Assembly (NCBI GenBank): GCA_039028635.1
Contig: JBCCHV010000028.1
Location: 1-64,000 of the forward strand
DNA length: 64,000 nt
Origin: Acidobacteriota bacterium
Lineage (GTDB): Bacteria; Acidobacteriota; Thermoanaerobaculia; Multivoradales; JBCCEF01
Direction of reading: 5' to 3'
Positions 1 through 64,000 of the stretch are shown here, piece by piece. Made by a program: the position numbers and the translations under genes. The notes beneath the pieces are model-generated. The model did not search any database. It was not told where the DNA came from and saw only the letters and a list, made by a program, of their open reading frames with translations. Within the stretch, counting starts at the first letter, position 1; the number at the start of each line of letters is the position of its first letter.

Positions 1-65
1 CGCATAGATGATGTCGGATAGCCCGAAAGGGCTAATGGCGCAGATCTAAGGCGCTGATAATAAGC

Positions 66-89
66 CACTTAGATAGGTGGGTGGCACCT
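66..89 (-). repeat. Dispersed 24-base repeat, copy 1, within a hairpin
   Basis: Read on the minus strand this stretch begins AGGTGCCACCC and ends CTAAGTG. It matches the two copies at 3610-3633 and 3654-3677 at 21 of 24 positions, in opposite orientation. It overlaps a perfect 9-bp inverted repeat (71-79 with 85-93, 5-base loop) lying just past the stop codon of the propeller gene, so it may also act as a transcription end signal for that gene. Confidence 0.6.
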
Positions 90-103
90 ATCTAGAAGCT
101 CCT

Positions 104-1483
104 CTACCGGCTGGGGTTGGCCTCGGCGTCGCCCTCCGGCCGCAGATCTCGGGGCGCCTCTTCGACGAGGCAATAGAGAGCGTCTTCCGACCGCAGGTAG
201 ATCTCGCCATCGGCGAGCGCGGCCGAGGCGCTGAAGGTCCCATCGAGCTCGTTGATCGCCAAGACTCGTGGCTTTTCGTCGTCGCTGAGCACCACGGTCG
301 TGCCGCTGCGGTCGGTGATGTAGACCCGGCCGGAGGCCGAGACCGGCGAGGCGTAAACGTTGCCGATCGAGGGCAGGCGGAAGGTGCCGGGCTGGTCTGC
401 GCCGGTGCGGGCGTCGAGCCGCGACAGAATCCCCTGGTAGTGGCCCAGGTAGTAGAGGGCTCCTCTCGACAGCAGAAGCGACGGCACGTAGGGGGTGCTC
501 CGGGAGCGTCTCCAGGCGACGTTCTCAGTGTTCGTGATGTCGCCTTTGGCTCCCGCCAGGCGGATCGCGAGCAGCGCGCGGGTGTCATAGCTGCTGGCGG
601 CGTAGACCATGCCCTGGTCGGCCACCGGCGAGGCCACGATGTTGGCGGACAGACCGGCGCACTCCCAAATCACCTTGCCGGTCGCCAGATCGTAGGCGCG
701 CAAGCGCTTGGTACCGGGAACGATCACCTGCTTCGTTCCCTCGTGCTCGACGACGATCGGCGTGGCCCACGAGGTGACCTCGTCGCGCTCGACTCGCCAC
801 CGGATCTTGCCGGTTTTCTTGTCGAGCGCCGCCACGAAGGAACCCTCTTCGTGGTCCCAGTTGACGATCAACGAATCCCCGTGGAGGGCTGGCGAGCTGC
901 CCTCGCCGTGACCGTGCTTGGTGTGCATGGGACCGAAATCGGCCTTCCACTCCAGCTCGCCATCGACCGACAGGGCATAGAGGCCGTAGGAACCGAAGAA
1001 CGCGAAAACGCGCTGACCGTCGGTCGAAGGAGAGGCCGACGCCAGACTCGCCGTGACGTGGCCCATCTCGTGCGGCAGCGCCCGCTTCACGGTGCGCCGC
1101 CAGAGAACCCGTCCATCATCCCGAGCGATCGCCATCACCACGAACTCGAAGCGCCGAGTGACCTCGAGGTTGTCGTGCGCGCCTGGCCGGTGCGCCGCCA
1201 CCGGCTCGACCGGCTCGCCGTAGGGGACGGCGGCGGTCACGAACAGCCGATCACCCCAGATCACCGGGGTCGAATGCCCCTTGCCCGGCAACGCGACCTT
1301 CCAGCGCAAGTTCTTTTCCTCACTCCACTCCAGGGGCGGGTTGGCATGCGGCGCTACGCCGGTCGCCAGAGGGCCGCGCCACTGCGGCCATCCGGTCTCA
1401 GCCTTCGTTGGATCCGCTGAAAGGTCGAATGCCGTCGAAGAAAGGCAGCAAGCGATGACGAGTAGAGCAGTGAGTCTTACCAA
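104..1483 (-). CDS. Exported PQQ-like beta-propeller protein
   Basis: A 459-residue protein with an N-terminal hydrophobic signal segment, then W-x-Q-W-R-G-P at the start of the mature part and repeated blades of the type GDRLFV, G-x-LYALS, G-x-V-x-W, typical of BamB/PQQ-dehydrogenase-like eight-bladed propellers. It is probably periplasmic or cell-surface bound; such proteins often act as scaffolds or enzymes of unknown substrate. I place the start at a TTG (1481-1483) because a GGAGG sits 6 bases upstream and the signal segment begins there. The frame stays open for another 528 codons upstream, but that part is antisense to the MFS gene. No cofactor ligands can be assigned, so redox activity is not claimed. 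Confidence 0.8.
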   Translation of the reverse strand: MVRLTALLVIACCLSSTAFDLSADPTKAETGWPQWRGPLATGVAPHANPPLEWSEEKNLRWKVALPGKGHSTPVIWGDRLFVTAAVPYGEPVEPVAAHRPGAHDNLEVTRRFEFVVMAIARDDGRVLWRRTVKRALPHEMGHVTASLASASPSTDGQRVFAFFGSYGLYALSVDGELEWKADFGPMHTKHGHGEGSSPALHGDSLIVNWDHEEGSFVAALDKKTGKIRWRVERDEVTSWATPIVVEHEGTKQVIVPGTKRLRAYDLATGKVIWECAGLSANIVASPVADQGMVYAASSYDTRALLAIRLAGAKGDITNTENVAWRRSRSTPYVPSLLLSRGALYYLGHYQGILSRLDARTGADQPGTFRLPSIGNVYASPVSASGRVYITDRSGTTVVLSDDEKPRVLAINELDGTFSASAALADGEIYLRSEDALYCLVEEAPRDLRPEGDAEANPSR

Positions 1484-1704
1484 GAGTGGCCTCCGAAGTC
1501 GCCGACCTTCTCGAAGAAGCGTCGTGCCAGTCCACGGCGGCGTCGGGCGGCGATTGGGGAGGCCTTGGCCGTCTTGGCCGTAGACCCCGCGCGTTATCGC
1601 TCCCCGAGCCAAGGCTCGAGAGAGACGCGGCCGCTTGCAGATACCGCCATCGTAATGGTAGCTCGCCCCGCTTTCAGCTTTGCAAAGCGCCCGCCCGCGC
1701 TCCC

Positions 1705-2955
1705 CTACTCCGGCGCCACGCTCTCCTCGGAGAGATCCCGCAGCGCCACCGCCACGAACAGCGCCATACCCAAGCTGATCGCGGCGCAGATCCCGAAATG
1801 CGGCCCGTAGCCGAGGGCCTGGGCCACGAGGCCGCTCACGCTCGCACCCACCAGCGGCCCCACCACCGCGAGAGACTGCTGGAGGGTGAAGTCCGTGCCT
1901 CCGAAGCGGGTCGAGGCGCGATCCATCATCTGGGTATAGAGCGCCGCCGTCGCCATGCCGCCGGCGAAAGCGGCGGTCGCCGAGATCGCCCAGATCAAGG
2001 GCAAACTCGAGTAGCCAACGGCCGGCAAGGCGAAAGCGAGAACGGCCAGGCCCTGGAACGCTGAGAACAGAACCAGCGAGCGCTTGCGGCCGACGCGCTC
2101 GATGGCGGCCCCGCCGGCCAGGGCCCCAAGAACCGCCGCGGTCGAGTTCCCGACACCGACGATCAGGCCGATCTGGCCCAGGCTCAGGCCCAGATCGACG
2201 AGCATAGGCTTGGCCATGGTCAGAGCCATGGCATCGCCACTGCGAAAGAAGAGGAGCACGATCACCCAGGGAAGAATCCCCGGCCGCTTGAAAAAACGGC
2301 CCAGCGATCGGAAGTCGACGCCGGGCGCCTTGTCCTGGGCCTCCGGCTCGCGAAACGTCGCCACATTGAAGAGCGGAACGGCGAGCATTCCGGCCATGGC
2401 CAGGAGAGCCGCCCGCCAGCCGAACTGGGAGTAAACGAGCAGGATCATGCCCCCACCGATCACTTGGCCGAGGTAGAAGCCGCTGACCTGAACGCCGTTG
2501 CCCAGACCCCGTTCCGAGCGACCGAGAATCCGGACGGCGAGGCCGTCCGAGGCAATGTCCTGGGTCGCTGCGAGCAGCATGAACAGGCCGGCGAGGGTGA
2601 GCAGCAGGCCGAGCTGACGGCTCGGGTCGAGCCAGGCGATGGCGGTGATCGCCAACACCGCCAGAGTCTGCAGCGGCAGAATCCAGCTTCGATAGTGACC
2701 CCAGCGCTTCGCCCCCCAGCCATCGACCACCGGCGCCCAGAGGAACTTGAACATGAACGGCGCGGCGAGCGCTTGGATCAGGCCGATATCGCGCAGCGAC
2801 AAACCGAGATCTCGACCGATCGCGGGAACGCCCTCGATGAAGAACCCCAGTGGAATCGCCTGCGAAACGTAGAGAGCCGCCAGCAGCGACAGCCGGCGAG
2901 ATCGGCTCGAGCCGAAGGCGGTGCGGGCCGTCCCCGCAGTCCGGACGCTTGTCAT
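1705..2955 (-). CDS. MFS transporter, AmpG/RhtX-like
   Basis: A 416-residue inner-membrane protein with about twelve hydrophobic segments. The N-terminal half carries A-P-F-M-F-K-F-L-W-A-P near helix 2 and ATQDIASDGLAV around residue 135, the signature of the AmpG-like muropeptide permeases and the related RhtX/FptX siderophore permeases. The substrate could be anhydro-muropeptides, siderophores or another small solute; the sequence alone does not decide. It lies upstream of the propeller gene in the same direction with about 220 bases between, so a shared transcript is possible but not obvious. Length is normal for the family. Confidence 0.8.
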   Translation of the reverse strand: MTSVRTAGTARTAFGSSRSRRLSLLAALYVSQAIPLGFFIEGVPAIGRDLGLSLRDIGLIQALAAPFMFKFLWAPVVDGWGAKRWGHYRSWILPLQTLAVLAITAIAWLDPSRQLGLLLTLAGLFMLLAATQDIASDGLAVRILGRSERGLGNGVQVSGFYLGQVIGGGMILLVYSQFGWRAALLAMAGMLAVPLFNVATFREPEAQDKAPGVDFRSLGRFFKRPGILPWVIVLLFFRSGDAMALTMAKPMLVDLGLSLGQIGLIVGVGNSTAAVLGALAGGAAIERVGRKRSLVLFSAFQGLAVLAFALPAVGYSSLPLIWAISATAAFAGGMATAALYTQMMDRASTRFGGTDFTLQQSLAVVGPLVGASVSGLVAQALGYGPHFGICAAISLGMALFVAVALRDLSEESVAPE

Positions 2956-3209
2956 TGCGACCGAACCTATCGCGGTTTGGGGCCAAGCGTGGAGGTAGCG
3001 CCGGAGGTTGAGGTTCTCGGATCTGAGTTCCTTGGCGACGTGGGATTTTCCCCTCCCGACTCTCCACTATGGATGGACGGACGGAATCGATATGGGCTTG
3101 CCCAGCCCTAGAGCAAATGATAAATTTTTCGAATATTCATTGTTTCGACAAAATTTCAAGCTGGTCCTTCGAGGAGGGTTTCGGAGGGCCGCAAAGGAGG
3201 CACCTACCG

Positions 3210-3458
3210 ATGACTTCTCGCACTCTCAAGATCGGCTTACTCGTTCTCGCGATCACCCTCTGCACTGCCGTAGCTGCTGGTGCTGCCAGCGTAGTCGGGT
3301 TTGCACACAACTCGGATACCGGATGGACGAGGATCGCTTGCTCCGACGGCAGGACAGGAGTGGGCTACTTTGCTGGAGCGTCCCAAAGCTGGCTTAGGCA
3401 GGAAGCGGCAAATTTCTGCCGTCCTGGCGAGATCGGAAATCCCATGCACAGCGAGTAG
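3210..3458 (+). CDS. Small exported protein of unknown function
   Basis: An 82-residue product with a clear signal peptide (basic start, hydrophobic core, AAGAA cleavage region near residue 25) and a short mature part with two cysteines (Cys44, Cys70) that could pair. A strong ribosome binding site (AAAGGAGG, 3193-3200) 9 bases before the ATG supports this start over the upstream in-frame ATG at 3069. I do not recognise a family. It resembles in size and style the small Cys-containing exported proteins at 4960-5271 and 5410-5679, but no residue pattern clearly links them. Confidence 0.6.
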   Translation: MTSRTLKIGLLVLAITLCTAVAAGAASVVGFAHNSDTGWTRIACSDGRTGVGYFAGASQSWLRQEAANFCRPGEIGNPMHSE

Positions 3459-3609
3459 ACCCTGATCCCTCGAATGTCGCTGGGCTACCCAGCTAGGTGC
3501 ATGAGTGCCACCGGGAGGTCTGCGGCAGGTTCTAGAATGTCCAGACAGGACTACAGGACTGACTTGAACCGAAGATGGTGGTGACCGTTTTCCAGTGCCC
3601 ACTTGCCTA

Positions 3610-3633
3610 AGGTGCCACCCTCTTACCTAAGTG
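3610..3633 (+). repeat. Dispersed 24-base repeat, copy 2
   Basis: Identical over 24 bases to copy 3 (3654-3677), and 21/24 to the inverted copy at 66-89. It starts AGGTGCCACCC and ends CTAAGTG. Copies 2 and 3 are spaced 44 bases start to start in a non-coding stretch. The flank CCCACTT (3598-3604) pairs with AAGTGGG (3629-3635), so the unit can fold. The rest of 3459-3815 shows no coding signal. Confidence 0.65.
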
Positions 3634-3653
3634 GGGAGAGGTGTCGGCGGGAG

Positions 3654-3677
3654 AGGTGCCACCCTCTTACCTAAGTG
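3654..3677 (+). repeat. Dispersed 24-base repeat, copy 3
   Basis: Exact direct copy of 3610-3633. Its context contains AGAGG / CCTCT arms around TGCCAC, so it too can form a small hairpin. Together with the inverted copy at 66-89 it brackets the propeller, MFS and small exported genes. Confidence 0.65.
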
Positions 3678-3815
3678 CAATGGGTTCAACGCCTTGAGGT
3701 CTGAAGGCCCGGGGCTTTACGGGTCCCGGCTTTCCCGATAGGAGTCGTTTCACGACTCGTTCGGCACCGGTCACAAAACAAAAACCTGTGAGAAGTGGAA
3801 GCAATGAGGATGCAG

Positions 3816-3890
3816 TGGAGCCACTGAGCGGATTTGAACCGCTGACCTGCTGATTACGAATCAGCTGCTCTACCCCTGAGCTACAGTGGC
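3816..3890 (-). tRNA. tRNA-Thr (anticodon CGT)
   Basis: Read on the minus strand the 75 bases fold as a full cloverleaf: acceptor arms GCCACTG and CAGTGGC, D arm GCTC/GAGC, anticodon stem GCTGA/TCAGC with loop TTCGTAA, a T arm AGCGG/CCGCT with TTCAAAT loop, discriminator T and an encoded CCA. Anticodon CGT reads the threonine codon ACG. The T-rich minus-strand sequence just past its 3' end could assist termination. Confidence 0.97.
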
Positions 3891-4265
3891 CCTGAGTGGG
3901 AGCGCGCGGCGAGCCCGGAGGCCGGCCGCGGCTCGGGGATTTTAGGCGATGTGTGCCTCTGGGCGCAATCCGAGGGCTGGACTCGCTGGCGGGAGACCGG
4001 TGGTTCGCGGAAACCGGCGAATGCCCCCTCATCCCAAACTCGCCGGCTAGCGGGTCGTTCGATGGCCGGGCGAGGGCCTGGTGGAGTTTGACTGGCCTGC
4101 GGAGGCCGCTTCTGGTCTGCCCTGTTCCACCCCCCGAGCGCACCACGATGAGAGAATGCCTGCCGAACGCTTTCGCTGTCGGGTCCGGGTCGCTTGCGGT
4201 GGCCGGTGGGCCCGTTCGAGTTTCTTTGGACTTGGCCGTTTTCTCGACCCTTGGAGGAGTCCCTG
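3891..4265. other. Intergenic stretch between tRNA-Thr and sodN
   Basis: About 375 bases with no convincing gene. Open frames here carry no family signal and no ribosome binding site. It must contain the leaders of the divergent tRNA and sodN genes, and a GGAGGAG (4253-4259) just before the sodN start is the only clear signal. Confidence 0.5.
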
Positions 4266-4754
4266 ATGACCCGCAGCTCCCTTCGCTGGACCGCTTTCGC
4301 CGTTGCTCTGGCCGTCGCTCTGCTGGCGGCGCCGAGCGTGCTCGCCCATTGCCAGGTGCCCTGTGGCATCTACGGCGACGAGACCCGCTTCGTGATCATG
4401 GAGGAGGATGTCACCACCATCGAGAAGTCGATGAAGGAGATCATCCGCCTTTCGGCCGAGGAGACGCCGAACTGGAATCAGCTGGTGCGTTGGGTGGAGA
4501 ACAAGGAGGACCACGCCGACAAGCTCACGGAGGTGGTGACCTACTACTTCATGGCCCAGCGCATCAAGCCGCCGGCGACTTCGGTGGGTGACGAGTACAA
4601 GAAGTACGTCCACGAGCTCAGCATTCTGCACCGCATGATGGTGCACGCCATGAAGGCGAAGCAGACCACCGACCTGGCCGAAGTCGCGAAGCTGCGCGAG
4701 CTGATTGCCGCACTCAAGACTTCGTACCTCGGCGAGCAAGGCCACTCGCACTAG
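4266..4754 (+). CDS. sodN: Nickel superoxide dismutase with signal peptide
   Basis: A 162-residue precursor of NiSOD, which disproportionates superoxide. After a Sec-type signal peptide (residues 1-27, ending VLA) comes His28-Cys29-x-x-Pro32-Cys33-Gly-x-Tyr36, the nickel hook that normally forms the N-terminus of mature NiSOD; cleavage after Ala27 would expose His28 as the axial ligand. The rest is the helical bundle expected of the family. The GGAGGAG site precedes the ATG. Classical NiSODs are cytosolic and trimmed by the protease SodX; no sodX is seen next to this gene, and the signal peptide would both export and mature the enzyme (inference). A hairpin follows the stop. Confidence 0.93.
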   Translation: MTRSSLRWTAFAVALAVALLAAPSVLAHCQVPCGIYGDETRFVIMEEDVTTIEKSMKEIIRLSAEETPNWNQLVRWVENKEDHADKLTEVVTYYFMAQRIKPPATSVGDEYKKYVHELSILHRMMVHAMKAKQTTDLAEVAKLRELIAALKTSYLGEQGHSH

Positions 4755-4770
4755 GGAGGCCTTTGGTGAG

Positions 4771-4799
4771 GCCCGGGCCGGCTCCCTTCCGGCTCGGGC
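4771..4799. terminator. Hairpin between convergent genes
   Basis: An 11-bp stem (4771-4781 with 4789-4799, one G-T pair, 7-base loop) lies 17 bases after the sodN stop and before the convergent small gene ending at 4960. There is no long T run, so it is a terminator-like hairpin that could serve either strand. Confidence 0.5.
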
Positions 4800-4959
4800 A
4801 GGGCTCCCAGCGTCGCGGCTCTCCAACCTCGAAGAGCAGCACGCCATCATCCCGGTCGCCGGAAGCAGTTTCTCTGCAGATTCCGGTCTGCACATCACAC
4901 ACCCTTCCGCCCGGTGCCTTGCGCCCCGCACTTCAGCCCTACCCGCCCCGCCCCTGCCC

Positions 4960-5271
4960 TCAGGGCTCGGCGACGTGCTGGCTGCTGGCGCCGGCACCGT
5001 GGGGGGCCCGGAAGTCGGCGCAGTCGTAGAAGTCCCGGCTGCCCTGGAGCTTGATGTCGAGGCAGCAGGTGTGGGTGGTCTTGCCTTCCCAGGTCAGCCA
5101 GTCGACGCAGACGGAGTTGGTGCCGCAACCGGGGTGACCGAGGAAAATCCACTGGCCGGCTTCGGGACCACCGGGGCCGAGTCCAACGCCACCGGTGCGC
5201 GGGGCGACGGCGATCAGGGCGGTCACGGCGAGACCGAGGATGAACACTTCGGGCAGCAGCTTGCGGTTCAT
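4960..5271 (-). CDS. Small Cys-rich exported protein
   Basis: A 103-residue product starting with MNRKLLPEV and a hydrophobic export segment, followed by a mature part with five cysteines (49, 55, 69, 70, 84), including an adjacent Cys-Cys pair. The start is set by the AGGAG-rich site just upstream of the ATG at 5269-5271. The family is not recognised. It lies downstream of another small Cys-rich exported gene and a thioredoxin-like gene on the same strand, which suggests disulfide-bonded products matured outside the cytoplasm (inference). Confidence 0.6.
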   Translation of the reverse strand: MNRKLLPEVFILGLAVTALIAVAPRTGGVGLGPGGPEAGQWIFLGHPGCGTNSVCVDWLTWEGKTTHTCCLDIKLQGSRDFYDCADFRAPHGAGASSQHVAEP

Positions 5272-5351
5272 TCTTGAGCTCCTCTCCTGTGAGCTAAGCG
5301 AGGGGTCGACTGCGGCGCGGTCGTCGACCAGGCAATTCTCCACCACACGCA

Positions 5352-5391
5352 CTCACCACCCCGAGGAGCCGAAGCCCCCGAGGGTGGTGAG
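5352..5391 (-). terminator. Hairpin after the 5410-5679 gene
   Basis: CTCACCACCC (5352-5361) and GGGTGGTGAG (5382-5391) are perfect 10-base inverted arms around a 20-base loop. The element sits between the two small Cys-rich genes and could end or attenuate transcription from the upstream one. No T run follows. Confidence 0.45.
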
Positions 5392-5409
5392 CCCGCGGGT
5401 GTCGCGTCC

Positions 5410-5679
5410 CTAGACGTCCAGACAGTCGCGGTAACAGAACGAAGTAAATCCGGAGGGGCTGGTGTACTTGTAGCGGGCGCAAATCTCCAGAGTGCTGAGG
5501 GCCGGGTTGTAGATCGTGCAGCAGCCATCGAAGGTCCAGCCGTTGAGGTTTGGGCAGTAGCCGAGCGGGCAAGTCGAATGGAAGCGCGCTTCGGCTGGCT
5601 CCGAAAGCAGAGTCATGGCGCCGAGAGCCACCACGGCGACCAGCGCGAGGGGAAAGATCGACTTGACGAGTTTCTTCAT
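5410..5679 (-). CDS. Small Cys-rich exported protein with Cys-Cys pair
   Basis: An 89-residue product with a textbook signal peptide (MKKLVKS, hydrophobic core, cleavage near AEA at about residue 31) and seven cysteines in the mature part (37, 42, 53, 54, 67, 82, 86). AAGGAG precedes the ATG. It shares with the 4960-5271 product a Cys-Cys pair, compact size and export signal, but they cannot be called homologues from the sequence alone. It lies 36 bases downstream of the thioredoxin-like gene on the same strand, so the two are probably cotranscribed. Function unknown; a disulfide-stabilised secreted peptide is the simplest reading. Confidence 0.65.
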   Translation of the reverse strand: MKKLVKSIFPLALVAVVALGAMTLLSEPAEARFHSTCPLGYCPNLNGWTFDGCCTIYNPALSTLEICARYKYTSPSGFTSFCYRDCLDV

Positions 5680-5715
5680 GGCATCACTCCTTGGTTGGGT
5701 GGAAGAGGCACCGGC

Positions 5716-6276
5716 TCAGGCGCCGATGGCGGAAAGGGAGCTGCGGATCTCGTCGAGATCCTGCTCCGAAAGAGTGCCGAGCCAGGAGTCCCGAACCCGG
5801 CCGTCGGCGGATAGAAGCACCGTGAAGGGGACCGCCGAAAGCTGGTTGTCCGCCGCGAAGATCCCCGGGTCGCGCAGGCTGACGATGGGATAGGCGAGCT
5901 GCTGCTCCTCACCGTAGGCGCGGGTCGGCTCGACCGGGTCGAAGCTGACACCAAGGGTCTCGGCGATGGCCCCGACCTCGTGGTGAAGGGCCTGCCAACG
6001 CTGCTGGTTCTCCTGGCACGACGGACAGGTGGTGGTGAAGAAAAACAGCAGGCGATCACTACCGGCGAGCTCGACCTCGAGCTCCTGGCCGTCGAGGTCG
6101 AGGGCCGCAAAGGGCTCGAACACCTGACCAGCCACCAGCGATGAGGGTAGGGCGCCCTCGATTGCCGCTTGCCGAAGCTGCCGTACTTCGAGGGTCAGGA
6201 AGACGGTGGCACCGGCCAGGGCCAGCAGCAGTCCATGCAGAGTCAGGCTGTAGGGGGACAGACGCTTCCAGAGCAT
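5716..6276 (-). CDS. Membrane-anchored thioredoxin-like (TlpA-type) protein
   Basis: A 186-residue protein with one N-terminal membrane segment (about residues 12-30) and an outward-facing thioredoxin fold: F-F-F-T-T-T-C-P-S-C with redox cysteines 84 and 87, and a V-P-F cis-proline loop near the end. It belongs to the TlpA/ResA/AhpC-TSA superfamily of periplasmic thiol-disulfide proteins. The CPSC active site differs from the CPHC/CEPC sites of DsbA and ResA, so the direction of the reaction is unclear. Neighbouring Cys-rich exported proteins downstream are natural candidate substrates. Confidence 0.8.
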   Translation of the reverse strand: MLWKRLSPYSLTLHGLLLALAGATVFLTLEVRQLRQAAIEGALPSSLVAGQVFEPFAALDLDGQELEVELAGSDRLLFFFTTTCPSCQENQQRWQALHHEVGAIAETLGVSFDPVEPTRAYGEEQQLAYPIVSLRDPGIFAADNQLSAVPFTVLLSADGRVRDSWLGTLSEQDLDEIRSSLSAIGA

Positions 6277-6461
6277 GCGATTTCTCCTCCGGGCCGCGCT
6301 TCCGGAGCAGGCGATGAAAGCCTTCCTCGGAAGCTTTGATGCGAAATTTCCCCGTTACGCGAGAACGGCGAGATTTCCGAAGCATCGGAGGTGAAATTTC
6401 TCGCCGATGGGCTGGCGCGGCCGACCCGGCGAGCGATCGTCCGGGCACGAAAGAGGTCGCG

Positions 6462-8975
6462 CTAGGAGTCGGTGAGGTCGGGCTGCGGGCGCCCCCAGGC
6501 GCGGTAGAGAGCTTTCCAGCGGTCGCGGGCGAGGGCCGTCTTGGCGGAGTCGGGGCCCTGGTGGTCGCGGATCGCCCGGTAGCTGCGGGTCAACAGCGGC
6601 TCGGCTTCGGCGTAGCGCCCCTGGGCGGTCAGGCATTCTCCGAGAACGCTCTCCCCCAGCCCCCGCAGATACGGGCTCTCGAGACGGCTTCCCCACTGCT
6701 CGAGCCAGTCCCTGAGCAGCGCCTCACCGGCCTCCGCCCGTCCCTGGCGTAGCCGCACAGAAGCGATGCCGGCGCGATTGACCCAGACGGCAAAGTGAGC
6801 CGGCGAGAAGGCCTGCTCCATGATCGCGGAACTCGCCCGGTAGCTTTCCTCGGCCGCGGCGAGCTCGCCGGCGGCGAGTTGGAGGTCCCCGAGGTTTTTG
6901 AGGGGAGCGGCCAAGCCCGGATTGTCGGCTCCACGCAGCCGCCGTTGTAGGACCACCGCCTGTCCCAGCAGCTCGAGGGCATCCCGGATCTGCCCTTCCT
7001 GGCGATAGGCGAGTCCGAGATTGTTGAGCAGGGCGACCCGCTCGGGGTGGTCGGGGCCATAGGCGAGGCGGTGCAGGCGGACGGCTTCCCGATAGAGCGG
7101 AATCGCCGCGCTATTGCGGCCCGTGGACGTCAACACCCGAGCCCGCCCGGCGAAGGCGCGGGCCTTGTCGGACTCGCCATCCTCGAAGGCGGCGCGAGCC
7201 AGCTCGAGGGCCTCCTCCGAAGGCTCGTCGGCCCGCTGGAAGTCCCCCTTGAGGCAGAGCAGCGAGACCAGATCCGTCAGCAGCACGGCGACATCGCGGT
7301 CCTCGGCTCGCGGGCTGGCGGCGACGATCGACAGCCCCTCTCGGATCCGCGTCTCGCCGGCGTCGAGGCGGTTCTGCCAGCCCGCCACGGTGCCCAGCGT
7401 ACCGAGCAAGGAGGCCACCGCCAGACTGTCGCCACCGTCGAGGCCGCGGCGAATCTGCAGGGCCTCTTCGAGCTGCACCTCGGCGAGGTCGTAGATGCCG
7501 AGGTCGCGGTAGATGTTGCCGGTGATCTCGAGCAGCTCGGCGCGATCGCCCGGCTGATCGACGAGCTTGCCCTCGAGGCTACGGGCGCTGCGCTCGACGG
7601 CCTGGCGGAGGGTGAGCGCCTCGCCTTCGACGGCCACCTGGAAGACTTCCTGGACGAAACCCACCAGGCGCTCGGCGCGACGCTGGGCGAGGCGCGCTTC
7701 GTCGCGCTCACTGGCAAGGAGCAGGCTCTGGCGCCAGCTGGTCACTCCGAGAGCGCTGACCACCGTCATCAGCAGCGCCACCAGACCGGCGGCCAGCCGA
7801 TGGCGGGACAGAAAGCGGCCGGTGCGATAGGTCCATCGGTCGGGCCGGGCGCGCACCGGGAAGCCCTCCAGATGCCGCCTCAAATCCTCGTCGAGGAGCT
7901 CGACGGAACGATAGCGCTGCTCGGGATCGACCGCCAAGGCGGTCCCGAGGATGGCGTCGAGATCGCCGCGCAGGCTACGCCGCAGCCCTTCCGGAGACGT
8001 ATCCCGCTCCTCCGCCACCCGCCGCGCCTCCTCGGCGCCGGCACCATCCCGGCCGATCACGAGTGAGCTCGGCGCCGGGGTCGACGCGGCGACCCCGGGG
8101 TCCGGAGAGTGACCGGTGAGCAGCTCGTGGAGCAAGACTCCCAGGGAGTAGAGATCGCTGCCGGTGGTCACCGCTTCGCCCCGGCGCTGCTCGGGGTTGG
8201 CGTAGCGCGGCGTCATCAGCCGTACCCAGGCTTCGGTCTCGTCCGGCGCCAGCGGCCACTGAGCGGGATCGAGCAGCTTGGCAATGCCGAAATCGAGTAG
8301 CTTGGGCTCGCCTTCGGCGGTCACCAGGATGTTGGATGGCTTGAGGTCACGGTGGACCACCAGGTTGCGGTGGGCGTGACCCACGGCGTCGAGCACCCGG
8401 CGAAACAGGCGCAGGCGCTGCTCGACGCTCAACCGGCGCTGGTGGCAATAGAGGTCGAGGGCGGTTCCCTCGACCCATTCGAGGACGACATAAAGGCGAC
8501 CGTCCTCGCTGCTGCCGCCGTCGATGATGCGAGCGATACCGGGATGCTCGAGGCGGGCCAAAATCTGGCGCTCGGCGCGAAAGCGTTGCTCGATGGCGGG
8601 CGAGGCGATCTCGCGCCGGATCACCTTGACTGCCACCTGCTGTTCGTAGCTGGCGTCGGCACGGTGTGCCGCATAGACCACCGACATGCCGCCGCGACCG
8701 ACTTCGTGAAGCAGTCGATAGGGGCCGAGGCGGTCGTCGGGAGCTGGCTCGCTCTCATCGTCGCCTGGGGGCGCCTCGCCAGCCGCCATCAGCTCGACGG
8801 GACTCTCGAGAAAACCCTGCGAGCGACCGGCTGCCGCCAGCAGGCGCGTCAAGGCCGCGGCCATCGCCGGATCCCCTCGGCCGATCTCCTGCAGCCGCCG
8901 GCTGCGCTCGTCGACCGCCAGCTCCTCGAGCTCGAGGAAGAGATGCTCGGCACTTTCCCAACGCTCAGAGCTCAA
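6462..8975 (-). CDS. Transmembrane Ser/Thr protein kinase with TPR repeats
   Basis: An 837-residue protein. A short helical N-terminal region is followed by a Hanks-type kinase domain (about 85-360): glycine loop GRGGMS (93-98), Lys117 in VAVK, HRD at 208-210 with KPSN, DFG at 228-230, and a PEQ activation-segment end. A membrane segment lies near residue 395 and the C-terminal half is TPR repeats with a Kinesin-light-chain-like pattern (ALxLxRRxxGxDHPxxAxxLxNLG). The start is TTG at 8973-8975, overlapping the end of a degraded sigma-factor gene. It is the same architecture as the kinases at 52047 and 60677, but more diverged and without a neighbouring Ig-repeat protein. Confidence 0.9.
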   Translation of the reverse strand: MSSERWESAEHLFLELEELAVDERSRRLQEIGRGDPAMAAALTRLLAAAGRSQGFLESPVELMAAGEAPPGDDESEPAPDDRLGPYRLLHEVGRGGMSVVYAAHRADASYEQQVAVKVIRREIASPAIEQRFRAERQILARLEHPGIARIIDGGSSEDGRLYVVLEWVEGTALDLYCHQRRLSVEQRLRLFRRVLDAVGHAHRNLVVHRDLKPSNILVTAEGEPKLLDFGIAKLLDPAQWPLAPDETEAWVRLMTPRYANPEQRRGEAVTTGSDLYSLGVLLHELLTGHSPDPGVAASTPAPSSLVIGRDGAGAEEARRVAEERDTSPEGLRRSLRGDLDAILGTALAVDPEQRYRSVELLDEDLRRHLEGFPVRARPDRWTYRTGRFLSRHRLAAGLVALLMTVVSALGVTSWRQSLLLASERDEARLAQRRAERLVGFVQEVFQVAVEGEALTLRQAVERSARSLEGKLVDQPGDRAELLEITGNIYRDLGIYDLAEVQLEEALQIRRGLDGGDSLAVASLLGTLGTVAGWQNRLDAGETRIREGLSIVAASPRAEDRDVAVLLTDLVSLLCLKGDFQRADEPSEEALELARAAFEDGESDKARAFAGRARVLTSTGRNSAAIPLYREAVRLHRLAYGPDHPERVALLNNLGLAYRQEGQIRDALELLGQAVVLQRRLRGADNPGLAAPLKNLGDLQLAAGELAAAEESYRASSAIMEQAFSPAHFAVWVNRAGIASVRLRQGRAEAGEALLRDWLEQWGSRLESPYLRGLGESVLGECLTAQGRYAEAEPLLTRSYRAIRDHQGPDSAKTALARDRWKALYRAWGRPQPDLTDS

Positions 8976-9213
8976 GGCGCTGCCCTTCGACCACGAAGCT
9001 GTAGAGCCAGACCCGGGACAGCTTCCACCAGCGACTGACGGTGGCCGGCGAGATGTTCAAAACGGAGGCGATCTCCTCCTTGTTGAGGCCGGCGAAGAAG
9101 CGCAGCTCGACCATGCGGGCCCGCTGCGGCGCCCGCTCCGCCAGCAGATCGAGGGCCTCGTCCAGGACCAGGAGATCGATCGGGCGCTCGCCGCTGGCGC
9201 GCTCCCTCCGGCT
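8965..9213 (-). pseudogene. Remnant of a HAL-type ECF sigma factor (C-terminal part)
   Basis: The minus strand encodes 82 residues, with no start codon at the expected place, that match the end of the intact sigma factors at 46814, 55187 and 63646: LDEALDLL, then V-E-L-R-F-F-A-G-L-N-K-E-E-I, then SPATVSRWWKLSRVWL, i.e. sigma region 4 with its helix-turn-helix. An in-frame TGA (9214-9216) closes it upstream. Sequence able to continue the homology appears in another frame just upstream, so a frameshift is possible. The missing 5' half would run into the divergent lipoprotein gene that begins at 9275. It overlaps the start of the kinase gene, preserving the usual sigma-kinase pairing. Confidence 0.65.
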
Positions 9214-9274
9214 TCATCCAGCTCCCCCCCGGTTCCGTAGGAACGGCGACTTCAAACCGACCCTCAGGAGAGCC

Positions 9275-10000
9275 ATGCGAGCCCTTCCCGCGATCCTCTT
9301 GCTCTGTCTCATCCTCGGCGGCTGCGGTCAGCGGCTGCTGATCATTCACGAACCGCGTTTCGCCACCGGAACGATGAAGATTCCCAGCGCTCGGGCCGGC
9401 TATCCGACCGGCGACTGGGGGCGCCCGACGGCCCAGGCGGCGGACGGTTTCGACTACATGCTGCGGTTCGTCCCGCCGCGTCCGCGGCCGGGCGCGGTGG
9501 TGGTCCAGGAGATCCAAGTGCGGGGCATGCGCCTGGTGAACTGTCAGGGACCGCCAGTTCCCTATTCGGTTCCTCCCGGGACGATCGAGTACTTCAAGCT
9601 GCCGAGCGACGACGTGCAGCAACGCTTCAATGTCCCCGCCGAAGAGCTGGTGAGCGAAGCCCGCCAAGGGCGGGTCTCCTACTTGGCGCTTCCCGGCAAC
9701 AACATTCCGAACTTCAATCAACCGAAGCACCGGGGCCAAAACGCCATCATCCTTTCCCAGGAGATCAACTATCTCTTCGGGCTGCCGCCGGCTCAGCGTC
9801 GGCTACTCGAGCGACCCAACCTGCGCCGCTCGGAGTTCACCCGCTGGTTTCATCGCGCCACCTACGACGGCTGCGGTTTCGATCCGCCGCCGTCGTGTGG
9901 CAAGAAGCACTGCCTCGACTTCCTGGTCACCGACATCGACAACCAACAGCAGGTCAGCCTTGATCTGGTGCCCTTCGCGAGCGACGGGGAGATGTTCTGA
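9275..10000 (+). CDS. Putative lipoprotein of unknown function
   Basis: A 241-residue product whose signal ends in a lipobox L-G-G-C (Cys17), so it is probably lipid-anchored. CAGGAG lies 4 bases upstream of the ATG. The mature part has no motif I recognise; it holds a few cysteines near the C-terminus (SCGKKHC) and a final V-T-D-I-D-N strand region. It overlaps the next lipoprotein gene by one base (TGATG), so the two are translated together. It is divergent from the sigma remnant and kinase. Confidence 0.7.
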   Translation: MRALPAILLLCLILGGCGQRLLIIHEPRFATGTMKIPSARAGYPTGDWGRPTAQAADGFDYMLRFVPPRPRPGAVVVQEIQVRGMRLVNCQGPPVPYSVPPGTIEYFKLPSDDVQQRFNVPAEELVSEARQGRVSYLALPGNNIPNFNQPKHRGQNAIILSQEINYLFGLPPAQRRLLERPNLRRSEFTRWFHRATYDGCGFDPPPSCGKKHCLDFLVTDIDNQQQVSLDLVPFASDGEMF

Positions 10001-10434
10001 TGAGGCGACGACTCTGCTGGATTGCACCGCTGCTGCTGGCGGTCGCTTGCTCCAACCCGGATCCCTCCCAAGTCGCCCCCCTGATGGCAGAGCAGCAGGT
10101 GCTTCTGCAGCAGGACGTGTCGCTGGCTGGCCGGCCCTTCCGCCTCGCCGTGGTGGGCTGGCAGGAGGAATGGCCTCTCGCCTCGGGGCAAAGCTTCGAG
10201 GCGCGCGCCCTCACCGTCACCGGCGATGACCGCCTGATCTCCTTCAGCAGCTCCACCGGGCCCTTCGACCTGACGATCGAGGGCGGTCGCCTGGAGTTCG
10301 GCGGCCATACCCTGGAGGCTACGGATCAGGTCGGACGCTTCCTCGCCGACGGTCAAGCGGTCGAGCTGAGCCCGAGGCTGCAAACCCTGCACGTCTTCTT
10401 CGACGGTACCTACCTCGGCCCTTGGCCCTTCTGA
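10000..10434 (+). CDS. Small putative lipoprotein
   Basis: A 144-residue product starting in the TGATG overlap with the previous gene. The signal ends LLLAVAC (Cys17), a usable though not ideal lipobox. The mature chain is beta-rich with no recognised domain. It is coupled to the upstream lipoprotein and the two may form a pair at the membrane. The function is unknown. Confidence 0.65.
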   Translation: MRRRLCWIAPLLLAVACSNPDPSQVAPLMAEQQVLLQQDVSLAGRPFRLAVVGWQEEWPLASGQSFEARALTVTGDDRLISFSSSTGPFDLTIEGGRLEFGGHTLEATDQVGRFLADGQAVELSPRLQTLHVFFDGTYLGPWPF

Positions 10435-10576
10435 GCCGGCGCGCACCCAAGGACACCGAGAGACTGGAGCCGGCCCCCTGACGATTCGGATGAAATGAAT
10501 TTACTTCCTTTCGACACATCTCTTCGAAAGCTGGCAGCACTGCCAGTCCGCCATGGTCCAGCTACTGGAGAGAGGG

Positions 10577-10951
10577 ATGGGAAACTACACGGATTTCGAC
10601 AACATCAAGACCAAACGACCGGCGCAGGCGGAACAGACTCGCTTGGCCACCGCCCAAGGCCTGGTGTATCGCGCTTACTCGCGTCCTTACGGGGACGGCC
10701 CCGCCAACGTCCTCAACCTGTTCGCCAGCGGTTTCTACGGCGATGCCCCGTGGAAGATGTTCTTCGTGCCGGTGGACGGCAAGCCTAACCACTACCGCCT
10801 GATGGAGGTGGTGCCGAGCGTCGTCTACTTCATCGTGTCGTACTACACCGCCTCCTACTCATCGCAGGTCGGCCTCCTCGAGCTCGGCGACGAGATCATC
10901 GTCGAAGACGCCCGCGGCGAGCACAAGGTCAAGGTCGTTCCGCTGACCTAG
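10577..10951 (+). CDS. Conserved-looking small protein of unknown function
   Basis: A 124-residue protein without signal peptide. I start it at the ATG preceded by a GGAG site 6 bases upstream (10567-10570); an ATG 8 codons earlier is possible. Notable stretches are F-Y-G-D-A-P-W-K-M-F-F-V-P and V-V-P-S-V-V-Y-F-I-V-S-Y-Y, and a D-E-I-I-V-E-D end. I recognise no family. A strong hairpin follows at 11065-11090. Confidence 0.55.
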   Translation: MGNYTDFDNIKTKRPAQAEQTRLATAQGLVYRAYSRPYGDGPANVLNLFASGFYGDAPWKMFFVPVDGKPNHYRLMEVVPSVVYFIVSYYTASYSSQVGLLELGDEIIVEDARGEHKVKVVPLT

Positions 10952-11064
10952 AGGCGCTTCGAGAGCAATCGCCTGCGTCCCTTGGGCGCTGGCGGCGACT
11001 CCTTGGGTGAAGAAGCGAGAAACCACACCTCACGCGGCCTCGGACAAGCCCTCACCTTCGGACT

Positions 11065-11090
11065 CTCCCGGCCTCCTAGGAGGCCGGGAG
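11065..11090. terminator. Perfect 13-bp palindromic hairpin between convergent genes
   Basis: The 26 bases are a perfect palindrome (CTCCCGGCCTCCT followed by its complement), lying between the stop of the + strand 10577 gene and the stop of the minus-strand gene ending at 11125. No T tract is present. It probably limits read-through in both directions. Confidence 0.55.
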
Positions 11091-11124
11091 GGTCACCCAC
11101 TACCGACAGCCGAGACCTGCTGGA

Positions 11125-13926
11125 TCAGTCCCAGCCGTCGTAGAAGAAGGCGCCGTTGTGCTCGAAGGGACGCGTCCCCGCGGGCGAGGTTCCGAGGTAG
11201 CAAGCCGGCTCACCGTCGAGGGTCCGGACGACGCCGACGGCGCAGTGGGAGTCGGCGGGAGCCATCACCGAACGCCCAACCACGGACAGATCGGCGAGGG
11301 AGACTCCGGGGCGGGGCAAGATCTCGCAGACGACCTTGTCGAGGGGCAGTGGACCGGGACCGCCATCGATCACCTCGATAAAGCGGGTGTGGACAGGACA
11401 GGCGCCGGGGCCGGCATGGTCGATGATGTCGATGTGGAGAATGCCGATCGAGGGAATCGTCACCTGATCGACGCCCGGTGACTGCACCTCGGTGAATAGG
11501 CAGTCGGGGCCCAGCGGGTCGGCACCATCAAAGCACTCGACTTCCGCGGCGACGGTGAACTGACCCGCAACGACTCTACCCTCCTCTCCGGCCGGCACCG
11601 GCGTGACATAGCAGGCCGCACCGTTGTCCCACGGCCGCAAGAACTCCGGTTCCTCCGGATCTTCAAACCAAAGCACCCCCGGGAAGCAGTTCTCGCTCGG
11701 CTCCGGGACGTCGCATCCGGTGCGGAAGAGCGGCGCCCGCGGCGGCACGCTGCCACCGAAGAAACCCTCGAGCTCCGTGATCACCAGAGAGACCATGGTC
11801 GGTGTCGGGAAGACGTGGGGCGTGTTGCACTTCTCCCAGGTGAAGTTGTCCCAGGGGACCGGACCGATCACGCTGCTCGTCGGGATGAAGGCATGGCGAT
11901 CGAGCTCGTACTCGAAGGTAGGGTCGAGGCCTGCCGGCAAATCGGCGCCGTTCAGCGCTTCCAAGAAGTCCAGCGTGGTGAAGCGGGTGCTCCCGGGAGT
12001 GGTATCGAAGCCCAATCCCGGAATCGGTCGATTGAGCTCGTCGCAAAAGGTGATCAGACCGTAGATCTCACTACAGATCCGCCGCCGATAGGCGACGGCA
12101 CCGGCGCCGTCGGAACGCACTTCCACCTCACCGTCGACGACGACCACCAGGCCGGCCGCCAGACTGGCCTGGGCGAGCAGCAGCTGAACATCCTGGCCCA
12201 GGCTCGACTGTGGAGTCCCCAAGCCGCTGCCATTGGCGCCGGCGACATTGCGGGTCGAGAGCGGTAGCTCTCCCATCGCCGTCGCTGCGCCATAGAAGGC
12301 AGCATTCTCGGGTCGCGGCATATACCAGCCCGGCGACTGGATGCTGGCGCCGCGAGGGTAAGTGCGCCGCATCAGTTGGGAAGCAGCGGGACTCTCGAGG
12401 GCTCCCAAGAACTTCTCGGCATCGGCGACGAAGTCCTTGAAATCCACCGCGGCGTATTGGAACCCGATGGGGATGTTGGCCCCGCGGTAGGGCCCGTCGA
12501 GGTTGATGAACAGGCCGGCATGATGCTCCAATCCCATCCCCTCGGCTTCCATCATTGCCCAGCGCGCCACCTGGGTCCCCATACTGCCAGCAATCACCGC
12601 CACCGATCCGGGAGTCAGCGCCTCGGGATGCACCAGATTCTCGAGCTCGGAAGTCAGAAGCTGTCGAATGGCGCGGCCGTTGCGCTGCATCCAATCACGA
12701 CCGTTCTGGTAGTCCACCGTGATGACGTCCAAGCCCACGTCGTGCATCATCTTGATGGTGCCCCCGAAGAGTTCGAGGATGGTGTCCTGAGTGCGCTCGT
12801 TGAAGATGTCGATACCGTCGATCAGGACCACCGGACGACGGAGCTGGACTTCGCAGGTCGACTCCGAGACCTGACGCACCGCCCCAGGGTGCGCCGGGAT
12901 CACCCGAACGTTCACCCGACCAGCGGAGGCCTGGAACGGCTCGTTCCAGGGCGCGAAGAACGGTGCTCCGACCACCGAACGGGTGAGGTCGACGAACCGC
13001 ACCCGCTCCTTGCCGTCTTGATTCTCGGCGAACCACTCCCCGGCAACACACGGCACCGGCGCTGCCGGAGGTACTCCCGGCGGCACCCAGGGCACCGGCG
13101 GCAGCGGCTTGCCGGGATCGCCCTCGACCGTGTGGAAGGGAACAAGGCCTCGGCCGGTGAGGGTGCGATCCCGCAAGACAGCGCGCACCGAGATCTCCAG
13201 GCTTCCGGAACGATCCGGAAGCCCTGCGACGCGAAAGGGGCGGTCGAGCTCGACGAGACGCTCGGCGGTATCCCCGATCCGCACCCAAACCTCTTCCACA
13301 TCACCAGCCGTTGGGCCATTCAGTAGCAGCAAGTCGGAAGGCACGACGAAGCGCGGCGACCAGCCGTAGACCTTCTCCGCCACCGCCTGGGCGGCGACGA
13401 AAGTCCGGGTCTCCCCGAGGCGGCCGGCGGGCAGATCGAGAACTCCGTCATGGACCCCCAGTGGCAGATCGCCGGCCATCGTGTCGTAGTCGATGATCGC
13501 CAGGCTGAGGGGAATCGCTCTCGCCTCTTCACGCCAGAAGCGGGCCCGCGACGCGATTTCTTCGGGGGCAAGGAGCGCCGCCGTCAGGGCACCGCGAGAG
13601 AGATCGAAGTAGGCCTGCTCGACCTGGCCCCGGGAAAGCGGCTTCTCGGCACCGTCGGTTCTCTCACCGAGGGTCGCCGCTTGCACCTGGGCACCGCCCC
13701 AGACCGCTCCCCGTTCAAGCAGGATGCCGGTTGGGACCTGGCTCGGTTCGAGGCGCGAGAAGGCGCGCTCGAGGGTCTCGGCGAGAGCTTCGGGGGCAGG
13801 CTCTTGCGGAGCTCCGAAGGCGGGAGAGCGCTCCCCGGCGAAAGCCATCCAGGGGAAGAGGACCGCAAGGATCAAGGCGAGTACCGCCCTGACTGCGGAG
13901 TCCAAGCCATCTTGAATCTTGATCAT
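11125..13926 (-). CDS. Large exported serine-hydrolase-like protein (paralogue A)
   Basis: A 933-residue exported protein: signal peptide (about 1-30), a long N-terminal beta-type region, then an alpha/beta-hydrolase core from about 365 (VVLIDGIDI, V-I-T-V-D-Y-Q-N-G-R-D-W) with the nucleophile elbow A-G-S-M-G (Ser448) and L-D-G-P-Y-R-G-A-N-I-P-I-G-F. The last 250 residues are beta-rich with several Cys. It is paralogous along its length to the next gene upstream. The ATG at 13924-13926 follows a GGAG 6 bases away; an ATG four codons earlier lacks one. Probable secreted lipase/esterase or acyltransferase; substrate unknown. The elbow has Ala where its paralogue has Gly. Confidence 0.75.
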   Translation of the reverse strand: MIKIQDGLDSAVRAVLALILAVLFPWMAFAGERSPAFGAPQEPAPEALAETLERAFSRLEPSQVPTGILLERGAVWGGAQVQAATLGERTDGAEKPLSRGQVEQAYFDLSRGALTAALLAPEEIASRARFWREEARAIPLSLAIIDYDTMAGDLPLGVHDGVLDLPAGRLGETRTFVAAQAVAEKVYGWSPRFVVPSDLLLLNGPTAGDVEEVWVRIGDTAERLVELDRPFRVAGLPDRSGSLEISVRAVLRDRTLTGRGLVPFHTVEGDPGKPLPPVPWVPPGVPPAAPVPCVAGEWFAENQDGKERVRFVDLTRSVVGAPFFAPWNEPFQASAGRVNVRVIPAHPGAVRQVSESTCEVQLRRPVVLIDGIDIFNERTQDTILELFGGTIKMMHDVGLDVITVDYQNGRDWMQRNGRAIRQLLTSELENLVHPEALTPGSVAVIAGSMGTQVARWAMMEAEGMGLEHHAGLFINLDGPYRGANIPIGFQYAAVDFKDFVADAEKFLGALESPAASQLMRRTYPRGASIQSPGWYMPRPENAAFYGAATAMGELPLSTRNVAGANGSGLGTPQSSLGQDVQLLLAQASLAAGLVVVVDGEVEVRSDGAGAVAYRRRICSEIYGLITFCDELNRPIPGLGFDTTPGSTRFTTLDFLEALNGADLPAGLDPTFEYELDRHAFIPTSSVIGPVPWDNFTWEKCNTPHVFPTPTMVSLVITELEGFFGGSVPPRAPLFRTGCDVPEPSENCFPGVLWFEDPEEPEFLRPWDNGAACYVTPVPAGEEGRVVAGQFTVAAEVECFDGADPLGPDCLFTEVQSPGVDQVTIPSIGILHIDIIDHAGPGACPVHTRFIEVIDGGPGPLPLDKVVCEILPRPGVSLADLSVVGRSVMAPADSHCAVGVVRTLDGEPACYLGTSPAGTRPFEHNGAFFYDGWD

Positions 13927-14038
13927 CCGTTTCTCCATGCTGTCGCCGGCGCCGGGCCGGCGGCGGTGAAATCTGGAGGAGAGGCCGAGTCGCACGGCCC
14001 CGCCTCGAAAGGAAGCAATGGGCGCCGCAGGGACGGGG

Positions 14039-16813
14039 TCAGTCCCAGCCGTCGTAGAAAAAAGCGCCGTTGTGCTCGAAGGGACGCGTCCCCTGCGGCG
14101 AGGTCCCGAGGTAGCAGGTGGGCTCGCCATCGAGGGTCCGAACGCTTCCGACGGAGCAGCAGGAGTCCGCCGGAGCCATCACCGATTGCCCGACCAGGGA
14201 AAGCTCCGCGAGGGAGACCCCGGGGCGGGGGATGATCTCGCAGACGACCTTGTCGAGAGGAAGCGGGCCAGGGCCCCCATCGATCAGCTCGACAAAGCGG
14301 GTTCTGGCGGGACAAGCCTCGGGGCCGGCGTGGTCGATGATGTCGAGATGGAGAATGCCCGTCGAGGGGATCGTCACCTGATCGACCCCAGGCGCCTGCA
14401 CCGAGGTGAACAGGCAGAGAGCGCCCATCGGATCGGCGCCATCGAAACATTCGAGCTCCGGAGCGACGACGAAGTGACCCGCGACGACCCGGCCCTGCTC
14501 ACCCGCCGGCACCGGAGTGACGTAGCAAGCGGCGCCGTTGTCCCACGGGCGCAAGAACTCGGGCATCTCCGGATCGGCGAACCACAGAACTCCCGGGAAG
14601 CAGTTCTCGCTCGGCTCCGGTAGGCCGCAACCGGTTTGAAAGAGGGGCGCCGCCGGCGGCTCGTAGCCGGCACGCAGGGCCACCATTTCGGAGAGGATCA
14701 GGGAGTCGACGGTGGGCGTCGAGAAGGCGTGACGGGTGTTGCACTTTTCCCAAGTCCGGTTGTCCCAAACCACGTCTCCAAAGGCGCTGGCAGGCGTGAT
14801 GTGAGAGTGGGCCGGAAGGTCCGACGAGTAGTGCACCGAGAACTCGATGCCCTCCGCCTCGACGGTGGGTCCGAGGCCAGCGACGAGCAGGTCCAGCGTC
14901 GGAAAGACACTGCCGGCGATGGTGTCGAGGCCCAAGCCGCCGACGGTCTTCTCCACCTCGTCACAGAGCTCCGGGGCCCAAACGACGCGCAGACACCTTT
15001 CGAAGCGGTAGACCTTGCCGAACAGCGGCGAATCGGCATAGACATCCATGGTGAAGCGGGCGTCGATCAAGGGCCCGGAGCCGCCGACGCCGAAAGCCCT
15101 CATCAGCCGCAGGCCGATGTCGAATGGCATGACCGGAGTACCAGGTCCACTACCTTGGGCGGTCGCGACATTGCGGGTCCGTTGCGGCATCCCGCCGAGG
15201 GCCGCCACCTGCGCCCGGTAGGCGTTGAACTCCGGACGCTGCCGGTACCAGCCATCGGCTTCGAGATCGGCTCCCCGAGGGAAGGTGCGAACCAAGAGCT
15301 GCGAGGGGGCCGGGCTCTCCAGCGACTGCAGCGCCATCTCGGCAGCTTCGTTGGAACTCCCCTGATCCACCGCCAGCACCTGGAAGCCGATCGGGATGTT
15401 GGCTCCCCAGTAGGGTCCGTCGATGCTGAGAAAGAGGCTGGCGTTGTGATCGAGGTCCATCGATTCCGCCTCGAGCAAACCCCAACGAATGACCTGAGTC
15501 CCCATGCTGCGCCCGAGAACCGCCACGCCATCCCGCTCGAGGACGCCCGGGTCGACCCACTTCTCGAGCTCGTGCGTCATCAGGTGGCGAAAGGCTCGAC
15601 CGTTGCGCTGAATCCAATCGCGGCCGTTGAAGTAGTCCACCATCACGAGGTCGAAGCCCATCTCGAGGAGCTTCTTGAACAGTCCCCCGAAGGCCGCGAG
15701 GTGAGAGTCGTTGGTCCGGGTGTTGAGCACGTCGAGGCCATCGAGGATGACCAGGGGATTGATCAGCGAGACGACACAGCGTCCATCGAGGGTCAGGGCT
15801 ACGGACTCGCTGCGAGCCGGCACAATGCGTACCGAGAACATTCCGGAAGTTCCCTGAAAGGCCTCGTCCCAAGGTGCGAAGTAGGGCGGCCCGACCACCG
15901 GGTCGTCGAGGTCCCAGAAGGGCACGTTGCGCACCCCGGACTCATCCTCGGCTGGCCAACTTCCCGCCGCACAGCGCACCGGCGTCTGGGTCGGCACGCC
16001 GTGCGCGGTCGGTGGTGGCGCCAGGGGATTGGTCGGAATCTCCCGCGGAGCGAAGTATCGAACCGTGCCGCGGGTCGAAATCGAGCGTCCGGCGACGGTG
16101 GCTCGCACCGCAACCTCAAGATCCCCTCCGCGATCGGGCAGCCAAGCCGGCCGGAAGGGCCGGTCGAGCTCGACGGCGACCTCCGGTGCTGTACCGATCT
16201 GAACCCGCAGGTCTTCGAGCTGGGTCACGTCCAAGCCATTGAGGACCAAGAGGTCCGCCGGGACCACGAAATCCGGCGACCACTGGAAAACGGTGTCCGC
16301 CAGGACATGAACGGCGACGAACCGGCGAGTCTCCCCCAGCTCTCCCGAAGGAACCTGCAAAACGCCGTCGGACCAGCTGACGCCGGGCGCACTGGAGAGG
16401 GTTTGATAGTCGACCAGGACCAGACCGAGAGGCGTCGCTCGGACCTGCTCGCGCCATCCCCGCGCCTTGCGGTGGAGGTCCGCCAACGATTCGAGGAGCC
16501 GGTCCCCGGCCGCTCGCCGCAAGTCACCGTAAACCGTCGAAAACGTCTCTCGATCGAGGGGCGGAAGTGCTTCGCCGGAGCCGTCGTAGGCCAGGATCAA
16601 ATCACCGGCGAGCGGAGCGCTTCGCTCGAGCAGGATGCCGGTCGGAAGCTGGTCCGGGCGAACCTGCTGGAAGGCTCGCTCGAGATAGCCCTCGATTCCC
16701 TCGGGATCTTCTCGCGGCCCGAAGGCGACTTCCTTGCCGACCGCCGCCTGGCTCGCGATCAGTAGGGAGACGATCAGAGCGGCTAGCGAGGCTGTTCGAA
16801 GGTTCTGGCGCAT
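14039..16813 (-). CDS. Large exported serine-hydrolase-like protein (paralogue B)
   Basis: A 924-residue exported protein with the same plan as paralogue A: signal peptide (about 1-27), P-T-G-I-L-L-E-R near residue 57, hydrolase core from about 350 (P-L-V-I-L-D-G-L-D-V), canonical elbow G-R-S-M-G (Ser436), D-G-P-Y-W-G-A-N-I-P-I-G-F, and a near-identical C-terminus (R-P-F-E-H-N-G-A-F-F-Y-D-G-W-D). It lies 112 bases upstream of paralogue A on the same strand, so this is a tandem duplication. The first T-G-I-L-L-E-R block and the last 60 residues are the best conserved parts. The role is unknown; a cell-surface or secreted hydrolase is likely. Confidence 0.75.
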   Translation of the reverse strand: MRQNLRTASLAALIVSLLIASQAAVGKEVAFGPREDPEGIEGYLERAFQQVRPDQLPTGILLERSAPLAGDLILAYDGSGEALPPLDRETFSTVYGDLRRAAGDRLLESLADLHRKARGWREQVRATPLGLVLVDYQTLSSAPGVSWSDGVLQVPSGELGETRRFVAVHVLADTVFQWSPDFVVPADLLVLNGLDVTQLEDLRVQIGTAPEVAVELDRPFRPAWLPDRGGDLEVAVRATVAGRSISTRGTVRYFAPREIPTNPLAPPPTAHGVPTQTPVRCAAGSWPAEDESGVRNVPFWDLDDPVVGPPYFAPWDEAFQGTSGMFSVRIVPARSESVALTLDGRCVVSLINPLVILDGLDVLNTRTNDSHLAAFGGLFKKLLEMGFDLVMVDYFNGRDWIQRNGRAFRHLMTHELEKWVDPGVLERDGVAVLGRSMGTQVIRWGLLEAESMDLDHNASLFLSIDGPYWGANIPIGFQVLAVDQGSSNEAAEMALQSLESPAPSQLLVRTFPRGADLEADGWYRQRPEFNAYRAQVAALGGMPQRTRNVATAQGSGPGTPVMPFDIGLRLMRAFGVGGSGPLIDARFTMDVYADSPLFGKVYRFERCLRVVWAPELCDEVEKTVGGLGLDTIAGSVFPTLDLLVAGLGPTVEAEGIEFSVHYSSDLPAHSHITPASAFGDVVWDNRTWEKCNTRHAFSTPTVDSLILSEMVALRAGYEPPAAPLFQTGCGLPEPSENCFPGVLWFADPEMPEFLRPWDNGAACYVTPVPAGEQGRVVAGHFVVAPELECFDGADPMGALCLFTSVQAPGVDQVTIPSTGILHLDIIDHAGPEACPARTRFVELIDGGPGPLPLDKVVCEIIPRPGVSLAELSLVGQSVMAPADSCCSVGSVRTLDGEPTCYLGTSPQGTRPFEHNGAFFYDGWD

Positions 16814-16986
16814 CGCAAATCTCCTGTTCAGACGTTGGGAATCTCTCTGAGCCGGAGTTGACCAGCACCGTCCAGCGGTCCGTCTGACCCGGGGCGCCGA
16901 TTTCTTGATCCCGCGCGCCAGATCTGCGACCGAAGACGCCAGAGGTGCTGGCGGGTCGGCTTCGGGCAGACCCCTCCCCCACGACG

Positions 16987-17011
16987 ACTCGGCACTTGGA
17001 GCCGAGTGCCG
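16987..17011 (-). terminator. Hairpin past the AraC-type regulator
   Basis: ACTCGGC (16987-16993) pairs with GCCGAGT (17001-17007); an alternative pairing of CGGCACT with AGTGCCG (16990-17011) is also possible. It sits 24 bases after the stop of the regulator gene on the minus strand. There is no T run, so this is only terminator-like. Confidence 0.35.
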
Positions 17012-17034
17012 CCTCTCCGACCGAGGAAGGCCGG

Positions 17035-18126
17035 TCAGAGGGCTCGAATCGTCTGGCGTCTGAACTCGGAGGGGGACTGACGGGTCCAGCGGCGAAACGC
17101 TCGATCGAAGGCACTGAGTTCCGAGAAACCGAGCGACAACGCGACATCCGAGGCCTGCGCCGAGGGCTGGCGGAGAAAGTCGATCGCGAGATCATGACGA
17201 ATGCGATCCACGATCTGGCGGTAGGAAGTGCCCGCTGCTCGCAGTTTTCGCTGCAGGGTTCGGGCACCCATGTGGAGGGCTCGAGCCGTGGACTCGAGGG
17301 ACAGATCAGGGCTGCCGCTCTCCAGCTCATCGATGATGTGACGCCGAATCGTCGCCAGGAAAGGATCCGGCTCGGAGCTCGCGATCTTGATCCGAGCATA
17401 GTCGGCGAGAATGCCGAACAGGGCCGAGTCGTTCGGGCGCAGCGCAGCATCCATGAAGTCCCGCGGCACGACGATGGCGGCCATCCTCCGGCCCATGCTG
17501 AGCCGGCTCTGAATGCGATCCTCGTACTCCCCCGGACGCTCGACTCCGACTCCGGGCAGTTGCACCTCGACCGGCTGTCCCCCGAGCAAGCGGAGAAGCT
17601 TGATCCCGATTCCCAGAATGCAGTCCGTATCCTGGCGATAGGCCAGCAGACCGCGCGGCTTCACGTCATAAGCCAAACGGGTGACGGCTCCTTCGTTGAG
17701 GATTCGAATTTCCGACGCCGTCTGGTGGAGCGAGAAATAGCGCGCCAACGTCTCGAAGGCCGAACGCGGGCTGCGCGCCTGAATCGCCAGATAACCGAGG
17801 AGTGACATCTCATCGGGCGAGCTGCTCAGGCCGAGATCGAGTCCGAACTGAGGGTCGCCGAGCTCGAGGGCGATCGACTCTTCGAGCTCGAGGACCGGTT
17901 CCAGAGGTAGAAAGTCGGCCACGCGGGCCGCACGGTGGCTGATGCCCACCGATGAGAGGAGCTGAGAGGAGTCGCCGCCCCGCTCCTTCAGCCGAGCGAC
18001 GACCCTGTCGAGATGACAACGATTGCGAACCGGTCCCATGGCCAAATCTTGTCGGCCACTAGAGGCCGCTACCAGCGACAGTCGCGTCAAAATCGGCTTC
18101 CTTCCCGCCATCTTGCGGTGCGCCAT
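17035..18126 (-). CDS. AraC-family transcriptional regulator
   Basis: A 363-residue regulator. Residues about 50-230 match the ligand-binding N-terminal domain of the OruR/ArgR-type AraC group (L-x-Y-L-A-x-Q-A-x-S-P-R-x-A-F-E-T-L-x-R-Y). The C-terminal 100 residues hold the two helix-turn-helix motifs: ARALHMGARTLQRKLRAAG, and D-V-A-L-S-L-G-F-S-E-L-S-A-F-D-R-A-F-R-R-W. The start is uncertain: the ATG at 18126 has a GGGAG nearby, and an in-frame ATG at 18039 does not. It is divergent from the 18262 gene across an AT-rich gap and upstream of the hydrolase pair, either of which could be its target. Confidence 0.88.
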   Translation of the reverse strand: MAHRKMAGRKPILTRLSLVAASSGRQDLAMGPVRNRCHLDRVVARLKERGGDSSQLLSSVGISHRAARVADFLPLEPVLELEESIALELGDPQFGLDLGLSSSPDEMSLLGYLAIQARSPRSAFETLARYFSLHQTASEIRILNEGAVTRLAYDVKPRGLLAYRQDTDCILGIGIKLLRLLGGQPVEVQLPGVGVERPGEYEDRIQSRLSMGRRMAAIVVPRDFMDAALRPNDSALFGILADYARIKIASSEPDPFLATIRRHIIDELESGSPDLSLESTARALHMGARTLQRKLRAAGTSYRQIVDRIRHDLAIDFLRQPSAQASDVALSLGFSELSAFDRAFRRWTRQSPSEFRRQTIRAL

Positions 18127-18261
18127 CGCTCCCCCAACCCAACCACGATGAGAAATTTCAGGAGGCCTGAGTTAAATTGATTCTGCTTTTCGCATAACTT
18201 AATGGATTCATCTCTTTTTTACTGACCACTCGCGGTCCCTTGTGGAAAAGGAGCAAGGTTT
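18127..18261. promoter_or_regulatory. AT-rich divergent promoter region
   Basis: This 135-base gap between the AraC-type gene and the 18262 gene is clearly more AT-rich than its surroundings (around 18170-18225, with TTAAATTGATT and CTTTTTT tracts). Divergent promoters are expected here. No -35/-10 pair or operator can be assigned with confidence. Confidence 0.4.
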
Positions 18262-19023
18262 ATGCGAAAAGTCTCGATCTTGGTGCTGCTCGGCCTGATA
18301 GCCCTGGCAGCGTCCACCCAGGCCACCACCCTGATCCGGCAGGATCTCGGGGAACAAATCGATCAAGCCGAGCTGATCTTCGCCGGCACCGTGGTTCACA
18401 TGGAAACGGCGGTGACGGCCAAGGACGGTTTCCCCTTCACCTTCGTCACCTTCGAGGTCGAGCGCACGCTCAAAGGTGACTTCCCTCGCGGAGGAAGCCT
18501 CACCCTGCGCTTCGGCGGTGGCGAGACGAAGGACGATCAGACCATCATCCACGGCATTCCCCGCTTCGCCCTCGATGGCCGCCACGTTCTGTTCGTGGCC
18601 GGTAACGGCCAGGGCGTTTGCCCGCTGGTGGGCTGGAGCCAGGGCAAGCTCGACCTCCGCCGCCATCCGGAAACGGGCGAGGAGATCCTCACCGACAACG
18701 ACGGCTGGCCTTTGATCGGTTTCGCCGACGGCGCTTGGCGGCGAGCCGATTCTCAGCTCACCCGCGACGGCTTCTGGAAGCAGGAAGAGCCGGGCGTCGC
18801 CTTGGTCGGCTCGGAAGGAGTCGAGATCTCCGGCCTGCCGGCGGCGGACCGGTCTCGAAACTTCGTCGACGCCCCCACCGTGAAGCAGCTTCTGCCGGCC
18901 CTCGCCAGCCAGGTCGCGAAACGCCGCGCGGAACCCACCTTCCAAGCACCCAAGGCCGTGCCGCAAGCCAAGGTGAGCGATCTCCCCGCCAGCCTCCTGC
19001 CGACGAAGGGAGGTGCCCAGTGA
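18262..19023 (+). CDS. Exported protein of unknown function
   Basis: A 253-residue product with a signal peptide (1-21, ending S-T-Q-A) and an AAGGAG site 8 bases before the ATG. The mature part begins with a beta-rich block (L-I-F-A-G-T-V-V-H, F-V-T-F-E-V-E-R-T-L-K-G) and has a variable C-terminal tail. I do not recognise a named family. Its stop overlaps the GTG start of the metalloprotease gene, so the two are translationally coupled; a chaperone, inhibitor or partner role for the protease is conceivable but unproven. Confidence 0.65.
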   Translation: MRKVSILVLLGLIALAASTQATTLIRQDLGEQIDQAELIFAGTVVHMETAVTAKDGFPFTFVTFEVERTLKGDFPRGGSLTLRFGGGETKDDQTIIHGIPRFALDGRHVLFVAGNGQGVCPLVGWSQGKLDLRRHPETGEEILTDNDGWPLIGFADGAWRRADSQLTRDGFWKQEEPGVALVGSEGVEISGLPAADRSRNFVDAPTVKQLLPALASQVAKRRAEPTFQAPKAVPQAKVSDLPASLLPTKGGAQ

Positions 19024-20393
19024 GCCTTCGCCGACCGACGATCCTGACAATCGCTGTCCTGCTGGTCTCCCTCGCGGCCTTGCCGGCGATGGGCTGGGAG
19101 TGGACCAACGAGTGCCGCAATCCGGTGACCTGGAACACCACCAACATCAACATGGCGCCTTCGAACCCGGACTTTCCGGTGGGTTCCCAGCAGCTCGCGG
19201 CCCTCAACCAGATGCGCAACGCCTGGAACCTCGAGGCTCCGGGGTCACGCGTCCGCTTCAACTACAACTTTGCGGTCGACGACAACGTCGCCCTCAACAA
19301 CGGCGTCAACAGCATCGTGATCGCCACCGGCGGGCAGTGGAACACCATCGTGCCGCTGCAGTTTCGCAATGCCCTCGCCGTCACCTTCACCCGGCTGTCG
19401 CGCAACAACTGCCCCTGGCTATTCGGTTCTCAGCCGCGCATCCGCGAGGCGGACATTCTGTTCAATCCTGGTCGCGTTTGGGATTTCGCGGTCAATCCGC
19501 CGCCACCCCATCCCCAGGGCCCCTTCAACTTCGCCATCGTCGGCATCCACGAGCTCGGTCACGCCTTTGGACTGGCCCACGAGAACGACGTCATGGGCAC
19601 CATGGACGAGTTCTACGAGGACGGCGGCGTGATCGGCAACTTCAACGAGATCCAGCCCCACGCCGACGACGTCGCTGGCGCCCGCGACGGTTACGGCTCC
19701 GCCGGGACCTTTCGCGACCTGGCGGCTTCGGCCTTCCGACGCACCGCCGGCGGCATCTCGGATCCGATCCCGGCACCGGCCACGGCGGCGCGCAATCAGC
19801 GCATCACCTTTCCGTTCACCTTCGAAAACCGCGGCACCACCAACCAGGCCTCGGTGAGGGTGCAGTTCTTCCTGTCGACGAACCGCTTCATCACCACCGG
19901 CGACACGCTCCTCGGCACCTCGACCTTCTCGATCAATGCCGGCGTGTTGTCGACCCTCAACGCCTCGGTGACCATCCCCGGGAACATGGCGCCGGGCAAC
20001 TACCATCTGGGGTGGATCGTCGACCCGCAGAACGCCATCGGTGAGGCTGACGAGGGCAACAACGCCGTCGGCTTGGTGGATCAGACGACGGTCACCGCCA
20101 ACGCCTTTCCCAACGCCTGCTGCGACATCAATCCGCAGTGGGGCAACGCGCCGCTGCAGGTGACCGCCGACGCCAGTTGCTCGAACGACCCCGGCGGCGG
20201 TCCTCTGACCTACACCTGGGACCTCGATGACGGCACCATCCGCACCGGTCAAACGGTCAACCACTGGTACTCGGATAGCGGTTCCTACTTCGTCACCCTG
20301 ACGGTGCGAGAGCCCGGCGGCTTGACCGATACGGCCTTCTGTTTCGTCGACGTCTTCTGCGAAGACGAGATCTTCGGCGACTGCCTGCAGTAA
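19020..20393 (+). CDS. Secreted matrixin-like zinc metalloprotease with CARDB and PKD domains
   Basis: A 457-residue secreted protein: signal peptide (1-25), protease domain to about 215, then a CARDB-like beta domain (about 245-350, ending D-E-G-N-N-A-V) and a PKD domain (about 365-450, T-Y-T-W-D-L-D-D-G, S-Y-F-V-T-L-T-V). The zinc motif is HELGHAFGLAH (177-187) with catalytic Glu178, followed by a V-M-G-T-M Met-turn, typical of matrixin-type metzincins. The GTG start has GGAGG 6 bases upstream and overlaps the previous stop. The substrate is unknown. It is probably extracellular, with the C-terminal domains aiding binding to polymers or the cell surface. Confidence 0.88.
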   Translation: MSLRRPTILTIAVLLVSLAALPAMGWEWTNECRNPVTWNTTNINMAPSNPDFPVGSQQLAALNQMRNAWNLEAPGSRVRFNYNFAVDDNVALNNGVNSIVIATGGQWNTIVPLQFRNALAVTFTRLSRNNCPWLFGSQPRIREADILFNPGRVWDFAVNPPPPHPQGPFNFAIVGIHELGHAFGLAHENDVMGTMDEFYEDGGVIGNFNEIQPHADDVAGARDGYGSAGTFRDLAASAFRRTAGGISDPIPAPATAARNQRITFPFTFENRGTTNQASVRVQFFLSTNRFITTGDTLLGTSTFSINAGVLSTLNASVTIPGNMAPGNYHLGWIVDPQNAIGEADEGNNAVGLVDQTTVTANAFPNACCDINPQWGNAPLQVTADASCSNDPGGGPLTYTWDLDDGTIRTGQTVNHWYSDSGSYFVTLTVREPGGLTDTAFCFVDVFCEDEIFGDCLQ

Positions 20394-20401
20394 AACCGAC
20401 C

Positions 20402-20430
20402 CCTGGAAGCCGGCAACGCCGGCTTCCAGG
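20402..20430. terminator. 13-bp hairpin between convergent genes
   Basis: A perfect 13-bp stem (20402-20414 with 20418-20430) with loop AAC lies 8 bases past the protease stop and 10 bases before the stop of the convergent helicase gene. It can act on both strands; T content after the stem is low. Confidence 0.6.
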
Positions 20431-20440
20431 ACTTCTCCAG

Positions 20441-22015
20441 TCAGCCGGCCCGCCGGCGCCGCCGGCGGCGGCGCGGCCGGCTCTTGCTCTCGCTCTCGCC
20501 ACCGGAGTCCTCCTGGGGGGCCGATTCCCGCGCCCACCACGGAGCCGCCGTTGATCCTCCGCCGCCGGTGCCTTTGCCCACCGGACGCTTTCCCGCCGGG
20601 CGCTTCCCCGCCGGCCGGTTGGCCGCGCCACGAGTCGGCCGCGCGGCGGCGCCGGCGGCGACATTGCCACCGCCCTCAGCGCTCCGCGAACGACCGCCGC
20701 CACCGCGGCGGCGGCGACGCCGGCCGCCTTCGCCGGAGTCCTTCGCCTTGCCCTCCGATCGGCCTCGGGCCCCTTGCTCCTTGCGAGCCTTCTTCTCGGC
20801 GGCGCGCTTGCGCTCTTCGGCCTTGCGCGCCCGAATCTCGGCGATGCGCTGGCCAATCGGGATCTCGAGGGCCTCGCCCTTGGGGCCGTTGCCATCGAAG
20901 CCCTCGAGATGACGTACCGGGATGCGAGCCCCGACGGCGCGCTCGATCTGCGCCAGCTCTTTGCGCTCCTGGGGCGAGACGAAGGTGAAGGCCGAGCCGG
21001 TCGCCTCGGCCCGGGCGGTGCGCCCGACGCGATGAATGTAGTCCTCGGGCAGGTTGGGAACGTCGAAGTTGACGACGTGGGAGAGCTCGCGTACGTCGAT
21101 GCCGCGAGCCGCGATGTCGGTCGCCACCAGGACCCGGATCGAGCCGTCTTTGAATCCCGCCAAGGCTTTGGTGCGCTGCGCCTGGCTGCGATTGCCGTGA
21201 ATGCGCTCGGAAGAAACCCCGTGCTTGTCGAGGAACTCGGCGAGGCGGTTGGCGCGATGCTTGGTACGGGTGAACACCAGGACGTTGCCGAGGCCGCCGC
21301 GGTCGAGCAGCTCGACCAATAGGCGCGACTTGAGGTCCTGGCGCACCCGGTAGACACCCTGCTCGATCTTCGGCGCCGGCGCCGAACGGCGCTCGACGTC
21401 GATGCGCACCGGGTCGTCGAGGAGCTTTTTCGACAGCTCGACGATCGGTGCCGGCATGGTGGCCGAGAACAGCATGGTCTGATCGACCTGCGGCAGGTGT
21501 CTCAGCACGCGACGGATGTCCGGCAGGAATCCCATATCGAGCATGCGATCGGCCTCGTCCAGGATCAGCACTTCGAGGCCCGAGAGCCGTGCGTAGTCGT
21601 ACTGGAAGTGGTCCAAGAGGCGTCCCGGGCAGGCCACCAGCACCTCGACGCCCTGGCGCAGGGCCTTTTCCTGTGGCCCCATGGCAACGCCGCCGTAGAT
21701 CGCTTTGGCGCGCAGGTTGGTGAAGCGAGACAAGGCCTGGCAGTGCTCGACGATCTGAGCTGCGAGCTCGCGGGTCGGGGTGAGAACGAGGACCCGGCTG
21801 ACGCCCTTGCGGGGCGTCGCCAAAAGACGTTGCAAAGTCGGAATGAGAAAGGCCGCGGTCTTGCCGCTGCCGGTCATGGCGCAGGCCAGCAGGTCGCGCC
21901 CTTCGAGGCCGGGCGGGATTGCGTCCCGCTGAATCGGCGTCGGTTGATCGAACCCCATTTCCGCAATCGCCTCGCGGAGCTTGGGATGGAGGTCTTCTGA
22001 GGCAAAAATCGACAT
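20441..22015 (-). CDS. rhlE: DEAD-box ATP-dependent RNA helicase, RhlE type
   Basis: A 524-residue helicase. It has a Q motif (F-D-Q-P-T-P-I-Q), motif I AMTGSGKT, Ia PTRELA, II DEAD (LILDEADRMLD), III SAT, and C-terminal motifs V (ATDIAARGID) and VI HRVGRTAR. After about residue 375 comes a long basic, low-complexity tail rich in Arg, Lys, Gly and Ala, ending R-P-R-R-R-R-R-R-R-R-A-G, likely for RNA binding. RhlE proteins act in ribosome assembly and mRNA turnover. I use the internal ATG at 22015 because the conserved helicase N-terminus (MSIFASEDL) begins there. Confidence 0.93.
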   Translation of the reverse strand: MSIFASEDLHPKLREAIAEMGFDQPTPIQRDAIPPGLEGRDLLACAMTGSGKTAAFLIPTLQRLLATPRKGVSRVLVLTPTRELAAQIVEHCQALSRFTNLRAKAIYGGVAMGPQEKALRQGVEVLVACPGRLLDHFQYDYARLSGLEVLILDEADRMLDMGFLPDIRRVLRHLPQVDQTMLFSATMPAPIVELSKKLLDDPVRIDVERRSAPAPKIEQGVYRVRQDLKSRLLVELLDRGGLGNVLVFTRTKHRANRLAEFLDKHGVSSERIHGNRSQAQRTKALAGFKDGSIRVLVATDIAARGIDVRELSHVVNFDVPNLPEDYIHRVGRTARAEATGSAFTFVSPQERKELAQIERAVGARIPVRHLEGFDGNGPKGEALEIPIGQRIAEIRARKAEERKRAAEKKARKEQGARGRSEGKAKDSGEGGRRRRRRGGGGRSRSAEGGGNVAAGAAARPTRGAANRPAGKRPAGKRPVGKGTGGGGSTAAPWWARESAPQEDSGGESESKSRPRRRRRRRRAG

Positions 22016-22481
22016 CGTTTTCAGTATTCCTGAAGCAGGGCGCACGACGACTCATCGCCGGTCGGCACCAGGCCATCCGGCGGATGGCTCGCGAATTGTG
22101 TATCGAGAGAGAAAACGGTGGACTTCGCCGGAGAGACCGCCGCACGGGCTCCACGGCCCTGAGGGTAGGCGGCGCTTCATCAGCGGCCGCACCTCGCCAT
22201 CCTTGCACAGATCGTGAGATTTACCAACAATCGTTTGTCTTTGGCGCTGGCAGGATCTAATCTAAGAGTGTTCGAATCCCGACCAACGCTCGGCCGAGCC
22301 CGAGAGGATTCATTCCTTGGAGCGTTCTCGAATCTCGTCCCCACTGCTGATGAGCCCCGAGGCCAGCCGTCGGCTGCCCCGCAGCGCCCTCATGACCGGC
22401 GTTGGCGGCAGGCCCTGGACCACCACCGAATGGTCGTGACCAAAGCGGGATCCATCGACCGACCCGTGAGGATTTTTCTGC
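22016..22481. other. Intergenic stretch between divergent genes
   Basis: About 465 bases between the helicase and the oxygenase starts. Open frames here are shadows or lack start signals. It should hold the promoters of both genes. The stretch around 22208-22270 is relatively AT-rich. I see no RNA, repeat or clear operator. Confidence 0.45.
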
Positions 22482-23906
22482 ATGAATACAGTCATCAACC
22501 CGGAGGTGGTCGCGCGCCGCGACCAATATCGTCAGGCCTTTCGCTCGGCGCCCTATTTTCCCCACGTCAAGATCGAGAGCTTCTTCACGGACGAGGCCTG
22601 CCGACGGCTGATGCGGGAGTTTCCGAGCTTCCGTCGCGAGGACGCCGTCAATGAGCTCGGCGAGGTCGGCAAGAAGGCCTGGCGCGAGCAGGTCCGCGAG
22701 CTCGGCTCGAGCTATTCGGAAGTCGACGACGTGGTGCAATCCGCCGAGTTCCTGCGCCTGATGTCGGACCTCACCGGGATTCCGGACCTGCTCTACGACC
22801 CGGCCTACATCGGAGGCGGGACCCACGAGAACCTCGACGGCACCGAGCTCGACATCCACGTCGACTTCAACTACCACCCGGAAACCCAGTGGCATCGCCG
22901 CCTCAATCTGATCGTCTTCCTCAACGAGGAGTGGCGCCCCGAGTGGGGTGGCTGCTTCGAGGTGCACCGCGATCCCTGGGATTCCGACAGCAGCGACTAC
23001 GAGTCCTTCCCGCCGTTCTTCAACGATGCGGTGATTTTCGAGACCAGCGAGCGCTCCTGGCACGGCTTCAACAAGATCCAGCTACCGGCGGAGTACCGCC
23101 ACCTGTCGCGCAAGTCCTTCGCCATCTACCTCTACACACGCGAGCGGCCGGCGGACGAGGTGGCGCCGTCCCACGCCACGGTCTACGTGCCGCGACCGCT
23201 GCCGACGCACCTGGTGCCCGGAGCGACCTTGACGGAACGCGACTTTCGCGAGGTCAAGACCCTGCTGGCCAAACGGGACCAGCAGATCCACTTCCTCTAC
23301 GAGCGTGAGAAGGAGCTCTCCCAGGCCCTCGCCGGCAACGTCTGCGCGGTCAAGGACGAGATCGCCTCGGGGCCCCTCGATCAACAGGGCGCCGACGAGC
23401 TGCGCGGACTTCTCGAGCGGCGCGAGCAGCAGATCCGCTTTCTCGAGATCCGCGAGAAGGAGTTCTCGGAGATGCTCGACGGCCTGATGGCGCGCAACCG
23501 CGAGCTCGAGGCCAAGGTCGAGCAGGCCGAGCGACCGCTACTGGTCGGCAACGCCGAGCTGCTGGCCACGCCCCAGGGTCTGTGGGACGACCGTTGGGCC
23601 GGCGCCGTGCTCGAGATCCCGCTGCGCGCCTCGGAGAGTCTCGGCGCGGTCACCATCAACGGCTTCCTGCCGGACTTCTTCCCGGAGAGTCGCGAGATCA
23701 CCCTCAGCCTCGGCAGTCACCGCCAATCGGCCACCGTCGGCCGCGGCCCGATGGAGATTTCCCTGCCGATTTCCCTGGCGGCGGGCAGCGAGGAGACCCT
23801 GCGGGTCGAGACCGCCGGCACGCTGCAGCCCAAAGCGGTGGGTCTGTCGGAGGATCCGCGCCATCTCGCCTTCCAGCTCAGCTCCGTGGTGGTTTCGGCG
23901 TCATGA
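22482..23906 (+). CDS. 2-oxoglutarate/Fe(II) oxygenase with coiled coil and C-terminal beta domain
   Basis: A 474-residue cytosolic-looking protein. Residues 1-220 are a prolyl-hydroxylase-like double-stranded beta helix: iron ligands His126-x-Asp128 (H-V-D-F-N-Y) and His194 (S-W-H-G-F), with Arg210 placed to bind 2-oxoglutarate. Residues about 250-345 form a coiled coil with two related blocks (L-A-K-R-D-Q-Q-I and L-E-R-R-E-Q-Q-I). The last 120 residues are a beta-sandwich-like domain. Similar oxygenases hydroxylate proteins or modify sugars and lipids; the substrate is unknown. Its stop overlaps the start of the cyclase-family gene (ATGA). Confidence 0.78.
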   Translation: MNTVINPEVVARRDQYRQAFRSAPYFPHVKIESFFTDEACRRLMREFPSFRREDAVNELGEVGKKAWREQVRELGSSYSEVDDVVQSAEFLRLMSDLTGIPDLLYDPAYIGGGTHENLDGTELDIHVDFNYHPETQWHRRLNLIVFLNEEWRPEWGGCFEVHRDPWDSDSSDYESFPPFFNDAVIFETSERSWHGFNKIQLPAEYRHLSRKSFAIYLYTRERPADEVAPSHATVYVPRPLPTHLVPGATLTERDFREVKTLLAKRDQQIHFLYEREKELSQALAGNVCAVKDEIASGPLDQQGADELRGLLERREQQIRFLEIREKEFSEMLDGLMARNRELEAKVEQAERPLLVGNAELLATPQGLWDDRWAGAVLEIPLRASESLGAVTINGFLPDFFPESREITLSLGSHRQSATVGRGPMEISLPISLAAGSEETLRVETAGTLQPKAVGLSEDPRHLAFQLSSVVVSAS

Positions 23907-24739
23907 TCGGCACAGCTTCACGCCCCTTCCTCGGCCTCCTCGCCAGGCTCGCGACGCTCGTCCTCACCCTCGTCCTCGCACCCGGCGCCGCCGGCCTCGA
24001 CCTCTCCGGCTACCGCATGGTGGACCTGAGCCACTCGTTCAATCAGGACACCCTCTACTGGCCGACCTCGCCGACGCGCTTCGAGAAGCAGGAGATCGCC
24101 TACGGCAAGACCGAGGGCGGCTGGTTCTACTCCGCCTTTTCGGTCTGTCTGCCGGAGCACGGCGGCACCCATCTCGACGCTCCGCTGCACTTCGCGGAAG
24201 GTGCCCACGCCACCGACGAGATGCCGCTCAGCGACCTGATCGCGCCGGCGGTGGTGATCGACGTCACGGCCGCCGCCGCCAAAGACCGCGACTACCGCCT
24301 GACGGTGGCGGATCTCGCGGCCCATGAGAAGCGCCACGGCAAGATCGCCCCGGGGACCATCGTCATCCTCAAGACCGGCTGGAGCCGCTACTGGCCGCAA
24401 GCCAAGGCCTATCTCGGGGATGACACCCGCGGCGATGCCAGCAAGCTGAGCTTTCCGAGCTACGGCGCCGAAGCCACCAAGATTCTGGTCGAAGAGCGGC
24501 GCGTCGTCCTGCTGGGCGTCGATACGGCGTCGATCGACTATGGCAAGTCGCAAGACTTCCCGGTCCACCGCATCAGCGCCGCACGCAACGTTGGAGGCCT
24601 CGAGAACCTCACCAACCTCGACCAACTTCCGGCCACCGGCGCCTACGTCATCGCGCTGCCGATGAAGATCGAGGGCGGCTCCGGTGGCCCGGTGCGAGTC
24701 GTCGCCCTGGTGCCGCAGGAGACCGACGCCAAGGACTGA
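23903..24739 (+). CDS. Cyclase-family (kynurenine-formamidase-like) metal hydrolase, exported
   Basis: A 278-residue protein with an N-terminal hydrophobic export segment (about 10-31) and the metal-binding signature HGGTHLDAPLHF (86-97) of the cyclase/kynurenine formamidase superfamily, with later D-T-A-S-I-D-Y. Family members hydrolyse formamide or amide bonds using Zn or Mn. The export signal and lack of kyn genes nearby argue against tryptophan degradation. It overlaps the oxygenase stop by four bases, so both are coupled. A hairpin terminator follows. Confidence 0.82.
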   Translation: MIGTASRPFLGLLARLATLVLTLVLAPGAAGLDLSGYRMVDLSHSFNQDTLYWPTSPTRFEKQEIAYGKTEGGWFYSAFSVCLPEHGGTHLDAPLHFAEGAHATDEMPLSDLIAPAVVIDVTAAAAKDRDYRLTVADLAAHEKRHGKIAPGTIVILKTGWSRYWPQAKAYLGDDTRGDASKLSFPSYGAEATKILVEERRVVLLGVDTASIDYGKSQDFPVHRISAARNVGGLENLTNLDQLPATGAYVIALPMKIEGGSGGPVRVVALVPQETDAKD

Positions 24740-24767
24740 AGCTCCAAGAGGCCCGAATGGCATTCGA

Positions 24768-24789
24768 AAGGGGGCCGGTCGGCCCCCTT
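24768..24789. terminator. Hairpin between convergent genes
   Basis: Stem AAGGGGGCC / GGCCCCCTT (24768-24776 with 24781-24789) with loop GGTC. It lies between the cyclase stop (24739) and the convergent TonB receptor stop (24818), and has A/T ends on both strands. It probably works in both directions. Confidence 0.65.
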
Positions 24790-24817
24790 CGTCGCCCAGA
24801 GATCCGTTGAGAGCGGA

Positions 24818-27097
24818 CTAGAACCGCGTCGCGATCTCCAGCCCGATGGTGCGCGGCTCGTTCACCATCGCAGTGATGTTGTTGAAGTCGATGCCGTTGC
24901 GGATCACCAGCTCGTCGGTGATGTTGCGACCGTAGAGGGAGATCTCCGTATTGCCGCTGGCGAGGACGTAGCCCAGCCGCAGGCCGACCTCGAAGCTGTC
25001 GTCGCGAAACTCTTCCGACTCGTAGAGGAAGAACTGCTTCTCGTCGTGGTAGGCCCAGTCGACGCTACCGAGCAGCAGGCCGCGGCCAAGGGGCTTGCGG
25101 TAGTCGACGACGCCGTTGAAGATCCACTCCGGCGAATGCGGCAGGCTGTTGCCATCGACCAGGGCACCATCCGGCGTGATCGGGTCGAGCACCGTGCAGC
25201 CACCACCGCACGGCGCCACCGTCAGGTCCGGATCGTCGATCTCGGTGTTGTTGTTGCTCAGCCCCAAGGTGACCAACCACTCCGCCGTCGGCGCAAGGGC
25301 GAGCTCGAGCTCGAAGCCATAGCCATCGGTGGTGTCGGCGTTGAGTAGCGTCGCGGTGTTGAACTCACCACCCACCGCGATGATCTGCTGACCGTCGACC
25401 TCGTACTGGTAGAGGGAGGCGTTGAGACGCACCTTGCGGTCGGCGAGCTCCGACTTTACGCCCACCTCGGTCGAGAAGATCTCCTCCTCGTCGGCCACGC
25501 TGACACAGTTGGTGGCCGGATTCTGGCCGCCCTCGAAGTCCGGACAGAACAAGATTCGCCCCTGGATGCTGGGGGCGCGGAAACCGGTGGCAACTCGACC
25601 GTAGACGTTGACATTATCGGTGGCCTCGTAGGTTCCGGTGAGATCCCAACTGGTGAAGTCGGTGTCGGTGCTGCGCTCGATCGGAGCCGAGGTCGGGGTC
25701 TGGAAGGTGGGATCTGGGCGCTCGGCGGAGAAGTCCTTCTCGTCGTTCGAGAAACGCAGCCCGGCCTCCACCGAAAAGCGATCCGTGACCTCGAAATCGA
25801 CGGATCCGAAGAGGGCCCAGGCCTCGGCCTGCTGGGTTTGCGTCGCCAAGCCCTCGAGGGCGCCACCGGCGAGACTCAGGAAGCTGAAGCTCTCGATCTC
25901 GAGGTCTTCGTCGAACAGGAAGGCTCCGATCAGCCAGTCGACCTTCTCATCCCCGTTGCTGGCGACCCGAATCTCCTGAGTGAACTGATCGAGACTCGGA
26001 ATGCCGTCCGCCGATTCCGCCGGAAAGGGAATGAAGCCCGGCCCCGAGGGCGGCGCGAAGACGGCGCCGAAACCGCCGTCGACATCGCCGCGGCTGAAGA
26101 ACTCGAGGGTCTCGAAGGCGGTGATCGAGGTCAGGGTCGCGCCCCCGAAGTCGTACTCGAGACGCAGGCTGCCGCCCAGACCCTCGACGTCCTGGGTGTT
26201 CTGGCCATCTTGGCTCACCTCGTCGCGCTCGAAGCCCCCGACCAACCGGTTGGTGCCGGTCTCGATGGCGTTGGCGCGGAAGATGCGAGCAGTGCCATCG
26301 GTGTCCCAGCCGTGCACGCTCAGCAGACCGCTGAAGCGCTCATTGGGCTGCCACAAGAGCTGCAGCCGGAGGGCGCCGGTGGTGTAGCCGCCGAGGGCAT
26401 CGTCCTCGCCGGTGAAGGTGTTGTCGACCCAATCGCTACGTCCCTGATAGAGCGCCGAAAGGCGTGCCGACACGGTGTCCGAGAGGGCGCCGCCGAAGGC
26501 CGCCTGAACCTCGCTGGTATTGAACATGCCCCAGGACGCCCGCACCATGGAATCGCGAGTCTGGGAGGGGCGAACGGTTTCGAACTTGATCGCGCCGGCC
26601 GGCGTGTTGCGCCCGAACAGGCTGCCTTGGGGACCACGCAGAACCTCCACCCGGTCGAGGTCGAACAGGGGCTTGCCCTTGAGGACCGGGTTCTCGAGCA
26701 CCACCTCGTCATAGAGCATCGAGACCGGCTGCGAGGCGTTGAGGTCGAAGTCCGTGTTGCCGAGCCCGCGGACGTAGAAGCGCGGGAAGGCACGGCCAAA
26801 GGACGACTCCGCAATCACGCTCGGCACCCGGCCGGAGAGGGTCCGCACATCGCCGCCGCCAGCGGTGATGTTCTGCACCTGCTCGGTCGAGAGGGTCGAG
26901 ATCGAGACCGAGACATCGCGCTGGTCCTCCTCCCGCTTCTGTGCCGTCACGACGATCGTGTCGAGCACAGCAACCGGTTCCTCGGCCTCCTCAGCGGCGT
27001 CTTCCTGCGCCACCAACGGCAGCGTCCAGAGCAGCGCGAAAGCCAGCCAAAGCACGATCCCCCAATTCTTTCCCCAGTCGAGCCCTGTCATCCCCAT
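24818..27097 (-). CDS. TonB-dependent outer-membrane receptor
   Basis: A 759-residue receptor: signal peptide (to about residue 31, V-A-Q), TonB-box-like D-T-I-V-V-T-A-Q-K, plug domain with L-R-G-P-Q-G-S-L-F-G-R-N-T-P-A-G-A, then a 22-strand barrel ending in an aromatic residue (A-T-R-F). This plug form is close to the receptors called FyuA/IroN-like or pesticin-type in annotations, many of which take up siderophores, vitamins or plant-derived compounds. No ligand is indicated by neighbours. The start could be two codons later. A terminator separates it from the upstream 27244 gene, so it likely has its own promoter between 27098 and 27182. Confidence 0.9.
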   Translation of the reverse strand: MGMTGLDWGKNWGIVLWLAFALLWTLPLVAQEDAAEEAEEPVAVLDTIVVTAQKREEDQRDVSVSISTLSTEQVQNITAGGGDVRTLSGRVPSVIAESSFGRAFPRFYVRGLGNTDFDLNASQPVSMLYDEVVLENPVLKGKPLFDLDRVEVLRGPQGSLFGRNTPAGAIKFETVRPSQTRDSMVRASWGMFNTSEVQAAFGGALSDTVSARLSALYQGRSDWVDNTFTGEDDALGGYTTGALRLQLLWQPNERFSGLLSVHGWDTDGTARIFRANAIETGTNRLVGGFERDEVSQDGQNTQDVEGLGGSLRLEYDFGGATLTSITAFETLEFFSRGDVDGGFGAVFAPPSGPGFIPFPAESADGIPSLDQFTQEIRVASNGDEKVDWLIGAFLFDEDLEIESFSFLSLAGGALEGLATQTQQAEAWALFGSVDFEVTDRFSVEAGLRFSNDEKDFSAERPDPTFQTPTSAPIERSTDTDFTSWDLTGTYEATDNVNVYGRVATGFRAPSIQGRILFCPDFEGGQNPATNCVSVADEEEIFSTEVGVKSELADRKVRLNASLYQYEVDGQQIIAVGGEFNTATLLNADTTDGYGFELELALAPTAEWLVTLGLSNNNTEIDDPDLTVAPCGGGCTVLDPITPDGALVDGNSLPHSPEWIFNGVVDYRKPLGRGLLLGSVDWAYHDEKQFFLYESEEFRDDSFEVGLRLGYVLASGNTEISLYGRNITDELVIRNGIDFNNITAMVNEPRTIGLEIATRF

Positions 27098-27182
27098 GAT
27101 CCCCTTTCCAAAGAAATTTCGCGAAGTCTAGCAGGGCGAAGGGACTCTCCAGCCGGAACCGAAAGGCTCCTCAATCAACCAA

Positions 27183-27210
27183 AAAGCCCCACCTGAGAAG
27201 GTGGGGCTTT
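27183..27210 (-). terminator. Rho-independent terminator of the DUF11-type gene
   Basis: A 12-bp stem (27183-27194 with 27199-27210) with loop GAGA; read on the minus strand it is followed by a T run (GCTTTTTGG). It lies 34 bases past the stop of the large surface protein gene. It is the best-formed intrinsic terminator on this strand. Confidence 0.85.
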
Positions 27211-27243
27211 CGGAGCGAGAAGGCTGCTCAGAGGGCCGACGGA

Positions 27244-30200
27244 CTATTTGCGAAGACCTTTACCGTCGTCATCATCGTCGTCGTCGTCATCGTCGTCGTC
27301 GTCATCGTCGTCGTCGTCATCGTCGTCTTCTTCGTCATCCTCCTCATCGTCCTCTTCGTCATCTTCCTCCTCATCGTCCTCTTCGTCATCTTCCTCGTCT
27401 TCGTTCTCGTCATCTTCTTCGTCTTCGCCACCATTTTGCTGCCGCTCGACCCAGGCACGCATCGCTCCCCGCCGACAGCCGAACTTGCGATGGCCATTGC
27501 CGAGTCCGAGCTCTTCGATGATCTGTTCACAAGAACAACCGGCCGTATCGGTGGTGGTGAAGACCTGCGGCGTATTGCCGCGAGCCACCGTGTCGAAGAT
27601 GAAGTCGGCATCGACCAGGGCATAGCGGTTGGGACGCAGATAGCGCGTCGGGACGCTTTCCGGAATGACCGTGTCGGGACAGACGTCGTCCGCATCGAGC
27701 ACCCCGTCGTCATCGCTATCGAGGTCCGGCTCCACCACCGTCAGGACCGCTGTTGCCGGAGCTCCCAGTGGAATGCCGTCGACGAACAGCTCGCTGGTGA
27801 CGTTGGTGTAGTCCCCCGCCGGCGTGCTTGCCGGCACCGCAACATCGACACTGAAGGTGCAGGAGCCACCGGGGAGCAGACTGCCGTCGTTCAGTGTCAG
27901 GAACGAAGTGCCCTCGAGCGCCGAGCCCGCGCCGCAGACATCGGCAACCGGCAGTCCAACGGCGACCAGTCCGGTGACCACCGCCTCGAGATCGTCGCTG
28001 AAGAACAGGCGCGAAACTCCCGACGTCGCACTCTCATTGCGGATCGTAAAGCTCAGACTGACGGTTCCGCCGGCCTCGGCGGTCCCCGAGAAGGCCTTCT
28101 CGAAAGACAGGAAGTCGATCAGCAATGTATCCGTCGCGACGCCACCGGAAACCTTGATGCCGCCAACGGAGCCGGTGACCTCACTGGTTGTGTTGAGGAT
28201 CTCGGTACCCAGTTGGACATCCGCAGGCACCGACAGAACGAGATCGAAGGTGCACGACGCTCCCGCCGCCAAGGTGCCGCCGGAGAAGCTCACCAAATCC
28301 GTTCCGGTCACCGCCGAGCCGATCCCGCAAACGTCGGCGAGATCCCCACTGATGCTGGCGAGGCCGGTCAGGGCCGCCGCCAGATCGTCCGAGAAGGCGA
28401 TCGCCTCCACCGTCTCGCTGGCGCTGGTGTTGCTGACCGTGAAGCGCAGAGTCACGTTGCCACCCGGTGCCACCGGGTCGTCGATGAACTCCTTGCTCAG
28501 AGCGAGCACATCGGCGGCGACAGTCAGGAAATCGGTGGCATTCGGGAAGAAGATCTGCTGACCATCGATCGTTCCCCGGAAGGATGTCGTGGTGCTGACG
28601 TAGCTGTCCGGTACGGTGCTCGCCGGCACCGACAGGACGATGTCGAAGGTGCACGATGCCCCAGGGGCCAGCTCGCCGTTCAGGAAGGCCAGCAGCGTGT
28701 TGCCTCCGGAGCCAGCCACAGTCGACCCGACTCCGCAGACGTCGGTGAGCGGCAGTCCGGTGCCGGTCATGTTGTCGACCGCGGCATCGAGATCGTCGGT
28801 GAAGAAGATCGCCGTCGCGGTCGCCGTCGCACTCTCGTTCTGAATCGTGTAGCGCAACGTGACGTCGCCTCCCGGGAGCACCGGATCATCGACGAACTCC
28901 TTGCTCAGGGTGAGGCCGGCCACCAGCAGGTCGTCGTTCGCCGGGGCCGAGATGGCAGTCAACCCCGCCACCGTCGACGAGACCGCGCTGGTGGTGTTGC
29001 CGTAGGAGCCCGGGGCCGCGCCGGCCGGCACCGCAAGGCTCACCGAGAAGGTGCAAGAGCCCCCGACCGGCAGGTTGCCGCCGGTGAGCAGCAGCGTCAT
29101 GTCACCGCTCAGGGTCGAGCCGACGCCACAGACGTCGGTCGCCGGCAAGCCGGTGGCGACCAGTCCGGAAAGGGTGGCGTCGAGGTCGTCGGTGAAGGTG
29201 ATGTCGCTGGCCGCGAAGCCCGCTTCTTCTCCGACGACCAGCGTGAACTGCAAGGTCACCGTCCCTCCGGCCGCGACCGGATCGTCGACGAAGCTCTTGG
29301 ACAGCCGCGGGCCGGCCACGATCACCAGGTCATCGGAGGCCGCGGCCCCCTCCACCAGACTCTTGCCGATCTCTCCAGTGATCGTCGACGTGACGTTGGG
29401 ATAGGTCCCGGGGGCGGCTCCCTGGTCGACATTGAGCACGAAGCTGAAGGTGCAAGTCGCACCGGCCGCCAGGCTCGCGCCGGTGACCGATATGGTGGCC
29501 CCGGTGCTGCCGGAGTCGGGCGTGAAGGTCGCCACCGAGCTCGGTCCGCAGAAGCCATTTGCCGGCAGAGAAGCCACCGTCGGCGTCTCCGAGGCGAGAA
29601 CATCGCTGAAGGCCAGCAGGGTGGCTTCGGCGTCGGGGCTGGTGTTGATGATCGAAAACTCCAGGGTGACCGTTCCACCGGCTCCCACCGGATCGTCGAC
29701 GAAGCTCTTGGTGAGCACCGGCACCGCCTGCACGAACAACCGGTCGCTGGCCTGGTTGCCCGTCGACGGCGTGCCGTCGACCTCGCCGGTCACCGCGCTG
29801 GTGGTGTTCAGGTAGTCACCGGGAGCAGCGCCGGCCGGCACCTGCAGCGTCACCGTGAAGGTGCAGCTTCCCTCCGCCGGCAAATTGCCACCGGTCAAGG
29901 AGAGATTGCTCGTACCGCTGAGCTGAGATCCCGAGCCGCAGGGATCGGCAGGAGGTGTTCCGACCGCTTCAAGACCGGCCAGGACCGCCGACAGGTCATC
30001 CGTAAAGGAGAGCGCCGAAGCCGCGGAGCGGCGGTCGAGGTTGCGCACCGTGAAGCGCAGGTCGACGGTGCTTCCCGGAGCCACCGGATCGTCGACGAAC
30101 TCTTTGGTCAACGACAGGCGCTGGACATCGACGGTCAGCACCGCACCGGCCTTGCCGCTCGATCGGCTGGGCCCGAAACCGGAGGTCGAGGTGAGATCCC

Positions 30201-30978
30201 CGGTGGTGTTGCCAAGAGCCCCGATGCTGTTGCCCAACACGTCAACGGAAACCGTACAGCTCGCTCCCGCAGCGACGGTGGCATCCTGGAAGAAGGCCGG
30301 AGCGAAGGTCACCGAGCCAGAACCAGATACCGCCGTCACGACACCACCGCCACAGGTGTTCGAGGCCGTCGCAGGGCTGGCGACGACCATGCCGGAGGGC
30401 AGGTTGTCGATGAAAGCGAGGTTCGCCGCGGAAGCACCGTTGGCGGTGTTGTCGATGGTGAAGGTCAGGGTCGATCGACCGCCAAAGAACACCGTGCTCG
30501 GCGAAAAGCTCTTGGTGAAGCCCGGCCGATCGGTGGCCACCGTCAGGGTTGCCGAAGCGGGACCGCTATTGCCGGCGTCCGAGGTCAGGTCACCGGAGGT
30601 GTTGGTCACCGCCCCCGGAGTCGCCGATGTGACTTCGACGCTGACGGAGCAAGCCCCGGCGGCCCCGACGCCACCGCCACTCAGACTGACCGCCGACCCG
30701 CCTGAGGATGCCGAAACGGTGCCAAGGCAGCCATTGACGACATTGGCCGGTGCCGCCACCGTGACGCCCGCCGGGAGGGTATTCGCAAAGGCCAGCCCGC
30801 GAACCGGTCCTCCGGCGGAGTTGTCGATATCGAAGCGCAAGGTGGTGACGCTCCCCGGACCGATGGTGTCGGGAGCGAAGCTGGCGCTGAAGCCGGGCTG
30901 TCCCGCAGCCGGCAAGGCGAGCGAAAGCAGAGCGACGAGGAGAAAACCCCAACTGCGGGTCCACTGCGAAAAACTCAT
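27244..30978 (-). CDS. Large surface protein with repeated DUF11-like domains and poly-Asp tail
   Basis: A 1244-residue exported protein: signal peptide (ending P-A-A-G-Q near residue 27), then about nine copies of a 120-residue beta domain of DUF11 type. Most copies start K-x-F-V-D-D-P-V-x-x-G-G-T-V-T-L and contain P-x-x-D-V-C-G-x-G-S. A D-x-D-x-D-D-D-G Ca2+-binding-like segment follows, then a 70-residue region with two Cys, and an Asp/Glu tail with 21 Asp in a row before G-K-G-L-R-K. AGGGAG 6 bases before the ATG at 30978 fixes the start. It is probably an adhesin or surface-layer-like protein. Expanded Asp coding is noted separately. Confidence 0.82.
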   Translation of the reverse strand: MSFSQWTRSWGFLLVALLSLALPAAGQPGFSASFAPDTIGPGSVTTLRFDIDNSAGGPVRGLAFANTLPAGVTVAAPANVVNGCLGTVSASSGGSAVSLSGGGVGAAGACSVSVEVTSATPGAVTNTSGDLTSDAGNSGPASATLTVATDRPGFTKSFSPSTVFFGGRSTLTFTIDNTANGASAANLAFIDNLPSGMVVASPATASNTCGGGVVTAVSGSGSVTFAPAFFQDATVAAGASCTVSVDVLGNSIGALGNTTGDLTSTSGFGPSRSSGKAGAVLTVDVQRLSLTKEFVDDPVAPGSTVDLRFTVRNLDRRSAASALSFTDDLSAVLAGLEAVGTPPADPCGSGSQLSGTSNLSLTGGNLPAEGSCTFTVTLQVPAGAAPGDYLNTTSAVTGEVDGTPSTGNQASDRLFVQAVPVLTKSFVDDPVGAGGTVTLEFSIINTSPDAEATLLAFSDVLASETPTVASLPANGFCGPSSVATFTPDSGSTGATISVTGASLAAGATCTFSFVLNVDQGAAPGTYPNVTSTITGEIGKSLVEGAAASDDLVIVAGPRLSKSFVDDPVAAGGTVTLQFTLVVGEEAGFAASDITFTDDLDATLSGLVATGLPATDVCGVGSTLSGDMTLLLTGGNLPVGGSCTFSVSLAVPAGAAPGSYGNTTSAVSSTVAGLTAISAPANDDLLVAGLTLSKEFVDDPVLPGGDVTLRYTIQNESATATATAIFFTDDLDAAVDNMTGTGLPLTDVCGVGSTVAGSGGNTLLAFLNGELAPGASCTFDIVLSVPASTVPDSYVSTTTSFRGTIDGQQIFFPNATDFLTVAADVLALSKEFIDDPVAPGGNVTLRFTVSNTSASETVEAIAFSDDLAAALTGLASISGDLADVCGIGSAVTGTDLVSFSGGTLAAGASCTFDLVLSVPADVQLGTEILNTTSEVTGSVGGIKVSGGVATDTLLIDFLSFEKAFSGTAEAGGTVSLSFTIRNESATSGVSRLFFSDDLEAVVTGLVAVGLPVADVCGAGSALEGTSFLTLNDGSLLPGGSCTFSVDVAVPASTPAGDYTNVTSELFVDGIPLGAPATAVLTVVEPDLDSDDDGVLDADDVCPDTVIPESVPTRYLRPNRYALVDADFIFDTVARGNTPQVFTTTDTAGCSCEQIIEELGLGNGHRKFGCRRGAMRAWVERQQNGGEDEEDDENEDEEDDEEDDEEEDDEEDDEEDDEEDDDDDDDDDDDDDDDDDDDDDGKGLRK
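27265..27327 (-). repeat. Trinucleotide microsatellite coding for poly-Asp
   Basis: Twenty-one successive GAC/GAT codons (read on the minus strand) within the end of the surface protein gene. On the + strand they form a higher-order 15-base unit, ATC plus four GTC, repeated three times. Flanking sequence continues as GAA/GAG/GAC mixtures to about 27425. Confidence 0.9.
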
Positions 30979-31458
30979 GGCGAACTCCCTACAAGGCAAT
31001 TGAACAGGAGACCCGACCCCAAAGTCCCAGTCGGGGCGTCATCGGAGGGCGCTGTCGACTCGCCCGAACTCGCCGGAGGTTCGAAGGCGTCTCAAACAAG
31101 AAATTGGAAATTTACAGAACCATCGTAGACCCTCCTGGCGTCGCTGACAAATAGCCCCATCGATCTATCCAACGCTTCTAACCCTTTTAAATAGAGTAAT
31201 TTCCAGGACGCAATCGATGCATCCATGCGGTCGGCCGCGACCGCACCGGCACCACGAGGGGACCAGCCGCTGCTCCTCCGGCCAACCTTTCGCGAGGCCC
31301 TCGGCGCCACGGCAGCAGGCGATCTGCAGGCGCCTCGGACCGCGACACGCTGGCACCAAAACCGCGATTCAAATCTCGGCGCGTTACGCTATTGTCGAAT
31401 AAGGACAAGTGTCACAAAATACATGGCCGCGATGTTCGACTTGCTCGAGGAGGTCTTC
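30979..31458. other. Intergenic stretch between divergent genes
   Basis: About 480 bases with no supported gene. Two AT-rich patches (31095-31120 and 31170-31205) probably hold the promoter of the minus-strand surface protein gene. GGAAATTTAC near 31106 and GTAATTTCC near 31195 are imperfect inverted copies. Frames that extend the next gene upstream to 31225 lack a ribosome binding site. Confidence 0.45.
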
Positions 31459-32634
31459 GTGTTGTCCCGAATCGTCGTCATACTCCTGGCCCTGGTCTGC
31501 CCCGTCGCGGCTCTCGCGGACGAGGCCGTGAATGTCTCCACCGAACCGGACTCGAGCGCCGCCAGTGCTCGCGACAGCCTCGATCCCCTGGTCGAGGATT
31601 CGGTCGGCGTACCGCTGCGAATCCGCAACTTCACCTTCCCGAGCTTTGTGCTCCTGGGGTTCGCCCCGATGCCCGCCACCCCCCTCGGGAAAGGGCGCTG
31701 GGCCGTCGAGCTACACTTCTCGGAGGTCAACGATTTCCAGGCCAGTCCGGCGGTCGAGGACTACCTCGAGTCGTCGCGCCTCCCGGGCGAGCGGCGGCCC
31801 CTCGACGCGACCGATGTGGCCGCCATCCTGGCCCTGCCGGAAGGCGAGTCCTTCTACATCGACGGTGAGTTCAGCTTCGCCGACTTCGTCTTCCACTACG
31901 GCGTCACCGACCGCCTCGACATCGGCCTCGGCTTTCGCTACATCGGCTACACCGGCGGCTACCTCGACGGCTCGATCTTCGACTTCCACGACGAGTTCGG
32001 CTTCGGCCAGCAAGGACGCCAGTTCGTCGCCGACGATCAGTTTCAGGTGGTCATCGGCTCGCGATCGCTCGACCCGGTGGTCCTGCTCGACAACCAGGAC
32101 GACTCGGGTCCGGGCGATCCTTCCCTGCTGTTTCGCTACTTCCTCGGCGAGCTCGGGGAGTGGCAGTTTTCCCTCTCCGGTGGGGTCAAGGTACCGATCG
32201 CCGACGAAGACGGCTTCTTCTCCACCGGCAGCTGGGATTTCGGGGGCCAGCTCAACTTCCACCGGCGCTGGAACCGCAACGCCCTGATCGCGAATCTCGG
32301 CGCGGTGTTTCCCGGCAAGTTCGAGCAGACCGGCTTCGAGCCACCGACCCTGCCCTCCTTCCAGCTCAGCTGGCTGCATCGCTTCGGCCGCCGCGCCTGG
32401 GCCCCCACCGGCTCGCTCCAGTTCCTGGTCGCCGAGCATCCCTTTCGCGATCTCATCGACTCCGACCTCACCGATCTCGAGATCCAGCTCACCGCCGGCC
32501 TCAAGTGGCGCACCCGGGCTGGCGTCTTCGGCGTCGGGCTGACGGAAAACCTCTTCAACTACGACAACACGCCGGACATCGGCCTCCACGTCACCTGGGG
32601 CTACCTGAGTCGCAATCGTCTCGGCGGCGGATAG
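31459..32634 (+). CDS. Outer-membrane-type beta protein, DUF3187-like
   Basis: A 391-residue protein with a signal peptide (1-20, ending A-A-L-A) and a mature part made of alternating amphipathic strands (G-L-G-F-R-Y-I-G-Y-T, F-S-L-S-G-G-V-K-V-P, W-R-T-R-A-G-V-F-G-V-G-L), ending G-L-H-V-T-W-G-Y. The opening P-L-R-I-R-N and general layout resemble DUF3187 proteins, thought to be outer-membrane beta barrels; I am only moderately sure. I use the GTG at 31459 because GAGGAGG sits 5 bases upstream and the signal peptide begins there. The symporter genes follow on the same strand. Confidence 0.65.
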   Translation: MLSRIVVILLALVCPVAALADEAVNVSTEPDSSAASARDSLDPLVEDSVGVPLRIRNFTFPSFVLLGFAPMPATPLGKGRWAVELHFSEVNDFQASPAVEDYLESSRLPGERRPLDATDVAAILALPEGESFYIDGEFSFADFVFHYGVTDRLDIGLGFRYIGYTGGYLDGSIFDFHDEFGFGQQGRQFVADDQFQVVIGSRSLDPVVLLDNQDDSGPGDPSLLFRYFLGELGEWQFSLSGGVKVPIADEDGFFSTGSWDFGGQLNFHRRWNRNALIANLGAVFPGKFEQTGFEPPTLPSFQLSWLHRFGRRAWAPTGSLQFLVAEHPFRDLIDSDLTDLEIQLTAGLKWRTRAGVFGVGLTENLFNYDNTPDIGLHVTWGYLSRNRLGGG

Positions 32635-32719
32635 AGGAAGCTCACTCCCGGGTCGCTCGCGGAAATGACGCCGCGGGCGATATCCTCGGCCGACCTGATT
32701 TCACTTCGGGGAGGTCTTC

Positions 32720-32989
32720 ATGTCCGACGAGCTGCGCTCTCGAGAGGCGTACTGGCGTCAGAACCGGCGGTTGATCGCCGGTCTCCTCGCCGTCTGGTTC
32801 CTGGTTTCCTTCGTCTTCGCCATCCTGCTCGCCGAGCCTCTCGGAGGGTTGCGGGTCGGTCGTCTCCCGATGGGCTTCTGGTGGGCTCAGCAGGGCGCCC
32901 TCTACGTCTTCGTGGTGCTGATCTTCGTCTACGCGCGGCGTATGGACCGACTCGATCGCGCCTTCGGGGTCGCTGAGGACGAGGGCTAG
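32720..32989 (+). CDS. Small subunit of a sodium:solute symporter (DUF4212)
   Basis: An 89-residue membrane protein with two helices: Y-W-R-Q-N-R-R-L-I near the start, then FLVSFVFAILL, and W-W-A-Q-Q-G-A-L-Y-V-F-V-V-L-I-F-V-Y-A-R-R-M-D near the end. This is the DUF4212 pattern of the putative small subunit found beside VC_2705-type Na+:solute symporters. GGGGAGGTC precedes the ATG. The large subunit gene starts two bases after its stop. Confidence 0.88.
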   Translation: MSDELRSREAYWRQNRRLIAGLLAVWFLVSFVFAILLAEPLGGLRVGRLPMGFWWAQQGALYVFVVLIFVYARRMDRLDRAFGVAEDEG

Positions 32990-32991
32990 CC

Positions 32992-34644
32992 TTGGGCGTC
33001 ACCGGCTGGACCTACCTCCTCGTCGGCCTCAGTTTCGCCGCCTACCTGGCCATCGGCTTCGCCTCGCGGGTGCGGGACACCCAGGGCTTCTACGTCGCCG
33101 GCCGCGGTATTCCGGCGATCTTCAACGGCGCCGCCACCGCCGCCGACTGGATGTCGGCGGCCTCCTTCATTTCGATGGCGGGCCTGATCTCCTTCCTCGG
33201 CTTCGACGGCTCCGTCTATCTGCTCGGCTGGACCGGCGGCTATGTGCTTCTCGCCCTCCTCCTCGCCCCCTACCTGCGCAAGTTCGGCAAGTACACGGTG
33301 CCGGACTTCGTCGGCGATCGCTATGGCTCGGACACGGCTCGGCTGGTGGCGGCGGTGTGCGCCATCTTCGTATCGCTGACCTATGTCGCCGGTCAGATGC
33401 GCGGGGTCGGGGTGGTGTTCAGCCGCTTCCTCGGCGTACCGGTTGCCAGCGGCGTGATGATCGGCATGGCGATCGTGGCCTTCTTCGCCGTCCTCGGCGG
33501 CATGAAGGGCATCACCTGGACCCAGGTGGCCCAGTACACCATCCTGATCATCGCCTACCTGATTCCGGCCGTCGCCATCGCCCAGCGGCTCACCGGCAAC
33601 CCGATCCCCCAGCTCTCCCTGACCTTCAGCGACCTCACCGAGCGGCTCAACCAGATTCAGACGGACCTCGGTTTCGCCGAGTACACCCAGCCCTTCCAGT
33701 CCCACTCGCTGCTCAACGTCTTCTGCATCACCCTCGCCCTGATGGCGGGCACCGCCGGCTTGCCCCACATCATCGTGCGCTTCTACACCGTTCGCAGCGT
33801 GCGCGCCGCCCGCTATTCGGCAGGCTGGGCGCTGCTTTTCATCGTCATCCTCTACTCGACGGCGCCGGCCATCGCCGCCTTCGCGCGCTACAACCTGATC
33901 GAGTCGATCCACGGCAAGAGCCTGGTGGAGGCGCGGGCGACGGAATGGGTGGCGAGTTGGGAGAAAACCGGCCTGCTCGGCCTCGAGGACCGCGACGGCG
34001 ATGGCCGTCTGGTGTTGTCACCGGATCCGCAGATCAACGAGATCACGATCGACCGCGACATCGTGGTGCTGGCGAATCCCGAGGTTGCGGGCCTCGCTCC
34101 TTGGGTGATCGCGCTGGTGGCCGCCGGCGGTCTCGCCGCCGCCCTCTCCACCGCCGCCGGCCTCTTGCTGGTGATCTCGAGCTCGATCGCCCACGACATC
34201 TACGCCAAGCTCATCAACCCGACGGCCAGCGAGGGGCAACGCCTGCTGGTGGGCCGCGCGATGATCTTCCTGGCGGTCTGCGTCGCCGGCTATTTCGGCA
34301 TCAATCCACCGGGATTCGTCGCCGAGGTGGTGGCCTTCGCATTCGGCTTGGCGGCGGCGAGCTTCTTTCCGGTCATCCTGCTCGGGATCTTCGATCGCCG
34401 CACCAACCGCGCCGGAGCGATCACCGGCATGCTGGTGGGCATCGGGTTCACCGGCCTCTACATCCTGGGCAACCGCTTCTTCGGCATGCCCGCCTGGTGC
34501 TTCGGCATCAGCGCCCAGGGGATCGGCGCCGTCGGCCTGGTCCTCAATCTGGCGACCACCCTGGTGGTCAGCCGGCTGACGCCACCACCCTCCCGCGAGA
34601 TCCAGGAGCTGGTGGACTCGGTGCGCGTGCCGTCGCTGCGCTGA
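32992..34644 (+). CDS. Sodium:solute symporter large subunit (VC_2705 type, acetate-permease-like)
   Basis: A 550-residue SSS-family transporter with about 13 helices, using a TTG start immediately after the small subunit stop. It shows Y-V-A-G-R-G-I-P-A-I-F-N-G-A-A-T-A-A-D-W-M-S-A, the D-x-x-G-D-R-Y motif, and ALSTAAGLLLVISSS around residue 380 near the predicted Na+ site. An inserted extracellular loop (about 300-360) is typical for the VC_2705 subgroup. Likely cargo is acetate or another short carboxylate, by family resemblance to ActP. It can use the Na+ gradient from the NQR pump encoded nearby. Confidence 0.88.
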   Translation: MGVTGWTYLLVGLSFAAYLAIGFASRVRDTQGFYVAGRGIPAIFNGAATAADWMSAASFISMAGLISFLGFDGSVYLLGWTGGYVLLALLLAPYLRKFGKYTVPDFVGDRYGSDTARLVAAVCAIFVSLTYVAGQMRGVGVVFSRFLGVPVASGVMIGMAIVAFFAVLGGMKGITWTQVAQYTILIIAYLIPAVAIAQRLTGNPIPQLSLTFSDLTERLNQIQTDLGFAEYTQPFQSHSLLNVFCITLALMAGTAGLPHIIVRFYTVRSVRAARYSAGWALLFIVILYSTAPAIAAFARYNLIESIHGKSLVEARATEWVASWEKTGLLGLEDRDGDGRLVLSPDPQINEITIDRDIVVLANPEVAGLAPWVIALVAAGGLAAALSTAAGLLLVISSSIAHDIYAKLINPTASEGQRLLVGRAMIFLAVCVAGYFGINPPGFVAEVVAFAFGLAAASFFPVILLGIFDRRTNRAGAITGMLVGIGFTGLYILGNRFFGMPAWCFGISAQGIGAVGLVLNLATTLVVSRLTPPPSREIQELVDSVRVPSLR

Positions 34645-34658
34645 ACTATGAAATGAAA

Positions 34659-34682
34659 CCGGGGGGCGAGAGCGCCCCCCGG
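34659..34682. terminator. 10-bp hairpin between convergent genes
   Basis: CCGGGGGGCG (34659-34668) pairs perfectly with CGCCCCCCGG (34673-34682) around loop AGAG. It follows the symporter stop by 14 bases and precedes the stop of the minus-strand M23 peptidase by 39 bases. Terminator-like for both strands, without a T run. Confidence 0.6.
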
Positions 34683-34721
34683 GATGCCAGACAGTTCGGG
34701 CTCGGGCCTACTTGCGAAGGT

Positions 34722-35546
34722 CTACTCGACCGCCGGCAGGTCGGCAAAGCGATCCCGCAACCAGTCGGGATCGATGCGCGCTCCACGCCAGCGCAGACCC
34801 AGATGAAGATGGGGTCCCGTCGAGCGCCCGGTCGAGCCGACCTTGGCGACGGTGTCTCCCTTCGCCACCTCGGAACCCGCTTCGACCGCCGCCTCCGAGA
34901 GATGGAAGGACATGCTCACCAATCCGTGACCGTGATCCACATAGACCGCGAGGCCGGAAAAAAAGTGCTCTCCGACCAGCACGACCTCACCGGCCTCGAC
35001 AGCAAGCACCGGGGTCCCGGTGGGGATGGCGTAGTCGGTCCCGGTGTGAGGGTTCTTCGGCTCCCCGTTGAACACTCGGCGGGCACCGAAGCCACCACCC
35101 TCGGGTAGGCTGCCGGCGGGAGGACCGAGCGGCAGCGTGAAGCGCGGCTCGGTCGACCAGCCACGGCGAAACAGCGGCTTCACCGCCGCCTGCTCCTGGT
35201 GATGGCGCGCCAGATCCTCGGGGCTCAGGTCGACATAACGATCGTCCGGAAAGTCGATCTCCTGAGTCTCGAACTCACGCTCGAGGACCACCAGCCAAGC
35301 GCTCTGGGACTTGCCACCGCGCTGATAGATGGCGATCTCGATCTGGCTCGGACGACGCCCGAAGTCGACCGGGTAGTAGCAGGTTCCGGCAACCGGACGA
35401 TAGGTCCGGCCATCCATGCCGCAGGCCTCGATGCCGTCCGCATCCCAGCGCGCGACACCGCCCTGCTCGACCTCGACGCGACTGGCGGCCCAGGCCGGCA
35501 GTGCCAGGAGCAAGGCCAGCACCGCCAGAAGAAGTCGTCGCGGCAC
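34722..35546 (-). CDS. Exported M23-family metallopeptidase
   Basis: A 274-residue exported protein with a signal peptide (1-20, ending A-W-A) and a C-terminal M23/LysM-less lytic domain: zinc ligands His167 and Asp171 in H-T-G-T-D-Y, and H-L-H-L-G (His246-His248), as in peptidoglycan DD- or glycyl-glycine endopeptidases. Such enzymes open cell-wall crosslinks. The N-terminal 110 residues are an unrecognised beta domain. Start choice is uncertain between GTG 35546 and a TTG three codons upstream that overlaps the stop of the preceding small gene; the two genes are probably cotranscribed. Confidence 0.85.
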   Translation of the reverse strand: MPRRLLLAVLALLLALPAWAASRVEVEQGGVARWDADGIEACGMDGRTYRPVAGTCYYPVDFGRRPSQIEIAIYQRGGKSQSAWLVVLEREFETQEIDFPDDRYVDLSPEDLARHHQEQAAVKPLFRRGWSTEPRFTLPLGPPAGSLPEGGGFGARRVFNGEPKNPHTGTDYAIPTGTPVLAVEAGEVVLVGEHFFSGLAVYVDHGHGLVSMSFHLSEAAVEAGSEVAKGDTVAKVGSTGRSTGPHLHLGLRWRGARIDPDWLRDRFADLPAVE

Positions 35547-35551
35547 TCCGA

Positions 35552-35797
35552 TCAAGCCCTTTTGATCATGCCGACGATCAAGAGGACGACGACAGCACCG
35601 ATGGCGGCCGTCAGGATCGCGCCCAACAACCCACCGCCGAGGCTGATGCCCAGCGCACCGAAGAGGTAGCCGCCAACCACCGCGCCGATGATGCCGACGA
35701 TCAGGTTTCCGACCAATCCAAGGCCCCGGCCCTTCATCACCAGACCGGCCAACCAACCAGCAACCGCTCCCACCAACAAGAACCACAGAATGTCCAT
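35552..35797 (-). CDS. GlsB/YeaQ/YmgE-family small membrane stress protein
   Basis: An 81-residue, almost wholly hydrophobic protein with three short helices and the glycine-rich pattern of the transglycosylase-associated (YeaQ/GlsB) family: W-L-A-G-L-V-M-K-G-R-G, N-L-I-V-G-I-I-G-A-V-V-G-G-Y-L-F. AAGGAGGAG precedes the ATG. Family members are induced by envelope or osmotic stress, with unknown biochemical role. It lies just upstream of the M23 peptidase gene, which fits a cell-envelope operon. Confidence 0.85.
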   Translation of the reverse strand: MDILWFLLVGAVAGWLAGLVMKGRGLGLVGNLIVGIIGAVVGGYLFGALGISLGGGLLGAILTAAIGAVVVLLIVGMIKRA

Positions 35798-36006
35798 CGA
35801 CCTCTCCTCCTTCCGGCGAAGGCTCGCCGGCTCGATCCATGTTCGGGGTAGACGAAGCTCTACCCGCGCGGCGCAGCTCGCGGGTCCGACGGCGCGAACA
35901 TCAGAAAAAGCGGGGCGAGTCGCCCCTAACTTCAGTGGATGGCCTGGATCTTAACAGCGTTGGGACAACGAAGGGGAGGGCGCGGCCGTGACAGCCGCCG
36001 GGAGAG

Positions 36007-36207
36007 CTACTTGGCGGCGGCGAGCTCTCGCTCGCGCTTCTTCTTCAGGGGACAGGTCTCGCAGGAGATCGGCACGCCGTCGCCGGTGAGCACCTCGGGA
36101 CCACCGCAGGAGCCTCGCAGGCACCGCCCCTGGAAGATCGCTCCCACCGCCATCACCAACATGGCGAGTCCGAATACAACCAGCGTGAGAAGGAGAATCG
36201 GCAGCAT
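36007..36207 (-). CDS. nqrM: NqrM, maturation factor of Na+-NQR
   Basis: A 66-residue protein with one N-terminal membrane helix followed by V-G-A-I-F-Q-G-R-C-L-R-G-S-C-G-G and S-C-E-T-C, giving cysteines 29, 34, 49 and 52. This matches NqrM (formerly DUF539), which delivers the Fe centre held between NqrD and NqrE. It is the last gene of the nqr operon, 30 bases after apbE, on the same strand. It has one more N-terminal-side Cys (29) than the minimal pattern I recall, so the exact metal ligands are open. Confidence 0.88.
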   Translation of the reverse strand: MLPILLLTLVVFGLAMLVMAVGAIFQGRCLRGSCGGPEVLTGDGVPISCETCPLKKKRERELAAAK

Positions 36208-36237
36208 CTTTCAGGTTCCTCGGTGAGGCTCTCGGGT

Positions 36238-37350
36238 TCAGGCGCCGGTCGACCGGCTGTCGATGAGACGGTCGAAGGCCGCTGAGCGGACTTCACGAAA
36301 GCCGCCATCATCGTTTCGTACCAGTAACAAGATCGCAAGGTCGTGGGATTCCGCCATCCGCAAAGCTTCGTCCTCGCCCAGGACCATCAGGGCGGTGGCC
36401 AGGCCATCGGCGCGGGCGCAACTCTCGTGGACCACCGAAACCGAAGCCAGGCGATGTCGAATCGGCCGCCCGGTGCGCGGATCGAGCAGGTGGCTGAAGC
36501 GCACCCCGTCGATCTCGCGGTAATTGCGATAGTCGCCGCTGGTGGCGAGGGCGCGATCGGCCAGGGGAACAATGCGCTGAACCGTCCCGCGAACCGCTTC
36601 CGGGCGCTCGATGCCAAGACGCCAGACCTGGCCGGCGGCATTGCGACCACGGGCTCGCACTTCGCCACCGACCTCGACCAGGAAGCTCTCCACGCCGGCT
36701 TGCGCCAAGGCCTCGGCGACGCGATCGACGGCAAAGCCCTTCGCGATTCCTGAGGGATCGCACTCGAGGCCGGGCAGCGCCTTGCGCACCGTCTGCTGCC
36801 CCAGATCGACTTCGAGATGACGATAGCCGATGGCCTCGAGGAGGGCAGCGAGCTCGCCCTCGGAAGGCGGCGTGGCCGGCTCGTCCGGACCGAACCCGTA
36901 GGCGTTGATCAGCGGACCGAGGGTGATGTCGAAGGCGCCGTTGGAGAGCTCGGCGATGGCCAGGCTCTCGGCCACCACCTCGGCCGTCGCCGACGACACC
37001 GGAAACGGCTCCGTCGACTCGGCACGATTGAAACGCGAAATCTCGGAATCGACGAGATAGGTCGACATTTTGCCGTTCACGGACTCGAGCTCCGCCACCA
37101 CCAACGCCTCGAGCTCCGCCAGGCGAGTCGCCGGCAAGGCCCCCTCCGCCGCCACCAGGGTGACATTGAAGTGGGTTCCCATGGTCGGCCCATGCAGGCG
37201 ATGGCTGACCACGGTCGCTGCCTCGCCGCCGCAGGAAACCAGCAGCAGCGCCGCCGCGGCGACGACCGTGGCGAGCCTGACCCCAGAGACACGAAACCCG
37301 TTCCCACAGCAAGCGGAAACGGGTCGGTGATCGGTCACTGGTGGTTCCAT
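36238..37350 (-). CDS. apbE: FAD:protein FMN transferase (lipoprotein)
   Basis: A 370-residue ApbE-type flavin transferase. It has a lipobox L-V-S-C (Cys40), M-G-T-H-F-N near the mature start, F-D-I-T-L-G-P-L-I-N, the G-I-A-K-G-F-A-V-D block, Y-R-N-Y and H-L-L-D-P-R-T-G, and a metal/FAD-binding A-D-G-L-A-T-A-L-M-V-L-G. ApbE attaches FMN through a phosphoester to Thr in NqrB and NqrC. It sits 17 bases after nqrF on the same strand, so the enzyme and its targets are made together. The start ATG at 37348-37350 is the first good one after the nqrF stop. Confidence 0.92.
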   Translation of the reverse strand: MEPPVTDHRPVSACCGNGFRVSGVRLATVVAAAALLLVSCGGEAATVVSHRLHGPTMGTHFNVTLVAAEGALPATRLAELEALVVAELESVNGKMSTYLVDSEISRFNRAESTEPFPVSSATAEVVAESLAIAELSNGAFDITLGPLINAYGFGPDEPATPPSEGELAALLEAIGYRHLEVDLGQQTVRKALPGLECDPSGIAKGFAVDRVAEALAQAGVESFLVEVGGEVRARGRNAAGQVWRLGIERPEAVRGTVQRIVPLADRALATSGDYRNYREIDGVRFSHLLDPRTGRPIRHRLASVSVVHESCARADGLATALMVLGEDEALRMAESHDLAILLLVRNDDGGFREVRSAAFDRLIDSRSTGA

Positions 37351-37367
37351 CGGAACCTCGGTCGGTC

Positions 37368-38594
37368 CTAGCCGAAGTCGTCGAAGAGGATGCTGTCGGG
37401 CTCGACCCCGAGGCCGTCGAGCATCTTGAAGACCGCGTCGTTCATCATCGGTGGTCCGCAGATGTAGTACTCGCAGTCCTCCGGCGCCGGGTGATCCTTC
37501 AGGTAGTTGTCGAGCAGCACCTGATGGATGAAGCCGGTGTAGCCATCCCAATTGTCCTCCGGCAGCGGCTCCGACAGGGCGAGGTGCCACTTGAAGTTCT
37601 CGTTCTCCTCGGCGATGGTGTCGAAGTGGTCGACGTAGAAGGCCTCTCGCAAGCTACGAGCGCCATACCAGAAGGAGACCTTGCGATCGGTGCTCAGGCG
37701 GCGGAACTGGTCGAAGATGTGCGACCGCATCGGCGCCATGCCGGCACCACCACCGATAAAGATCATCTCGGCATCGGTGTCGCGGGCGAAGAACTCGCCG
37801 AAGGGACCGGAGATGGTCACCTCGTCACCGGGCTTCAGATTGAAGATGTAGGACGACATGATGCCCGGCGGGATGCCCTCCGGGCCCCGCGGCGGCGGGC
37901 TCGCCACCCGGACGTTGAGCATGATGATGCCGTGCTCTTCCGGATAGTTGGCCATCGAGTAGGCCCGCACCACCGGCTCCTTGACGGTCGAGACATAGCG
38001 CCACATGTTGAACTTGTCCCAGTCCTCGCGGTACTCGTCGTCGATTTCGAAGTCTTCGTACTTGGCGACGTGCGGCGGACACTCGATCTGGATGTAGCCA
38101 CCGGCCCGGAAGGGTACGTCTTCACCCTCCGGGAGCTCGAGGACGAGCTCCTTGATGAAGGTCGCGACGTTGTCGTTCGAGCGCACCTTGCACTTCCACT
38201 GGCGCACCTCGAGAACCTCGGCCGGGATCTCGATCTTCATATCGCCCTTGATCTTGACCTGACAGGACAGGCGACAGCCCTCGCGCGCCTCGCCGCGGCT
38301 GATGTGGCCCGTCTCGGTGGGCAACAGGGAGCCGCCACCGTCGGTGACGGTGACCGTGCAAACCCCACAGCTACCTTTGCCACCGCAGGCCGAGGGCACG
38401 AAGATCTCCCTATCCGCAAGGGCATTGAGCAGGGTCCCTCCGGACTTGACCTGCATGGCGAGATCAGGATTGTCGTTGACGTAGATGGTGACGTCGCCGG
38501 ACGGCACCAGCCGGCTCTTGGCGAGCAGAACGATCGACACCAACGCCAAGATGACGAAGGTGAACATGAAAACACCGAGGGCGATGGTGCTCAT
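37368..38594 (-). CDS. nqrF: Na+-translocating NADH:quinone oxidoreductase subunit F
   Basis: A 408-residue subunit that takes electrons from NADH. It has an N-terminal membrane helix, a 2Fe-2S ferredoxin domain with Cys70, Cys76, Cys79 and Cys111, then an FAD-binding barrel (R-A-Y-S-M-A-N) and an NAD-binding half ([11 protein letters not shown]). Length and cluster spacing are as in the family. It lies 37 bases after nqrE. Confidence 0.96.
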
Positions 38595-38631
38595 GAGATG
38601 CCTCTCCTGAAGCGGTTGAAGGTCTGAAGGA

Positions 38632-39249
38632 TCACAGCTGGATTCCCGAGAAGGCGAGGAAGCCGAGGGCCATCAGGCCGGTGAGCAGGAAGGTGATGCC
38701 CAGGCCGCGCAGCCCTTGCGGCACGTTGCTGTAGCGCATGCGCTCGCGAATCGCCGCCAGGGCGACGACGGCGAGGGCCCAGCCGATCCCCGAGCCGAGG
38801 CCGAAGACGGCGCTCTGACCGAGGGTGTAGTCGCGCTCCACCATCAGCAACGAGCCGCCGAGGATGGCGCAGTTGACGGCGATCAGCGGCAGGAACACAC
38901 CCAGCGAGTTGTAGAGCGCCGGCACGAATCGGTCGAGGGTCATCTCGACGATCTGCACCATCGCCGCAATGCAGCCGATGTAGCTCAGCAGACCGAGGAA
39001 CGAGAGGTCGGTGGCCGCCAGCGCCGGGCTCACCCAAGCCAGAGCGCCTTCGCGCAGCAGGTTGTTGAAGATCAAGTTGTTCATCGGGATGGTGACGGAC
39101 ATCACGAAGATCACCGCCGCCCCGAGACCAAGGGCCGTCTCGACCTTCTTGGAGCAGGCCAGAAAGGTGCACATGCCGAGGAAGAAGGCGAGGGCGAGGT
39201 TCTCGACGAACATCGCCTTGATGGCAAGGTTGAGGTACTCCTGCAACAT
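38632..39249 (-). CDS. nqrE: Na+-NQR subunit E
   Basis: A 205-residue integral membrane protein with six helices. The half-repeat conserved with NqrD is seen as M-C-T-F-L-A-C-S and [10 protein letters not shown]; the cysteines in these blocks hold the membrane Fe centre together with NqrD. It follows nqrD after 4 bases. Confidence 0.95.
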
Positions 39250-39253
39250 GGCC

Positions 39254-39877
39254 TTAATCCTCCTCGACCTGGTCCGGCTTCCAAGTCCGCAGCAGCCAGA
39301 TGAAGATCCCGATCAAGAAAAAGGCGCCCGGCGACAGCAGCATCAAGCCGTTGGGGTTGTACCAGCCGCCATCCCGCGTCAGCGGCAGGATCTCGATGCC
39401 GTAGAGCTTGCCGGAGCCGAAGAGCTCACGGAAGAAGGCCACCAGCAGCAGGATCAGGGAGTAGCCGAGACCGTTGCCCAGGCCGTCGAGAAGGCTCGCC
39501 ACCGGACCGTTCTGCATGGCGAAGCCCTCGGCCCGCCCCATGATGATGCAGTTGGTGATGATCAACCCGACGAAGACCGCGAGCTGTTTGCTGGTGTCGA
39601 ACAGGTAGGCCTTCAGGATCTGGTCCGCCAGGATCACGAAGGAGGCGATCACCGTGAGCTGCACGATGATGCGAATGCTCGACGGAATGTTGTTGCGCAG
39701 CAGGCTGATGGAGAGGTTCGAGCCCATCAGCACGGCGATCACCGCACCGGACATCACGACCGAGGTCTCGAGCTTGGTGGTCACCGCCAGGGCCGAACAG
39801 ATACCCAGCACCTGAAGCGCGATCGGATTGTTGTTGAACAACGGGTCCAAAAGGACCTTGGAGCTCTTCTCGGCCAT
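39254..39877 (-). CDS. nqrD: Na+-NQR subunit D
   Basis: A 207-residue membrane protein, homologous to NqrE, with [10 protein letters not shown] and [12 protein letters not shown]; these Cys contribute to the shared Fe site. The start overlaps the nqrC stop by one base. Confidence 0.95.
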
Positions 39878-40668
39878 CAGGCAGCACTCCTTTGTTGCCG
39901 GAAGTTCTCGAGATATGGACCAAAACCGTCCGGCCCCATCCAGAATTCCAGCATATTGGTGACTCCACGACCGGTGATGGTGGCGCCGGAGAGACCGTCG
40001 ACGCTGTAGGGATCGGAATCCACCGAGCCGGCGGCTCCCTTGATCACCTCGAGGGCGACGACTCCCTGCTCATCGAACAGCTTGCGGCCGGGCCAGAGGG
40101 CTTTCCACGAAGGGTTGTCGACCTCACCGCCGAGACCGGGGGTCTCCTTGTGGCGGTAGTAGGTGATGCCGGCGACGGTCTCGGTGTCGGCCTCGATGGC
40201 GAGGAAGCCGTAGAGGGTTCCCCACAGGCCGTAGCCTTCGATCGGCAGCACCAGCTTCTCGATGGTGCCCTGATCATCCTTGAACTTGTAGACCCGGGCA
40301 TACTGCGCCACTCGTCGCACGCTGGCCTTGTTCTGCGGCGCCCGGTAGCTCATCGCCGGATCGTTCTGCGCCTTCAACGGGTTGTAGGTCGCCGGGTCGA
40401 TGCCGTCGACCTCGACCTCCTTACCCTCTTGCATATCGACCAGCACGACATCGGTCGCGGCGAAGAAGTCCGCCACTTCCTCACTCGTTGGCTTGTCCCC
40501 GGGGGCGATCAGGCCGGCCGCCTGGAGCACGTTGCGCTGCTCGTCGAGGGCCTCGTTGGCGGTCTGCAAGTCCTTCAGCTGGACCGCCGCCGTCGACACC
40601 AGAATGGCGCACACGACGCACAGAATCGCCGAAAAGATGACCGTGTAGATCACGCTATCCCGCTGCAT
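39877..40668 (-). CDS. nqrC: Na+-NQR subunit C
   Basis: A 263-residue subunit with one N-terminal membrane helix and an FMN-binding domain; D-G-L-S-G-A-T (Thr230) is the site where ApbE attaches FMN. Its start lies inside the end of nqrB (14-base overlap), which favours coupled translation. Confidence 0.95.
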
Positions 40669-41878
40669 AACGTGCCTCCCGACGTTTGATGTTAGCGCGC
40701 ACCACGAAGTAGTCGATGGTCGAGGCGAAGACGTTCATCAACAGAATCGCCATCATCCAGCCCTCCGGATAGGCCGGATTGAGGGTCCGCACAAACAGGC
40801 CGACCACTCCGATCAAGAAGCCGTAGATGAACTTGCCGGTGTTCGAATGGGCCGCCGATACCGGATCCGTGGCCATGAAGACGGTGGCGAAGGCGAAGCC
40901 GCCGATCACCAGGTGCCACTCGAAGGGGACATCGAAGAACGGGTTGGTGTCAGAGCCGACGGCGTTGAGCAGGAAGGCCGCCGCCGCCATGCCGAGGACG
41001 GTGCTCAGCATGATGCGCCAGGAGCCGATGCCGGAGGCGATCAGGATGACCGCCCCGATAAGGCAAGCCAGTACCGAGGTCTCGCCCATCGAACCGGGAA
41101 CCGTGCCGAGGAAGGCCTGCCACCAGTCGAGGCCCTCGGTCAGAACCACTTGACCGCTCTCGGCGGCCTGCGCCAGCCAGGTGGCACCGCTGTAGCCATC
41201 GGGGCTGGTCTGGGCGGCGATCCACACCTTGTCTCCGGAAATCTCCGCCGGATAGGCGAAGAAGAGGAAGGCGCGGGCGGTGAGCGCCGGATTGAGCACG
41301 TTCATGCCGGTGCCGCCGAAGATCTCCTTGCCGATGACGACGCCGAAGATGATGCCGATGGCAACCTGCCAAAGCGGAATGGTCGGCGGCAGGGTCAGCG
41401 GGTACAGCATGCCGGTCACCAGAAAACCCTCGTTGATGTCGTGCTTGCGCACCACCGAGAAAATCGCCTCGGCGTTGCCACCGACGATGAAGGTCACCAA
41501 CAACACCGGCAAGAAGTAGAGCGCTCCGTGGGTGATACAGGCGACCACGTTCTCCGGGTCGAAGGGCATGTTGAGCCACTCCATCGCCCGGGTGCGCCAG
41601 TTGTCGAGCGGCAGCGCCCCGGCGGCGATCGCCCGGTGAGCCTGCAGCCCGGTGTTGTACATCGCCATGTAGATGGCCGGAATCAGCGCCACCACCACGG
41701 TCACCATCATGCGCTTCAGGTCGAGGCCATCGCGCACATGGGAGGCCCCTTCGGTGACTTCGTCCGGCGTGTAGAGAAACGTGTCCGGTGCTTCGTAGAG
41801 GGGGTAGAGCTTCTCGAGCTTGCCCCCCTTCTCGAACAGCGGTTTCTGCTTGTCGAGTAGCTTCCTCAGAAACTTCAT
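40655..41878 (-). CDS. nqrB: Na+-NQR subunit B
   Basis: A 407-residue, ten-helix subunit with covalent FMN at Thr233 in D-G-Y-S-G-A-T and a riboflavin/quinone-side region; it forms much of the sodium path. [14 protein letters not shown] is the expected signature in the middle. Start overlaps the nqrA stop by one base. Confidence 0.96.
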
Positions 41879-43248
41879 CAGCCTTCCTTCTCGATCGTCG
41901 TCAGGACATCCCGCAGAAACGGCCCGTACTCATACTTTCCCGGGCAAACGAAGGAGCACAGGGCGAGATCCTCTTCGTCGAGCTCCAAAACGCCGAGCTG
42001 TTCGAGCTGCTCGACATCGCGCATGGCGAGGGCGCGCAGCAAGAAGGACGGCGGGATGTCGATAGGAAAGACCTTCTCGTACATGCCGATCGGCACGATC
42101 GCGCGGTGCGATCCGTTGGCATTCGAGTTGAACGCGAACTTCTTGCGTGGCAGCAGCTTGGAGAGAAAGACGTTGGTGATGGAGAACTTGTTCAAGCCCG
42201 GTCCCATCCAGCCGAGAAACTCGCGCTCGCGGCCCTCACGAATCACCGACAGGTGATGGTGGAAGCGGCCGAGATAGCCGTGCACCTCGCCTTGCGCCTT
42301 GCGGCCGGCGAGCACCGAACCGGAGATCAAGCGCTGCTCTCCGTCGTGGACTTCCCCGGCGGCGAGCTCGTCGGTGGCCGCACCGACGCGGGTGCGCAAA
42401 AGCCGCGGACGGATAACGCCGGGACCGGCCAGGGCCACCACTCGGCTCATCGAGAGCTGACCACTCTGGAAGAGCTCGCCGATGGCGATCACCTCCTGGT
42501 AGTTGGTGTGCCAGACGGTCTTCTTGCGGAACACCGGATCGAGCCAGTGGATGTGCACTCCAACCGTCCCTGCGGGATGGGGGCCGACGAACTCTTCGAC
42601 CTCGAAGAGGCCGGCGCTCGGTACCGCAACGTCGGTACCGGGGGCCTTGCAGACGTAGACCTTGCCGCTGGTCAGCTTGGCGAGCGCCGTCAAGCCAACC
42701 TCGAAAGCCTTCTCCTGGCCGGCCAGCACCACCGCCGCATCCGGCGCCAGGGGGCTGGTGTCCATGGCGGTCACGAAGATCGAATGCGGTTCCGAGTCGA
42801 CCGCCGGAGCCTTGCCGAAGGGCCGCGTGCGCAGCGACGGCCACATTCCCGACTCCACCAGCAGGTCGCGCACTTGGTCGCGCTGCAGCGCCTCGGCGGG
42901 TTTGCCGGAGTAGCTCTTGAAGCGGACCGACTGGGCGCGACCACCGTGTTCGATGGCGGCGAGCTCGATGACCACCGATTGCAGGGCGCGGCGCGCCCCT
43001 CGGTTGACGGCGACGACCTTGCCGGAAGCCGGCGCCGTGTAGCGCACGCCGGGGTTTTTCTTATCGTCGAAGAGGAGCTGGCCGCGCGTCACGGCATCCC
43101 CGGCGGCGACGTGCATCGTGGGCTTCATGCCGACATAGTCGTCCGCCATTAGCGCGACCCGGGACGGCGATTTGGCGTCCTCGATGGTCTGCTCCGGCGC
43201 CCCTTCGATCGGCAGGTTCAGCCCCTTACGGATCTTGTGCAGTGCCAT
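41878..43248 (-). CDS. nqrA: Na+-NQR subunit A
   Basis: A 456-residue peripheral subunit, first gene of the nqr operon. It begins [11 protein letters not shown], as is usual, and contains the RnfC-like domain ([13 protein letters not shown]). It helps place the quinone site with NqrB. No strong ribosome binding site is evident; the promoter should lie in 43249-43450. Confidence 0.95.
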
Positions 43249-43686
43249 GGGCTTCGTTCCAAAGCTGGTCGCTCCTCAGACGAGGCGCGACTGTTGTCGT
43301 CAAATCCCCGCGGGCATGGTGCTCCGAAGGGCAAACTCAGCATTCGCGAATGGTGGCCCTGCTGAAGTAGTCAGGTCCACGACCGCGAAAATACAAACCT
43401 ACAGAGGATCCAGCCTCCAGACGCAGAACTGGCCCGATCCCGGGGGATAAATCCTGGAACCTGGCTTCTGTTGCATGGGGCTTTCAGCTCCGACTCAGGA
43501 CTCTGGTCGGTCTTGTCGCTGCGAGGTAGGCCGAGGCGATCGAACACCGTCTCTCCCCGACGTACCGCGCTCGGTGGCGAGTATATACCCCGGAAGGCCC
43601 TCACCGCGCCATTTTCGACCCGGGAAGCTCCAACAGAGCTTGCCGAAAGACGCAACTGTCCGGCCTAAGTCCGCGTATCTAAAGGT
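43249..43686. other. Intergenic stretch upstream of nqrA
   Basis: About 440 bases between the divergent nqrA and the 43687 gene. Several short open frames are present but none shows a family motif or a good start. The nqr promoter is expected here on the minus strand. No riboswitch-like or repeat structure is recognised. Confidence 0.45.
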
Positions 43687-43992
43687 GTGAGCGAAATCTT
43701 GGCACCGATGACCATCGCCCTGTTGTTCGCCGAAGGCGTCTCCCTCTGGCTGACCCGGCGCTTGCTGCGCCGAGTTCGGCGCACCGCCGCCGGCCCTCCG
43801 GCACCGCTGCAGCGAGCCCACGCCCTCGGCCGGTACGTCGCCGCCCATCGCTTCGTCACCCGCGGCGATCACCGTCGCCTCGGCGATCGCGCCGTCGAGC
43901 GTGCCGGTGAAAGGGTCCTGAACTGGAACCTCTTCGCCCTTCCGGCAATCACCGCCGCCGCCGCCATCGCCTGGGTGTCCCTCGGACTGTAG
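43687..43992 (+). CDS. Small membrane protein of unknown function
   Basis: A 101-residue protein with a hydrophobic segment at each end (about residues 5-22 and 82-99) around a basic, Arg-rich middle (R-R-L-L-R-R-V-R-R, later R-L-G-D-R-A-V-E-R). It uses a GTG start. No recognised family. It could be a membrane-bound nucleic-acid or lipid-head binder but nothing proves it. Confidence 0.45.
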   Translation: MSEILAPMTIALLFAEGVSLWLTRRLLRRVRRTAAGPPAPLQRAHALGRYVAAHRFVTRGDHRRLGDRAVERAGERVLNWNLFALPAITAAAAIAWVSLGL

Positions 43993-44216
43993 CTTTTCAG
44001 GGGGGTAAAGGCGCGCCCCTCAGGCCTGCGCGGCCCGGCGACGCACAGGTCGTGCGCCTCGCGACCGGCCAGACTCTCCGTTTCCGGGGCGACCCAATCC
44101 TGGGCGACCCCATCCAGGACGGCCCTAGTTTCTCAGCAGCCTGCCGGCTCAAGCTCGCCCGTGATAGGGCGTACCTTCTTGCTTCACACCCACTGAAAAG
44201 CGTACCGTTGGGCGCC

Positions 44217-44537
44217 ATGAGCCGCTTCGATTTCGATTCGGATCCGGATGCCGGACTGGCCGCCGAAGAGAAAGCCGAGCGCCGCCGCCCGCGGCGCTTC
44301 AAGGTGGTGCTCCACAACGATGACTACACCACCATGGACTTCGTCGTCGAAGTTCTGGTGCGGCATTTTCACAAGAGCCCGGCAGAGGCCACACACGTCA
44401 TGTTGCAAGTGCATCACAAGGGCATCGGTGTCGCCGGCATCTACCCCAAGGACGTGGCGGAAACCAAGGTCGCCGAGGTCACCGCCGAGGCCGAAGCACG
44501 CGGCATGCCTCTGCTGATGACCGTTGAGGAGGCCTAG
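44217..44537 (+). CDS. clpS: ClpS, N-end-rule adaptor for ClpA
   Basis: A 106-residue adaptor: K-V-V-L-H-N-D-D-Y-T-T-M-D-F-V-V is the conserved N-degron pocket, followed by M-L-Q-V-H-H-K-G and G-I-Y-P-K-D-V-A-E-T-K. It delivers substrates with bulky N-terminal residues to ClpAP. It lies 21 bases upstream of clpA, the common order. Confidence 0.94.
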   Translation: MSRFDFDSDPDAGLAAEEKAERRRPRRFKVVLHNDDYTTMDFVVEVLVRHFHKSPAEATHVMLQVHHKGIGVAGIYPKDVAETKVAEVTAEAEARGMPLLMTVEEA

Positions 44538-44558
44538 GAGCCTCGAGGACGAGCGATC

Positions 44559-46817
44559 ATGAAACTGGCCCAAGATCTCGAAATCTGTCTCACCGTGGCG
44601 GTCTCCGAAGCCGGCCGCATGGGCCACGAGTACGCCGGCCTCGAGCACCTGCTCCACGCCCTCACCCTCGACGAAGGAACCGCCGAGGTGTTGCGCCACG
44701 CCGGCGCCAACGTGCGGCGCCTGCGCGACCGCCTGCAGACCTTCCTCGACGACGAGCTCGAGCCAACGCCGCAAGATCGGCCGATCGAGCCCCGCCTGTC
44801 CCTCGCCCTCCACCGCACCCTGACCCGCGCCGGCGCCCAGGTCGAGGGTGCCAGCCGAGACGAGATCGAGGGACCGGACTTCCTGGCCGCGGTGTTCTTC
44901 GAAACCGAGTCCTTCGCCGTTCAGTTGCTCCAGGAGGAGGGCATCAGCCGCCTCGACGTCATCAACTACCTGGCCCACGGGATCTCACGCGCCGAGGACT
45001 CGCCTCGCCCGGCCGCCCAGCCGACCCCCGAAGGCGACTTCGACGAAGACGACGAAGGAGCTTCCGCCGCCGATGCCCTCGCCGCCTTCACCCAGGACCT
45101 CACGGCCCTTGCCGAGGGCGGCGCCATCGATCCCCTGATCGGGCGCCGCCAGGAACTCGACCGCACCCTCCAGGTGCTCCAGCGGCGGCGCAAGAACAAT
45201 CCCCTCTTCGTCGGCGATCCGGGCGTCGGCAAAACCGCCCTGGCCGAGGGCTTCGCCCGCCGCATCGCCCGGGGCGAGGTCCCGGAGCGCTTCGCCGAAG
45301 CGCGGGTTTACCGCCTCGACCTCGGCACCCTGCTCGCCGGCACCCGCTACCGGGGCGACTTCGAGAACCGTATCAAGGCGGTGCTGACGGCCCTCGAAGA
45401 GCAAGACAGTCCGATCCTCTTCATCGACGAGATCCACACCCTGGTCGGAGCCGGCAGCGCCGGCCGCGGCACCCTCGACGCTTCCAACCTCCTCAAGCCC
45501 GCCCTCCAGGGAGGGCGCCTGCGGCTGATCGGCGCCACCACCTGGGAGGAGCTCCGCCAGAGCTTCGAGCGCGACTCGGGCCTCGCCCGCCGCTTCCAGA
45601 AGATCGAGGTCCGGGAACCTTCCGTCGAGGACACGGTCCAGATCCTCCAAGGCTTGCGGGAGCAGTACCAGGGCCACCACGGGGTGCGCTATACCGGCCC
45701 CGCCTTACGCGCCGCCGCCGACCTCGCCGGCCGTTTCCTGCGCGACCGGCGGCTGCCGGACTCGGCCCTCGACCTGCTCGACGAGGCCGGAGCGGCGGTT
45801 GCTCTCAAGGGCGGCAAGCAGGTCGGAGCCGCCGAGATCGAGAAAGTCGTCGCCGGCATGGCGCGGGTTCCTCAGGTCACCGTCAAGGGCGACGATCGCG
45901 AGCGCCTGCGCCACCTCGAGGCCGAGCTCAAGGAGCGGGTCTTCGGCCAGGACGCCGCCCTCGAACGTTTGGTGGACGCCATCAAGGTGGCGCGCGCCGG
46001 CCTGCGCGAGGAGCAGAAGCCGGTCGGCTCGTTCCTCTTGACCGGCCCGACCGGCGTCGGCAAAACGGAGGTCGCCAAACAGCTCGCCGAGCTCCTCGGC
46101 GTCGCCTTCCTGCGCTTCGACATGAGCGAGTACCGCGAGCAGCACACGGTCTCGCGACTGGTGGGAGCGCCCCCGGGCTACGTCGGCTTCGATCGCGGCG
46201 GTCTGCTCACCGAGGCGGTGAGCCAGAGCCCCCACGCCGTCCTGCTCCTCGACGAGATCGAGAAAGCCCATCCGGACGTTTTCAACCTCTTGCTGCAGGT
46301 GATGGATCACGGCACCTTGACGGACACCAACGGCAAGGCCACCGACTTTCGCCACGTCATCCTGCTGATGACCTCGAACGTCGGTGCCCAGGAAATGGCT
46401 CGCCGCAGCCCCGGCTTCGTCGAGGCCGAGGCCGGCACCGTCAAGGCCTCCGACGGCGACCGCGCCGTCGAGCGCCTGTTCAGCCCCGAGTTCCGCAACC
46501 GCCTCGACGCCCGCCTGCGCTTCGCCGCCCTCACCCCCGAGGTCATGGTGCGCATCGTCGACAAGCTGATCGACGAGCTGCGCCAGCCCCTGGCGGCCAA
46601 GAAGGTGCACCTCGAGCTGACGCCCGCAGCCCGCCAGCTCCTCGCCGACAAGGGCCATGATCCGGCCTTTGGCGCTCGCCCCCTGGCGCGAGTGATCGAG
46701 GACGAGATCAAGCGGCCGCTCACCGATGAGCTGCTCTTCGGAGCCCTGGCGAAGGGCGGCAGGGTGCGAGTCGCCGTGGAGAAAGGGAACTTCGTGCTGA
46801 GCTTCGGGGATCCATGA
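44559..46817 (+). CDS. clpA: ClpA, ATP-dependent unfoldase of the ClpAP protease
   Basis: A 752-residue AAA+ protein with an N-domain (1-145), a Walker A GDPGVGKT at 219-226 with F-I-D-E-I-H-T Walker B, and a second ATPase domain with GPTGVGKT at about 496-503 and L-L-L-D-E-I-E-K. I see no ClpB-type middle coiled coil, so it is ClpA/ClpC-like rather than ClpB. It partners ClpS and a ClpP not in this window. Its stop overlaps the start of the ECF sigma gene by four bases (ATGA). Confidence 0.94.
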   Translation: MKLAQDLEICLTVAVSEAGRMGHEYAGLEHLLHALTLDEGTAEVLRHAGANVRRLRDRLQTFLDDELEPTPQDRPIEPRLSLALHRTLTRAGAQVEGASRDEIEGPDFLAAVFFETESFAVQLLQEEGISRLDVINYLAHGISRAEDSPRPAAQPTPEGDFDEDDEGASAADALAAFTQDLTALAEGGAIDPLIGRRQELDRTLQVLQRRRKNNPLFVGDPGVGKTALAEGFARRIARGEVPERFAEARVYRLDLGTLLAGTRYRGDFENRIKAVLTALEEQDSPILFIDEIHTLVGAGSAGRGTLDASNLLKPALQGGRLRLIGATTWEELRQSFERDSGLARRFQKIEVREPSVEDTVQILQGLREQYQGHHGVRYTGPALRAAADLAGRFLRDRRLPDSALDLLDEAGAAVALKGGKQVGAAEIEKVVAGMARVPQVTVKGDDRERLRHLEAELKERVFGQDAALERLVDAIKVARAGLREEQKPVGSFLLTGPTGVGKTEVAKQLAELLGVAFLRFDMSEYREQHTVSRLVGAPPGYVGFDRGGLLTEAVSQSPHAVLLLDEIEKAHPDVFNLLLQVMDHGTLTDTNGKATDFRHVILLMTSNVGAQEMARRSPGFVEAEAGTVKASDGDRAVERLFSPEFRNRLDARLRFAALTPEVMVRIVDKLIDELRQPLAAKKVHLELTPAARQLLADKGHDPAFGARPLARVIEDEIKRPLTDELLFGALAKGGRVRVAVEKGNFVLSFGDP

Positions 46818-47407
46818 CCGCCGATCCCAGCGAGCTCTCGGGCGCGCAGCTCGAGATCACCGGTCTGCTGCTGCGCTGGCGGTCCGGAGACGAGGAAGCC
46901 TTCGAGGCCCTGCTACCGCTGGTCTACGAGAAGCTGCGCGCTCTCGCCCGCACTCAGCTACGCAGCGAGCGTCAGAACCACACCCTGCAAGCCACCGCCC
47001 TGGTGCACGAGGCCTACGTCCGCCTGCTCGGCGACCAGACGCCCGACTGGCAAGGTCGCGCACACTTCTACGCCGTCGCCTCGGTGGTGATGCGGCGGGT
47101 TCTGATCGAGCATGCTCGCGCTCTCAATCGACAGCGCCGCGGTGGCGGAGCGGTCCAGGTCGAGCTCCAGGACGACCTGCTGTTCACGGACCCCGCCGCG
47201 ACCGCCGAGCTGGTGGCCCTCGACGACGCCCTCGGGCGCCTCGAGGAGCACGACCTGCGCAAGGCCCGGGTCGTCCAGCTACGCTTCTTCGGCGGTCTCA
47301 CCCTGGACGAAGTCTCCGAGGTCCTGCGGGTTGCGCCGGTGACGGTGGTGCGCGACTGGCGCATGGCCCGCGCCTGGCTCCTCAAGGAGCTCGGCGCCAC
47401 CGCTTAG
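46814..47407 (+). CDS. HAL-type ECF sigma factor (cassette 1)
   Basis: A 197-residue sigma factor: region 2 has P-L-V-Y-E-K-L-R-A-L-A-R and H-T-L-Q-A-T-A-L-V-H-E-A-Y-V-R-L, then V-V-M-R-R-V-L-I-E-H-A-R-A, and region 4 has Q-L-R-F-F-G-G-L-T-L-D-E-V with V-T-V-V-R-D-W-R-M-A-R-A-W-L. This is the ECF subgroup common in Acidobacteriota and Planctomycetes (HAL/TIGR02999-like). No anti-sigma gene is adjacent. It overlaps clpA and lies upstream of an Ig-repeat protein gene, which it may transcribe. Confidence 0.92.
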   Translation: MTADPSELSGAQLEITGLLLRWRSGDEEAFEALLPLVYEKLRALARTQLRSERQNHTLQATALVHEAYVRLLGDQTPDWQGRAHFYAVASVVMRRVLIEHARALNRQRRGGGAVQVELQDDLLFTDPAATAELVALDDALGRLEEHDLRKARVVQLRFFGGLTLDEVSEVLRVAPVTVVRDWRMARAWLLKELGATA

Positions 47408-47493
47408 GGCCCTTTCGCCCCCCGGGCCGGCCCCCAGGTCAGCCCCTCCCTCCCCCGGCCCAACGGGCCATGACCGAGTTTTCTCGATCCCGG

Positions 47494-47515
47494 CGCAACC
47501 AGGAATAGGTACGCA
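47494..47515 (+). promoter_or_regulatory. Putative shared promoter element, copy 1
   Basis: Twenty-two bases that match 56226-56247 at 16 positions, including CGCA at the left and an identical TAGGTAC (47506-47512). The two copies sit at almost the same distance from their start codons: TAGGTAC begins 59 bases before the ATG here and 53 bases before it there. Possible target of the neighbouring sigma factors; inference only. Confidence 0.35.
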
Positions 47516-47564
47516 TTCATTCGCCGAACGGGGCACCCCGCGAAGGCATCCATCAGGAGGTTTC

Positions 47565-50500
47565 ATGCGCCCGATCTATTCCCGACGCCGTTGTCCATTC
47601 TTCCTTCTGGTTCTGCTCGTCGCTGGCCTGGCTCTTGCTCAAAGCCTGGCTGCCGAGCAGGCTGTCATCGAACCACCGGATGGCACCTTTCAAGCTCCCG
47701 CGGCAGCTTCCTCCGTCGACAGAATCTGGCTTCAGCACTGGGGACAAGGTTCGGGTCAGGGGGCGTACCTCGAACTGAAGCCAGCGCCACGCGATGCGAG
47801 CCCGGATCTCCCCTGGCTCGCCACCACGGTCCTCGCGGACGGAAGCTTCGGAACCGGCACATTCGTCGAGATCGCCGGTACTCGGACGGAGATCTCATCG
47901 GACCTCTGGCTGCCCCAGGGAGAAGAGCTCTACGTCTTCACCGAGACCTACCAGGTCAGCGGACAGCTCATCGGACCGCACTCAGAAAAGCCCAGCACAG
48001 TCACAGGCCGACTCCTCGTCTTGAGGCAAGGGAGTCGGGACTTGCGAGTTCTGTCCGTTGAGAGAACCGAATCTTCCAAGGCCAGCGCCATCGCCGCTGC
48101 AGGAAACTTCCAGGCTCTGACCGGTGCCGTTTCGAACCTCGGCAGTGGCAACCTACCGCCGGTTTTCGAGCAGGGCTGTGACGATGCTCCCATCGACAAC
48201 TGCGGAGCCTCGTTCTGCGGCTGTACCAACGACCTCTACATCGGCGCAGGGATCGATCTTGGTCTTTGCTTGACAAGCATCGCCGTGGGAGTGATCTCCT
48301 GCGCCTGCGCCGCGGTTCCCGGCACCAACTTTGCCTGCCTCGTTGGCTGCGGCGCTTCGATTCCAGGGCTCAGCTTCTGCCTCGACTTCCTCACCACCGA
48401 CCCGGTCGAAGGTATCGGTAACTGTACTCACGCTAGCCTCGAGTGCTACTGCCAGCAGTTCCCGGCGCAGTACGGCCATCTCTGTGAGGAAGTCAGCTTC
48501 CTGCGCAGTGCAGACGTCGGTGCCACCGGGCTCCTTTCTGCAGAATCCGTCGAAATTCAGGCTGAATGTCGGGCCTCGAACGGACTCGTCCGCGATTCGG
48601 GAACCGTCACCCTGAACGACAATGGCACCTTCAAGGAAATCCTGGACGAGTGCGCCGAAGGCGACCAGGTCGTGTTCGAGACGCCTCGAGTGCAAACGCC
48701 GAACATCCCCGACCACCGACGGCGGACCTGCATCCTCGACTCCACCGTTCCGACGAGCAACGTTTTCGGGAGCGAAGATCTGACCTTCCAGTTCGACTGC
48801 ACGTGCAACGACGTGGTGAACCAATGCCCGCGCATGTCGCTTTCGGCACAAATCACGGGGCTCGAGGCGGACGAAAGCCTGTCCTACGTCATCGGGATCG
48901 GTCCGTCCTCCGGCGCCACCGGAGAATTTCTCGCCACCCTCCAGGCTCAAGGGTCCTCCGACGGATCCAGTTTTCGCGCCAACCTGCAGAATGCCGATGG
49001 CTCCGGCGCCGCCAACGGCTATCAGGGTTACCAGGTCAACTTCATTTCCCGAGTGAGTGGTCCGGAACGCTGCCAAGTGACCGACAACAGCCCGATGCCC
49101 GGACCGTCCGGAGGTCGGAGCTTCCTCTTGCTCGACATCGATTGTTCCTGCAACGAGCGAGGGGCCGAGGGCGATGACGGCTGTGGCTCGACTCCCCTCG
49201 TCCTCTACCAAGTCGGCGCCCAGATGGACCTCGACACCTTCGATGGCGTCGAAGGCGAGGGCAGTATTCGGGCCGCAATGGATGTCTACGACCCCTTCCA
49301 CGGCGGGCTCGTCGCCAGCGACACGGTCATCGTGAATGCCGACGCCGAGGTCAGCTACTTCGGCCCCCTGGTCGAGGAAGGAAGCCGGGTCGAGCTTTAC
49401 ATTCAACAGTCAGGCATCGGCATGAACTGCGGCAACTTCGTGCCCAATTCCTTCGAGATCAACAACGACACCGTGGCCTGGGTCGCGTGCACCACCGGAC
49501 CACGCTACGACTGCGAAGTCTTGGGGATCTGCGACGACGATTGTCAAGACGTCTGGACCTTCATCGGTGAAGGAGAGATCGAAGTCATCGACGAGGGCGG
49601 GGAAACCTCCTCCCAGCCGGTCGACATCTATGAGCTCCTCGGCTGTTCGGGCAACTACGAGCTCGGCGGCCAGCGCACTGCCGGCACGGCCGCAGCGGCC
49701 GCGACGCCATCGAATTTGATCGGCTCGAAGGTCTTCGTGCGCAACCGCGAGAACTCCACCTGGTCTGGAGTCATCGAGGTTACGGGAGTCGCCCGCGACG
49801 ACGAGGATGGCGTCAGCCAAATTCGCGCCTTCGTCGACGGACAGCCGGTGGCCCTCACCGACCTCGCCATCAACACCTTCGATCCGCTGACTTGCAGCGA
49901 GTACCAAACCGCAAACTGCAACCCCAACTCGGGATTCCGGGCCAAGCTAGACACACGAGGCTTCAGCGATGGTCCGCACACCCTCAGCATCGTCGCCGAC
50001 CGCGGCCCCGGCACGGTCCCCGGCATGCGAAACGTCACCCTGAACTTCGCCAACGGCAACCAAGCCGAAGAGAACGACTCGGCTCCAGGCGCAGTGCATT
50101 TCCCGACCGAGATGGCCTGTGGCGCCGCCGGCTCCGCGAGCATCAGCGTGCGCAACACCGGCACTGCAACGTGGACGGCGGCGGCGGGCTATCGCCTCGC
50201 AGCGGTCGGGAATTCCGATCCAGTAGCGACGACAACGTCCTTTCCGATTCCGCCCGGTCAGAGCATTGCGCCAGACCAGACGGTGACTTTCAATTTCCCA
50301 TTGCAGGCCCCGACCGCAGAAGGAACCTATCGTTCCGACTGGCGGATGCGAAAAACCGGCGTCGGCGGTTTCGGTCCGTGGATCGCTGTCCGCGATGTCG
50401 TGGTGACCTGCAACACGTCGGTCAATGATTCGAGCTTGCTTTCGGTCAGCTTTCCAAGCGAGCTCGAGTGCGGAACCACCGCAACGGCGACGGTGACCCT

Positions 50501-51926
50501 GCGCAATACCGGCACCACCACCTGGGACAGCGGCAGCGGCTACACACTGCGCGCACCGAGCGGTAGCGATCCCCTGGCAACCGTCACGAGCATTCCGCTC
50601 ACCGCTCCGGTACCGCCGAACGATGGCAGAGCTTTCCAGATCCCCCTGCGAGCACCGGACACCGCCGGCAGCTACACCTCTCACTGGCGCATGAGCCGGT
50701 TCGCGTCCCTCTTCGGTGACGTCGCCAGCGGCACGGTGCAGGTGACCTGCTCGGACGGTGGCGGTGGTGGTGGCGGCGGAGGCGGCCAGCAGGAGGTCGA
50801 CAACGCCTCGCTGGTGGCCGCCAATCTGCCGAGCTCGCTGCCCTGCTCCGGCAGCATGACCGCCAGCCTGACCTTCCAGAACAATGGCACCAGCACCTGG
50901 AGGGCGTCGGATGGTTACCGCCTGCGCGCCGTCGACGGCAGCGATCCCCTCACCAGCACGGTGGTGGTGCCGCTGCCCTCGAGTGTCGTCGTGGCTCCCG
51001 GCCAGCAGCACACCTTCCAGGTCGCGCTGACGGCACCGTCGGCGAGCGGCACCTACCGTACCGACTGGCGCATGGATCGCCTGGGCTGGAGCCCTTTCGG
51101 CGCCTTCGCCCAGTCCGACGTCGCCGTCTCCTGCGGCGGTGACGGAGGGGGTGGCGGTGGAGGGGGTGGTGGTGGCGGAGGGGGTGGCGGAGGGGGTGGC
51201 GATACCGACGCCGCCCGCCGCCTCGCCGACACCCTGCCGGCATCGCTGGGTTGTGGCACGGTGCAGGCCAGCATCACCTTCGAGAACACCGGCAACACCA
51301 CCTGGAGCCGCGACGCCGGCTACGAGCTGCGCGCCGTCGGAGGGACCGATCCGTTCTCCCAGAGCACGCGGGTGCAGTTGCCGAGCGGGGTCCAGATCGG
51401 TCCGCAGCAGCAGCACACCTTCGGCCTCACTCTGACCGCGCCCGGAACTCCCGGCTGGTATCGCACCGACTGGCAGCTCCACCGCGAGGGCACGCCCTTC
51501 GGACCGGACATCAGCCGCGATATCCAGGTCACCTGCAGCGATGGCGGCGGCGGTACCGACGACGCCATCTTCCACGACTCCAATCTGCCGCTGTCGATGG
51601 AGTGCGGTGACGGCCTGTGGGCCGAGATCTGGGTGCGCAACGTCGGCACCACCACCTGGACCGGCGCCGAGGGCTACAGCCTGCAGGCGATCGGCGGTAT
51701 CGATCCCCTCGCCGGCACCGCCAGCATGCCGCTTCCGGCCGGCGAGACCGTCGAGCCGCAGCAGACGGTGAAGTTCCGCCGCTGGTTCGAAGCCCCGAAC
51801 CAGGAGGCCTTCCTGGTCTCTGACTGGAAGATGCACAAGACCGGCCACGGCACCTTCGGAGCCCTCATCGCCATGGAGGTCGAGGTGATGTGCTTCTCCG
51901 GCGGTGACGGCGGCGGAGAACCATGA
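47565..51926 (+). CDS. Large exported protein with five NBR1-type Ig-like domains (cassette 1)
   Basis: A 1453-residue secreted protein with a signal peptide (to about residue 28, S-L-A-A-E). Residues about 206-310 are unusually Cys-rich and partly hydrophobic. Middle regions are beta-rich, with a D-T-F-D-G block and a bacterial Ig-like segment (G-S-K-V-F-V-R-N-R). The last 600 residues are five copies of about 105 residues (844, 958, 1080, 1215, 1333 onward). Each has the plan S-x-x-C-G..., R-N-T-G-T-x-T-W, G-Y-x-L, D-P-L, A-P-x-x-x-G-x-Y-R-x-D-W-R-M, F-G-x-F, ending in V-x-C. That is the four-tryptophan/NBR1 fold. Glycine linkers separate some domains; one is long. AGGAGG precedes the ATG. 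Function unknown; surface or matrix binding is likely. Confidence 0.82.
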   Translation: MRPIYSRRRCPFFLLVLLVAGLALAQSLAAEQAVIEPPDGTFQAPAAASSVDRIWLQHWGQGSGQGAYLELKPAPRDASPDLPWLATTVLADGSFGTGTFVEIAGTRTEISSDLWLPQGEELYVFTETYQVSGQLIGPHSEKPSTVTGRLLVLRQGSRDLRVLSVERTESSKASAIAAAGNFQALTGAVSNLGSGNLPPVFEQGCDDAPIDNCGASFCGCTNDLYIGAGIDLGLCLTSIAVGVISCACAAVPGTNFACLVGCGASIPGLSFCLDFLTTDPVEGIGNCTHASLECYCQQFPAQYGHLCEEVSFLRSADVGATGLLSAESVEIQAECRASNGLVRDSGTVTLNDNGTFKEILDECAEGDQVVFETPRVQTPNIPDHRRRTCILDSTVPTSNVFGSEDLTFQFDCTCNDVVNQCPRMSLSAQITGLEADESLSYVIGIGPSSGATGEFLATLQAQGSSDGSSFRANLQNADGSGAANGYQGYQVNFISRVSGPERCQVTDNSPMPGPSGGRSFLLLDIDCSCNERGAEGDDGCGSTPLVLYQVGAQMDLDTFDGVEGEGSIRAAMDVYDPFHGGLVASDTVIVNADAEVSYFGPLVEEGSRVELYIQQSGIGMNCGNFVPNSFEINNDTVAWVACTTGPRYDCEVLGICDDDCQDVWTFIGEGEIEVIDEGGETSSQPVDIYELLGCSGNYELGGQRTAGTAAAAATPSNLIGSKVFVRNRENSTWSGVIEVTGVARDDEDGVSQIRAFVDGQPVALTDLAINTFDPLTCSEYQTANCNPNSGFRAKLDTRGFSDGPHTLSIVADRGPGTVPGMRNVTLNFANGNQAEENDSAPGAVHFPTEMACGAAGSASISVRNTGTATWTAAAGYRLAAVGNSDPVATTTSFPIPPGQSIAPDQTVTFNFPLQAPTAEGTYRSDWRMRKTGVGGFGPWIAVRDVVVTCNTSVNDSSLLSVSFPSELECGTTATATVTLRNTGTTTWDSGSGYTLRAPSGSDPLATVTSIPLTAPVPPNDGRAFQIPLRAPDTAGSYTSHWRMSRFASLFGDVASGTVQVTCSDGGGGGGGGGGQQEVDNASLVAANLPSSLPCSGSMTASLTFQNNGTSTWRASDGYRLRAVDGSDPLTSTVVVPLPSSVVVAPGQQHTFQVALTAPSASGTYRTDWRMDRLGWSPFGAFAQSDVAVSCGGDGGGGGGGGGGGGGGGGGGGDTDAARRLADTLPASLGCGTVQASITFENTGNTTWSRDAGYELRAVGGTDPFSQSTRVQLPSGVQIGPQQQHTFGLTLTAPGTPGWYRTDWQLHREGTPFGPDISRDIQVTCSDGGGGTDDAIFHDSNLPLSMECGDGLWAEIWVRNVGTTTWTGAEGYSLQAIGGIDPLAGTASMPLPAGETVEPQQTVKFRRWFEAPNQEAFLVSDWKMHKTGHGTFGALIAMEVEVMCFSGGDGGGEP

Positions 51927-51955
51927 GTCCTATCGGGCCGTAAGGCCTGCCACTC

Positions 51956-51987
51956 ACCGGGGCGGCCCACGTCGCCCCGGTCTTTTT
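51956..51987 (+). terminator. Rho-independent terminator after Ig protein 1
   Basis: A 9-bp stem ACCGGGGCG / CGCCCCGGT (51956-51964 with 51973-51981) followed by CTTTTT. It starts 29 bases past the stop. The terminator after the paralogue at 60495-60530 has nearly the same stem and T run, showing that the whole unit was duplicated. Confidence 0.88.
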
Positions 51988-52046
51988 GTATTTACGAGCC
52001 ACCAGGATTAGGCTGGATCACCCGCAACGGACGGATCCGAGGAACG

Positions 52047-54947
52047 ATGAGCGCAAACAACGCCCGCTGGAAGAAGCTCGACGACCTGTTTCACCAGGTG
52101 AGCGAGTTGCCGCCCGATGAGCGCCAGCCCTTTCTCGACCGCGCCTGCGCCGACGACGCGGCCTTGAAACGGGAACTGGAAGGTCTCCTGGCAGCGGATG
52201 TACTGCCCGACGGCTGGATCGATGGCTCGGCCTCGCAAACGGCGATCGAGCTGATCTCTTCGGACCAGCAGTTCCCTCGGGGAGCGTTGATCGGGCGCTA
52301 CCGAGTGCTCGACACCCTCGGCCATGGTGGCATGGGGGTCGTCTACCTCGCCGAGCGCAGTGATGGCCACTACGACCAGCGGGTCGCCCTCAAGGTGATC
52401 AAGCAGGGCATGGACACCGCTGCCCTCCTGACCCGCTTTCGCCGCGAGCGGCAGATCCTCGCCAACCTCGATCATCCCGGCATCGCGCGTCTCCTCGACG
52501 GCGGCGCCACTCCCGAAGGTCGCCCCTATCTGGTGATGGAGCACATCGAGGGAGAACCGATCGATCAGTACGTCGGAAAGCATCGACTGGCGATCGATCA
52601 GCGTCTCGACCTGTTCCTGGAGGTGTGCGAAGCCGTGCAGTTCGCGCACCGCAACCTGATCATCCATCGCGACCTCAAACCCTCGAACATCTTGGTGACC
52701 AAAGACGGAGCTCCCAAGCTCCTCGACTTCGGCACCGCCAAGCTCCTCGAAAGCTCGGAAGAAGGCCAGACCGCCTACGACATGCGCCTCCTGACGCCCG
52801 GCTACGCCAGCCCGGAGCAGCTCGACGGTCGCCCAATGACGACCGCCTCGGACGTCTTCGGTCTCGGCGTCTTGCTCTTCGAGCTGCTCACCGAGCGCCA
52901 TCCCTTCCGCGAGGCCGGCGTCGACCGCCAGGCGATGGCCTATGCGGTAACCGAGCGCCCGGCCCCGAGGCCGAGCACGGTGGCGCCGAGGAACCGGCAA
53001 ACGCGCCTCCGGGGCGACCTCGACGCCATCACCCTGTGTGCCCTGCGCAAGGAGCCCGAGGATCGCTACGATTCGGTCGCCGCCCTGATCGAAGACATCG
53101 AACGCCACCGCACGACCAAACCGGTGCGCGCCCGGCAAGGAGATCGGCGCTATCGCGCCCAGCGCTTTCTCAAGCGCCACCGGCTGGTGCTGGGCGCCAC
53201 CTTGGTGACCTTGACCATGGCCGGGCTCTGGCTGGCGGCCCTGGTGCGGGAACAGCGGGAAACGCGCCAGGAAAAGGTCCGCCTGACCGCGATGACCGAG
53301 TTCATGCAAAGCCTCTTCGACGGCTTCGATCCCCTGCGCGGGGAAGAGCAGCCGGTGACCGCCCGCGAGATGCTCGACCGGGGAGCGGATCGCCTGGCCG
53401 GCGAGCTCGGCGAAGCGCCGGAGCTCGAGACCGAAGTCGCCAAAGTCCTGGGAGAGATTTACACCAATCTCGGTTTTCCCGAGAAGGCCCACGAGATCCT
53501 CCTTTCGGCGCTCGCCCTCGAGCGCGAGCGCCTGGGGAATCGCCCACGACAGCGCGCCGACCTCCTCAACCGGGTCGACGCCGCAGAGATCAGCTTCAAC
53601 GACCTCGAAAGCGCGCGCCGCCGTCTCGAGGGCAACCTCGTCGAGCTCGAATCGGCCGGCCTCGGCGACAGCCTCGAAGCCGACAGCGGCCGCCTGCGGC
53701 TCGGCGCCCTGCTTCGTACCTCCGGTGAGTATGACGCCGCCATGGCGCTCCTCCAGCCGGCTCTCGACGGCCTGCGCACCCACCCCGAGGAAGCCGCCGA
53801 GCGAATCGACATCGCTCTGGTCGAGTTGGGCTTGACCCTCGGGCACTTGCAAAGGCCCGAGGCGGCCCGGGACTTGATTCAGGAGGCGGTCGATCGACGC
53901 AGCGCCCGCCACGGCGACGACCATCCCAAGACCATCGTCGCCCTCGAAGCCCTGGGAGCCCAGCTCTTCGATCTCGAACAGCTCGATCAGGTGGAGGAAA
54001 TCACCGGACGCGTCCTCGTCGCCCGACGCAAGATCTTCGGCGACGATCACCCCAGCGTGCTCGCCAGCTACTTCAATCGCGGCGCCCTCTTCGCCACTCT
54101 CGGCAACTATCAAGAGGCCGCCGAGCACCTGGCCGAGGCCCTCGACCGAATGCGCAATCACCACGACAAGGAGCACCCGCAGATCGTGCCGGCGCTGCTC
54201 TGGTCGGCCCGTGTCGGCTTCGACCGCGGCGACCTCGAGACGGCCCGCACCCATGGCCGGGAGGCCTTGGTGAGGGCCCGTCCGGGCTTTCCCGAGGGTC
54301 ATCCGATCATCGTCGACACGCTCACCCTGCTCGCCCGAATCGAGCGCGATGCCGGACGACCCGCGGAGGCACGCAAGCTCCTGGAAGAGGCTCGCACCAC
54401 GGCCCCGAACAACCATGAGCGGCGACTCGTCAACCTCTATCTGGCCGAGCTCAGTCTCGACGAGGATCGCCTCGAGGAGGCGGAGGAATGGCTCGAGCGA
54501 ATCTCTCAAACTCCCGGCCGAGGCGACCTCAGGCTCAGGACCCGAGCGGACATCGCTCGAGGGTCGATTGACCTACGGCGCGGAGAACTCGAACAGGCCG
54601 AGGTGCATCGACAACAAGCCTTGAGCCGCGCCGTCAAGAGCCTGAGCGTCGCCGACCAGCTTCTGCTGGAGATTTATCAGGCCGCCATCGACCTGGCCGC
54701 CAACCGCCCACAGCTCGCCGAAGAGCGCAGCCGCAAGGCCCTCCATCGAGCCCACGAGACGGTGGGACCGAGGGCAACGCGAACGGGCCAGTGCGAGCTC
54801 GCCCTCGGACTGGCACTGCAAGCCCAGGGACGAGCTTCCGAAGCTCGCTCCCACCTCGAAAAGGCCGAGGCCTTGCTGCCAGCGCCCCGCGACCGGCCGC
54901 CTCAGGGATCCCCGACGGCACGGCAAGCGCTGGCGAACCTCTCCTGA
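52047..54947 (+). CDS. Transmembrane Ser/Thr protein kinase with TPR repeats (cassette 1)
   Basis: A 966-residue protein. The kinase domain (about 82-355) has GHGGMG (92-97), VALK with Lys116, H-R-D-L-K-P-S-N with Asp209, DFG at 227-229 and S-P-E-Q. A membrane helix follows (about 379-400), then a TPR-rich half (from about 430) that should face the other side of the membrane. It begins R-W-K-K-L-D-D-L-F like its paralogue at 60677 (R-W-Q-R-L-D-K-L-F). GAGG precedes the ATG. Probable role: phosphorylation of the neighbouring sigma factor or other proteins; not shown by sequence. About 240 bases without a clear gene follow before the next sigma gene. Confidence 0.92.
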   Translation: MSANNARWKKLDDLFHQVSELPPDERQPFLDRACADDAALKRELEGLLAADVLPDGWIDGSASQTAIELISSDQQFPRGALIGRYRVLDTLGHGGMGVVYLAERSDGHYDQRVALKVIKQGMDTAALLTRFRRERQILANLDHPGIARLLDGGATPEGRPYLVMEHIEGEPIDQYVGKHRLAIDQRLDLFLEVCEAVQFAHRNLIIHRDLKPSNILVTKDGAPKLLDFGTAKLLESSEEGQTAYDMRLLTPGYASPEQLDGRPMTTASDVFGLGVLLFELLTERHPFREAGVDRQAMAYAVTERPAPRPSTVAPRNRQTRLRGDLDAITLCALRKEPEDRYDSVAALIEDIERHRTTKPVRARQGDRRYRAQRFLKRHRLVLGATLVTLTMAGLWLAALVREQRETRQEKVRLTAMTEFMQSLFDGFDPLRGEEQPVTAREMLDRGADRLAGELGEAPELETEVAKVLGEIYTNLGFPEKAHEILLSALALERERLGNRPRQRADLLNRVDAAEISFNDLESARRRLEGNLVELESAGLGDSLEADSGRLRLGALLRTSGEYDAAMALLQPALDGLRTHPEEAAERIDIALVELGLTLGHLQRPEAARDLIQEAVDRRSARHGDDHPKTIVALEALGAQLFDLEQLDQVEEITGRVLVARRKIFGDDHPSVLASYFNRGALFATLGNYQEAAEHLAEALDRMRNHHDKEHPQIVPALLWSARVGFDRGDLETARTHGREALVRARPGFPEGHPIIVDTLTLLARIERDAGRPAEARKLLEEARTTAPNNHERRLVNLYLAELSLDEDRLEEAEEWLERISQTPGRGDLRLRTRADIARGSIDLRRGELEQAEVHRQQALSRAVKSLSVADQLLLEIYQAAIDLAANRPQLAEERSRKALHRAHETVGPRATRTGQCELALGLALQAQGRASEARSHLEKAEALLPAPRDRPPQGSPTARQALANLS

Positions 54948-55186
54948 CGGAACCGTTGCGGAGGAGCCTAGGAGACAATCAGGGACCTGCCTGGCTGGGC
55001 TTCGACGATCACCGCGAACGAGACAGTCCCAGCATCGTCGAGCGTCACGATCTGGACAGCGAAATCGAGCCCGCCGCCGCCGTCCTTCGAGGCGCTCCTC
55101 GCCGGCCTGGTCGAAGACGAATTGGTCCGGGTCTGCGAAGGCTCACCAAGAAGCCCTCGACCGGGCGATAAGATCTTGCGCGAGAG

Positions 55187-55849
55187 ATGACCACCTCCGA
55201 GCCAACCCAGGAAGCGCACCAAGTCACCGGGCTCTTGCAACGCTGGCGGGCGGGGGACGAGGCCGCCCTCGAGGCTCTCGTGCCGCTGGTCTACGAAACC
55301 CTCCTCAAGATGGCGCGAGGACAGTTTCGCCGCGAACGGGTCGACCACACGCTGCAACCGACGGCCTTGGTTCACGAGGCTTACGTACGTCTTCTGGGCC
55401 CGCAAAACCCCGAGTGGGAGGATCGCACCCACTTTTTCGGCATCGCCGCCCTGGTGATGCGCCGCGTCCTGATCGACCATGCCCGGTCCCATCAGAGCCT
55501 GCGGCGCAGCGACGGATCCCTCAAGGTGGACTTCGAAGAGGCCTTGGAGGTCACCAGCCCCCAACGAACCACGGATCTGCTGGCCCTCGACGAAGCCCTC
55601 GATCGGCTCGAACGGCGGGATCCGCGCAAGGCGCGCTTGGTGCAGCTCCGCTTCTTCGGCGGTCTGACCCTCGACGAGGTCGCCGAGATCCTTCAGGTCT
55701 CCCAGGCGACGGTGGTGCGCGACTGGCGCTTGGCGAGGGCCTGGCTGCTGACCAAGCTCGGCTCCGAGAATCGCGGGCCGAACCTGTCGGCCACTCGGTC
55801 AGGCCGTGTCCATCCTCCGGCCCCTCGCAGAAGCCCCCACCAAGACTGA
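55187..55849 (+). CDS. HAL-type ECF sigma factor (cassette 2)
   Basis: A 220-residue paralogue of the 46814 sigma, with H-T-L-Q-P-T-A-L-V-H-E-A-Y-V-R-L-L, L-V-M-R-R-V-L-I-D-H-A-R-S and region 4 L-R-F-F-G-G-L-T-L-D-E-V-A-E-I-L. It has an extra 25-residue Pro/Arg-rich C-terminal tail, probably not functional. No anti-sigma gene nearby. It lies 240 bases after the first kinase gene and is separated from the next Ig protein gene by a MITE-like element. Confidence 0.92.
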   Translation: MTTSEPTQEAHQVTGLLQRWRAGDEAALEALVPLVYETLLKMARGQFRRERVDHTLQPTALVHEAYVRLLGPQNPEWEDRTHFFGIAALVMRRVLIDHARSHQSLRRSDGSLKVDFEEALEVTSPQRTTDLLALDEALDRLERRDPRKARLVQLRFFGGLTLDEVAEILQVSQATVVRDWRLARAWLLTKLGSENRGPNLSATRSGRVHPPAPRRSPHQD

Positions 55850-55868
55850 GCCAGGGCAAGCGAGCCAC

Positions 55869-56079
55869 CTAGCAGGTTGCTGAAAAACTCGTCGGCAACC
55901 TGCGACCGGGCCCGAGAGGGCCCGGCGGTGGCGTAGCCGCCGCGACGGGAGAGGAGGCCCAAGAACCGCGCTTCTTGGGCCGGAGCGGGACGCGTAGTCA
56001 GGGGCGCGTAGCCCCTCTCGGAAAAACAGCTAGCAGCGCTGGAAAAGTCGCGAAGCGGACTTTTTCAGCAGCCTGCTAG
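55869..56079. mobile_element. MITE-like element with terminal inverted repeats
   Basis: A 211-bp element whose ends CTAGCAGGTTGCTGAAAAA (55869-55887) and the complement of CTAGCAGGCTGCTGAAAAA (56061-56079) match at 18 of 19 bases. It encodes no transposase, and contains a perfect 10-bp hairpin (55956-55965 with 55972-55981). The CTAG ends may include target duplication. Consistent with a non-autonomous element mobilised in trans; the parent IS is not in this window. Confidence 0.75.
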
Positions 56080-56225
56080 AGCCCCCTGCCGGCCTCCCCA
56101 GGGGCCACCTTCAGCACCGAGCTCTTCGTCTGCTCGGTCCCCCTGCACCCTCGCTTTCTCGTCGAGGCATTCCACCTCGACCCAACCCTCTTCGAGATTC
56201 GATGACGGAGCCTGCGACGAGCCAC

Positions 56226-56247
56226 CGCAGCTTGAAGTAGGTACACA
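56226..56247 (+). promoter_or_regulatory. Putative shared promoter element, copy 2
   Basis: Counterpart of 47494-47515: CGCA then TAGGTAC (56238-56244), 16 of 22 positions identical and a similar distance to the start codon. It lies downstream of the MITE-like element, so it would still drive the Ig protein gene after that insertion. Confidence 0.35.
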
Positions 56248-56290
56248 CATCTGCTGACCGGTGACGTTCCACCGAATCTCTGGAGACTGC

Positions 56291-59200
56291 ATGCGCCCGA
56301 AATCCGGTTCGCCCCGACGACTCGTTCTCGCCTTCGCTCTGATCACCACCCTGACCGCCTGGCCTGCGTCAGCGAGTCAGGACCTCTCGACTCCCGCTGG
56401 CCGCGAGACGGTCATCGAAGAGCACTACACCACCGTCGCCAAGGCGACCGGTGATGCGCTTCGGCTCGAAGTCTCGAGTTTCCTCCACCTGACTCGAGAA
56501 GAGTTCTCGAATCACTCCTGGTTGTCCCTTGTCACACCCCCCGAGGGATTCCTCATCGAGCTCGAAGAAACGGGTTCCTCCGGACCGATCGGACCGCGCT
56601 TGACCGGCTCATGGAGCGACCAACCGCTCCCTCCCTACTTCTCTCAGCCTGATGCGACACTGGTCAGCTCGCTGAGCCTTCGAAACGTCATCGACGAGCT
56701 CACCAACGAAGATCGAGCCTGGCGCAAAGTGAAATATGTCACTTCTTTTCGTGTCCAGGCCTCCCTCGGTGACCAACAGAGGGACCACTACGCCATTGCC
56801 TTCTGGTTCGCCACCGAACGAGGTACCAGCGTCTCCTACCGACTCTTGGACGCTCTCATACCCCACATCGCGACCGCTATCGGTTGGATCGCCGACGATG
56901 ACCGCAGCAGGCAGTCAGCAGCGAAGCCCTCATCCTTGGCGGAATCCCAGCAGGCCGAAGCGACCACATCCAGCTCGCAACAGTGCGTAGCCTGGGAATT
57001 CGACCTGTCCCGCGGCTATGACTTCAGCCCCCCGGATTGGGTCGGTTCCTACGGCGCGCAACCGATTCCTGGCATTCCCAACGAAGCCCTCTCGACCCCC
57101 TCACACAACGGGCACCTGGCAAACGTCACGGCCGGTTTCAAGTGCAAGTGCACCGAGTCTTGCATCGCCCGGTCTTCCCCCTTTCCGGTGCTGGGCTCAG
57201 GGGCCTGCGTCGCCAATCCGAACATTGGAACCTGGTGGAGGTGCCATCGTCTGAGTCCAGGCCCTGGCGTTGCCACCAGGAACGACCTCGGCGACTCGAA
57301 TACCAGAGCCCTGGGCACCATCGGCTGGGGCTGCGCCTACAAGGTCTGCCCGTTTTGTCTGTGTGGCGTCACCGTTGTCGCTGCTTACAATGGCTTTGCG
57401 CTCGAGCTCCAGCTTTCCCCGTTCGACGCCGTGCCCTGGAAGGCCGAGTACAGCGAGTACTGCCCCGCCTGTCGCACCAGAGTGCCGGTCACACTTCGAG
57501 TCACCGGCCTCGATCTGGGCCAGCACGCCAACCTCAACGTCCTGCCGAATCCAGGGTTCTTTCCCGATAGCGAGTACCAGAGAATTCACGGCTTGGCGGA
57601 CGGCTCGCCCGTGACCTTGCCCCTCGACTACACGATGGTCGACGGCTCCTCGGTGCGAGTGAAGTTCATCTCCGGCAGCCAGGGAATCTCCTGCCCACGC
57701 GTCGAAACCACCGTGTCGGGGGCAACCACCATCGAAGTTCAGTGCGACTGCCAGTCATCGGCCGATGGCGAGGACACCTGCGGCGGTGGCACCCAGACGC
57801 CACCCGGGCTCTATCAAGTGGGCGGCGAGATCGACGTCGACACCTTCGATGGGGAGGAGAGCGAGGGATCGGTTTCCTTGGAGTTGTTCGCCTACAGCGA
57901 TCAAACGGGCGCCCTGATCGCCAATGAAGTCATCACCGTCACGGCCCATGCTGGCCCGACCTACTTCAGCTCCCTCGTTGCGGAGGGCAGCCAGGTCAAC
58001 CTGACCATCCGACAAACCGGCACCGGCATGCAATGCGGAAGCGTGGTACCGAGCAGTTTTCAGATCTCCGGCGACACCGTGGCCAATATCGGCTGTACTG
58101 TCGGACCGGAGTACTGGTGCCACCTGTTCGGCAACTGCGAAGGCAACCAGTGCCGGGACGAGTGGACCTTCATCGGCGAAGGGGAGATCGAAGTTACCGA
58201 CGCCAGCGGCAACACCGAAACTCAGCCGGTCGACATCTTCGAGTTGGCCGGATGCGCGGACAACTGGGGCGAGGAGGAGCTCGGACAGCCTGTCACCGAG
58301 GGCGGAGATCCGCCGTCGACGTTGGTCGGCTCCAAGGTCTTCGTGCGCAACCGCAGCGGCAGCACCTGGTCCGGCACGATGGAGATCGTGGGCGTGGCGC
58401 GCGACGACGAGGACGGCGTCAGCCGCATTCGCGCCTTCCTCAACGGCAATCCGGTGCCACTCACCAACCTGCAGATCAACCAGCCGGACCCGTTGACCTG
58501 CGGCGAGTACTCGACTCCCAACTGCAACTCCAACACCGCCTTCCGAGGCCATCTCGACACCACCGCCTTCGCCGATGGGGTTCACACCCTGAGCGTGGTG
58601 GCCGACCGCGGACCCAACACCGTCCCCGGCATGAGGAACATCACCGTGGTGTTCGACAACGGCAACGGCGGCGGCACCAACGATGCCGAGATGTTCTCGG
58701 TCAACTTCCCGTCGAGCCTCGACTGCGATCAAACGACCACCGCGACGATCTCGGTCGAAAACACCGGCACCACTCAATGGACCTCCGCCGACGGCTACCA
58801 CCTGTTCGCTCGCGGTGGTTCCGACCCACTGGCCGACAGCACCGCCATCGGCCTGCCAACCAACATCACGGTCAATCCCGGCCAGATCTATGCTTTCGAG
58901 ATTCCCCTGCAGGCGCCTTCCACGGAGGGCACCTACACCTCCGAATGGCGCATGAAACAGACCGGCGTCGGGGAGTTCGGCCCGGTGGTCAGCCGCAACG
59001 TCACCGTCTCCTGTGGCGATCCGGAGCACGACGCCCAGCCGACGCTGATCAGTTTTCCCAGCGAGCTGACCTGTGGCGAAAGCGCCACCGCCAGCGTGCG
59101 CATGAAGAACACCGGCACCTCCACCTGGACCGGCCCTGGCGGGTTCGGCCTGCATGCTCCGAGCGGCGCCGATCCCCTGGCGACCACCCAGGCGATCGCC

Positions 59201-60460
59201 GTCGACGGAGTGGTGTCCCCGAACGACAGCGACCTCTTCACCATTCCGCTGCTGGCGCCCGCCGAGGCCGGAACCTACACCTCCCATTGGCGGATGGCCC
59301 GGGGCAGCAGCCTCTTCGGAGTCAAGGCCACGGCGACCGTCACCGTCACCTGCGAAGGTGGCGGCGGCGGCGAGGATCCGATCGACAACGCCACCGTGGC
59401 CAGTTCGACGCTCCCGACAACCATGGCCTGCGACGGCAGCACCACCGCCGTCGTCACCATGCGAAACAACGGCACCAGCACCTGGACGGCGGCGAACGGC
59501 TATCGCCTGCGAGCCGTCGGCGGCAGCGATCCGCTGACCAACGACCTCGAGGTGCTGCTGCCGGCCAACCTCAACATCGCACCGGGGCAAGAGCACGACT
59601 TCTCCATCCCCCTCGAGGCACCGGGAACCAGCGGCACCTACCGCACCGATTGGCGCATGTTCCGCCAGGGCTGGAGCGAGTTCGGGGGCATGGCGGTGGC
59701 CGATGTCACGGTGGACTGCGACGGGGGCGGCGGTGGCGGTGGCGACACCGATGCCGCCCAGCTCCAGTCGGAAACCCTGCCGGGAACCATGGGGTGCGGC
59801 ACCCAGAACGCCAACATCACCCTCAAGAACACCGGCAACACCACTTGGACCCGCGCCGGCGGCTACGAGCTGCGGGCCATCGGAGGCACCGACCCCTTCA
59901 CCAGTAACACCACCATCCGCCTGCCCTCGAATGCCTCGATCGGACCCGACCAGAGCCACACCTTCCAGGTCGCCCTCACGGCACCCGGAACACCCGGCTG
60001 GTACCTCACCGACTGGCGGCTCCACCGCGTCGGAACCGGAGGCTTCGGACCGCAGGCCATCCAGAACGTCAACGTCACCTGCACCGACGGTGGTGGCGGA
60101 GGCACCGACGACGCCACCTTCTACGACTCGAACCTGCCTCTCAGCCTCGACTGCGGAGAACGAGTCTGGGCCAGCATCTGGGTCAAGAACGTCGGCACCA
60201 CCACCTGGACCAAGGCCGACGGGTACAGCCTCCAGGCCATCGGAGGCACCGATCCTCTCGCCAATACCGCCAACATCCCGTTCCCCGACGGCGTCACCAC
60301 CGGGCCTCAGGACACGGTCGAGTTTCGACGCTGGTTCGAGGCCCCCATGGAAGAGGACTCCTACCTCTCCGACTGGCAGATGAAGAAGACCGGCAGCGGC
60401 ACCTTCGGATCGCCAATCCTCCTCGAGGTCGAAGTCTTCTGCGACGGAGAGGAACCTTGA
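56291..60460 (+). CDS. Large exported protein with five NBR1-type Ig-like domains (cassette 2)
   Basis: A 1389-residue paralogue of the 47565 protein: signal peptide (ending A-S-A near residue 28), a diverged N-terminal half that still has a Cys-rich segment (near 344-375, G-W-G-C then V-C-P-F-C-L-C), the shared D-T-F-D-G block and G-S-K-V-F-V-R-N-R segment, and five Ig-like copies starting near residues 798, 919, 1033, 1154 and 1274. Domain for domain the order matches the first protein. The third and fourth are separated here by a short Gly linker, in contrast to the long one in the first protein. The GGAG at 56282-56285 supports this ATG over an earlier in-frame one. Confidence 0.82.
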   Translation: MRPKSGSPRRLVLAFALITTLTAWPASASQDLSTPAGRETVIEEHYTTVAKATGDALRLEVSSFLHLTREEFSNHSWLSLVTPPEGFLIELEETGSSGPIGPRLTGSWSDQPLPPYFSQPDATLVSSLSLRNVIDELTNEDRAWRKVKYVTSFRVQASLGDQQRDHYAIAFWFATERGTSVSYRLLDALIPHIATAIGWIADDDRSRQSAAKPSSLAESQQAEATTSSSQQCVAWEFDLSRGYDFSPPDWVGSYGAQPIPGIPNEALSTPSHNGHLANVTAGFKCKCTESCIARSSPFPVLGSGACVANPNIGTWWRCHRLSPGPGVATRNDLGDSNTRALGTIGWGCAYKVCPFCLCGVTVVAAYNGFALELQLSPFDAVPWKAEYSEYCPACRTRVPVTLRVTGLDLGQHANLNVLPNPGFFPDSEYQRIHGLADGSPVTLPLDYTMVDGSSVRVKFISGSQGISCPRVETTVSGATTIEVQCDCQSSADGEDTCGGGTQTPPGLYQVGGEIDVDTFDGEESEGSVSLELFAYSDQTGALIANEVITVTAHAGPTYFSSLVAEGSQVNLTIRQTGTGMQCGSVVPSSFQISGDTVANIGCTVGPEYWCHLFGNCEGNQCRDEWTFIGEGEIEVTDASGNTETQPVDIFELAGCADNWGEEELGQPVTEGGDPPSTLVGSKVFVRNRSGSTWSGTMEIVGVARDDEDGVSRIRAFLNGNPVPLTNLQINQPDPLTCGEYSTPNCNSNTAFRGHLDTTAFADGVHTLSVVADRGPNTVPGMRNITVVFDNGNGGGTNDAEMFSVNFPSSLDCDQTTTATISVENTGTTQWTSADGYHLFARGGSDPLADSTAIGLPTNITVNPGQIYAFEIPLQAPSTEGTYTSEWRMKQTGVGEFGPVVSRNVTVSCGDPEHDAQPTLISFPSELTCGESATASVRMKNTGTSTWTGPGGFGLHAPSGADPLATTQAIAVDGVVSPNDSDLFTIPLLAPAEAGTYTSHWRMARGSSLFGVKATATVTVTCEGGGGGEDPIDNATVASSTLPTTMACDGSTTAVVTMRNNGTSTWTAANGYRLRAVGGSDPLTNDLEVLLPANLNIAPGQEHDFSIPLEAPGTSGTYRTDWRMFRQGWSEFGGMAVADVTVDCDGGGGGGGDTDAAQLQSETLPGTMGCGTQNANITLKNTGNTTWTRAGGYELRAIGGTDPFTSNTTIRLPSNASIGPDQSHTFQVALTAPGTPGWYLTDWRLHRVGTGGFGPQAIQNVNVTCTDGGGGGTDDATFYDSNLPLSLDCGERVWASIWVKNVGTTTWTKADGYSLQAIGGTDPLANTANIPFPDGVTTGPQDTVEFRRWFEAPMEEDSYLSDWQMKKTGSGTFGSPILLEVEVFCDGEEP

Positions 60461-60494
60461 TCGCGGGGACCTGAGCAATTGCGGTCCTCCGTTC

Positions 60495-60530
60495 CCGGGG
60501 CGCCGGCGCGGTGGCGCCCCGGTCTTTTTT
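60495..60530 (+). terminator. Rho-independent terminator after Ig protein 2
   Basis: CCGGGGCGCC (60495-60504) pairs with GGCGCCCCGG (60513-60522) around an 8-base loop, followed by TCTTTTTT. It begins 34 bases past the stop of the Ig protein gene. Confidence 0.9.
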
Positions 60531-60676
60531 CCTCGAGCGTCAGGATCCGAGCAGCGGTTGCCAGGGTCGGAACGAGCACCGCGACTTGTACTATTCCAAT
60601 CACTCGGCGGACCTGGCCCAGCACCCAGACGTAGAGTCCGCCCGATTTCCGAGAACCAGCTCTGACTTCATTCTCC

Positions 60677-63580
60677 ATGAGCGAAACCGAACGCTGGCAG
60701 CGACTCGACAAGCTCTTCCACCGGGCCTGGGACCTTCCACCGGAGGACCGAAAGTCCTTCCTGCAAGCTGAATGCGGCGACGATTCCCTCCGTGCCGAAG
60801 TCGAGTCCCTTCTGGCAGCCGCCGAGTCGCCTTCCGGCTGGATCGACGGCACCGCCTCGGACGAGGCCTTCCAGGTTCTGGCGACGGACCAGATCTTCCC
60901 GTCCGGTACCCGGATCGGTCGCTACCGAATCGTCCGTCCCTTGGGCCACGGCGGCATGGGATCCGTCTACCTCGCGGAACGGGGCGACGGCTACTTCAAC
61001 CAGCAGGTCGCCCTCAAGGTCATCAAGCGCGGTATGGACACCGAGTCGATCCTCGAGAGATTCCGCCGCGAGCGCCAGATCCTGGCCCAGCTCGACCATC
61101 CCTCGATCGCCCGCCTGATCGACGGTGGCGCCACGCGCGATGGTCGCCCCTACCTGGTGATGGAGTACGTCGAAGGCGAGCCGATCGACCGCTACGCCGA
61201 GTCCAACCAGCTCACCATCGATCAACGCCTCGACCTGTTTCTGAGGATCTGTGACGCGGTGCGGTACTCCCACAGCAACCTGGTCATCCACAGGGATCTC
61301 AAACCGAGCAACATCCTCGTCACTCCCTTCGGCACGCCGAAGCTGCTCGACTTCGGGACGGCGAAGCTCCTGGAAAGGGTCGACTCCGAACAGACCGCCC
61401 ACGAGCTGCGCCTGATGACGCCCGGCTACGCCAGTCCCGAGCAGATCGAAGGGCGTCCCGTGACCACCGCCGCCGATGTCTTCGGCCTGGGAGTTCTTCT
61501 CTACGAGCTGCTCACCGGCGCTCACCCATTTCGCCACAAGTCCGCGAGTCGTCAGCAGGTCGCCGCCGCCGTCCGCGAGCTCGAGCCTGCCCGACCGAGC
61601 GTGGCCGCCGCACCAGAGCGAAAGCTGCGCCTCACCGGCGACCTCGACGCCATCGTGCTGTGCGCCCTGCGCAAGGACATCGCCGAACGCTACGACTCGG
61701 TCGCAGCCCTCTCCGAGGACCTCGAGCGGCACCGGTCCCTACAACCGGTGCGAGCACGGCAGCGCAGCCTGCGCTACTCCGCCAGCCGCTTTCTGAGGCG
61801 AAACGTCTATGCCATGGCGGCCGCCTTCATCGCTGCCGTTTCGATCCTCGCCTTCGGCATCCTGCTGCTTACCGAACAGCGCCAAACACAGCGCGAGAAA
61901 GTCCGCGCCGAGATCATCACCGACTATCTCAAGGGCATGTTCGAGGGCTTTGATCCCCTCCACGGGGTTCCCGCTCCGGTCACCGCGCGGCGCATGCTCG
62001 ACCGCGGAGTCGAGCGCCTCGAGCAGGACTTCCAGGGCCAGGAGAGGCTCAAGGCCGAGGTTCTGACGGTCCTGGGCGAAATCTACGGCAACCTGGGGCA
62101 CGTCGCCGAATCTCGCGACCTCTTTCTGCGCGCCCTCGAGATCGAATCGCGGATGCCCGGCAAACGCACCCGGCAGCGAGCCCAACTGCTGGCGCTGGTT
62201 GCCGACGCCCGGATCGAGGCCGGAGATTTGGAGACCGCCTCCCGCGACCTCGAGGCATCCCGCCAGCTGCTCGGGGACTCCGGCGCCGGCGACCGCATCG
62301 AGCTCGCCAAGGTCGGTCTGCTGCAGGGCCGCATTGAGCGCCTCCGCGGTCGTAATCAACGGGCCGAACGACTCCTGGTCGACTCGCTGGAAACTCTCCG
62401 GAGTGCTCCCGAAAGCGAAAGCGAGGTCCTAGAGGACGCATTGATCGAGCTCGGCACCCTGCGGCGCATCCAGGTGCGCATGGAGCCAGCCCAGGCTCTG
62501 CTGCGTGAAGCCGTCGAAAGAAGGAGCCAGCGCTACGGAGACGACCACCCGCAGACCGTCATCGCCAGCGAAGCACTGGCGGCGGTATGGTTCGAGACCG
62601 GGGAAATCGAGCGAGCCCGGGACCTGATGCTCCGCGTTTTCGAAGCTCACCAACGCAATCTCGGCGAGGATCATCCCCTGGTGATCGCTTCCTACTACAA
62701 CCTGGGGGCGGTGGCGGCGACGCTCGGCGACTACCGGCAAGCCGAAGCGAACCTCGCCGAGGCGCTGCGCCGCATGCGAGCCTCCTCCGGCGACGACCAC
62801 CCCCATCTCGGCAGCGCCTTGATGTGGGCGGCCCGGGTCGCCCTCGACCGTGGTCGCCTCGGAACCGCCCGGGAGCTCGCTGCCGAGTCCCTGGAACGGG
62901 TTTCTCGCCTCTATCCCGAGAACCACAGCATCATCATGGACGGCTGGCACCTCATCGGTCATGTCGAGCGGGCCTCGGGCGACCTGGAGGCGAGCCGTCA
63001 GGCCTTCGAGCGGGCCATGGGGCTGGCCCCGAATAGCTACACCGGTGCCTTGTCCCGTCTCTTCCAGGCCGAGGTCGCCCTCGACCTAGGCCAGCTCGAC
63101 CGGGCCTCGCAACTGATTGCTGAGATCCCGCCCCGTCCGAAGAAGAACGATGTCCGCCGAGCGATTCGTCGGGCGTCGATCGAAGCAGCCCTGGCGCTGC
63201 GCCGAGGAGATCTCGATCTCGCTTCTTCCTTGCTCGAACAGGCCCCGGTCGGCAAGATCGAGACCCTCATGCTGCCCGACCGACTGCGCTACCAAAATGT
63301 CGAGGTCGCCCTCGACCTCGCCCGCCGCCGACCCCACCAAGCGGAGGAAAAAGCCCGCCAATCCCTGGCGCTGGCCCTCGAGACGATCGGACCGCAAAGC
63401 CTTCACGCCGGTCAGGCCGAGCTCGGCCTGGGCCTCGCGTTGATCGATCAGGGGCGAGATCGGGAAGCTACTCTCCACCTTCAGCGCGCGATCGAAGTAC
63501 TACCGCCAACCATCGATCGCCCACCCCACGGTCATCCCTCGGCCCGCACCGCCCTGCGACAAAGCCAAAGCAGCCACTGA
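60677..63580 (+). CDS. Transmembrane Ser/Thr protein kinase with TPR repeats (cassette 2)
   Basis: A 967-residue paralogue of the 52047 kinase. Kinase domain with GHGGMG (90-95), VALK with Lys114, H-R-D-L-K-P-S-N with Asp207, DFG at 225-227, then a membrane helix (about 375-400) and TPR-type helices to the end (G-D-D-H-P-x-x-V-I-A-S repeats at about 615-680). All kinase motifs are intact, so it should be active. No good ribosome binding site precedes the ATG. Confidence 0.92.
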   Translation: MSETERWQRLDKLFHRAWDLPPEDRKSFLQAECGDDSLRAEVESLLAAAESPSGWIDGTASDEAFQVLATDQIFPSGTRIGRYRIVRPLGHGGMGSVYLAERGDGYFNQQVALKVIKRGMDTESILERFRRERQILAQLDHPSIARLIDGGATRDGRPYLVMEYVEGEPIDRYAESNQLTIDQRLDLFLRICDAVRYSHSNLVIHRDLKPSNILVTPFGTPKLLDFGTAKLLERVDSEQTAHELRLMTPGYASPEQIEGRPVTTAADVFGLGVLLYELLTGAHPFRHKSASRQQVAAAVRELEPARPSVAAAPERKLRLTGDLDAIVLCALRKDIAERYDSVAALSEDLERHRSLQPVRARQRSLRYSASRFLRRNVYAMAAAFIAAVSILAFGILLLTEQRQTQREKVRAEIITDYLKGMFEGFDPLHGVPAPVTARRMLDRGVERLEQDFQGQERLKAEVLTVLGEIYGNLGHVAESRDLFLRALEIESRMPGKRTRQRAQLLALVADARIEAGDLETASRDLEASRQLLGDSGAGDRIELAKVGLLQGRIERLRGRNQRAERLLVDSLETLRSAPESESEVLEDALIELGTLRRIQVRMEPAQALLREAVERRSQRYGDDHPQTVIASEALAAVWFETGEIERARDLMLRVFEAHQRNLGEDHPLVIASYYNLGAVAATLGDYRQAEANLAEALRRMRASSGDDHPHLGSALMWAARVALDRGRLGTARELAAESLERVSRLYPENHSIIMDGWHLIGHVERASGDLEASRQAFERAMGLAPNSYTGALSRLFQAEVALDLGQLDRASQLIAEIPPRPKKNDVRRAIRRASIEAALALRRGDLDLASSLLEQAPVGKIETLMLPDRLRYQNVEVALDLARRRPHQAEEKARQSLALALETIGPQSLHAGQAELGLGLALIDQGRDREATLHLQRAIEVLPPTIDRPPHGHPSARTALRQSQSSH

Positions 63581-63645
63581 CCCGAACGCCGGTTAGGATG
63601 GCCTCCGCCCGGACCGCGCCGAACCGGTTCCGGGTGGGGAGGACC

Positions 63646-64000
63646 ATGGAGCCAGATCTCGAAGCGGGCGAGCACGGCTCGCCGACCAGCGCCGGCCAGG
63701 TGACGCGACTCTTGCGACGCTGGCGGGATGGGGATGAAACCGCCTTCGAAGCCCTGGTCCCCCTGGTCTACGACGAGCTCAAGAACCTGGCTCGACGGCA
63801 GTTGCGCCGGAACCGCCGCGATCACACCCTGCAGCCGACGGCGCTGGTTCACGAGGCCTACGTCCGGCTGGTCTTGCGGCAGCGCCCGAACAGCACCAGC
63901 CGCAGTCATTTCTTCGCCATCGCGGCCATCGTCATGCGCCGCGTGCTGATCGACCACGCCCGGGCCCACTTTCGCCAGCGCCGTGGCGGTGGGGCGATTC
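63646..64000 (+). CDS. HAL-type ECF sigma factor, cut by the window edge (cassette 3)
   Basis: The first 118 residues of a third paralogue: L-L-R-R-W-R-D-G-D-E, P-L-V-Y-D-E-L-K-N-L-A-R-R-Q-L, H-T-L-Q-P-T-A-L-V-H-E-A-Y-V-R-L, then I-V-M-R-R-V-L-I-D-H-A-R-A-H-F. Region 4 lies past the window. A GGAGG ends 3 bases before the ATG. It lies 65 bases after the second kinase gene, the same order as in cassettes 1 and 2, so a third Ig protein and kinase may follow. Confidence 0.9.
   Translation, partial: MEPDLEAGEHGSPTSAGQVTRLLRRWRDGDETAFEALVPLVYDELKNLARRQLRRNRRDHTLQPTALVHEAYVRLVLRQRPNSTSRSHFFAIAAIVMRRVLIDHARAHFRQRRGGGAI

Follow-up and report, generated by a model that had tools for sequence, protein, structure and literature searches.

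What is the short sequence that recurs in front of the Ig-protein genes of this locus, and what reads it? The window (the whole stretch of 64,000 nucleotides analysed here) is C28:1-64000, part of a contig in a genome (G000) of 6,281,182 bases and 117 contigs. The initial annotation described CGCA followed by TAGGTAC upstream of two Ig genes, and proposed that it may be the promoter read by the sigma factors of the same cassettes. Its two copies are indeed present, CGCAACCAGGAATAGGTACGCA (47494-47515) and CGCAGCTTGAAGTAGGTACACA (56226-56247), with 16 of 22 positions identical and TAGGTAC starting 59 and 53 bases before the start codons (ATG at 47565 and 56291, respectively).

Copies and boxes of the element

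A search of the whole genome (6.28 Mb) for CGCA-N8-TAGGTAC returned these two copies and nothing else, and the reversed control returned 0 matches. TAGGTAC alone has 62 matches, including three in sigma-Ig intergenic regions. The last of these (C28:64394) is found beyond the window, between the third ECF sigma gene and the third Ig-protein gene. A fourth copy, also just beyond the window, follows another ECF sigma gene and precedes an apparently deleted Ig gene, so that there are three intact copies and a fourth ahead of the deleted gene. CGCA is not invariant among them, as copy 3 has CGTG. The 58 TAGGTAC places off C28 comprise 8 intergenic, 42 antisense and 8 same-strand coding positions, as assigned with a simple gene caller, and TGA[CT]NGA occurs in the preceding 60 bases in 2 of the 58: one is antisense in coding sequence, the other (C20:52033) lies inside the spacer of a promoter of the same class. 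A genome-wide TAGGTAC operator with a regulon of its own was dropped as an explanation.

Aligning the copies exposes an upstream box, TGACNGA, 23 bases ahead of CGCA, and the element is therefore longer than first described. TGACNGA is invariant in all array copies. The distance from its start to TAGGTAC is exactly 35 bases in units 1-3, while unit 4 has TAGGCAC at offset 34; TGAC to CG[CT] is 23 bases in all four, and the only length change among the array copies is one base, between the -10 box and TAGGTAC. The composite TGACNGA-N25..30-TAGGNAC has five matches in the genome (reversed control 2). Four of these are the array units and the fifth (C98) differs from them in spacing, which confines the composite at its own spacing to the array. 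Among the 117 other genomes it gave nine single matches against 48 in the reversed control, i.e. chance level. In 24 loci holding distant Ig proteins of relatives or other Ig loci of this genome, with flanks, scores were mostly at shuffle level; the best, 16.9 (L109, spacing 38), was above its own five shuffles, and the array copies in L050 score 25.9 and 23.4 for comparison.

The element is also recovered without guidance. When the three sigma-Ig intergenic regions (157, 441 and 193 bases) were searched for their best ungapped 44-base alignment, precisely this element came up, with 21 of 44 columns identical in all three, against at most 18 (commonest 15) in 200 dinucleotide shuffles. Fourfold-degenerate sites are 46-59% identical between cassettes, where 39-45% is expected from composition, and the Ig proteins are 47-51% identical. 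Because the silent sites are nearly randomised, the conservation of the element does not merely reflect recent duplication, and the element was retained as its surroundings drifted.

ECF promoters consist of two conserved boxes at a fixed spacing of about 16-18 bases ahead of a gene, as in the SigW promoter of Bacillus subtilis, TGAAAC-N16-CGTA. The fixed distance of 23 bases from TGAC to CG[CT] has this geometry, which makes TGACNGA the putative -35 box, CGCA (part of) the -10 box, and TAGGTAC neither. CGCA and TAGGTAC, taken at first as the two boxes, thus have to be reassigned: CG[CT] is the -10 core and TAGGTAC lies beyond it. The -35 would read (CGA)TGACNGA and the -10 (RT)CG[CT], with transcription starting about ten bases past the -10 C, which would place TAGGTAC at about +3 to +9. 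Resemblance to SigW-type promoters extends to the two short boxes, the TGA-type -35, the CG-type -10 and a similar box-to-box distance, but the boxes here are TGACCGA and TCGCTR, and the array copies add TAGGTAC near the start of the message. P1, P2 and P3 are situated 94, 88 and 86 bases ahead of their ATGs. From P2 to the upstream GTG chosen by the simple gene caller is 58 bases.

Twelve sites, found by searching for TGAC.GA, were aligned. TGAC and GA are present in 12 of 12, C-G stands at offsets 23-24 in all 12, and 10 have a purine at the predicted start position. TAGGTAC does not belong to the promoter in general: 8 of the 12, including P5 on the same contig and the site in genome G033 described below, have neither its exact nor its one-letter form at offset 34-36.

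Organisation of the array

The array follows clpS and a clpA-like gene in the order sigma1, P1-Ig1-T1, kinase1, sigma2, P2-Ig2-T2, kinase2, sigma3, P3-Ig3-T3, kinase3, sigma4 and P4-(Ig remnant)-T4 (Table 1). No kinase precedes sigma 1. Kinases 1-3 have intact catalytic motifs (HRDLKPSN, DFG) and a hydrophobic stretch near residue 380.

Table 1. Features of the array, as positions in the window or, with the prefix C28, on the contig.
Feature	Position	Strand	Remarks
Sigma 1, TIGR02999/PF07638 ECF sigma, region-2.2 motif QATA	46814..47407	+	Overlaps clpA-like gene by 4 bases
P1 -35 box, TGACCGAG (core TGACNGA)	47471..47478	+	Array invariance, 12-site alignment
P1 -10 region, GGCGCAAC (core CG[CT], offset 23)	47492..47499	+	Array copies and 12 aligned sites
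P1 TAGGTAC	47506..47512	+	About +3 to +9 of predicted transcript; start predicted near 47504
Ig1, predicted secreted, five N_BRCA1_IG stretches, putative P1 target	47565..51926	+	Signal-like N-terminus by eye
Terminator T1 after Ig1	51945..51990	+	11-pair GC stem, then CTTTTT
Kinase 1, Hanks-type Ser/Thr kinase with TPRs	52047..54947	+	HRDLKPSN, DFG
Sigma 2, TIGR02999/PF07638, motif QPTA	55187..55849	+
Inverted-repeat insertion between sigma 2 and P2	55869..56079	+	22-nt arms, 91% complementary
P2 -35 box, TGACGGAG	56203..56210	+	Array comparison, 12-site alignment
P2 -10 region, ACCGCAGC	56224..56231	+	Array comparison, 12-site alignment
P2 TAGGTAC	56238..56244	+	Start predicted near 56236
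Ig2, predicted secreted, five N_BRCA1_IG stretches, putative P2 target	56291..60460	+	Signal-like N-terminus by eye
Terminator T2 after Ig2	60488..60535	+
Kinase 2, Hanks-type with TPRs	60677..63580	+
Sigma 3, start only in window	63598..64000	+	ORF end C28:64251
P3	C28:64359-64400		Beyond window
Ig3	C28:64445-68728		Beyond window; then T3, kinase 3, sigma 4
P4	C28:72468-72508		Beyond window; then Ig4 remnant, T4
P5, further promoter candidate	C28:72763		240 bases before contig end

A strong GC stem with a T run lies downstream of every Ig gene (T1-T4, -23 to -29 kcal/mol); T4 has a loop of 9 bases and was missed by a terminator scan with a loop limit of 8. With an intrinsic terminator closing each Ig gene, transcription from the promoter should be limited to that gene, and one array unit would comprise a promoter and a single target gene for a secreted Ig protein. 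For the same reason the kinase-sigma pairs should need promoters of their own. Read-through from the promoter via the Ig gene and the kinase into the next sigma gene was rejected on account of the terminator after every Ig gene.

In unit 4, a frame before T4 encodes GLATFGLPRRLEIDTFCGFAGAGGEP followed by a stop, which aligns with the end of Ig2 (9 of 17 residues, E 0.001 against a 309-base target) and ends in GGEP-stop, as Ig1 does. A chance-like match of similar E-value (0.005) is present elsewhere in the same 309-base stretch, so that the case for an Ig4 remnant owes as much to place, register and terminator as to the E-value. The Ig4 gene appears to have been deleted except for its tail, while P4 retains a near-perfect promoter. 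An RNA element in the leaders was considered and rejected: Rfam gave no match at gathering scores in L050 or L149, and no shared fold was found among the three leaders.

Distribution in this genome and its relatives

Off the array contig, CGATGACCGAR-N13-RTCGCTR occurs at six further intergenic places in the genome, 87-214 bases ahead of the downstream genes. These encode a long RHS/YD-repeat protein, a CARDB protein, a Hanks kinase and three proteins of 88, 424 and 142 amino acids with no Pfam match. All except the kinase start with a signal-like stretch; secretion was judged by eye throughout, and intergenic or coding status was assigned with a crude in-house gene caller. The genome search proposed in the initial annotation, once widened to the fuller promoter, therefore leads to proteins that are Ig-type or otherwise look secreted, and to one kinase. 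The two boxes at fixed spacing thus stand both before the Ig genes and before further genes of a putative regulon, in which the same promoter would govern six or more dispersed genes, with a secreted-looking product in five cases and a kinase in one.

TGACCGA-N15-TCGCTA has five matches here, all intergenic, and one in G033, also intergenic; the other 116 genomes have 13, of which 11 are coding, and the reversed control has 14 across all 118 genomes. Outside this genome and G033, the fuller promoter is at chance level. With up to two mismatches, GATGACCGA-N15-TCGCTA gave 30 matches against 14 in the control in this genome, 18 against 13 in G001, 42 against 25 in G033 and 19 against 23 in G044. 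Matches that keep TGACCGA and TCGCT[AG] number eight in this genome, all intergenic, one in G033, and none in G001 and G044. Loose promoter patterns are mostly noise: TGACNGA-N16-CGYNA has 43 matches here (reversed control 13) and 59 in G033 (control 36). The 39 matches of this genome off C28 include 33 in coding sequence and 6 intergenic ones, four of the latter at most 150 bases before a start, and 4 of the 29 G033 matches checked (out of 59) are intergenic. A site at C17:12377 was set aside as ambiguous. Also discarded were a match at C28:68820, which is the start of kinase 3, and two G001 matches (L100), which lie inside duplicated coding sequence.

Under a matrix built from the 12 sites, P1, P2 and P3 score 21.6, 17.2 and 13.9, and P4, P5 and the scattered sites 23.0-30.2. 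Control sequence reached at most 21.3 in 80 loci with less closely related sigmas (812 kb) and 20.5 in 34 further loci (33 of relatives, one of this genome; 428 kb). The 80 were the best of 578 sigma loci (42-55% identity) from named genomes, mostly Acidobacteria by title. Since P2 and P3 fall below the best control scores, they could not be called alone and rest on the array comparison. Scores of the 12-site matrix on its own sites are circular, because a search for the motif supplied the sites that went into it; independent of this are only the test of G033 with a four-site matrix and the leave-one-out score of the G033 site.

In whole-genome sigma searches, which scored the best 22-27 candidates per genome, the outside sigma nearest to those of the array among 118 genomes comes from G033 (330 bits; the next, at 258 bits, is also from G033), which belongs to another family of the same order. 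Across 147 other genomes of the class, no genome but G033 had a sigma of comparable closeness among these candidates. Six sigmas of G001, which is from the same genus as the genome studied here, reach E 1e-55 or better; none of the best candidates scored is as close as that of G033, and G001 has 0 matches of the 13-base promoter pattern. Neither G001 nor G044, from the same genus as G033, has a close orthologue of the array sigmas among the best candidates scored. A scan of genome contigs for relatives returned none.

At the G033 locus, the sigma gene and the kinase gene that follows it adjoin a gene whose product looks secreted and matches N_BRCA1_IG weakly (20.8 bits, where the cut-off is 28). 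The G033 site is located 99 bases ahead of this gene and has no TAGGTAC. A matrix of the four array sites only, run on 44 sequences including the array contig and restricted to intergenic positions lying no more than 500 bases from a gene start, gave it 17.5, the second-best among the scores listed, with the next non-array site at 14.9. When left out of the 12-site matrix, it scores 28.8. These results support the view that the promoter tracks the clade of the cassette sigmas, a co-occurrence that rests on two genomes.

The sigma factors and the reading of the promoter

The genome encodes 37 strong PF07638 sigmas, i.e. the array four and 33 others. The array sigmas share 61-68% identity with one another and at most 52% with 26 further paralogues in the alignment. 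As TIGR02999 (Sig-70_X6)/PF07638 sigmas, sigma 1, sigma 2 and the G033 sigma score 220-224 bits, where the cut-off is 126 bits; the array group differs in its region-4 helix TVVRDWR[LM]ARAWL, which none of those 26 paralogues has in full. In region 2.2, at TLQ[AP]TALVHEAY, sigma 1 has QATA, and sigmas 2-4 and the G033 sigma have QPTA. A PDB sequence search with the sigma alignment gave no match at E 0.01. These are PF07638/TIGR02999 sigmas in which an uncharged Thr motif replaces the DAED of ordinary ECF sigmas and beside which a Hanks kinase is encoded; we take TIGR02999 to coincide with ECF43. By motif and neighbouring genes, the array sigmas resemble the kinase-activated ECF43 group.

ECF43 sigmas are reported to have a QTTA consensus in place of DAED (PMC13147305), and this Thr is phosphorylated by the neighbouring Hanks kinase, which is proposed to permit binding of RNA polymerase (PMC8999054, PMC13147305). 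The Thr-to-Ala form of EcfK is reported still to work, so that further sites may matter in that sigma (PMC8999054, PMC13147305). EcfP-PknT of Vibrio parahaemolyticus and EcfK-PknS of Xanthomonas citri likewise lack the acidic DAED, have Thr instead and adjoin Hanks kinases, whereas in the present array large secreted proteins with Ig repeats are interleaved with four paralogous sigmas and three kinases. The accessible parts of PMC13147305, PMC8999054 and PMC8103513 give no target-promoter consensus for ECF43 systems; nor did the literature searched yield a target promoter for such sigmas, although one may be in print.

Considering all comparisons, we regard it as probable that the element is an ECF-type promoter, one per Ig gene. 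Its likeliest readers are the four array sigmas, which form one group and would be switched on by neighbouring kinases. It is unlikely that another PF07638 sigma of the genome reads it and the array sigmas act elsewhere. Such a reader could be sought among the 33 further sigmas, and promoters of the same class do lie far from the array; however, the array sigmas stand apart from their paralogues, and the 13-base pattern is missing from G001, which has no close sigma among the candidates scored, and present in G033, which has one. TGACNGA and TAGGTAC could also form a two-part transcription-factor operator, given that their 35-base spacing (about 3.3 helical turns) is exact in three array copies. 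This is a very improbable reading, because the conserved partner of TGACCGA outside the array is TCGCTR at offset 22, not TAGGTAC, and the box spacing agrees with a promoter, as do the 86-99 bases that separate the site from the start codon in the array and in G033.

We consider it highly improbable that the -10 box is TAGGTAC, paired with CGCA or some other stretch upstream. TAGGTAC is the longest invariant block in the three intact copies, but the place expected for its -35 box (offsets about 11-17) has no column identical in the three copies, and only isolated columns nearby (10, 19 and 20) are identical. Moreover, CGCA is just 12 bases off and is CGTG in copy 3, and TAGGTAC is absent at that position from other promoters of the class. 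That the similarity is a functionless leftover of tandem cassette duplication is hardly credible: the cassettes are plainly paralogous, yet amid almost randomised silent sites TGAC-CG-TAGGTAC has stayed in register as the best-aligning intergenic stretch, and the same -35 and -10 boxes are found before unrelated genes and in another family. The initial proposal of a promoter read by the cassette sigmas thus agrees with the promoter-like structure and with the distribution of the sigma clade, and fails in its choice of CGCA and TAGGTAC as boxes.

By analogy with ECF43, a signal would activate the neighbouring Hanks kinase, which would phosphorylate the Thr of Q[AP]TA and so turn the sigma on, leading to transcription of the genes for the secreted Ig proteins and of the scattered targets. 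The boxes with their spacing and conservation, the distribution across the genome, the terminators and the loss of the fourth Ig gene are read from the sequence itself, whereas the sigma that reads the promoter, the start site, secretion, kinase activation and any role of TAGGTAC are predictions. An ECF promoter with its regulon is of a kind already known, and TAGGTAC near the start of the message is the single part for which we can name no known counterpart. It is perfect and in place at P1-P3, the copies with the weakest -10 boxes, and mostly absent from strong-box promoters. Tentatively, TAGGTAC might be a third promoter element near the start that lets the degenerate -10 boxes of P1-P3 work with their own array sigma, a possibility that we consider doubtful. 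If true, four kinase-sigma pairs could address near-identical promoters without full cross-talk. Some cross-talk is likely, as all four sigmas share the region-4 helix.

The proposed promoter ties the sigma/kinase array to an output, namely large secreted proteins with Ig repeats, along with further proteins that look secreted. With a defined promoter, terminators and target genes, a putative kinase-activated ECF system becomes directly testable, and the array offers a concrete case for how tandem paralogous sigmas may stay separate or cross-talk.

TAGGTAC-like sequences at scattered promoters

Predicted promoters of the class that stands in the array also occur at scattered sites of the genome, and the array element TAGGTAC or a similar sequence is present at some scattered sites. 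The promoter ahead of a CARDB protein gene carries TAGGTGT at an offset of 36 from TGAC, close to the array TAGGTAC at offset 35. Another promoter of the class has TAGGTAC within the spacer between -35 and -10. A candidate site on C14, GACGACCGA-N15-CCGCTA, directly abuts TAGGTAC and is located at the end of one gene, about 50 bases ahead of a signal-like start.

Sites and features on contig C28 and at scattered loci
Feature	Contig or window position	Locus position
ClpS, ClpA-like ATPase and sigma 1 genes	window:44052-47407	
Ig1	window:47565-51926	
Inverted-repeat insertion	window:55869-56079	
Ig2	window:56291-60460	
P4, Ig tail and terminator (beyond window)	C28:72468-72722	L050:12468-12722
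P5 (beyond window)	C28:72763	
Promoter ahead of CARDB protein	C65:6186	L346:1187
Promoter with TAGGTAC in spacer	C20:52055-52026	L316:2056-
Candidate site abutting TAGGTAC	C14:102191	L309:1192

Variation among the array units

A kinase gene precedes sigmas 2-4 but not sigma 1, which has a four-base overlap with the ClpA-like ATPase gene, with the ClpS gene ahead. Between sigma 2 and the predicted promoter P2 lies an inverted-repeat insertion of 211 bases with arms TAGCAGGYTGCTGAAAAA; paired arms were also found at own-genome loci L319 and L344, and single arms at eight other own-genome loci and one locus (L275) of the same-genus genome G001. The fourth Ig gene appears from the sequence to have been deleted, P4 being followed by a short Ig-gene tail and a terminator, and P4 is an almost perfect promoter despite this reduction. 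For P5, a fifth candidate promoter of the class (TGACCGAGGCTCCCGGAATTCGTCGCTAA), no clear gene was seen downstream up to the contig end (73003).

Middle part of the Ig proteins

Among the 118 genomes searched, the middle part of the predicted secreted proteins Ig1 and Ig2 (about 290 amino acids) gave matches of 566-573 bits in the array only. The next-best match (117 bits), on contig C16 of G001, lies beside a divergent sigma gene from the family to which the array sigmas belong.
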